Origin: Bacillota bacterium
GTDB taxonomy: Bacteria > Bacillota > SHA-98 > UBA4971
Length of the DNA: 32,257 bases
Assembly (NCBI GenBank): GCA_012516125.1
Contig: JAAYXB010000060.1
Location: forward strand, 1 to 32,257
Reading direction: 5' to 3'
The position numbers were made by a program, and so were the translations under genes. Positions 1 through 32,257 of the stretch are shown here, one piece after another (position 1 is the stretch's first letter; the number at the start of each line of letters is the position of its first letter). Below the pieces are notes generated by a model. It was given only the letters and a program-made list of their open reading frames with translations. It made no database searches and was not told the origin of the DNA.

Positions 1-141
1 CGAGGGGTGTCAAAATCCGGCCACTGGCCGGACGGGCCGGATTTTGTCAAGGCGCCCCGCTTGGGGCGCCGTCCCCGAGTGCAACACCGGCAACCCGGCA
101 ACTACTGGAAGAGGGGCGAGGACTAATGCACCTTCACTTAG
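1..141 (+). repeat. Structured dispersed repeat, copy A (left part outside window)
   Basis: This stretch closely matches 12699-12870. It contains two strong hairpins, CCGGCCACTGGCCGG near 17-31 and GGCGCCCCGCTTGGGGCGCC near 51-70, then a CCGGCAACCCGGCAAC block, and ends in TGCACCTTCACTTAG at 127-141, the counterpart of the right terminal repeat of copy B. Relative to copy B it lacks about 31 bases, exactly between two ACTAC direct repeats. The left end lies before base 1. No open frame is shared by the two copies, so it is probably a non-coding element. Confidence 0.8.
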
Positions 142-638
142 AGCTGTGCAAACCCGACTGCCGGGGCAAATGCGTTGGGTCCCGTTACGTCACTCGTATT
201 GTCCCAAGATGTGGGCATCTTGGAAGGAATCGAGGAGACTACGTCGAATCACGTTTGAGGGACATGAACCACCGTAGCCCTGCGTCGAGAGCAGAGACTC
301 TTAGGCACTAAGCCAGCCGTAATCCTGCCGCAGTGATTGTCGCACGTTCCGCACCGTCGGCTTTGCAGCACTCGACCGCAAACGAGATTAGCATTTGTAG
401 CGCAGCGGGCGCCTGTCCTCTGCTGGCTATGAAGGGGGCCTATTTGCAAGGGCGCTGGGAGTGCGATACGTCAGGAGGTGAAACACGGTGTAATATGCGA
501 TGACGACAGGGCCCGGCGAGTGGGTGAAGGAAAGATGGAGAAGAACCGCTCGAAAGTGTCTGCGGCGTGAACGGGTAAGATCGATATCGACAGAGAACTC
601 TGCGTCGTGCCGGTCGAATTAGCGAGAGGAGGGATTGT
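142..638 (+). other. Intergenic region upstream of the protease
   Basis: No convincing gene is seen. Short frames lack ribosome sites or family resemblance. An AGGAGG at 473-478 is followed only by start-stop combinations. The ribosome site for the downstream protease, GAGAGGAGGG at 624-633, lies just ahead of its GTG start. I could not assign a promoter with confidence. Confidence 0.5.
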
Positions 639-3600
639 GTGTTGAGACTCTGCAGAAGATGGGTGTTTTGGAGTCTGGTTTTTGCCCTTGCCCTTGTCCT
701 TTGCTGGGCTGCCGGAACAGGCGCTCAGCAGCCAAGGAGAGGAGAACAGGAAGCCATTGGATTTCCCGTGGTCGACGTGGAGCGGGTCGAACCTCGCGCT
801 GAATACGCCGAAGGCGAGCTACTTGTGCGTCCGAAAATTGAGCCTTTTCCTTCAAAGGCAAGAGTAGAAGCGGTAACTCAAACCGTAGAGGCGTTGACGA
901 GGGGTCTCGGGGCACGAACCGTGGAGGTTATCAAACTCCGTAATGGGGTACCTATATACCGCGTGAAGCTCGACCCATCCAAGGGCACCTCGGTGGAAGA
1001 GGCGATTGCATACTACGAAAAGGACCCGAGTATCGAGTACGCGGAGCCAAACTGGAAGCGTTACGCATATCAAGACGGCGAGCCACCGGTGAACGATAAG
1101 TATTTCCAGTATATGTGGGGCCTTCACAACACAGGGCAGGAGATTATACCGGGCACGGGCATTGCAGGAGTACCTGACGCAGACATCGATGCTCCGGAAG
1201 CATGGCAGGTTTTCGACAGCAGCGAACCAGTGATAGTGGCGGTAATCGATACTGGGATTCAGTATTATCACCCAGACTTGAAGGACAACATGTGGGTGAA
1301 CCCTGGCGAGATTCCCGATGATGGCATAGATAACGATGGGAACGGCTTCGTCGACGATGTGTACGGGTGGGATTTCTTCTGGAACGACAACACCGTGTAT
1401 GACGTGACAGACAAGGAGTCCCACGGCACTCACACCGCGGGCACCATCGCCGCGGTTGGTAACAACGAGATAGGCGTGGTCGGCGTTGCATGGAAGGCGA
1501 ACGTGAAGATCATGGCCCTTAAGTTCCTAGGGCCTGGCGGTGGATATGACTCGGATGCAATCAAGGCATTCAACTACGCGGCCGAAATGGGTGCCACTCT
1601 TACCTCGAATAGCTGGGGTGGCGGCGGTTACGGAAAGGCCCTGAGGGAAGCTATAGAGGCCTCGGGGATGCTTGCCATATGTGCAGCGGGTAACTCCGCC
1701 AGTGACAACGATGCCGTACCACACTACCCCTCTTCGTACGTGTCAGAAAACATAATAGCTGTCGCTGCGAGCGACTGGAACGATGAAATGGCAAGCTTCT
1801 CCTGCTGGGGCGAGGAATCGGTTGACATCGCGGCACCGGGGCACTGGATCCTGTCCACGTACCCCAATAAGGCGGATTATAGTCTCTCAGGGTACGCGTG
1901 GGCGGGCGGAACCTCCATGGCAACGCCCCACGTGGCCGGAGTTGCTGCGTTGCTTGCGGCGGCCCGTCCTGACGTGCCTCAGTACGCGGGGGCTGAAGGC
2001 TGGCAGGAAGGGACAGTGACCATCAAGGACATGATTCTGAATTCCTCAGACGTCCGTCCCGCCTTCGTAGGTAAGGTGCTCACCGGAGGTCGACTGAACG
2101 CCTACAATGCCTTGATGGGAATCTGGCCGCCTGTCATCCATGAAGTGCGTGCAGACAAGACGTACGGTTCTCCTGGGGAGACGGGGCTGACCGTTACGTT
2201 CAGTGGGTCAGCCAGCTCAAGGCTGGGTACGCGCGATGCCACACCCATCGCGGACCAGTGGTGGGACTTCGGGGACGGCAGCGCACCGGTCCATGCGGCA
2301 ACGGCAACCCACACGTACACTGAAGAAGGCCGTTACACTGCAACCTTCCACGTAGTGGACGATCTCGGCAATGAGGCAAGGGCCACTGTAGGAGTTGTGG
2401 TCGCGAACCCAGACACCGTCCTGTTCGTGGACGACGACGAAGGCACGGACTACGACGTTTTCTTCACAGCTGCCCTGGCAGCTGCCGGGAAGCCCTATGT
2501 GACAGTGACCCCCTCTATCGTGGTCACGTTACCGTCTGACATTCCGAACCCCATCATCTGGAACTGCGGAGAGGCGTACAGCGGGACCCTGGTGGCGGCA
2601 GACCAGGCGTTCCTGTCTCGATACCTGGACAACGGCGGCAGGCTGTTCCTCTCAGGGTACGACATACTTTACGATCTTCTCTACCGCGGGAATGGCTTGG
2701 ATTTCGTGGCCGGATACCTCCACGTTGAGCCGTCCTGGGAGTGTGTCCAGCTGCTAGACTACTGGTACGGCGTCGGGGTCAGCCAGGTCGTGGGGAAGGC
2801 GAATGACCCGGTATCGGATGGCATGGATATTACACTCGCGTATCCGGGCTCCTACGATCCGGGGTTCGTCGATGGAATGATACCTTTCAACGGTGCCGTC
2901 GGAATGTTCGAGGTTCCTCCGGCTGTAGAGGGCGATCCGGCGATTCCCGTGGCCCTGAGATACGCAGACAGCGCATACCGCGTAGTCTTCCTGGGGTTCC
3001 CGTTCGAGGCGGTGCCGGCGGACGCCCCGAACCCGAACAACTCCGCAGTGCTGATGGAGAGGATCCTTCGGTTCCTGACCGCCGAGGAGACCGGTGAGAA
3101 CCTCCTGCCTGTCATAACGAGCGCCTCTGCTGACATTCAAATCGGGGTCGCACCTCTTGAGGTCGCATTTGCGGGCGCCGCGTATGATGCTGAGGGCGAC
3201 GTCGTGGCTCAGTGGGACTTTGGCGACGGGACGCCGCCTGTCAACGGAACAACGGCCGAGCACAAGTATGAGAAGCCAGGAGTCTATACGGCCACCTTCA
3301 GAGTGACTGACAGTGCAGGTGCGTCGGTGTCGCGGTCGCTCACCATTGTGGCGGTCGAGTCACCGGAGACCGTCCTGCTTGTGAGCGGCGATTACCTGGA
3401 GACCACTCCGGGTTACATCGAGCCCCTCATGAGCCAGGCCGGGATCCCGTATGTGCTCCTGCTGCCCGATGAAGTCATGAGCGATGGCTTGCTCGCCCCA
3501 GGGGCGGAGCGGTTCGTCATGTTCTGGAACTGCGGTTTGCTCGGCTACCCAACGCCGGATCAGGTTGCGGCCCTGAAGCAGTACCTGAAGAACGGCGGCA

Positions 3601-4589
3601 GGCTGTTCGTCGCAGGACAGGAGCTCATCTACGGGGTGGGGATGAACTTCAGCAATCCTGACGACTTCGTTATCAAGTACCTGCACGTCGGTGACGCGAA
3701 CTCTGACGTCTGCAGTGAGGCAGGGGACGTGTTTACCGGAGTGGAAGGAGACCCCATCACGGACGGCTTATCGTTCGAGGTCGATTTCGAGGCAAGGGAT
3801 CTACCAGTTGAAGACAACTGGATCGACGAGATATACCCCGACGGGGACGCCATAGGGATATTTACCGCACCTGACGACACTTTCAGGGCGCTGCGCTATG
3901 GTGGGGACGGGTACAAAGTGGTCTTCCTGGCCTTCCCATTCGAGATCGTCCCGGGGGGAACCGAAAACGTCGCTGTTACCCTCCTATCGAGAGCTTATCA
4001 GTGGCTGCTCGTGAACGAGACTCCTGTTGTCACGGTGAGCGTCCCGGAGAATGCGGTGTGCGCCGCAGGCAGAGGAGTCGACATCAGATGGACCGCGCAT
4101 GACCCGGACGGCCTCGATCGCCAGCTTACCATCCGCCTCGACTACTCACTGGACGGAGGAGCTACGTGGACGCTCATAGCTGAGGGCGAGCCAAACGACG
4201 GCTCATACGTCTGGGACGGTAAGGGCGTCAAGAAAGGCGGTAAGGCACTCATCAGAGTGAGCGCGACCGACCCGCAGGGCGCCACGGGATCAGCCACGAG
4301 CGACGAGATAACCCTCGTGGTGGGGTCAAACATGCTGCTGGCGGGCCCGAATCCGGCGTCAACCAGGGTGACGTTCTACTACAACATCCCCGAGAACGGA
4401 ACGCTCTTCGTGTATGACATAACTGGCAGACTGGTCTACAGCGCAAACCTGCCGGCGGGCAGCAGCGCGACGGTGTGGTCCCTTGTTGATGGCGCAGGCA
4501 GGGATCTGGCAAATGGCCTCTACATCGCAATCCTTGTCACGGATCGCGGGCTTAAGTCAGACCCCGTGCGTCTCATCATAAGGCGTTAG
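639..4589 (+). CDS. Secreted subtilisin-like (S8) protease with two PKD/ThuA-like modules and a T9SS/FlgD-like C-terminal domain
   Basis: A 1316-residue secreted serine protease. The GTG start is set by GAGGAGGG five bases upstream. Residues 1-30 form a signal peptide. A fervidolysin-type propeptide follows (about 45-140). The peptidase domain has the full triad: Asp204 in AVIDTG, His262 in SHGTHTAG, Ser426 in GTSMATPHVAG, with oxyanion Asn352. Next come a PKD domain (WDFGDG near 542), a ThuA/glutamine-amidotransferase-like alpha/beta domain from about 593, then a second PKD (WDFGDG near 858) and a second alpha/beta domain from about 910, so the pair is duplicated. An Ig-like segment precedes a C-terminal domain (from about 1231) with the PNP and VYDITGR motifs of FlgD-Ig/T9SS type A sorting domains. 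The PorV-like gene follows 43 bases downstream, probably in one operon. Substrate is unknown; extracellular or surface-attached action is inferred. Confidence 0.93.
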   Translation: MLRLCRRWVFWSLVFALALVLCWAAGTGAQQPRRGEQEAIGFPVVDVERVEPRAEYAEGELLVRPKIEPFPSKARVEAVTQTVEALTRGLGARTVEVIKLRNGVPIYRVKLDPSKGTSVEEAIAYYEKDPSIEYAEPNWKRYAYQDGEPPVNDKYFQYMWGLHNTGQEIIPGTGIAGVPDADIDAPEAWQVFDSSEPVIVAVIDTGIQYYHPDLKDNMWVNPGEIPDDGIDNDGNGFVDDVYGWDFFWNDNTVYDVTDKESHGTHTAGTIAAVGNNEIGVVGVAWKANVKIMALKFLGPGGGYDSDAIKAFNYAAEMGATLTSNSWGGGGYGKALREAIEASGMLAICAAGNSASDNDAVPHYPSSYVSENIIAVAASDWNDEMASFSCWGEESVDIAAPGHWILSTYPNKADYSLSGYAWAGGTSMATPHVAGVAALLAAARPDVPQYAGAEGWQEGTVTIKDMILNSSDVRPAFVGKVLTGGRLNAYNALMGIWPPVIHEVRADKTYGSPGETGLTVTFSGSASSRLGTRDATPIADQWWDFGDGSAPVHAATATHTYTEEGRYTATFHVVDDLGNEARATVGVVVANPDTVLFVDDDEGTDYDVFFTAALAAAGKPYVTVTPSIVVTLPSDIPNPIIWNCGEAYSGTLVAADQAFLSRYLDNGGRLFLSGYDILYDLLYRGNGLDFVAGYLHVEPSWECVQLLDYWYGVGVSQVVGKANDPVSDGMDITLAYPGSYDPGFVDGMIPFNGAVGMFEVPPAVEGDPAIPVALRYADSAYRVVFLGFPFEAVPADAPNPNNSAVLMERILRFLTAEETGENLLPVITSASADIQIGVAPLEVAFAGAAYDAEGDVVAQWDFGDGTPPVNGTTAEHKYEKPGVYTATFRVTDSAGASVSRSLTIVAVESPETVLLVSGDYLETTPGYIEPLMSQAGIPYVLLLPDEVMSDGLLAPGAERFVMFWNCGLLGYPTPDQVAALKQYLKNGGRLFVAGQELIYGVGMNFSNPDDFVIKYLHVGDANSDVCSEAGDVFTGVEGDPITDGLSFEVDFEARDLPVEDNWIDEIYPDGDAIGIFTAPDDTFRALRYGGDGYKVVFLAFPFEIVPGGTENVAVTLLSRAYQWLLVNETPVVTVSVPENAVCAAGRGVDIRWTAHDPDGLDRQLTIRLDYSLDGGATWTLIAEGEPNDGSYVWDGKGVKKGGKALIRVSATDPQGATGSATSDEITLVVGSNMLLAGPNPASTRVTFYYNIPENGTLFVYDITGRLVYSANLPAGSSATVWSLVDGAGRDLANGLYIAILVTDRGLKSDPVRLIIRR

Positions 4590-4632
4590 GTAACATCGCC
4601 GTAACCAACTTTATCGGAACGGGGGCGAGGAA

Positions 4633-5496
4633 ATGCGAAAATCGCGATTTGTAACCATCATCCTCGCTTGCCTGATAGCCATGGTCCCCGCTTCGGGGGC
4701 CATGGCCCAGGGCGAGCTTGTGGGCACGGCGGCGTTCATGGATATTGGCCTCGGCGCGCGGGCCATGGGTATGGGTGGCGCGTTCGTGAGCATCGCGGAT
4801 GACGCCACGTGTGTCTACTACAACCCTGCGGGCCTGGCCATTCAGGATGGGAGGAACGCGACTTCCTTCTATACAAACCAGCTCGGGGTGGCCGGGTACT
4901 TTGGCTTTGCATACGCACAACCGCGGTTTGGGGCTGCAATACTCAGCCTGACGACGGACGTCCAGGGGACCGACGAGTATGCCAATCCCACTGAGGCGTA
5001 CACGCTTGGCGAGAGAGCGCTTCTGGCATCGGCTGCCACCACATATCAGGGGCTTCACCTGGGTGGAACGGTCAAGTACTACAGCCAGTCGCTGCCGGAC
5101 CTCCATGGGTCAGGAGTTACCTGCGACCTCGGTATTCTGTACCGGGGAAGCGGCTTCAACGCCGGCATTGTCGGGCGCAATCTGGGGGGCGCGGTCAGGT
5201 ATTCGGACGGCACGACGGACGCCTTCGAGAGAGTGTTTGCCGTTGGGGTTTCTGGCACTTTCGCCCCAGGATTGACACTGGCAGCGGACTACGAAACGAA
5301 CTCCACATTCCATGTCGGCGGGGAGTACGCCGTGGCCCCGTTCACCTTGAGAGGTGGCGCGGTTCTGCAGGGGGGACACACGTCGTTTACCGCAGGGCTC
5401 GGGCTCAAGTACAGCATGTTCCAGTTCGACTACGCTTACCAAACTCATGAGACGCTGCAGGATATGCATAGGCTATCGGTCAACGTGAGGTTCTAG
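4633..5496 (+). CDS. PorV/PorQ (UPF0164)-like outer-membrane beta-barrel protein
   Basis: A 287-residue protein with a clear signal peptide (cleavage after AMA near residue 25). The mature start, GTAAFMDIGLGARAMGMGGA followed by DDATCVYYNPAGLA, is the hallmark of the PorV/UPF0164 family. The rest alternates short beta strands and ends in Phe (SVNVRF), as outer-membrane barrels do. In Bacteroidota, PorV is the shuttle that carries T9SS substrates by binding their C-terminal domain. Its position directly after a protease with such a domain suggests a functional pair. No other T9SS component is in the window, so the pairing is an inference. The ATG start follows a GAGGAA site. Confidence 0.88.
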   Translation: MRKSRFVTIILACLIAMVPASGAMAQGELVGTAAFMDIGLGARAMGMGGAFVSIADDATCVYYNPAGLAIQDGRNATSFYTNQLGVAGYFGFAYAQPRFGAAILSLTTDVQGTDEYANPTEAYTLGERALLASAATTYQGLHLGGTVKYYSQSLPDLHGSGVTCDLGILYRGSGFNAGIVGRNLGGAVRYSDGTTDAFERVFAVGVSGTFAPGLTLAADYETNSTFHVGGEYAVAPFTLRGGAVLQGGHTSFTAGLGLKYSMFQFDYAYQTHETLQDMHRLSVNVRF

Positions 5497-6027
5497 GCCG
5501 CGAGCTGATGGTTTGCGTAAAGCCGCCTCCATGGCGCTGAGCAAGTCGCGTTTGGGCGGTGGAGCGGCCATTGCCCGGCGCAAGATGCGTCGACAAGCGG
5601 CGACCGGCGCAAACGTGGCAAGCTAAACGAGTCAAGCATATCGGGCCACAAGGAGAGGAGGGGGTCGCCCTGAGGGCGGCTCCCTCATTCGTGTTCAAGG
5701 CCCGGCGTGGCGCGGTGGCACCGTGGGGCCGGGGCTGTGCCTTCCGAGTCGGATCAGGACCTCTAATGGGTCCAAGGGCGGCCGTATGAAGATGGGGGAT
5801 ATTTGGAGCAAATGGCAGGAGGGGAAGCAGTGGGCGTCAAATACTTAGGGAGTGACTGAGGGGGGCTGCGTTGTGGTCATGAGACGGCTGGGGTGGGGGC
5901 TCGATTGGGCTTTGCGGGCGGCGCGGCCTCGTAGGGGGTGGGCTGGGTGGAGCGCGTGAAGCACGCATCGGCTCTTGCGCGATGGGCGCTGTGCCTTTCG
6001 AGGTGGTGTCCCTACCAGGGAGATCGT
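5497..6027 (+). other. Intergenic region with a terminator-like hairpin
   Basis: About 530 GC-rich bases with no gene that I can support. It contains the hairpin at 5658-5686. The G-rich stretch 5860-5945 holds in-frame upstream start codons for the next gene, but none with well-spaced ribosome sites except possibly GTG 5947. Confidence 0.5.
5658..5686 (+). terminator. Strong hairpin, possible terminator after the PorV-like gene
   Basis: GAGGGGGTCGCCC (5658-5670) pairs over 13 positions with GGGCGGCTCCCTC (5674-5686), counting two G-U pairs, around a TGA loop. No proper T-run follows, so intrinsic termination is uncertain. It could also be a processing or attenuation structure. Confidence 0.45.
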
Positions 6028-9000
6028 GTGGGCGAAGGCTCCGTGACAAGCGCGACGCGAGCGCAAGACACTTCCCGCACACCGGGCGCGGCGGGGACAG
6101 ACCGGGCCGGGGCCCGCGCGAGGCACGTCCGGAGCAGGGCGGCTAGGGCCGCCGTAGCGGCGGCTGCGGTTGCGTTCATATCCTGCATTGCGCTGCTGGC
6201 GGCGGCAGGAGCCTGGGGCGGCGCGGCGGCGAGCGCGGCGGAGGTTGCGAAGGGCGTTGACGTGTCCGGCGAGGCGGTCTGGTCGGGGACCTACGCGGCG
6301 GGCGACCCGGAGGGCCTCAAAGGCATGCAGGGGTACGCCATCAACACGCTCATCGTGTCCCAGACCCTGCGCCTCACCATATCGGGTGAGCTGCCAGGGG
6401 GCTTCAGCGTGTCCGCGTCCCTCGACAACTATAGTTCAGGCAACCTCCAGCTCGTGCGCATAGATTTCTCGAACGAGACCATCTCCGGGTGCTTCGGCGA
6501 CTTCGCCTACGCGACCGCGAATCCTTACGTCGCGCGCCGCCTCACGCTGCGCGGCGTGCAGGTGGCGGCGAAGCTGGACGACTTCACAGTCGGCGCCATC
6601 CTCGGCCGCGTCAAGGGCATCCCGGCCTCGAAGACATTCAAGGGCGCGTCCAGCAGCGACACGACCGTCTTCAGGCACGACGGCCCCTACGCGCCCACCC
6701 GCGAGCGCGCGGTGCTCGTGGCCTCCATCGGCGGCGCGGAGTCGTACCGCATGTCGGGCACGTTCGACCCTGACTTCATGAAGGTCGAGCTGCGCTATGA
6801 CGACGGCGCCCCCGGCGCGCGGCGCACCCTCCTCGAGCTCCTCACCAACTACGATATGGCCTACCTCTACCGGGAGACCGAGGACGATGACGGTGTCATC
6901 GCCGCGGGCGACCTCCGGGAGGTGGACCGGGGGAAATACACCGTCGTGACCAGCACAGACGGTGACCACCTGGTCCTGCAGCGTGAGTCCCTGGACCTTC
7001 TCCGTGACCAGGTCCGCGACCTCATCCGGGAGTATAACACGAAGAACGGCCTCACCGGGCCAGACCAGAAAGTGTATCCCTTTGTGGTGGGCAGCGACTC
7101 CGAAAAGGCCTTCCTGGAGGAGCTGTGCAACGACCACTCGTGGGTCGTGGCCGGGCTTCCCGAGTCCGTCACGAAGGTCCTCGATAGCCCCCTTGAGAAC
7201 TACGCGACGGGGAGGTTCTACCTCCTCGGCCATGAGCGCATAGACCTGGAGTCGGTCGAGATCGAGGTCCTCGTCGGAGGCACCTACACCGAGGCCGACG
7301 CCATACCAGGCCTGCTCTATACGGTTTACTACGACCAGGGAGTCATCGAGTTCACGTTCCCAGCGGGCGCGCCCGATGCCTACGAGGAGATCCGCGTGCG
7401 ATATAACTACTCCATCACCGGCAACATCTACACCCTCGGCATCTCCGTCGCCCAGGGCAGCGAGCGGGTCTACCTCAATGGCGAGCTCCTCAAGAGGGAC
7501 ATCGACTACACCATCGACTACGAGGCGGGAGTCCTCTTCATCTTGCGCGACATCGGGCCTCAGGACACGATCAAAGTCGAATACGAGTATTTCGCCGGCG
7601 GCCTCGGGGTGCCCGTAGAGTACAAGCGGATCTTCTACGGCGTGTCTTGGGCCTGGCAGCCCACGCCCGACCTCAAGCTGGCGGCGGACATCATCCGCGC
7701 CCAGGACCAGCCCACGCCGCTCGTCGGGCCGGAGCGGGCGCGCACCATGCCCAACACGCACACGGTGGCGGGCGTGTCCGCTGACGCCAAGTTCGGCAGG
7801 CTGACGGTAGACGCGGACGTCGCGTACAGCCACGAGATCTTCCCATACGACGACAACAGCCGCAAGAACACGTCCAACAGGATAAACGAAGCAATGTTCG
7901 TCACGGATGACGCGGGCAACGAGTACATGCTCTTCGCCCACCAGAACGGCCTCACTTCGTATCGTGTCGCTGACGGCAAGTGGAGGCACTATTCGCCCGC
8001 GTCGGGCCTTGCCGGCTGGACGGTGTACGACATGGCCGCGTCGGCCGGCTCTGACTCGTGGTTCTTCGCCACGGAGTCCGGCCTGACGGTGCTTGCGGCG
8101 AGGGTCGGGCCGGGCGGGGAGCCGCCGTTCGACCGCGTGGAGAACTGGCGCCGCTACTACGAGAGCGACGGCCTGCCCAGCTCGAACGTCCTGTCCGTCC
8201 TTGTGGACGATGCCGCGGCAACGGTGTGGGTCGGCACAGACTCCGGGCTTGCGAGGGCAAGCGTCGGCAACCTCGAGAACTGGCGGGTCTTCGACGAGGG
8301 GACCAACCCCGAGATGATAAGCGAAGTCATCACGGATATCGCGGTCTCCGAGGTGACAGGGGACCTGTACGTGGGCACTCCGTCCGGCTTGATGTCGTTC
8401 GATGGGGCGACTGGCAGGTTCACGACGGAGTTCAGCGGGGCGGCGGTTGCCGAGGTCGCGGCGCTGTCCTCTCCGGTGGGGGATGGGGACGTCTACGTGG
8501 CGACGGACTCCGGGGTCCGCTTCAGGCGTGAGCCTCACGGGGCGTGGCAGGTGCTTGCGGGGACGGAGGGCGCGCGGTGGAGCGCCGTCCGCGCCGCAGG
8601 CGGCGTCCTGTGGCTGGGCGGCGAGGACGGGCTTTACGAGTATGATGGCAGCGGCGCCCCCGCGCGGGTGGACGTGACCGCGGGCCGCGAGATCACAGCC
8701 GTCGCGGGCGCGGGCGGCGTGCCGGGCGCGGAGGACGCCGTCTGGGCGGGCGAGGGGGCCGACGAATTCTACCGCCTGTCCCTCTGGAGCGCGCCCCGGC
8801 CGTATGCGAGCTTTACCGAATACGTTCAGGAGAATACGAAGATATCCGGCAAGGATGAGCACAGGTACGCGGACGTCCCGGCCGATGAACACACCTACAC
8901 CGGCTTCGCTGGCGCCCTCGGGGCCACCTTCGACCTCGGCGCCGGGAAAGTCTACGGCAGCTACGAGCGGGTGGAGCCGACCTTCCTCGCGATAGGAGCG

Positions 9001-10332
9001 CGCGGCCGGCAGGACCTCACGCAGTTCCGGCTGGGCGGGTCCTATACCGTGTGGGAGAACCTGACCGTGCGGGCGGAGCACGCCGTCCGCGCCACACGCC
9101 CCGTGGACATCACCGGTGAGGGCAGCGGCGGTGGGGATGCCGCGGAGGATGAGCTCCTGACTGTGACGACCGATTCCGCAGGCCTCACGTGGAATCTCGG
9201 GCCCCAGGTGGACCTCGACTACACGTTGGAACGCATGGACAGGGTCGCGCGCGAAGGGCTCGAGGCGCAGCGGACGACTTACTCCATCATGGCGCGGGAG
9301 AGCCTGTTCGCGACGAGACTCACCCTCGGTGCCGGTTACGAGAAGGTCATCTACGACGACAACGAGAAGCCCAGGAACTCTTACATCGCCCACAACGTCA
9401 AGGGCGACGTCACATATGCGCCTGTTCAGAGCCTTACCCTCAGGCTCTACTACCGGTTCCCGGTGCGCGTGATCACGGTAGACGGCACCGAGAAGGGGAG
9501 CCGCGACATAGGCGCCACGGTCTCCTGGGCCGACAAGGTGGGGCCTGCACGGATGAACGTGCAGCTCTCGCAGTACTCGAGGACGGACGTCCCGCAGGAC
9601 GTCACCCGGCTCCAGAGGCGCGGCACGGCGCGGGCGACGTTCGATGCGTTCCAGGTAGGCACGCTGAAGCTCACGCCGTCCGGCGGCGTAAGCTGGGACT
9701 ACCTCGAGCCCGTCCGGGGAGAGGTGCGCACCGTGCTCTCCGGGGATGCTGGCCTGCGCGGCGAGACCGCCGCATGGCGCACGGACCTGCGGCTGAGGCG
9801 GACGGGCACCACGTACCACGAGTCGGAGAAAGTCAACACGGACAGCGAGGTATCCACGACGGCGACATACACGGGCTTCGAGAGATTCACGCCCAGCGCC
9901 GAGGCGAGCTGGAAGACGTCGTCGCAGGTCCATCCGACGCTGGGCGAGAAGACGTCCGACTCTCTGGCGACCGCGGTGCGGCTGCGCTGGCTGGTGAGCC
10001 AGGGCGCCACTGATACCCTGAGCGGCTGGCGGAACCAGAGGCGTGGCGAGAAGGACGATCTCGTGACGTACGGTGTGGGCAACAGCTTTACCTACTCGCC
10101 CGGAGGGAAGCTTTCCACGACGGTGAGCGGGTCGCTGGAGCGCACCTCGGGCACGAAGGCCGGCGCGGACTACGACGAAACGAAGGCCAGGCTCGACCTG
10201 ACGGCGGACTGGCGCTTCAGCGACGTCTGGCGCGCCTCGCTCACCCTCGGCTACATCCGCGGCGTGAGCACAGCCATGACGGAGGGGTTCAACACCTACA
10301 CCGGGACGCTGAAGATCATCGCCAGCTTCTAA
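6028..10332 (+). CDS. Giant outer-membrane barrel protein with inserted beta-propeller
   Basis: A protein of about 1434 residues. The start is uncertain: GTG 6028 has AGGGAG five bases upstream, while the frame is open back to 5938. An Arg-rich N-terminus leads into an Ala-rich hydrophobic segment (about 41-70) ending in ASA, a long signal peptide. The N-terminal 590 residues are beta-rich. A central block (about 620-920) carries repeated blades such as TVWVGTDSGLA, DLYVGTPSGLM, DVYVATDSGV and LWLGGEDGLYEYD, the Reg_prop/two-component propeller pattern. The last 480 residues alternate polar and hydrophobic residues, with many Tyr, Arg and Thr, and end in KIIASF; a terminal Phe is typical of outer-membrane barrels. 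Role unknown; a surface receptor or transport pore with a sensing or binding propeller is a guess. No known family is recognised for the full length. Confidence 0.8.
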   Translation: MGEGSVTSATRAQDTSRTPGAAGTDRAGARARHVRSRAARAAVAAAAVAFISCIALLAAAGAWGGAAASAAEVAKGVDVSGEAVWSGTYAAGDPEGLKGMQGYAINTLIVSQTLRLTISGELPGGFSVSASLDNYSSGNLQLVRIDFSNETISGCFGDFAYATANPYVARRLTLRGVQVAAKLDDFTVGAILGRVKGIPASKTFKGASSSDTTVFRHDGPYAPTRERAVLVASIGGAESYRMSGTFDPDFMKVELRYDDGAPGARRTLLELLTNYDMAYLYRETEDDDGVIAAGDLREVDRGKYTVVTSTDGDHLVLQRESLDLLRDQVRDLIREYNTKNGLTGPDQKVYPFVVGSDSEKAFLEELCNDHSWVVAGLPESVTKVLDSPLENYATGRFYLLGHERIDLESVEIEVLVGGTYTEADAIPGLLYTVYYDQGVIEFTFPAGAPDAYEEIRVRYNYSITGNIYTLGISVAQGSERVYLNGELLKRDIDYTIDYEAGVLFILRDIGPQDTIKVEYEYFAGGLGVPVEYKRIFYGVSWAWQPTPDLKLAADIIRAQDQPTPLVGPERARTMPNTHTVAGVSADAKFGRLTVDADVAYSHEIFPYDDNSRKNTSNRINEAMFVTDDAGNEYMLFAHQNGLTSYRVADGKWRHYSPASGLAGWTVYDMAASAGSDSWFFATESGLTVLAARVGPGGEPPFDRVENWRRYYESDGLPSSNVLSVLVDDAAATVWVGTDSGLARASVGNLENWRVFDEGTNPEMISEVITDIAVSEVTGDLYVGTPSGLMSFDGATGRFTTEFSGAAVAEVAALSSPVGDGDVYVATDSGVRFRREPHGAWQVLAGTEGARWSAVRAAGGVLWLGGEDGLYEYDGSGAPARVDVTAGREITAVAGAGGVPGAEDAVWAGEGADEFYRLSLWSAPRPYASFTEYVQENTKISGKDEHRYADVPADEHTYTGFAGALGATFDLGAGKVYGSYERVEPTFLAIGARGRQDLTQFRLGGSYTVWENLTVRAEHAVRATRPVDITGEGSGGGDAAEDELLTVTTDSAGLTWNLGPQVDLDYTLERMDRVAREGLEAQRTTYSIMARESLFATRLTLGAGYEKVIYDDNEKPRNSYIAHNVKGDVTYAPVQSLTLRLYYRFPVRVITVDGTEKGSRDIGATVSWADKVGPARMNVQLSQYSRTDVPQDVTRLQRRGTARATFDAFQVGTLKLTPSGGVSWDYLEPVRGEVRTVLSGDAGLRGETAAWRTDLRLRRTGTTYHESEKVNTDSEVSTTATYTGFERFTPSAEASWKTSSQVHPTLGEKTSDSLATAVRLRWLVSQGATDTLSGWRNQRRGEKDDLVTYGVGNSFTYSPGGKLSTTVSGSLERTSGTKAGADYDETKARLDLTADWRFSDVWRASLTLGYIRGVSTAMTEGFNTYTGTLKIIASF

Positions 10333-10399
10333 GGGAGGCGCGCAAGTCTTTGTCTCCCTTCCAGAAGGTGGCAGGCTGCTAACGTAGCGGTCGGGGAGG

Positions 10400-10424
10400 G
10401 CGCCCCCGGCACCGGCGGGGGCGC
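10400..10424 (+). terminator. GC hairpin downstream of the giant barrel gene
   Basis: GCGCCCCCG (10400-10408) and CGGGGGCGC (10416-10424) form a perfect 9-bp stem around a 7-base loop, 68 bases after the stop codon. No T-run follows, so a terminator function is only possible. Confidence 0.4.
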
Positions 10425-10521
10425 TGCACCAGAATCCGGCGCGGGCAGGGACACTGCACCGGAATCCGGTGCCAGCGGGAGCACTCCACCAGAACCAGAC
10501 GCGAGCGGGAAGTGCTCCACC
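10424..10521 (+). repeat. 30-bp tandem repeat, about 3.2 copies
   Basis: Repeats begin at 10424, 10454, 10484 and 10515. Each starts with CTGCACC or CTCCACC, followed by AGAATCC/GGAATCC and a GCGGGCAGGGA-like tail. The period is a multiple of three, so a peptide repeat cannot be excluded, but no ribosome site or recognised product supports one. Confidence 0.75.
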
Positions 10522-10662
10522 TAAGCCCATCTTCCGCATTAGGAGCGCGGCCAAGTTGAGAAATGGCCTGCTAAAAGGCTACTTGCCGGAGCCGTCGAAC
10601 TGTCTGGCGGCACACGACCATTGCGCCCTTTAGCTGGGAAGACGTTTCTACTGCGGAAAACG

Positions 10663-11640
10663 ACCTTGGGAGACCAGGCTCTCATGCGCGGCTGGTCCCT
10701 GGGGAGCAGCCCCGTCCGAAACCTGCTCACCAAAGATCCACCATCCTCGCGCCTCACTCAGCGGAAGGCGGGCGCCGGTCCGCCGGCGACCAGGGTCCAA
10801 GCAGAGATCGTTCCTAGGGACTGAACTTCGCCCGCTACCTGATCCCCACGTAACCATTTCCCCACATGCTTGTAGAGAGCTGGTCCGCATGGGATCAAGA
10901 TTTGCCTGGGGCTGGTCCCTGGAGGACCAACCCCGCGCGAAATCCGATCACCAGAGATCCACCCTCCTCGCGGTTCAGCCGGCAGAAGGCCGGAACTGGT
11001 CCCCTGGTGACCAGGACCCACGCGGAGATGGTCCCCAGGGAGCCAAGTTCGAGCACCACCTGGTCCCCAGGTAACCACCTTCCCAGATGCCCATGGGCGG
11101 CTGGTCCTCAAAGGACCAGGATTTGCGCGCAACTGGTCCCTGGGGGACCAACCTCGAGCGAAACCTGGTTACCAGAGACCCATCCTCATGGCGCTCGGGC
11201 GACGAGGATGCCGGATCTGGTCCTCTGGTGACCAGGTTACGCGCGAAGATGGTCCCCTGAGGACCAACTTCGCCCCTCACCTGGTTCCCACGTAACCACC
11301 TTACGAGATGTCCCGAAACCCCTGGTCCCCAGGGGACCAGGATTTGCGTGCGGATGGTCCCCAGGGGATCAACCTCGCGAGCAACCTGGTCCCTGGTGCA
11401 CCACCCCCGGCAGCGGCCGAGGCGTCCTGGTCACGAGAGGACCAGCACGTGGTGCCAAGCTGGTCCCCAGAGGACCATCTTCACGCGAGATCTGGTCCCT
11501 GGTGCTCCACCTTGCCTGGTTTCGGCGAAGGAGGGCGGCAGGGGTGGTTTCCGGAGGACCAGATTTCGAGCCGGGCTGATCCCCACAGGACCAGGTCTGC
11601 CCGCAACCTGGTTCTCGGAGGATCACCCGTATCCCGGCCT
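10663..11640. repeat. Nested palindrome array with a 221-bp higher-order period
   Basis: Around 25 short palindromes of the type CTGGTCCCCAGGGGACCAG (perfect at 11322-11340) follow each other every 30-45 bases. Other perfect examples are CTGGTCCTCAAAGGACCAG (11101-11119) and TGGTCCCTGGGGGACCA (11134-11150). On top of this lies a 221-bp period. The landmark GATTT(GC) falls at 10899, 11120, 11341 and 11562. TAACCA falls at 10851, 11072 and 11293. The lead palindrome falls at 10693, 10913, 11134 and 11355. Each long unit has six palindromes. The period is not divisible by three, so this is not a protein repeat. Arms change together (TCCT/AGGA against TCCC/GGGA), which suggests the pairing itself is kept. 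Confidence 0.9.
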
Positions 11641-11683
11641 CCGGCGGGCGCATACGCGCCCATAGACACGCAACCTTGAGCTT

Positions 11684-11944
11684 AAACGCAAGTCACGGAC
11701 GGCATCATCAATGTGCCTGCGGTTCCCGAAGTAGTGGATTCTATGCTGAACGAGTTCTTTCAGCGGCTCGAGACTGGGAGAATAGATCCTGTCGCCCTCC
11801 GGGCCGAGATCATTCCCGAGCCGCAGCACTTCTGCGGGCTTCGTCCTTGCGGTGCTCCTGATCGTTGAGGCTCCTGTCCCCGACCCGCTCAAAGGAATAG
11901 AATACCTTACGGAAAGGGTCGCGGACCTGGTTCAGGGACGCTAG
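11684..11944 (+). pseudogene. Possible decayed gene fragment
   Basis: Two plus-strand stretches read like protein but sit in different frames. The first, from GTG 11710, gives VPAVPEVVDSMLNEFFQRL and continues to a stop near 11866. The second ends near 11944 with GIEYLTERVADLVQGR. A single shift near 11820 would join them. There is no ribosome site and no family that I recognise. This may be chance. Confidence 0.25.
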
Positions 11945-12073
11945 CATCGCGTCCGCCTGTCCGAGGAGCGGCCCTCCTGACGCGACGTGCGCCGGCGGCC
12001 CCCTCTCCCGCCTCCCGGAAAGGAAACAGCCGGTTCGGGGCAGAATGTCCACGTAGAACGGAGGTAGTCGGCA

Positions 12074-12427
12074 ATGGGTACGCACGGGGGCAAGCGTGGG
12101 AATCGGCACGGGGGTAGGCAAGCACATGTTGACGTAGAGCGCGACCTCCACGGCCTTACAAGGGCGGAAGGGCTGGCTGCGCTGCAGGAGACCGTCGATG
12201 TGCTGAGGCGGCGCGGCGGGGGGCGGGCGAGGATCATCCACGGCTGCGGGGAAGTGCTCTCTGAGATGGTCTACGACTTCGCCCGGCGGACTGCCGGCGT
12301 CGATGCGGTGCAGGAGCGTGACAATGCGGGGGCGGCCATTCTCGAGGTGTGGACGCCCGCCGGGGAGCCAGCCAGCCGGAGAGCGGGCCGGCCGACCTCG
12401 AGGTCACGCTGGCCCAGGCCGCGCTGA
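12074..12427 (+). CDS. Small stand-alone Smr-domain protein
   Basis: A 117-residue protein with an ATG start nine bases after GGAGG (12060-12064). Residues 18-72 match the Smr (MutS2 C-terminal) fold: VDVERDLHGLTRAEGLAAL opens it, and RIIHGCGEVLSEMV (53-66) carries the conserved HGxG loop. Smr domains bind or nick branched DNA or act as RNA endonucleases; which applies here is unknown. The last 20 residues are Arg/Pro-rich. A different frame from about 12358 to the TGA near 12477 gives a more protein-like tail (ADLEVTLAQAALKPDF), so a one-base shift may have replaced the original C-terminus. It is an isolated gene between repeat-rich stretches. Confidence 0.75.
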   Translation: MGTHGGKRGNRHGGRQAHVDVERDLHGLTRAEGLAALQETVDVLRRRGGGRARIIHGCGEVLSEMVYDFARRTAGVDAVQERDNAGAAILEVWTPAGEPASRRAGRPTSRSRWPRPR

Positions 12428-12639
12428 AGCCCGATTTCGCAGCGCCTGCGGGCGGCCTTAGCCCTTGACCCGACGGTGGAGGTTCGGCATGTGGCATTTC
12501 CCGTGCGGTGTCTGCCATGCGGTGCTGCTTCGGGCGGCGCGGGTCGCGGCTGTGTGCGCAGAAGACTCACAAAGGCCGAGGGCGAAATCCCATGCACAAT
12601 TGGGATTCCGAGTGGCACCGAGGTTCGGTGCGCAGGCCT

Positions 12640-12870
12640 CTAAGTGAGGGTGCGAAAATGCCCCCGACTCTTGGGAGGGGTTGCCGGTGATTGCACGAGG
12701 GGTGTCAAAATCCGGCTGCCTAGCCGGACGGGCCGGATTTCGGCGAAGCGCGCCCCGCTTGGGGCGCCGTCTCCGAGTGCGACACTGGCAACCCGGCAAC
12801 TACCTTGAAGCCCCGGGCTGGCATGGACGACTACTGGAAGAGTGGCGAGAATTAACGCACCCTCACTTAG
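12640..12870. mobile_element. 231-bp element with 15-bp terminal inverted repeats (MITE-like), copy B
   Basis: CTAAGTGAGGGTGCG (12640-12654) is perfectly repeated in reverse at 12856-12870. Inside are the same hairpins as in copy A: CCGGCTGCCTAGCCGG near 12715-12730 and GCGCCCCGCTTGGGGCGC near 12750-12767. The first hairpin has a different sequence in each copy but keeps its pairing. AGGCCTC occurs just outside both ends (12634-12640 and 12876-12882), a possible but imperfect target duplication. There is no transposase, so it would be non-autonomous. It sits 30 bases from the end of the next gene. Confidence 0.75.
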
Positions 12871-12899
12871 TGTGTAGGCCTCGGTCTGCGGAATGCTCC

Positions 12900-13817
12900 C
12901 TATAACGCCGGGAGGACCGCCCCGGCAACGATGCCTACACCCAGGGCGATGCAGGCGCTCGTGAGCGTGCCCACCAGGTAGTACTCGGCGAACCTCATGT
13001 CGTTGAGCTCCTGGAAGCGCGCGAGCGACTTCGCAGTCAGGACGAATGCGATTGAGGGGAGGGCGTCCACGAGCACAAGCGTAAGCATCAGGGCCCGCTC
13101 CACCATGCCGATGTAGCGGCCGGCGTTCGTGGCGAGCCTGGGCTCGACGCCGATGGAGAACGCGTCGAGCATCAGCCGCACGAGCACGGCGCCGGCGAAG
13201 ATGACGACGACGTACGCGAGCATGAGGACGAGCACCCCGTTGAGGGATATCCCGAGCTTGGCGCACGCAGGGAGAAGCGTCGGGACGGTCTTCTGGAGGA
13301 GCACCCCCTGGTATATCCACAAAACCTTATCCGAGAGGCGGCCAACGTAGGTGTCTGCAAGCTCCCAGACTGCAACTAGCACCGCCGCGTGGGCGCACTG
13401 GTCAGCCAGGAACACGAGCAGGCTCCTCCGCGGGCTGGTGCGGCTGCGTGCGCTTGCGCTTCCGCCTACGCTCACGCTCACGCTTGCGCTTGCGCTTGCG
13501 CTTGCGCTCACGCCTGCACTTGCGCTTGCCCCTGCGCCTGCGCCTACGTTGACGCCGGCGGCGCCGCCCCTCTCGGCCAGGTTCTTCAGCCAGTCGATGG
13601 CGACGTGCGCGGCAGAGACAACAAGAGCCAGCACCGCAGCCACACCGAGCCCGTAGAGGTGGAATGCGACCGCGCTTGATGCGAAGACGATCGCGCCGTG
13701 CCTGAGGTAGCCTCCGATCATCCGCCTTCCCTTGCTCTCGACCACGCTGTCGGCCTGAAGCACGAAATCGGCGACAACGTGCGCTAGCAGGCCAAGAAGC
13801 AAGAAGGTCATCGGCAT
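12900..13817 (-). CDS. DUF3307 family membrane protein with Ala/Ser/Val low-complexity linker
   Basis: A 305-residue integral membrane protein. The ATG at 13817 is chosen for the GGGGGGT site just upstream. The N-terminal domain (about 1-85) has the DUF3307 signature HVVADFVLQ (12-20) and LRHG (37-40), with several membrane helices. A linker of about 45 residues, made of alternating Ala, Ser, Gly and Val, then separates it from a C-terminal membrane domain with about five helices. The gene is 44 bases downstream of the SatD gene on the same strand; the two families are often neighbours (SatD/SatE-like pairs, first linked to acid tolerance in streptococci). Its molecular function is not known. 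Confidence 0.85.
   Translation of the reverse strand: MPMTFLLLGLLAHVVADFVLQADSVVESKGRRMIGGYLRHGAIVFASSAVAFHLYGLGVAAVLALVVSAAHVAIDWLKNLAERGGAAGVNVGAGAGASASAGVSASASASASVSVSVGGSASARSRTSPRRSLLVFLADQCAHAAVLVAVWELADTYVGRLSDKVLWIYQGVLLQKTVPTLLPACAKLGISLNGVLVLMLAYVVVIFAGAVLVRLMLDAFSIGVEPRLATNAGRYIGMVERALMLTLVLVDALPSIAFVLTAKSLARFQELNDMRFAEYYLVGTLTSACIALGVGIVAGAVLPAL
13449..13547 (-). repeat. 6-bp microsatellite-like repeat inside the DUF3307 gene
   Basis: The plus strand shows runs of CGCTTG, CGCTCA and CGCCTG-type hexamers in phase for about 100 bases. They encode the alternating ASASAS/VSVSV/GAGAG linker. Copy number is likely to vary between strains. Confidence 0.8.
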
Positions 13818-13861
13818 TGACCCCCCTAACGTTAACCCACCCAACGGTGAAGCTTGCCGCA

Positions 13862-14488
13862 TCACCCGCGCAATGGTGAAGTGCGCCCCCATTCCTCTCC
13901 GAGGCGCCGAAGTGCCTGCTCGGCCTGCCTGACCGCAGGCCAGCTAGCGGCCTTGCATCGTTTCTGGACGTTCTGGAGGGCGACGCCGAGCGCCTTGCCG
14001 GCGGCCTCATATGTGCCGAGCCGTTCGTAGTGGTGGACGGCGTCCCACTGCCCGGGGGTCCACCGTTGCTGGATGGCGTCCATGAGAGCCCAGAGGGCGC
14101 TCGCCGCCTCGTCAAACAGGGGGTCGCCGGAGCGCACGGCGGTGCGTGGCGCGGTGCCCTTCCCGAGCGACTCCAGGGCCTCGCGGGCGCGCGTGAACGC
14201 GGAGCCGTCCATGTCCCACGAGCTTGCGCTGCCCTGGCCCGCCTCGATCTTGCCGATCCCCGCGCCGACGCGGAGGCGCAGCGGGAGGCATGCGAACCTG
14301 AGCTGCCGCACGAGCTCGGGAGCCTGAAGAGGCCCGCGGCAGACGGCCTGGATTTCGTCGCCACGGGACACGGAAAAGGCCGTGGCGAGGAGAGGGTGCG
14401 TGACAGCGACGAGCTTGTCGGGCAGCGCAGCCAGGAGGTCCCGGGCCTCCCTGGAGCGGATGATGTCAGCCGTAATTACAGTCACCAA
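13862..14488 (-). CDS. satD: SatD family protein
   Basis: A 208-residue soluble protein. The N-terminus VTVITADIIRSREARDLL and the middle SRGDEIQAVC and LPLRLRVGAGIGKI follow the SatD family pattern. The C-terminus (about 140-200) looks like a sigma70-type helix-turn-helix: WTPGQWDAVHHYERLGTYEA followed by ALGVALQNVQKR. The start is TTG 14488 or GTG 14485, both after GAGGGG. The gene is followed by the DUF3307 membrane protein, its usual partner. SatD was described in Streptococcus as a secretion and acid tolerance gene; the biochemical role is unresolved. A DNA-binding regulator of the partner is a plausible inference from the helix-turn-helix. Confidence 0.8.
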   Translation of the reverse strand: MVTVITADIIRSREARDLLAALPDKLVAVTHPLLATAFSVSRGDEIQAVCRGPLQAPELVRQLRFACLPLRLRVGAGIGKIEAGQGSASSWDMDGSAFTRAREALESLGKGTAPRTAVRSGDPLFDEAASALWALMDAIQQRWTPGQWDAVHHYERLGTYEAAGKALGVALQNVQKRCKAASWPAVRQAEQALRRLGEEWGRTSPLRG

Positions 14489-14608
14489 GTCCAGCGCCCC
14501 TCACCCCCTGGAGCGCAAGCCGGGCAGCTTCACCGCACCGCCCGTTAACCTCGCGCACGGCGCGTAGTCTCACAAGCAACATGTTCGACGCCAGCGCCGA
14601 GCATCCTT

Positions 14609-15499
14609 CTATTCCACGCCAAGCTCCTGCCGGCTGAATGCCCAGAACGAGCACGCGACAAAGGCCGCGAGCCATGCGCCCAGCACCACGAAGGCTCTGA
14701 CGGCCCCCGTGGGCAGTGCCGCTGCTTGTGCCTGGGCAGCCTGGGCGGCTTGGGCAGCCTGTGCCGCTTGCGCGGCACTGCCGCGCTCGACGAGAGCCAG
14801 CAGCACGTTGACGTTGTGTCCGATGGTGTACGGGGCGATCCGGGCGATGGTCGCAAACCGCGAGGCGAGCGAGCCTACCACGCTTCCCTCGAGCAGGAGG
14901 ACGAGAATTCCGATGGCGGTCGCGGTCGCCGAGGACCGCGTCAGGGTGGCCACGCACACTGTGAGAGTAGCGTACAGGCCCAGCGTGAACCAGGCGATCC
15001 CTGCACCCCGCGCGACCTCCACAAGGAAAGCCGGCGTCAGCATGGCGATTTCCACCGGGCGCCCGAGGGCCATGGTGACCGCCAGCGATATCGCGGCGCC
15101 GGCTAGCACCGCGCCAACCAGGAGGAACAAAGACGCCACCGCTGCTCCCGCGAGCTTGGACGCGATATACCTGCGCCTGTCCACGCCCATGGAGACCTGC
15201 TGCTTCGCGGTTCCCCATGCATATTCGTCGCCGGCCAGCCGCGCGGCGAGGATGATGGCGAATAGCGGTCCAAGCGACGCTATGAAGCCGAGCGTCGAAG
15301 GTGTAGACCCGGGGAACGACGTGCTGGCAATAACCTGCGCACGTTCTTCTGCGGTCATCTTCTGGGCGTCGGGGGAACGTTGCGCCCAGTAGGCCATTCC
15401 GGCGATCATGAGCGCTTCGAATGCGACCAGAATCAGCAGGAGGACCCATGTAACCCGCATCCGCCTTAGCTTGAAGACCTCAGCGGCGAGCCACCTCAT
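14609..15499 (-). CDS. ABC-2 type transporter permease
   Basis: A 296-residue permease with six predicted membrane helices. The typical ABC-2 N-terminus (AAEVFKLRRMRVTWVLLLI) is followed by a soluble loop (about 42-70) and the conserved LAGDEYAWGTAKQ region ahead of the second helix. A run of AAQ tripeptides (about 243-262), encoded by a trinucleotide-like repeat, lies in the loop before the last helix. The start ATG overlaps the stop of the ATPase gene (ATGA), so the two are translationally coupled. Exported substrate unknown. Confidence 0.88.
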   Translation of the reverse strand: MRWLAAEVFKLRRMRVTWVLLLILVAFEALMIAGMAYWAQRSPDAQKMTAEERAQVIASTSFPGSTPSTLGFIASLGPLFAIILAARLAGDEYAWGTAKQQVSMGVDRRRYIASKLAGAAVASLFLLVGAVLAGAAISLAVTMALGRPVEIAMLTPAFLVEVARGAGIAWFTLGLYATLTVCVATLTRSSATATAIGILVLLLEGSVVGSLASRFATIARIAPYTIGHNVNVLLALVERGSAAQAAQAAQAAQAAQAQAAALPTGAVRAFVVLGAWLAAFVACSFWAFSRQELGVE

Positions 15500-16782
15500 A
15501 ACCGTTCACCTCGCTCGTCTGCGTGTACCTGGCCCGCAGCCTCCTGTTGCTGCTCCGTGCCATTCTCGCCATTCCTGCCATTGACCGGCTGTTCGCCGTG
15601 CGATTCGCCCAGCACGTCGAAAAACACGTCTTCGAGGGCCGCCCGGCGCGGCAGGATCTCGTGGGCGAACACACCGTGAACGGCGAGGGTAGCGTTGAGA
15701 CGGCTCGCCACGCTGCGGTAGGCGGCGCTCCCCTGGGCCTGGATGGCCTCCCGCCGTCCCGCGAGGCCTGTCGCCGCGGCGCTCCCGGCCGGCTCGGCCC
15801 TTCCCGGGTCATACTCGACTATGATCCTGTCTCCATCGCGTCGGACACTGCGCACGCAAGGCGTCGCGCACTCGCCGACGGTTTGCCTAGCACCCCCGCT
15901 CTCTCCGCCACCCCTGCTGCTCCTGCTGCTCCTGCTACTCCTGTCACTCCTGCCACTCCCGTCGTCCATGCCTGCGTCCACGCCTGCCTGGGACCGCAGG
16001 ATCCTTTCGGCCTCATCGGGGCGGTCCACGCCGATCTCCACGGCGGGCGCCGCGCACAGGAGTTCGTCCACCCGCCCCTGGGCAAGCACGGCCCCGCGTT
16101 GCAGAATTGCGACCCTGTCGCATATCATCTCGACCTCATGGAGGAGGTGGCTGGACAGGAATACCGCCTTGCCCTGCGCGGCGAGGGCCTTCATGAGATC
16201 CCGCATCTCCTTGATCCCGGCGGGGTCGAGGCCGTTCGCGGGCTCGTCCAGCACCAGCACCGCCGGGTCGTGGAGCAGCGCAAGGGCGAGCCCCAGGCGC
16301 CGCCGCATCCCGTGCGAGTAGCCCCTCACCTTGTCCCTCGCCCGGCCCGCAAGCCCCACGAGCTCGAGCACTTCGTCGATTCTGCGCGACGGGACGCCGT
16401 CGAGGGCCGCCGCGAAAACGCGCAGGTTATCGCGCCCGGAAAGATACGGATAGAACCGCACGCCGTCGAGGAGCGAGCCTACGTGGCGCCGCAGCGCCGG
16501 GCACGCCCAGTCAGCTTTCTGCCCTAGGATCTCGACGTGACCCGCGGTCGGACGGATGAGACCCAGGATCATGTTGATCGTCGTAGTCTTGCCCGCCCCG
16601 TTCGGACCGAGGAAGCCGAACACCTCGCCCGTTCGGACCTCGAGGTTCACCGAGTCCACAGCCTTGTGGGACCCGAAGACCCGGGTGAGGCCCACCGTGC
16701 GTATTGCGACCGCGCCCGCTGCCCGCCCCCTTCCCCTGGGCCGGCTCAGGACGCTTCCGTGCTGCTGAACTCCCAACCCCAT
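15496..16782 (-). CDS. ABC-2 transporter ATP-binding protein with low-complexity insert
   Basis: A 428-residue ABC ATPase of the drug/antibiotic exporter (CcmA-like) type. Walker A GPNGAGKTT is at 59-67, the signature SHGMR near 156-160, Walker B VLVLDEP near 175-181 and the switch His at 212. The start ATG 16782 follows a GGAGGAGGAG stretch; an ATG at 16809 is possible. After the ATPase core, a Ser/Arg/Gly tract (274-298) interrupts the C-terminal domain, and a Gln/Asn/Glu tract ends the protein. It is coupled by an ATGA overlap to the permease. The frame is open a further 390 bases upstream through a 15-bp repeat array; I regard that part as non-coding. Confidence 0.88.
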   Translation of the reverse strand: MGLGVQQHGSVLSRPRGRGRAAGAVAIRTVGLTRVFGSHKAVDSVNLEVRTGEVFGFLGPNGAGKTTTINMILGLIRPTAGHVEILGQKADWACPALRRHVGSLLDGVRFYPYLSGRDNLRVFAAALDGVPSRRIDEVLELVGLAGRARDKVRGYSHGMRRRLGLALALLHDPAVLVLDEPANGLDPAGIKEMRDLMKALAAQGKAVFLSSHLLHEVEMICDRVAILQRGAVLAQGRVDELLCAAPAVEIGVDRPDEAERILRSQAGVDAGMDDGSGRSDRSSRSSRSSRGGGESGGARQTVGECATPCVRSVRRDGDRIIVEYDPGRAEPAGSAAATGLAGRREAIQAQGSAAYRSVASRLNATLAVHGVFAHEILPRRAALEDVFFDVLGESHGEQPVNGRNGENGTEQQQEAAGQVHADERGERL

Positions 16783-16855
16783 CTCCTCCTCCTCATCCGG
16801 ACGGGTCATCTGTGCTGGGCACCCTGTTGTTGCGCTGGGCCGTACTGCCCGGCAC

Positions 16856-17040
16856 GGTGCCGTACCAGATGGTGTTGAACTGCGCAGAGATTTGGTACGA
16901 GGCGCCTGGTACCGCACGCGGGGTGGCACGCCGCCCGGTGCCGTACTGGGCGGTGCTGCGCCGCACGGTGCCGCACTGAGCGGTGCTGTGTTGCACGGTG
17001 GTGTGCCGCACGGTGCCGCGCCGCATTGTGCCGTGATGGT
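16856..17040. repeat. 15-bp tandem repeat array
   Basis: From 16936 to 17040 there are seven adjacent 15-bp units starting with CGGTG (the last with TTGTG), for example CGGTGCCGTACTGGG and CGGTGCTGCGCCGCA. Related units in the same phase begin at 16856 and 16871, with degraded units between. On the minus strand it reads as a pentapeptide repeat (CGAAP, CGTPP, CNTAP) in frame with the ATPase gene. Confidence 0.85.
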
Positions 17041-17255
17041 GCCGCGCGCCGGCGCGCTCCGGCGTGTATGGTTGTGCCACATCTCCGCCACAACCCTCAT
17101 GCCGGGGCCCCGCTGCTCAAGACAGTGGAGCATCGCGCCGCCATAGCCGCGCTGCCCCGCTCCTCGTCGCGCCGCCCCGCCCGTCCTGGCACCCTGCCCC
17201 ATCTATCCCCAGATGTTGCCATTCGATCAGATTAGACGTCCCCGGTCCCGGAATA

Positions 17256-17303
17256 TTCGGGCCTTACTGACGCGGCAAGTTCGGGCCTTACTGACGTGGC
17301 AAG
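17256..17303. repeat. 24-bp perfect-length tandem duplication
   Basis: Two adjacent 24-bp copies (17256-17279, 17280-17303) beginning TTCGGGCCTTACTGACG differ at one base. Confidence 0.85.
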
Positions 17304-17370
17304 GCTCCTGCGATACTCCTGCTTCGCATAGAGCCGCTCCCTCGCCCTCCTACCATTATCCTTCGCCTTG

Positions 17371-18174
17371 CTACCCCGGAAGCGTCCGCACCTTCAGGGC
17401 GTATACCTCCATCGCCCCGAGGCGCGGGTCCCCCGGACCATAGGATGTGAGGTTCACCACGTAGAAGCCCGTTTCTGCGAGAAGACGCGAGATGGTCGCC
17501 GGGCTGAAGTAGTGAATGTGTTCCGGCGGCTTGGCCTGCCAGAAGGCGGCTTTTGCCGGGTCGCAGGCTTCGGGAGACGGGCACGGCGAGTCCGCGTCCG
17601 GGGTGGCGAGCGCGAGGACTCCGCCGGGCTTGAGGACGCGATTCGCCTCCACGCATTCCTGCCTTGGGGAAAGGACATGCTCGAGGAGGTCCCACATGGT
17701 GAGCGCGTCCACGCTTTCGGACGGCATAGCGGCTTCGCGGAGCGTGCCCTTGACGACGTTGAGCCCGTAGTGCTCCCTCGCGAAGTTGACCGCGAACTCC
17801 GACACGTCTATGCCCAGGCAGTCCCAACCCCGGTCGCGCGCCGCGCGCAGGGCAAAGCCGGTCGCGCAGCCGACGTCCACGAGGACCCCGGGCGGGCGGC
17901 GGTAGCGCTCCACGGCGATGGTCCTTTCTATGAAGAGCTGAAGGCGGCTGTCGTTGCCGATGTAGTCCTCGTCCGGCCTGTAGCCCACCGGGCCTGTTCC
18001 CCTGAAGTAGGCTTCGTCATATAGCGCCGCCAGCTCCGCCGGCGTCGGCCTCGGAATGACGTACACGAGCCCGCAAACCGTGCACCTCACGATGGTGTGG
18101 GGCGGGAGTTCGAGAATGGGCGCTGCCGCGTTCCCATTGCACAAATCGCAGCGATCCGACACTTTCAGGACCAC
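17371..18174 (-). CDS. Class I SAM-dependent methyltransferase with N-terminal zinc finger
   Basis: A 267-residue protein. Four cysteines (C9, C12, C31, C34, in CDLC and CTVC) form a rubredoxin-like zinc site, the N-terminal layout of many sugar- and polyketide-type C-methyltransferases and of ubiG-like enzymes. The Rossmann methyltransferase core starts with VLVDVGCATGFAL (97-109), followed by the acidic residue of GIDVSEFAV and by DALTMWDLLEHV; RVLKPGG marks the post-IV turn. The ATG at 18174 has a GGAAAGG site. It stands alone between repeat-filled intergenic stretches. The substrate cannot be read from the sequence. Confidence 0.85.
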   Translation of the reverse strand: MVLKVSDRCDLCNGNAAAPILELPPHTIVRCTVCGLVYVIPRPTPAELAALYDEAYFRGTGPVGYRPDEDYIGNDSRLQLFIERTIAVERYRRPPGVLVDVGCATGFALRAARDRGWDCLGIDVSEFAVNFAREHYGLNVVKGTLREAAMPSESVDALTMWDLLEHVLSPRQECVEANRVLKPGGVLALATPDADSPCPSPEACDPAKAAFWQAKPPEHIHYFSPATISRLLAETGFYVVNLTSYGPGDPRLGAMEVYALKVRTLPG

Positions 18175-18463
18175 ATCCTTTCCTTCCCAGCCCCTCGGGA
18201 GAGGCTGTCTCTCATCGCCTGCCCCGGGACCGCCGTGCGTTCTCGCTTTTCCGTCGTCCTTTTGTCCCGTTGTCCCCTTGGTCCCGTGTTCTGTCGGCCT
18301 GTCGCTCTATGGTGCTGCCGTCTCGTCTGTCCTGGTTGTGCTGTGCTGTGCTGTGGTGCCGCTGTCTCGTCGGTCCTGGGCCGGTTGTCCCTGAGACAGT
18401 ATAGTATAGGACGTGTCATTGTGTGCGAAGACGCGGTGGTCAGCCTTGCGCTCGTTACGCGCA

Positions 18464-18573
18464 GCATGGACGGTTCTCAGCCAGGACGTGGACGGTTGTC
18501 AGCTATAATGTGGACGGTTTTGAGCTAAGACGTGGACGCCTCTCGACTGTGACGCGGACGATTGTCTGCGGTG
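18464..18573. repeat. 22-bp tandem repeat, five copies
   Basis: Units at 18464, 18486, 18508, 18530 and 18552 share an ACGTGGACG-N6-CAG/GAG pattern (for example ACGTGGACGGTTGTCAGC). The period is not a multiple of three, so it is non-coding. Confidence 0.85.
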
Positions 18574-18699
18574 ACGTGAGTAGCCTTTGACCGTAAGGCG
18601 GGCAGCTCTCGGCCAGGCAGCGCGGCGCGCGGTGCGGTGCGCGGCCGAACACGGTCGGCGCCTCTGTAACCAGGTGGCCCGAGGAAGTGGCGGAAAATG

Positions 18700-18864
18700 G
18701 CCGAGTGCTGCAGAGAAACGGCCGGGCGCGCTGCAGAGAAACGGCCGGGTGTGCTACTGAGAAACAGCCGGGCGCGCTACTGAGAAAGAGCCGGATGTGC
18801 CGTAGAGAGGCGGCCAGGCGCGCTGCCGAGAAACGACGGGGACGGGGCGCGCTGCAGAGAAAAG
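18700..18864. repeat. 23-bp tandem repeat, about seven copies
   Basis: Adjacent units at 18721, 18744, 18767, 18790 and 18813 begin GCCGGGCGCGCT or a variant and end GAGAAACG/GAGAAAGA. A shorter copy sits at 18700 and a longer one at 18836. The 23-bp period rules out a peptide repeat. Confidence 0.85.
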
Positions 18865-19010
18865 GTTGGGGACGCCGCAAGACCCGGCTGTTTTGGAGCC
18901 AGATCTCTGTCGCTTGATAGGCATCTTGTGCGAACATTTCGGGGTCGAGCGGCGAATACATGGAGGGAGGCGAGATCGCTCCGCTTGGTCGGCGTGGTCC
19001 CCGTACACGC

Positions 19011-19100
19011 CGCTCGGCCCGCTCGGCCTGCTCGGCCCGCCCGGCCTGCTCGGCCCGACCGGCCCGATCCGCCCAGTCCGCCCGATCCGCCCGGTCCGCG
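19011..19100. repeat. 9-bp tandem repeat, ten copies
   Basis: Exactly ten 9-bp units (CGCTCGGCC, TGCTCGGCC, CGCCCGGCC, CGACCGGCC, CGATCCGCC and variants). It lies 126 bases before the YIP1-peptidase gene. A plus-strand reading would give an Arg/Pro-rich repeat, but no start site supports it. Confidence 0.85.
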
Positions 19101-19225
19101 TGATTCCCGCGACACGCGGGTAGAAGATCTGGTGCGACGCGCGGTCGCTCGGCAGCCCCCGGACCCCGGCTTGCTGCCCGCGGTTGTGGGTCCGTCCGAC
19201 TTGACCAGGAGCGAGGTGTTCAAAG

Positions 19226-20821
19226 ATGAAGAGGATAGCGGAGTCTGTGAAGGGAATCCTCGACGAGCCCGAGACGTTCTTCGAGCGCTTGAAATCCGGT
19301 GGGCGGCTTCACTTCCTGGCCGTCGCGACAGGCGCCTTCTTCTCGCTGGGCGTGGGGTTCGTCCTTGCTGAGGTGGCGTTCCCGTTCGCGAGGTCTATCG
19401 CTCTCCTTGGCGCCGTAGGCGTCGTGCTTGCCGTGGCTCTGTTCTTGGCGAACGCTTCCCTATGGTGGATCGCGTGCAAGGCGGTGGGCGGAAAGGCGGG
19501 GTGGGCCCATTTCGTGAACGCGTGGGGATATTCGCTGCTCCCGGTGGCGGCGGTCGCCGTCCCGCTCGCCATCGTGATGCTGGCGGTCGGGAACGGGTTC
19601 CTGCAAGTCCTCACCGCGCCGATAGCGGCGGTAGGCGGCGTGGTGCTTCTGCTTCTTGTGGTTGCAGCCCTCCTCACCCTGTCCCTCAGATACGCGGTGT
19701 TCGAGCGCGTCATGGGGCTGTCCTGGTGGCGGATCGCGGCCGCGGTCTTCATCTTCGGGGTGGTCATGAGCGTCCCGTGGGGGCTCTATTCGGGCTACGC
19801 CACGATCACCTATTCCACAAGCGACCTTGCGTTCTTCGAGCTAATGAAGCCGACCCTGTTCAGCACGTATCCCGGCCCGGGCGCGAAGCACACCTTCACC
19901 ATCCGAGAAGCGGACGTCCTCTTCGTGAGGACTCCATACATGCGCGCAAACCCACAGCGGGGCGACGTGGTGCTGTACGTCCCTGAAAGCGATCCTGACC
20001 TCGACCTCGATCTCGATCTCGGCAGCGGCTTTGACCTGGGGCTCAGTCTTCGCCGTGGCCTTGGTCATAGCCTGGATCGCGGCCTCGCGCGGATGGTGCC
20101 CCGCCTCACCAGGCTTGCCGGGCTGGCGGGGCTGGCGGTGCGGGGCGTGACGTCCGTCCTGGCGGCCGGGGGGCCTCGGTTTGACGCGAGGATGGGCCGG
20201 GTCGTGGCCTGCCCTGGAGAGACCGTGGCGCTCCGGGACGGCGTCGTATACGTTGACGGCGCCCGCGAAATCTTTTCGCCTGCTGTGGGCGCGGAGGCCG
20301 ACAGCTCCCGCACAAGCTCCAGCGCTAGCTTTGGCTCCAGCCCAAGGTCTGGCCTTGACTCGACTTCCGGGTCCGGTTTTGGCATCGGTGCTGGCTCCGG
20401 CTCTGACTCCGACTCCGACTCCGACTACGACCACGACTCCGACTTCGGTCCCGGTGCCAACTTCAGCTCTAGCAGCAACGCTGACTCCGGCTCCAGCTCC
20501 AGCTCCAGTTTCAGCTTGAACTCCGGCTTCAGCTCCAGCTTCCGCCTCAGCTCTGCCTCTGATTCCGGCACTGGCACTGGCTCTGGCTCTGGTTCTGGCT
20601 CTAGCGTCGCCGCCGTCGCAAGCGCCGGCTCCAGCAGCACCTCCCTCGAACCAACACTCCTCGGAGAGGACGAGTTCTTCGTGATAGGGGACAACCGGAG
20701 CGCCGACACGGGGACGGTCGTGAAGAAGGAGCAGATCCTGGGCAGGTACCCGCGGCTGAGGCTCGCGCTGCACAGGGCCAGCATTCCGACGATACTCCGG
20801 CTGGGGCATGACGGGAATTAG
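19226..20821 (+). CDS. YIP1-like membrane domain fused to a degenerate S26 signal-peptidase domain
   Basis: A 531-residue protein; ATG with GGAGCGAGG upstream. Residues 1-200 form a YIP1-type domain (GILDEPETFFERL motif, then about five membrane helices). The C-terminal half follows the signal peptidase I (S26) layout: PQRGDVVLY (243-251), GRVVACPGETVALRDGVVYV (324-343) and FFVIGDNRSADTG (484-496). By eye, the catalytic Ser of the usual SMxPT box aligns with Lys221 (KHTFTI), and the general-base Lys of KRVxxxPGD aligns with Gly324. Both catalytic residues thus seem absent. Two low-complexity insertions are present: DLDLDLDLG near 257-270 and a Ser/Gly/Asp tract of about 115 residues (355-470) between the S26 boxes. 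It may bind signal peptides or have another, non-proteolytic role; this is inference. Confidence 0.82.
   Translation: MKRIAESVKGILDEPETFFERLKSGGRLHFLAVATGAFFSLGVGFVLAEVAFPFARSIALLGAVGVVLAVALFLANASLWWIACKAVGGKAGWAHFVNAWGYSLLPVAAVAVPLAIVMLAVGNGFLQVLTAPIAAVGGVVLLLLVVAALLTLSLRYAVFERVMGLSWWRIAAAVFIFGVVMSVPWGLYSGYATITYSTSDLAFFELMKPTLFSTYPGPGAKHTFTIREADVLFVRTPYMRANPQRGDVVLYVPESDPDLDLDLDLGSGFDLGLSLRRGLGHSLDRGLARMVPRLTRLAGLAGLAVRGVTSVLAAGGPRFDARMGRVVACPGETVALRDGVVYVDGAREIFSPAVGAEADSSRTSSSASFGSSPRSGLDSTSGSGFGIGAGSGSDSDSDSDYDHDSDFGPGANFSSSSNADSGSSSSSSFSLNSGFSSSFRLSSASDSGTGTGSGSGSGSSVAAVASAGSSSTSLEPTLLGEDEFFVIGDNRSADTGTVVKKEQILGRYPRLRLALHRASIPTILRLGHDGN
20300..20630 (+). repeat. Low-complexity Ser/Gly/Asp-coding tract
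   Basis: CTCCGACTCCGACTCCGAC-like and AGCTCC/GGCTCT hexamers fill about 330 bases inside the S26 domain coding region. They encode runs such as SDSDSDSD, SSSSSS and GTGTGSGSGSGS. The reading frame stays open, so the insertion is tolerated. Confidence 0.8.
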
Positions 20822-21493
20822 AGCGGACGAGGCGACGGGATGGGTTCTGTCAGCGGAGGATCGGACAGGACGGGATGAGGGAGGCTGCCGCTGTGGGCCG
20901 GCATAGCGCTCGTCGCCGGGGGAGTGGCCGCAAGCGACAGGTAGTGGTTGGGACAGCCTGCACGCGCTACCGCAGTGTTCACGGCCGCTGCGGCCATGGT
21001 GCTGACCGGCACATCACTAAAGGTCCACGAATCGACCGTAGCCGCAAAGATGCCGCTCCCTCGCTGCGATACACATGCGGCGGGATCCTCTGGAGCTGAT
21101 GCCAGTATCGGAGTACCCTCTCGAATGCAGAGTCGAGGCACCAGTGGAGAGTCGCCTCGTTGTGCCTGTGCTCCCTTTCGAGTGTAAGGCGCGAACGCAG
21201 AACCGCACGGGTGACGAAAGTGCCACCCCTACTGTAGGGGTACAACTGCCTGCCGTCTGCTCGCCTGACGCCGTACGCTCTTGGTTGTTGCCCGGACAGA
21301 TAGAAGTTGCGCTTCATCCTTCTCCGAAGAACCCTCAACACGATCATTGCGCGTCCCTTGCACAGATGATGAGGAGCCCTATGCCAGCGCCGCGCGAATC
21401 GCGCTTGGCTCGATAGCCCCGGCTCTGGCGTGCAACACCGAGCTTGACGTGCTCAACACGCTCGTCACCCGGGTGATATTCGCGGTTCCTGCG
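20822..21493. other. Intergenic region with no recognised gene
   Basis: About 670 bases. Short frames on both strands have no ribosome sites or clear families. A perfect palindrome ACCCCTAC-T-GTAGGGGT occupies 21225-21241 and could be an operator or hairpin. Confidence 0.5.
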
Positions 21494-21523
21494 TTGCAAG
21501 CTATAGGACGGTGAGGGTATAAT
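21494..21523 (+). promoter_or_regulatory. Sigma70-type promoter for the toxin-antitoxin operon
   Basis: TTGCAA (21494-21499) and a perfect TATAAT (21518-21523) are separated by 18 bases. The antitoxin start is 59 bases downstream of the -10 box. Confidence 0.65.
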
Positions 21524-21581
21524 GGACATGGGGAAAAGCCAGCGGTATGGGGAAAAGCTAGCTGAGAGGAGGTCGCCGGCC

Positions 21582-21821
21582 ATGGGCAAAACCGTTAGAG
21601 CCCTCTTCGACGGTAGGGCATTGTGGCCTGAAACGTCAATTGACGTGAAGCCCGGGACCACGGTCACTGTCACGGTCAAACCTATTGACGACCGAGTCAA
21701 GTTCAAAGCCAGGGGAGCCTCGTTTATTGAGACTGCACGTAGTCTTAACCTTGATGGGCCTAGCGATTGGTCTCAGCGGCTTGAGGAATACCTGTACGGA
21801 GAAGGGGCAGATGGGAAGTAG
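21582..21821 (+). CDS. Antitoxin of a PIN-domain toxin-antitoxin module (AF2212/DUF104-like)
   Basis: A 79-residue protein. The ATG at 21582 is set by GAGAGGAGGT nine bases upstream. The N-terminal half has the beta-strand pattern of small AF2212-like antitoxins (VRALFDGRALWPETSIDVKP then GTTVTVTV). The C-terminal part (FIETARSLNLDGPSDWSQRL, then EEYLYG) resembles the segment that wraps around the toxin. It overlaps the toxin gene by 11 bases, so antitoxin and toxin are made from one transcript. It probably binds and inhibits the PIN nuclease and may repress the promoter. Confidence 0.8.
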   Translation: MGKTVRALFDGRALWPETSIDVKPGTTVTVTVKPIDDRVKFKARGASFIETARSLNLDGPSDWSQRLEEYLYGEGADGK

Positions 21822-22227
21822 GTATTTCTTGGATACTTCCTATGTGATTGCTCTCTCAGTTCCTAAGGACCGGCACCATCGCCGGGCCCTGGAGTTGGCG
21901 TCCCAGATAGAAGCGTCGAAGAACAGGCTAATCACTACGCGAGCCGTGGTGCTGGAGATCGGTAACGCCCTTGCCAAGAGAAGTCATCGCGAGGCCGCAG
22001 TCGCTCTCCTGGAGTCGCTGGCCAATGACCCCCTCATTACGATCGTCCCATTGTCGGAAAGGCTTTACCGTCGTGCTTTTGCTCTCTATCAGGAGCGGCC
22101 AGACAAGGAGTGGGGGCTAACCGACTGCTGCGCGTTCATTGTCATGAATGACATGGGCATACACGAAGCACTGACTGCCGACGATCATTTTCGTCAAGCG
22201 GGATTCCGCGCTCTCCTGTTGGAATGA
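21811..22227 (+). CDS. PIN-domain RNase toxin (VapC-like)
   Basis: A 138-residue PIN-domain protein. The acidic active-site residues are all present: Asp8 in FLDTSYVIAL, Glu49 in VVLEIGNAL, Asp105 in GLTDCCAF and Asp124/125 in TADDHF. PIN toxins of this kind cut structured RNA such as tRNA using a metal ion. The ATG 21811 lies inside the antitoxin gene (11-base overlap) after a GGAGAAGGGG site. Confidence 0.88.
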   Translation: MGSRYFLDTSYVIALSVPKDRHHRRALELASQIEASKNRLITTRAVVLEIGNALAKRSHREAAVALLESLANDPLITIVPLSERLYRRAFALYQERPDKEWGLTDCCAFIVMNDMGIHEALTADDHFRQAGFRALLLE

Positions 22228-22579
22228 CGAAGAGACACCTTATTCCGTGTCACTTTTCGCTATGCGCCTGCTCGACCTCGGCGCGGGGGCCGATGTAATG
22301 GGATCGGCACAGACGCCACGGACGCCGCCTATCCTGATCCACCCGTCAACCGAACCCACCCCGCCAGCCGACCGCGGCCAGATGCGTCAAGCGTCGGGCG
22401 GCGGTGCGCTGAGGGCGGCGGCCCGCGCGAGGTTGCGAGTTATGCCAAATGCTCGCTTCACCATTTGCTGCCCGAACCTTAGCCACGACGCCTTCTCCGA
22501 TACCACGAGACCACGAAACCACGAGAAACGCGTCCTCAAGTAACCTTCTCTCACCTGGTACACTGGCGCGAAGCACCTC
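22228..22579. other. Intergenic region, convergent gene ends
   Basis: About 350 bases between the ends of the toxin gene (+) and the LspA-like gene (-). I see no gene, tandem repeat or clear terminator. Confidence 0.5.
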
Positions 22580-23380
22580 CTACGATGATCTACTCAGAAT
22601 CGCCCTGGCGACCCCGTGGATCTCCTGGGCTGAGAACGCTGCGAAGTCCCTGATGAGGCGGCACGTGCGCTCGAGTTCTCTGCGCCATCCTTGCCACGTC
22701 AAGGATGTCCCCGGGTTATCCACAAGCTCGGCAAACAGGGCTGCGAGGCCGACATAAGTGAAGATGTCCTTGAGGTCTGCGGTCACAACACCGGGCAGGT
22801 TGATGAAATCCAGTATGTACCCGCGCAGGGCGAGATCACAGAGCGCGCCGCCGACTCCTGCAACGATGGTCACGAAGGCCACGTCCAGCCACAGACTCCT
22901 GCGTTTTCTCGCAGCGTAGTAGCGGAAACCCAGCACGAAACAGGGTAGCGCGATTGCCCACATCGCTCCCAGCGCGCCGGGACCCATGAAACCAATGCCG
23001 AATTCCCTGGCCAGCCACGATCCGTGCATGTTTCGCGCGTGGGCAAGGTGCAGCCAGCCCGGGATGATCGGGACTGACCCGCGATATGGAATGAACGCAC
23101 CGACCGCTGCCTTGATAAGCTGCTCCAGAGCAACCAGCAGCACGGCCAGTCCCAGAAGGTGCCGCCAGCGCGGCAACCATGTCGGTGTTCGGGCCAGCGC
23201 TGCCGCTGCCAGTGCGCAGCCGATCAGGTAGAACACTATGAACGGATAGCCAGCTACCATCAACTGGTGCGCCGTCCGCAGCTTCGCCCGCGACAGCTCG
23301 ATCAGCACGTAGACAACCCACTCCACGAGGAACAGCATCTTCAGCTTCGTCGGCTTGAGGAATGTCCACATCGCAAGCAT
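22580..23380 (-). CDS. LspA (signal peptidase II)-like membrane protein with N- and C-terminal extensions
   Basis: A 266-residue polytopic protein; ATG 23380 follows GAAAGGATGG. The central part matches signal peptidase II: ALEQLIKAAVGAFIP (84-98, where typical enzymes have LDQ), VPIIPGWLHLAHARNMHGSW (103-122, the RNxxxxF/W region) and GGALCDLALRGYILDFI (177-193), then TADLKDIFTYVGLA (200-213). Asp191 and Asp205 align with the catalytic aspartates. About 75 extra residues with two helices precede the core and about 45 hydrophilic residues follow it; standard LspA has about 160. It is downstream of an ABC-2 ATPase/permease pair on the same strand, 61 bases after the permease, so it may serve that system rather than general lipoprotein processing. 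Confidence 0.72.
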   Translation of the reverse strand: MLAMWTFLKPTKLKMLFLVEWVVYVLIELSRAKLRTAHQLMVAGYPFIVFYLIGCALAAAALARTPTWLPRWRHLLGLAVLLVALEQLIKAAVGAFIPYRGSVPIIPGWLHLAHARNMHGSWLAREFGIGFMGPGALGAMWAIALPCFVLGFRYYAARKRRSLWLDVAFVTIVAGVGGALCDLALRGYILDFINLPGVVTADLKDIFTYVGLAALFAELVDNPGTSLTWQGWRRELERTCRLIRDFAAFSAQEIHGVARAILSRSS

Positions 23381-23441
23381 AGAACCATCCTTTCGGGGCA
23401 GGCACTCGAGAAGCCCGCCGTATGTTCTTCTCCAGCGGCCT

Positions 23442-24527
23442 TCAGAAGCTGTAGCTTCCTCTCCGTCGTAATGCCCAGACCGCAACAATGAAGGCAACAG
23501 CCGTGCTTACCAGCAGAATCGCGAGGTTTCCCCACACCTTCGCGGTAGACGCTTCGCCAGCCAAGGATAGACTCAGAGTGTCCACGACATAGTATGTGGG
23601 GATAAGCCGCACAAGGGTCTGCAGGATAGGTGGCAGACCCCGAGTCACAAAGAGCCAGCTCGGCAGCAGCAAAACCACCAGCGGGATAGTGCTCCAGGTA
23701 TTCAACTGAAGCACATTCCTGAAGAAAGTGCCCAGTAGTAGCCCCACCGGCACGGTGAACAATGAACCCAGAAACAACGCGAGAAGAGTGATATCCCAGT
23801 TCCCCTTCCACCCGTTGTTGAGGCTCAGCACTACTCCTGTTATCGCCAGGCTGCATATCAGTCCTGTCAGGGCCTTGCCGACCACGATATCAGTCGGCCC
23901 TGCGGGTGACACCAGCAAGAACGACAGAGTACGTCTCTCCTTCTCTTCTACGAGCAACAGCGGTATTATCAGCATGCCGGTTGCCACCACAGAGAGCAGC
24001 ACTATCACGATCAAGACGAGATCCCGATAGTTGCGCACCTGAGTCTGGGGTTCTGCGGGAGCACCTATATCGACCCATGCGATTCGCGCAGGCGGAGGAG
24101 TCAGGCGCATTATCTGTTCTTGTACAAGGCTCTGGAAAGCGCGTCGCTTGACCTCGTCCTGCTCGTAGTTGATGTAAGCAGCAAGCTCAGGCTCCTTTCT
24201 TGCCTCCACAGAAGCATCGAAGCCGGACGGGATCGCAAGCCCTCCTGCTGCGCCATTCTCTCGCACGCTTTCGGCTAACTGGGAACCCGAGTCTACCTCG
24301 AGCATCCTCACATTCGGGACCTCTCGTAGCGCCGCCACAAGGCGGGAATGACTCGGGTCGTAGGCAACGATGGTCAGTTGCTGCAGGTCTGCAGAATGGG
24401 AGGGTAAGACCAGCTTGAGGAGGAGCGCAACTCCGACGGGCAATGCCAGAAAGGCAAGGAGAAACTGGTTCCTGATCGCGTCAGCCAGATCTTTGCGCAT
24501 TATCGCCAAAATCGCTCGTATGTTCAT
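23442..24527 (-). CDS. ABC-2 type transporter permease (ABC2_membrane_3 type)
   Basis: A 361-residue permease. It begins with a typical cytoplasmic segment (MNIRAILAIMRKDLADAIRN) and a first helix, has a large extracytoplasmic domain of about 150 residues (about 45-195), and then five helices. VEEKERRTLSFLLVSP (about 218-233) is the conserved ABC-2 coupling motif. The ATG overlaps the ATPase stop (ATGA). The architecture matches YhaP/NatB-like exporters. Confidence 0.88.
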   Translation of the reverse strand: MNIRAILAIMRKDLADAIRNQFLLAFLALPVGVALLLKLVLPSHSADLQQLTIVAYDPSHSRLVAALREVPNVRMLEVDSGSQLAESVRENGAAGGLAIPSGFDASVEARKEPELAAYINYEQDEVKRRAFQSLVQEQIMRLTPPPARIAWVDIGAPAEPQTQVRNYRDLVLIVIVLLSVVATGMLIIPLLLVEEKERRTLSFLLVSPAGPTDIVVGKALTGLICSLAITGVVLSLNNGWKGNWDITLLALFLGSLFTVPVGLLLGTFFRNVLQLNTWSTIPLVVLLLPSWLFVTRGLPPILQTLVRLIPTYYVVDTLSLSLAGEASTAKVWGNLAILLVSTAVAFIVAVWALRRRGSYSF

Positions 24528-25372
24528 TCTCGCACCCCTCGCCCGGTGAGCTTGATGAAGACGTCCTCCAGCGTGGCCTCCAGGGAATGTAGCGTAAGAA
24601 TCTCGCCGGATGCGACGAGTTCGCTCAACCGTTGTCCATCGGTCTGGTTGCCAATGGAAAGGCTCAGGACTCTTCCGTCCACGAGTTTTGCCTGCAGACG
24701 CCGTTGACCATGGGCGAGTTTGAGTTGTTCGGGACTGTCCAGCGCCACAATGCGCCCCTGGTTGAGGAAGGCCACCCTGTGACACAATTGATCGGCTTCC
24801 TCCATGTAGTGCGTAGTGAGAAAGACTGTTACGCCCTCACCGGCCATGCCTTTGACCAGGTGTCGAATCTCCTGGGCTATGTGAGGGTCCAGCCCTCTCG
24901 TGGGTTCGTCAAGGAACAACACCTTTGGACGATGAAGCCAGGCACGGGCAAGCAGCAGGCGCTGTTTCATGCCGCTGGAGTATGTCCTCACCAGGTCTTT
25001 GGCCCGCTCGCTCAGTCCAACCTGCTCGAGGACCTCGTCCACACGGGGTTTAGGTACCGAGTATAGTTGCGCGGCAAACGCCAGATTCTCGCGGCCCGAC
25101 ATACGCTCATACAGATTTTGGTGTTCAAACACCACGCCAATCTGAGATTTGAGACGTTTCTCTTCGCCTGGTATCCTCAGGCCCGCCACGCGGATGTCGC
25201 CCGCTGTGGGACGCAGTTGGCCGGTAAGCATGCGGATGGTGGTCGTCTTGCCTGCCCCGTTCGGTCCCAAAAACCCGAAAACCTCTCCCTCTCTTGCTGC
25301 GAAGGTGACGTCGTCCACAGCACATAACCTGTTGAAGCGGCGGGTCAGGTTTTCAACCTCAATAGCGTTCAT
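24524..25372 (-). CDS. ABC-2 transporter ATP-binding protein
   Basis: A 282-residue ATPase with Walker A GPNGAGKTTT, signature YSSGMKQRL, Walker B VLFLDEPTRGLD and switch His in TTHYMEEAD. The C-terminal domain ends in the family-typical LEATLEDVFIKLTGRGVRE. ATG 25372 is chosen because AAGGGAG lies about six bases upstream. It is the first gene of a three-gene minus-strand operon with the permease and the LspA-like protein. Substrate unknown. Confidence 0.9.
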   Translation of the reverse strand: MNAIEVENLTRRFNRLCAVDDVTFAAREGEVFGFLGPNGAGKTTTIRMLTGQLRPTAGDIRVAGLRIPGEEKRLKSQIGVVFEHQNLYERMSGRENLAFAAQLYSVPKPRVDEVLEQVGLSERAKDLVRTYSSGMKQRLLLARAWLHRPKVLFLDEPTRGLDPHIAQEIRHLVKGMAGEGVTVFLTTHYMEEADQLCHRVAFLNQGRIVALDSPEQLKLAHGQRRLQAKLVDGRVLSLSIGNQTDGQRLSELVASGEILTLHSLEATLEDVFIKLTGRGVRE

Positions 25373-26110
25373 TTCGCTCTCCCTTCCGTCATACCCGAAC
25401 ACTAGAAGTCCGCTCCGAAACCGCCGGTGCCGCGTCCATGGGACAACCGGTACGCCGCCTAGCTCCGGATTTGTGGCCTGAGCCTGCAGTCGCCAGAGTC
25501 GTGCGCAACTCTCGGAGCACGCTTCTAGGGGCCTTCTCCGTTGAGGACGACACGCACAGAGCGCGTTCACTGTCTACAAGAGTCCGGTAAGCATGACGCA
25601 CCCCCTCGTATGCCATGAGCAGCACCTGAAGAGGAGCGCCCGACGAAGCGGTGGTCACGGGGCTGTTACTCGGGACCACGCGCACCGTCACACATTCGAC
25701 GCCAGTGCCGGGGGTCCTTTCCTGTTTGCCTCACTCACTGAGTGAGGGTGTCGTTTGCTTACGGCCACGACCCCGATCGTTCGTCTGCCGAAAGGTGCTT
25801 CCCGCTCCGAATCTGACCAGGAGATTGTCAAGGCAGTGAAGGACCAGGCTGTACTTGGCCGCCGCAGGTGCCGGTACAATCACTGCTGTGGTTGTTCTCC
25901 GGAACTCTTCGGACTCCTCCGCCACCCTACGGCGAGGACTCGCCCTGCCAGAGAAGCTCGCCACGCCCGCCAAACCGGATGACGTTTCGTATCTAACAGG
26001 GTACTACTGAGCCTCCAAAGATGGCCAAAATGCCACTCGGGCAGGGCGCCGCAACCGGAGCGAGGAGGACAAGAGCCTCAGTTCCTGGCTTCAGCCGCAG
26101 GCAAGCTCAG
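25373..26110. other. Intergenic region, no recognised gene
   Basis: About 740 bases. Frames on both strands are short and lack start signals. An inverted repeat CCTCACTCA-C-TGAGTGAGG occupies 25729-25747. Together with the neighbouring exporter remnant, the stretch looks like decaying DNA. Confidence 0.5.
25729..25747. promoter_or_regulatory. 19-bp perfect inverted repeat
   Basis: CCTCACTCACTGAGTGAGG is a perfect 9-bp inverted repeat around one C. It may be an operator for a dimeric regulator. No obvious T-run follows, so it is not a standard terminator. Confidence 0.4.
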
Positions 26111-26575
26111 TTAGCAACGTGCGCTCGCGTACCGCACCGCCCTGCCGCCGTCCAGGCGGATTTCCACATCCGTCAAGCTCGTCAAGCTCGCAAGGTCCGC
26201 ATCGTGGGTGAGGATTATGCAGATCCTGCCGGAGAACAGCCTATGCACGACTTCCCTCAGCAGCGCGCGCATCTCCTCATCGAGGTGGGCCGGCCGTGGC
26301 TTCATCGAAAACGATGACATCAGCTTCTTGCGACAGCGCACGCAGAGTGGCCACGATCTGCCTCTGCCCACCGGAAAGCCGCCTGGCGCCTTCGCCCACC
26401 TGGGTGGCAGACCTTGAGGCAGCCGCTCAAGCAGCCTTGCAACAACCGGCGTCTCCTCCTCGGCCTTCGCCAGACTCAAGAAGCAGGCAATCGTCTTTCT
26501 TTGCGCGGTCACGTTCGTCACAGTACAGGTGTTTCCTGCTGGAGGTATGCATAGACTTCACTGTATCCCTTACTA
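26111..26575 (-). pseudogene. Frameshifted remnant of an ABC exporter ATPase domain
   Basis: Pieces of one ABC-B-type nucleotide-binding domain occur in order on the minus strand but in different frames: EVYAYLQQETPVL (near 26530-26570, Q-loop region), NVTAQR...LLERLPQGL (26521 down to about 26410), [18 protein letters not shown] plus [11 protein letters not shown] (about 26400-26300, signature and Walker B) and [14 protein letters not shown]...IILTHDADL (to 26111, H-loop). A GGCC duplication near 26290 causes one shift, a missing base near 26405 another, and at least one more lies near 26525. Walker A and the membrane domain are missing. It is the remains of an exporter, next to the peptide cluster. 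Confidence 0.85.
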
Positions 26576-26633
26576 GTGTTTGCTCACCCCGCCGCCATGT
26601 CTACCTCCTCCCGTACAGACGCCGCTGAGCGAT

Positions 26634-26783
26634 ATGGGAATTGGTGTTCCCATTACCGGCGGCGTCACACCAGCACCACCACCAGCACCACCTTCAGATT
26701 CGGGGTATGTCTTGGCCGATCTCCGCGAACATTTTGGAGGTCTCCGGCAAATATATGGGTGGGAAGTCGACACTCGTCCATAG
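26634..26783 (+). CDS. Possible small peptide upstream of the regulator
   Basis: A 49-residue frame that starts MGIGVPITGGVTP, has a Pro/Ala stretch and ends in a protein-like tail (YVLADLREHFGGLRQIYGWE). It stops 38 bases before the LuxR-type regulator. The ribosome site is weak, so translation is doubtful. An inverted repeat ATGGGAA-N6-TTCCCAT covers its first bases (26634-26653) and could be an operator instead. No family recognised. Confidence 0.25.
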   Translation: MGIGVPITGGVTPAPPPAPPSDSGYVLADLREHFGGLRQIYGWEVDTRP

Positions 26784-26821
26784 ACCCGGGCTCCAAGCCT
26801 TTCCGGAGGGAGGAAGCCACC

Positions 26822-27166
26822 ATGTCGTCAAGTTTTGGTGACCGTCGTCCTGACCTTCCTGCATCGGCTCAACAGCCGGTGGCGCGTGCGCCCGGGCGTG
26901 TCGAGAGGGGCAACGACATGGTTGACTGGGTCGACCTCGTTGCACGGTTGACCGCTGGTGAGCTGCGAGTGCTTGCGGCTCTCATCGGCGACCCCGCACG
27001 CACAACCTTTGAAGCTGCTCGCTTATTGTGCGTGAGCAAATCCTGCATCAGATTCCACCTGGGGAACATCTATCGTAAAACGGGTGTCCGCAACAAAGCA
27101 TGTCTCCTGCTCTTGTGTAAAGAACTTGGATTCGACCGAGTAGCCGAGAGGTTTCTATCAGACTAG
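26822..27166 (+). CDS. LuxR-family helix-turn-helix regulator (HTH only)
   Basis: A 114-residue protein; the ATG follows GGAGGGAGGAAG. Residues 42-98 form a LuxR C-terminal helix-turn-helix: LTAGELRVLAALIGDPARTT then FEAARLLCVSKSCIRFHLGN and IYRKTGV. The usual N-terminal receiver or sensor domain is replaced by about 35 polar residues, so it has no obvious input domain. It lies upstream of the radical SAM gene on the same strand, separated by about 470 bases, and is the likely regulator of the peptide cluster. Confidence 0.82.
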   Translation: MSSSFGDRRPDLPASAQQPVARAPGRVERGNDMVDWVDLVARLTAGELRVLAALIGDPARTTFEAARLLCVSKSCIRFHLGNIYRKTGVRNKACLLLLCKELGFDRVAERFLSD

Positions 27167-27640
27167 GCTGACCGCAGACAGGGCGGCCGATCCCGCGTCG
27201 CGGACAGTCATCTTTTGGAGCATATGTATAAGCAGCTGGCGGCCGATGCTGCCGCATTCAGCTGAATAAGCAGAGAAATGCGGGGAAACCCACATCAGTT
27301 GCCACCGGGCATGCGGCCGGGCGATACAGGGAAGGTGTCACAGCGCTTGCTAACGTGAGCGGGGAGTCACTGCCAGCGAGCTTGGTGTTGTCAGACCCGA
27401 CGGCGTTGGGGAGGCTATGGGCGGGCCGGTCATTGCAGCGGCGCCCTCCCAAATCGGTTACAAGGCGGGCTCATGCGTCGGTGCCGGCACCCATGCGACC
27501 GTGACGGTTCCGGACCTAGACAAGGCTGCCCCACCGAACATGGGGAAGATCCGGTGTCGAAGATCTTGGGAGAGTCTCTTTCCCCGAGCGTGGCTTAGGG
27601 TGGCATAGAGAGAAAATAGCGTAATAAGGAGGGTCGCTTG
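27167..27640 (+). other. Leader region of the radical SAM operon
   Basis: About 470 bases. One open frame (27417-27608, 63 residues, starting MGGPVIAAAPSQIGYKAG) ends 32 bases before the maturase start. Its GGGGAGG lies only two bases before ATG, poor spacing, so I do not call it a gene. The AAGGAGGG for the maturase is at 27627-27634. Promoter elements were not identified with confidence. Confidence 0.4.
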
Positions 27641-28984
27641 GTGAAGGCATCCGCTTACAATCATTTCATACGAGCAGGGAACAGGACACTCGCGTACAAC
27701 GCGGTCTCCAACGGTCTCGCCCTCATCGATGATGAGGTGCTGAAGGCTCTTCGGTCGCCTGAGAGCATAGATCCTCTGATCCTATCCCGTTTGCAGGGCG
27801 AATCCGCGACCCTGTTACGGGAGCTAAAACGCGGGCGCTTCGTGATCGAGTCCGACTTCGACGAAGTCGAATACCTCAGACTGCTGTACAATCGGGCGAA
27901 GTACGACGTCGTTGCGGCGGGTCTTACGATAGCTCCGACCCTCGACTGCAACTTTAACTGTCCGTACTGCTATGAGGAGCAGCGGTCATCTCGGATGACG
28001 GATGAGGTCAAACAGCATCTCTGCCGATATGTGGCTCAGATCGTCAAGGTGGCCAGGTCGTTTCAGGTAACGTGGTACGGTGGTGAGCCTCTTCTTTGCC
28101 CCGATGTTATCGAGGAACTCAGCAAGGAGTTCTTGAAAGCCTGTGAGGAGAACCATTGCGCGTACCACGCAAGCATCGTGACCAACGGGTCGCTACTGAC
28201 GCGCGAGACTGCCCTGGCGCTGAAGGAGCACAAGATCGAGACGGCGCAGATAACGCTTGACGGCCCCCGCGAGGTCCATGATAGCCGACGCTGCTATCGC
28301 GACGGACGGGGATCCTTCGATACAATCGTCGCGAACATAGAGGCGACACGAGATGTGTTGCGCATCGCTATCAGGGTCAACGTGGACAAGACCAACATGG
28401 ACCATATCGTAGAACTGTTCACTTATCTGCGGGACAGGGGAATCCTCCAGGAAGGCCAGACCGCAAACGCTTACCTTGGCCACGTGCATGCGCCAACAGC
28501 AGCCTGCAAGGACATCGAGAGCAACTGTCTCGATGCCGAGGGGTTTTCCCGGTTTGAACTTGACGTAATGAAGCAGTTGAGTGAGCGCGGCTTCCATCTG
28601 AGCCGTTATCCAGATCTCCGAATGGGCTCTTGCGGCGCGGTCAGGCCATACGTGTTCGTGGTGGATCCTGAAGGAAACCTGTATAAGTGCTGGCACTCCA
28701 TCGGCATCAGCGACGAGGTGGTCGGGCACATCTCGAGACCGGGAGAGATGACCGCAGCCCACCTGAAGTGGTTGAGCTTCGATCCGTTCAAGTTCCCTGA
28801 GTGCCTGAGCTGCAAGATCTTTCCCATCTGTATGGCCGGATGTCCTGACACGGCAATGAAAGGCGGAATTGCAACCGGGGAGAGTTGCGAGAGATGGCGC
28901 TACTACCTCGATGACATGCTACGGCTCCACGCGGAGAACGTTCGGCGGGCAAAAGAGTCCGGAAAGGTGGAAGCCGCAGGATGA
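27641..28984 (+). CDS. Radical SAM/SPASM peptide maturase
   Basis: A 447-residue enzyme. The N-terminal part (NAVSNGLALIDDEVLKAL) resembles the leader-facing region of SPASM peptide maturases. The [4Fe-4S]-SAM motif is CNFNCPYC (C103, C107, C110), followed by TWYGGEPLL. The SPASM region holds seven cysteines: C331, C350 (DPEGNLYKC, a GX4C pattern), then CX2CX5CX3C (C388, C391, C397, C401) and C416, the full set for two auxiliary clusters. Such enzymes make thioether or other radical cross-links in ribosomal peptides. GTG 27641 is favoured (AAGGAGG eight bases ahead); TTG 27638 is possible. ABC export genes and a nine-Cys peptide follow; this context makes the peptide its likely substrate. Confidence 0.9.
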   Translation: MKASAYNHFIRAGNRTLAYNAVSNGLALIDDEVLKALRSPESIDPLILSRLQGESATLLRELKRGRFVIESDFDEVEYLRLLYNRAKYDVVAAGLTIAPTLDCNFNCPYCYEEQRSSRMTDEVKQHLCRYVAQIVKVARSFQVTWYGGEPLLCPDVIEELSKEFLKACEENHCAYHASIVTNGSLLTRETALALKEHKIETAQITLDGPREVHDSRRCYRDGRGSFDTIVANIEATRDVLRIAIRVNVDKTNMDHIVELFTYLRDRGILQEGQTANAYLGHVHAPTAACKDIESNCLDAEGFSRFELDVMKQLSERGFHLSRYPDLRMGSCGAVRPYVFVVDPEGNLYKCWHSIGISDEVVGHISRPGEMTAAHLKWLSFDPFKFPECLSCKIFPICMAGCPDTAMKGGIATGESCERWRYYLDDMLRLHAENVRRAKESGKVEAAG

Positions 28985-29009
28985 CCTGACACTGGGTCCA
29001 AGGAGAATG

Positions 29010-29981
29010 ATGTCGGTGATACGTATCCATAATCTCACGAAGGCTTATCCAAAAGCGAGGGATGGCCGGGGCAGCCCTGTCACTGCCGTCGACCGGGTTT
29101 GCCTGACCATCGACAGAGGCGAAGTCTTCGCCTTGCTCGGGCCGAACGGGGCTGGGAAGACAACGCTCGTGAAGATCCTCTCCACCCTCATTGTGCCGAC
29201 ATGCGGCATGGCGACAGTAAACGGGTACGATATCCTGACACAATCCAGCAGGGTCAGGGCATCGATCGGGTTCAGCCCAGGAGGCGAGAGGTCGTTCTAC
29301 TTCCGGCTCACGGGCCGCCAGAACCTCGAGTTCTTTGGAGCCCTGCAGGGGCTTAGGCCGCCCCTTCTCCACCGGCGAATCTCCGAGGTCCTCGACCGGC
29401 TTGGCCTCGGGGAAGAGGCCGATAAGAGGTTTATGAAGTATTCGTCCGGAATGCGGAGAAAGCTCGGGATTGCCCGGGCTCTTCTCACCGACCCGCCCGT
29501 CTTGCTGCTAGACGAACCCACCGCTTCGGTGGACCCGGCCTCCGCAAGGCACATCCGCGAGCATATCAGGGAACTGAAAGCCCAGGGGCGCACGATTCTT
29601 CTCACCACTCACAACATGGACGAGGCCGAACGGATTTCAGACAGGATCGGCATACTCAATAAAGGCCGTCTCATCGCTGTGGACACCCCGGCCAACCTGA
29701 GGGGCGTTCTGCACCAATGCCGGTTGCGGCTGGTCGTTCGAAACTGGGGGAAAGATCCTGCCAGGTTCATTGGAGGCCTCAGGTCAATAAGCGGGGTTAC
29801 TGCCGTTTACGAAGGAAACCCATCGCTCGAAGTCATCATGACGCAGAAGGAATTCGTAACAGGCGAAGTCGTGCGGCTCATAGTGGAGCACGGGGTCGAG
29901 GTTGAGTCCATCACAACGTGCGAGCCTTCCCTCGAAGACATCTTTCTGACGCTCACAGGGGGCGAAACGAGCCGTGTATAA
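29010..29981 (+). CDS. ABC transporter ATP-binding protein of the peptide cluster
   Basis: A 323-residue ABC-2 type ATPase with Walker A GPNGAGKTT, signature YSSGMRRKL, Walker B VLLLDEPTASVDP and switch His in TTHNMDEAE. AAGGAG is at 29000-29005; ATG 29010 is preferred over ATG 29007, whose spacing is one base. It starts 25 bases after the radical SAM gene and its stop overlaps the permease start by eight bases, so the three genes form one operon. It probably drives export of the mature peptide. Confidence 0.9.
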   Translation: MSVIRIHNLTKAYPKARDGRGSPVTAVDRVCLTIDRGEVFALLGPNGAGKTTLVKILSTLIVPTCGMATVNGYDILTQSSRVRASIGFSPGGERSFYFRLTGRQNLEFFGALQGLRPPLLHRRISEVLDRLGLGEEADKRFMKYSSGMRRKLGIARALLTDPPVLLLDEPTASVDPASARHIREHIRELKAQGRTILLTTHNMDEAERISDRIGILNKGRLIAVDTPANLRGVLHQCRLRLVVRNWGKDPARFIGGLRSISGVTAVYEGNPSLEVIMTQKEFVTGEVVRLIVEHGVEVESITTCEPSLEDIFLTLTGGETSRV

Positions 29982-30771
29982 GGCATACGTCTTCGTAAAG
30001 CGTGGCTTTGTCAGCATGCTGAGCTACCGAATGGCCTTCGTGCTCACACTCCTTGGCACGTTTGTCGGCGCAGCGCAGTTTTACTTCATGGCGAAGTTCC
30101 TCGGGGAAGGGCACGAGTTCCCTCTTCTCGCACCCTACGGCGGTAACCTCATGGGATACCTCATAATCGGCACGACGTTCATGAGCTTCGTGGGGGTGTC
30201 CTTGAACTCGTTCCAGGGCGCGATTCGCGGAGAACAGCAGATGGGCACGCTGGAGTTCCTCCTCATGTCGGATACCCCGCTGCACCAGATTCTAATCTAC
30301 TCAGCGCTCTGGAACTTCTTGTACGCGTGCCTGAGCACGTCGGTCATCTTCCTCGTGTTCGTCCTCGGCATGGACATCAACGTGAACCTCGGCGCCGCGC
30401 TATTCATATTGCTTCTCTCTGTCGTGTGCATGTCCGGGTTTGGGCTGATGTCCGCCGGCATCATCATGGTTACGAAGCAGGGAGACCCAATCACCTGGGC
30501 CTTCGGCACGCTTTCCGGTCTCCTGAGCGGGGCCATGTTCCCGATTGAGCTTCTGCCCCCGCTCCTGCGTACCATCGCCGCGGTGCTTCCCCCTACTCAT
30601 GCGCTCATTGCACTGCGAAAGACCATCATGGTCCATGCCGGGCTTGGAGAGGTGAGAAGCCAGGTCCTGGCCCTGCTCGCCCTCACCGCACTGACCCTTC
30701 CGATCGGGCTGGTGGTGTTTCGATGGGGGTTCAACAGGGCCAGGACTGATGGTAGCCTTGCTGAGTATTAA
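29974..30771 (+). CDS. ABC-2 type permease of the peptide cluster
   Basis: A 265-residue permease with six predicted helices. The N-terminus MYKAYVFVKRGFVSMLSYRM, the cytoplasmic loop GEQQMGTLEFLLMSDTPLHQ and the late GAMFPIELLPPLLRTIAAVL are typical of ABC-2 permeases (ABC2_membrane). The start GTG lies inside the end of the ATPase gene. It probably forms the exporter with that ATPase. The Cys-rich peptide gene follows 64 bases downstream. Confidence 0.9.
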   Translation: MYKAYVFVKRGFVSMLSYRMAFVLTLLGTFVGAAQFYFMAKFLGEGHEFPLLAPYGGNLMGYLIIGTTFMSFVGVSLNSFQGAIRGEQQMGTLEFLLMSDTPLHQILIYSALWNFLYACLSTSVIFLVFVLGMDINVNLGAALFILLLSVVCMSGFGLMSAGIIMVTKQGDPITWAFGTLSGLLSGAMFPIELLPPLLRTIAAVLPPTHALIALRKTIMVHAGLGEVRSQVLALLALTALTLPIGLVVFRWGFNRARTDGSLAEY

Positions 30772-30835
30772 CCCGATACCCATGCAGTCACACCACGCCC
30801 GGGTTGGCGGCACAAGGTCTACGAGGAGGTGACAG

Positions 30836-30994
30836 ATGATGGAATGGATAGTGAAGCCAAGCAAAGCCGGCACAGAGGTAGAGCCAGATTGTCAGTTGTG
30901 GTACGTATGCCATTGCTTCTGCTTGATAGGATGGCGACCGCTTTGCTTCCTGTGCACGTGCGAAGCTGGCTCGTGCTATTGCTACCCTGGCTAG
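30836..30994 (+). CDS. Nine-cysteine small peptide, candidate RiPP precursor
   Basis: A 52-residue peptide, easily missed because of its length. AGGAGG (30824-30829) sits six bases before ATG 30836 and nine before ATG 30839, an ideal ribosome site. The first 18 residues (MMEWIVKPSKAGTEVEPD) have no Cys and look like a leader. The remaining 34 contain nine Cys at 19, 25, 27, 29, 37, 40, 42, 47 and 49, with aromatic residues between them (WYVCHCFC, LCFLCTC, SCYCYPG). This is the layout of Cys-rich precursors of radical SAM/SPASM maturases; from memory the IVKP leader recalls clostridial Clo7bot/CLI_3235-type peptides, which needs checking. It follows the maturase and exporter genes on the same strand and ends before a possible immunity gene. 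Thioether or disulfide cross-linking is inferred. Confidence 0.82.
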   Translation: MMEWIVKPSKAGTEVEPDCQLWYVCHCFCLIGWRPLCFLCTCEAGSCYCYPG

Positions 30995-31055
30995 AGCCTG
31001 AGATGGCGGTGTAATTCGCAGGGTGGCTGGGAGCAGGCATGGATGTGAGACATGG

Positions 31056-31096
31056 CCGGGAGGAAGCGGAGGCGGTAGGCCGGAGCCTCCTCCCGG
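31056..31096 (+). terminator. Inverted repeat downstream of the Cys-rich peptide gene
   Basis: CCGGGAGGA (31056-31064) and TCCTCCCGG (31088-31096) form a perfect 9-bp stem around a 23-base, itself GC-rich, loop. It lies 62 bases after the peptide stop. With no T-run, it may stabilise or attenuate the transcript rather than end it. Confidence 0.45.
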
Positions 31097-31302
31097 CGAC
31101 CGGGCGTTGACGCTACTATATTGGCGAGGGATCGCGGCGCATCCGGAACTACTGCCAGACTATGCTGGATGCCTGAGGCGCCGACAGCGAGCACCGGCTA
31201 CCGTGAGGTGACCCAGACTCTGGGACAGCAGTGGCGAGTTGTGACCGGGTCTCTTCGCCTTGTGTCACCGAGACTATTTGCGCGCTTCCAGGAGGATGGT
31301 GG

Positions 31303-31683
31303 ATGAGTCTAACTCGTTATGATTTGTTTGCGCTTGCGTCGATTCTGACACTCTATCTAATAGGTCAGAGCCTTGCGCGCCGTCTTCCCAGTCGGTTGGC
31401 GATACATTTCGGTCTGAACTTAAAGCCAGACTCCTTTGTCAGCAGACAGGTCGGGCTGGGTCTTATGCTGGGCGTCGGACTGTGGACCTGGTTTATAGCA
31501 CTGGTGACGGCAAGACCTTTTGCATCTCTTCGGGCCTTCCTGGCGGTCTGCTTGACGCTGACGCTTTTCGGCACGATAGTGCTGTGGAACTTGGGCCTAC
31601 GGAAACCCGGGGCTCTGCTCTCCATAACGTGCGCCGTAATCTTCGTCGCACGGATAGTCTACCTTTTCGTGCGTGGTTGCTGA
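31303..31683 (+). CDS. DUF1648/SdpI-like small membrane protein, possible immunity protein
   Basis: A 126-residue protein with four predicted helices. The ATG is chosen for AGGAGG seven bases upstream. After the first helix it has LPSRLAIHFGLNLKPDSF (28-45), the DUF1648 pattern LPxxxxxHFxxxxxPD found in the N-terminal part of SdpI-type immunity and signalling proteins. The next helices (GLGLMLGVGLWTWFIALV, then two more) complete a short bundle. It is the last gene after the Cys-rich peptide, a usual place for self-protection genes. The immunity role is inferred from family and position. Confidence 0.72.
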   Translation: MSLTRYDLFALASILTLYLIGQSLARRLPSRLAIHFGLNLKPDSFVSRQVGLGLMLGVGLWTWFIALVTARPFASLRAFLAVCLTLTLFGTIVLWNLGLRKPGALLSITCAVIFVARIVYLFVRGC

Positions 31684-32257
31684 TAGGCGCGGCGTCTGCG
31701 CCTACAACGTCCTGTCGAGAGGGGCCAGAGATGTTTAGCGGAACAAACTGGCAACGGCAGGGGAATCGCTGCGATTTCGTCCCTCGGACAAGCGCCGGAT
31801 GACCACCCTGGTGCCTCCCATACGTAATTCGCCGCACAGGCCGGAAATGTTCGCAGGAAACCAGCCAGTCCACGAAGTTTAGTCCACGAAGTCTTCTCGA
31901 GCGCGCCTGGGTATCGCTAAGACCTGGTGCAACGGTGCGGCGATACCTCCGCCGATGGCTTTGCTGCGAAAGGATTATAGGTAGCCAACTCCAGAGTTGA
32001 GGGATGAGACCGTCAGGCCACCCACTGGCGGCCAAGTGGACTGTGTGCGACCCACACATGGTTCAACTCTGAGCTTGGCCATGTATAGCACCGCACCGTT
32101 AGACATACAGATCTTAGCAACGTGGCCGTTGTAAGGCGCGCGGCGGATATGGAGCTCACTATGGGATTTCCTACCTGCGGCCACTGAAACGGGCACCCAT
32201 ACCTGCGACCACCAAAACGGGCACCTTTGCGTATCTAACAAAACGGTAACAGCTCCA
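31684..32257. other. Gene-free right edge
   Basis: No supportable gene. It holds a 14-bp tandem duplication (AGTCCACGAAGTTT at 31867-31880 and its near copy at 31881-31894) and two 28-bp repeats at the very end, listed separately. Confidence 0.5.
32172..32227. repeat. Two 28-bp direct repeats, possible insertion-sequence end
   Basis: TACCTGCGGCCACTGAAACG plus GGCACCCA (32172-32199) is followed directly by the near-copy TACCTGCGACCACCAAAACG plus GGCACCTT (32200-32227). Repeated ACCAAAACGGGCACC-like blocks occur at the ends of some IS21-family elements; the element would extend beyond the window. This is from memory and uncertain. Confidence 0.4.

Follow-up and report, generated by a model that had tools for sequence, protein, structure and literature searches.

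The window analysed here, a 32,257-nucleotide stretch of a Bacillota bacterium (contig JAAYXB010000060.1 of assembly GCA_012516125.1), contains a small gene cluster whose product is very probably a cross-linked, cysteine-rich peptide. A preliminary description of this DNA had listed a LuxR-type regulator, a radical SAM/SPASM enzyme, an ABC ATPase and permease, a 52-residue peptide and a DUF1648-like membrane protein, all of which were found at about the same positions on the plus strand. The features of the locus are as follows.

26822 to 27166, plus strand: LuxR/GerE-type DNA-binding regulator of 114 aa, probably acting locally (GerE 20.8 bits, below cut-off)
27638 to 28984, plus strand: radical SAM/SPASM peptide maturase with an N-terminal RRE-like domain (TIGR04334, Cys motifs, AlphaFold2 model)
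29007 to 29981, plus strand: ABC transporter ATPase, DrrA-like (TIGR01188 280.7 bits, PF00005)
29974 to 30771, plus strand: ABC-2 transporter permease (PF01061 52.4 bits)
30824 to 30829, plus strand: AGGAGG ribosome-binding site of the precursor (sequence)
30836 to 30994, plus strand: 52-aa candidate precursor peptide with nine Cys (held-out leader profile; kept in the related genome G001)
30839 to 30859, plus strand: leader motif MEWIVKP (M-x-aromatic-[I/L/V]-x-x-P), a putative RRE-binding element (common to related precursors)
31303 to 31683, plus strand: small membrane protein with a DUF1648-like segment, candidate immunity protein (PF07853 28.3 bits, cut-off 28.7)

The probable start of the maturase is the GTG at 27641, and the ATPase and permease genes overlap by 8 bases. 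The maturase had been credited with all its cluster-binding cysteines, and the full set is indeed present: the radical SAM motif CxxxCxxC is formed by C104, C108 and C111, and the SPASM pattern reads C332-x13-G-x4-C351...C389-x2-C392-x5-C398-x3-C402...C417. The three radical SAM and seven SPASM cysteines are invariant in ten aligned homologues, and the gene is under purifying selection. A search of the enzyme against known families, which the preliminary description had proposed, gave TIGR04334 as the best named model, with 345.6 bits against a cut-off of 600, together with lower scores for TIGR04463 (317 bits, cut-off 525) and PapB (149 bits, cut-off 340). The same profile search found no sactisynthase family above its cut-off. 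In the AlphaFold2 model (pLDDT 85.7, pTM 0.84), the N-terminal part consists of predicted strands plus three helices, which fits an RRE. Among PDB entries CteB (5why/5wgg) matches the model best, aligning over the full length with an E value of ~1e-19, a TM score of 0.68-0.72 over 454-472 columns, and 18-19% identity in the structural alignment. The motifs and the model thus predict a ranthipeptide-type architecture, consisting of an RRE, a radical SAM domain and a SPASM domain with two auxiliary clusters. In a tree of 34 homologues, in which the deep forks are weak, the maturase of the window and that of G004, another genome of the genus, form a pair (94/89), and a pair of Clo7bot maturases (loci L087 and L110) separates from them at 100/100.

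The precursor gene starts with two successive ATG codons, so that the peptide has 51 residues if counted from the second (30839), and its AGGAGG lies six bases upstream of the first. The cysteines are at positions 19, 25, 27, 29, 37, 40, 42, 47 and 49, which reproduces the spacing of 5-1-1-7-2-1-4-1 reported earlier and places all nine within the last 34 residues. The core is rich in Trp, Tyr and Phe beside Cys and has almost no Asp or Glu near the cysteines. Two short open reading frames in the window reach a density of nine Cys in 34 residues, a value not attained in 40 dinucleotide shuffles; the second is likeliest an antisense GC-rich frame at 7691-7894. Because this second frame is equally dense, cysteine density by itself is weak evidence, and the case for the precursor is therefore carried by its leader, its ribosome-binding site and the co-occurrence of such peptides with maturases. 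Profile searches of NCBIfam and Pfam with the 52-residue peptide gave no match, and a protein search of its own genome returned only the peptide itself and a chance match containing a stop. In G001 (contig JASEJE010000032), the peptide, the transporter and the DUF1648 gene are kept in the same order; this contig begins inside the maturase, and a third genome, G002, has part of the locus only. The G001 peptide differs by G12V alone, in the leader part, and its core is identical. This single nonsynonymous change, with no synonymous change over 52 codons, means that no dN/dS can be obtained for the peptide. Judged by its sequence, the 52-residue peptide is a genuine candidate for a RiPP precursor, and the earlier claim of a new core sequence holds: the core with this spacing appears to be new and lies at a SPASM-maturase RiPP locus.

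To score the leader, we used a position profile trained on peptides outside the genus only, and applied it to every ATG, GTG or TTG start of the 30-110 residue open reading frames in the window. The start of the window peptide ranked first of 963 with 18.1 bits, and the next scored 7.1 bits. Small frames that carry the motif M-x-[W/Y/F]-[I/L/V]-x-x-P, usually Cys-rich ones, adjoin homologous maturases in G004, in several lineages of Bacillota and on a Thermus plasmid. Leaders of the MEWIVKP type are common to the Clo7bot peptides (MKFIKKP and MKYIVKP), G004, six further loci (L012, L078, L086, L091, L140 and L142) and the Thermus plasmid. In G004, whose maturase is 42% identical to the window enzyme, two different Cys-rich peptides beginning MNWIVAP and MNWIMTP lie just downstream of it. 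Neighbours of more distant maturases begin MKFLVEP (L012), MEYLVHP (L078), MKYLVNP (L086) and MHWIKKP (L091), and at L087 several Clo7bot peptides in a row start with MKYIVKP or a close variant; the motif is also present in bona fide annotated Clo7bot peptides. On the Thermus plasmid, MRWILKP directly follows the maturase homologue, in a frame that has a single Cys and sits among transposases. Purine-rich sites comparable to AGGAGG precede the related precursors.

With the motif fixed beforehand and a slightly looser regular expression, 14 further maturase neighbourhoods from the same phylum were then searched. An adjacent peptide with the leader and at least three Cys was present in five of the 14 (L133, L134, L140, L142 and L143), and L140 has four such peptides (e.g. 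MNWVVSPSSTVTPNDAGCPWLCYTCSDC...), the closest in form to that of the window. At L135 and L136, Cys-rich neighbours have a related leader minus the proline or the aromatic residue. No peptide of the leader-motif type was found in the maturase neighbourhoods of L138, L139 and L089, of which L138 encodes the nearest maturase outside the genus, and the pairing of leader and maturase is therefore not universal. Within the genus, the profile also finds MEWISEP and MEWVTSP in G001 (L026 1409 and 1589, the same as L071 15409 and 15589), and a MIWVVEP candidate close to the transporter of both G004 and G001 (L023 2202, L070 5785; dN/dS 0.29 over 40 codons). An initial, less strict DNA pattern matched roughly once per genome in the phylum, for the most part as noise, and the pattern combined with a ribosome-binding site still yields chance matches, including three in the control orientation within the genus. 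Since chance matches persist, the DNA pattern of the leader proves nothing when taken alone.

Taken by locus, these results bear out the expectation of the preliminary description that related genomes keep a Cys-rich peptide beside a homologous maturase, here one with the same leader type; that description had missed the leader shared by the window peptide and the Clo7bot precursor family. The core Cys patterns of the relatives are so divergent that only the leader aligns, and the comparison consequently gives no sign that the window core is modified. The leader motif is the chief finding here.

The reading that we favour, with a probability of about 0.7, is leader-guided, RRE-bound radical thioether cross-linking by the SPASM enzyme, followed by ABC export or protection of the producer, with the leader protease encoded elsewhere. 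The 51- or 52-residue peptide would be the substrate of the maturase. By analogy with CteB, to whose RRE the leader binds in the form of a beta strand (PMC8326336), the MEWIVKP leader would dock in the same way on the N-terminal winged-helix RRE-like domain. The enzyme, with its SAM cluster and two SPASM auxiliary clusters, would then link several core cysteines to nearby residues through radical thioether bonds. These would be of the ranthipeptide type (thioether to a beta or gamma carbon) or the sactipeptide type (to an alpha carbon). SPASM enzymes make both classes (PMC8326336). The ABC ATPase and permease may act in export of the product or in protecting the producer, with possible further immunity from the DUF1648 protein.

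A different radical modification by the maturase, such as a C-C cyclophane at Trp or Tyr, epimerisation or another reaction, with the cysteines paired as disulfides or binding metal, is unlikely. The abundance of Trp, Tyr and Phe beside Cys would suit such chemistry, and the maturase fold is also matched by TigE, SuiB and ChlB, SPASM enzymes of non-thioether or other type. However, CteB is the closest by sequence and fold, the nearest families act on Cys-rich peptides, and it is Cys rather than Trp that is common to nearly all related precursors. The CteA/CteB pair (SCIFF, thermocellin) shares the full-length fold of RRE-like domain, radical SAM barrel and SPASM domain and a Cys-rich substrate, but has a low structural-alignment identity and another precursor; membership of SCIFF was dropped, since the maturase scores only 85.2 bits against the TIGR03974 cut-off of 425. 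PapA/PapB (the ranthipeptide freyrasin) likewise combines a SPASM maturase with several core cysteines, whereas the window core has no CX3D/E repeats. The substrate pattern of PapB is CX3D (PMC9413430), and the scarcity of Asp and Glu near the window cysteines counts against the favoured reading; without the CX3D/E of PapA the cross-link acceptors of the window core cannot be named. CefA/CefB and TIGR04463 (Cys-every-fifth) have a homologous maturase, but CefA, as observed beside a real TIGR04463 member, is a long repeat peptide and the window precursor has 52 residues. Membership of TIGR04463 was dropped as well, on the sub-cut-off score and a precursor that has no five-residue Cys repeat. 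A literature search on FlmE, OhkG and CefB found no relevant paper.

The locus might instead be an ordinary member of Clo7bot (precursor TIGR04333, maturase CtpM TIGR04334; Paraclostridium bifermentans plasmid NZ_CP079738), for which a literature search found no paper mentioning the name and no report of a product. Both share the M-x-aromatic-I-x-x-P leader of annotated Clo7bot peptides, a short Cys-rich precursor, a homologous SPASM maturase (36% identity) and nearby ABC transporters, and TIGR04334 is the best-scoring named family. However, a real member, the L087 maturase, scores 775.3 bits with that model as a positive control, well above the cut-off that the window enzyme misses. The window peptide had no match to TIGR04333 (cut-off 31 bits) at E<=1, whereas the L087 peptides score 40-52 bits, and a search of 41 relatives' genomes with this model returned no match, none in the genus. 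In addition, Clo7bot loci contain an array of seven or more precursors and the window has a single one, near the end of the operon, with nine Cys and an aromatic core; its leader is not followed by a G-[YFW]-C junction. The sub-cut-off maturase, the branch outside the Clo7bot clade and the miss of the precursor model together indicate a new variant rather than a Clo7bot member, and we regard ordinary membership as improbable. By its sequences, the locus is best described as diverging from the rest of the Clo7bot-like precursor/maturase group, with a core that is new and rich in aromatic residues.

The preliminary description had also called the locus complete for biosynthesis, export and immunity. 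The RiPP locus with its SPASM maturase stands, but completeness is less well supported: no leader protease is encoded in the window cluster. The export part is weakened too, because the transporter is a DrrAB-like ABC-2 pair with no peptidase domain, and the sole nearby exporter of the ABC_membrane type is a decayed, frameshifted C-terminal remnant (26111-26521, minus strand) of an exporter whose intact form occurs in the G001 cluster. Gene order suggests export by the ABC pair. Proteases lie beside several related clusters (L023 5082-5816 and 11472-12986; L078 5402-6844; L087 7191-7826), and these Rce1-like, S41 and weak peptidase-MA matches are candidates for leader removal there. DUF1648 is linked to immunity in SdpI-like proteins; by this analogy, and from its retention at a second G001 site (L071 12475-13011) together with the regulator but no maturase, peptide or copy of this ABC pair, the DUF1648-like protein is a possible immunity protein. 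Its dN/dS against G001 is 0.14, and that of the ATPase is 0.16; the transporter genes, like the maturase gene, are under purifying selection.

The regulator narrowly misses the GerE cut-off of 23.5 bits (its G004 paralogue scores 32.6), and copies 88-100% identical lie beside RiPP genes in G001, G002 and G004; none was found in the other genera searched. At the DNA level, the regulator is 90-92% and the transporter 91-95% identical in G001 (at two places, for the transporter) and G004. The permease is 96-97% identical in both genomes. The genes between regulator and transporter differ among G001, G004 and the window. The retention of the outer genes while those between them differ indicates, across these three genomes, a stable shell within which the maturase/core part turns over. 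That the peptide frame is a chance or decaying relic beside a real, otherwise employed maturase is very improbable, because the flux of loci in the genus, the stripped G001 site and the exporter remnant are outweighed by the leader score, the ideal ribosome-binding site, conservation in G001 and the parallel peptides at homologous maturase loci.

Several other observations were made in the window and its relatives. The whole 4961-bp contig L025 (G002:C53) is 100% identical to window 23215-28175 and ends inside the maturase; as G002 is listed as another species, this reflects either a recent transfer or a misbinned contig. A second RiPP cluster in G001 (L026, G001:C25, 519-8629) has an ABC permease and ATPase, two peptides (2960-3145, ...GWICWAGCIGGCAAGCLICIT..., and 3417-3602, ...GWLCAIICGAGCAAGCLAACY...), two radical SAM/SPASM enzymes and an ABC exporter. 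Its second peptide scores 34.4 bits with the huazacin family (cut-off 35), and its layout resembles that of two-component thuricin CD. Elsewhere in the window, positions 19226-20821 (plus) encode a 531-aa protein whose Yip1 domain and S26 signal peptidase part are split by a long Ser/Gly/Asp-rich low-complexity stretch, which is shorter in the G001 homologue (L070 1479-2906). The segment with a PIN-domain gene at window 21322-22043 shares 99.0% identity with G004, between flanks of about 85-97%, and may by this comparison be a recent exchange. A 1464-codon frame at 5938-10332 (plus) has no Pfam match and is overlapped by a long antisense frame (6436-10554, minus).

Beyond the favoured thioether reading, we tentatively consider a leader code, at somewhat less than even odds: one maturase/RRE lineage would recognise M-x-[W/Y/F]-[I/L/V]-x-x-P and accept very different Cys-rich cores, and precursors would be exchanged freely behind the regulator/ABC shell within the genus and across phyla (Bacillota, Thermus). 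If so, the orphan MEWISEP and MEWVTSP precursors of G001 would be served in trans, and the aromatic 5-1-1-7-2-1-4-1 core topology would be a new cross-linked scaffold. If the leader is the recognition element, precursors missed by standard models could be found through the seven-residue motif combined with a ribosome-binding site and a maturase neighbourhood, and a single promiscuous maturase could serve to cross-link Cys-rich cores of varied kinds. Turnover of such loci can be seen in the genus, where maturase and core are replaced but the regulator and transporter keep DNA identities of about 90-95%.
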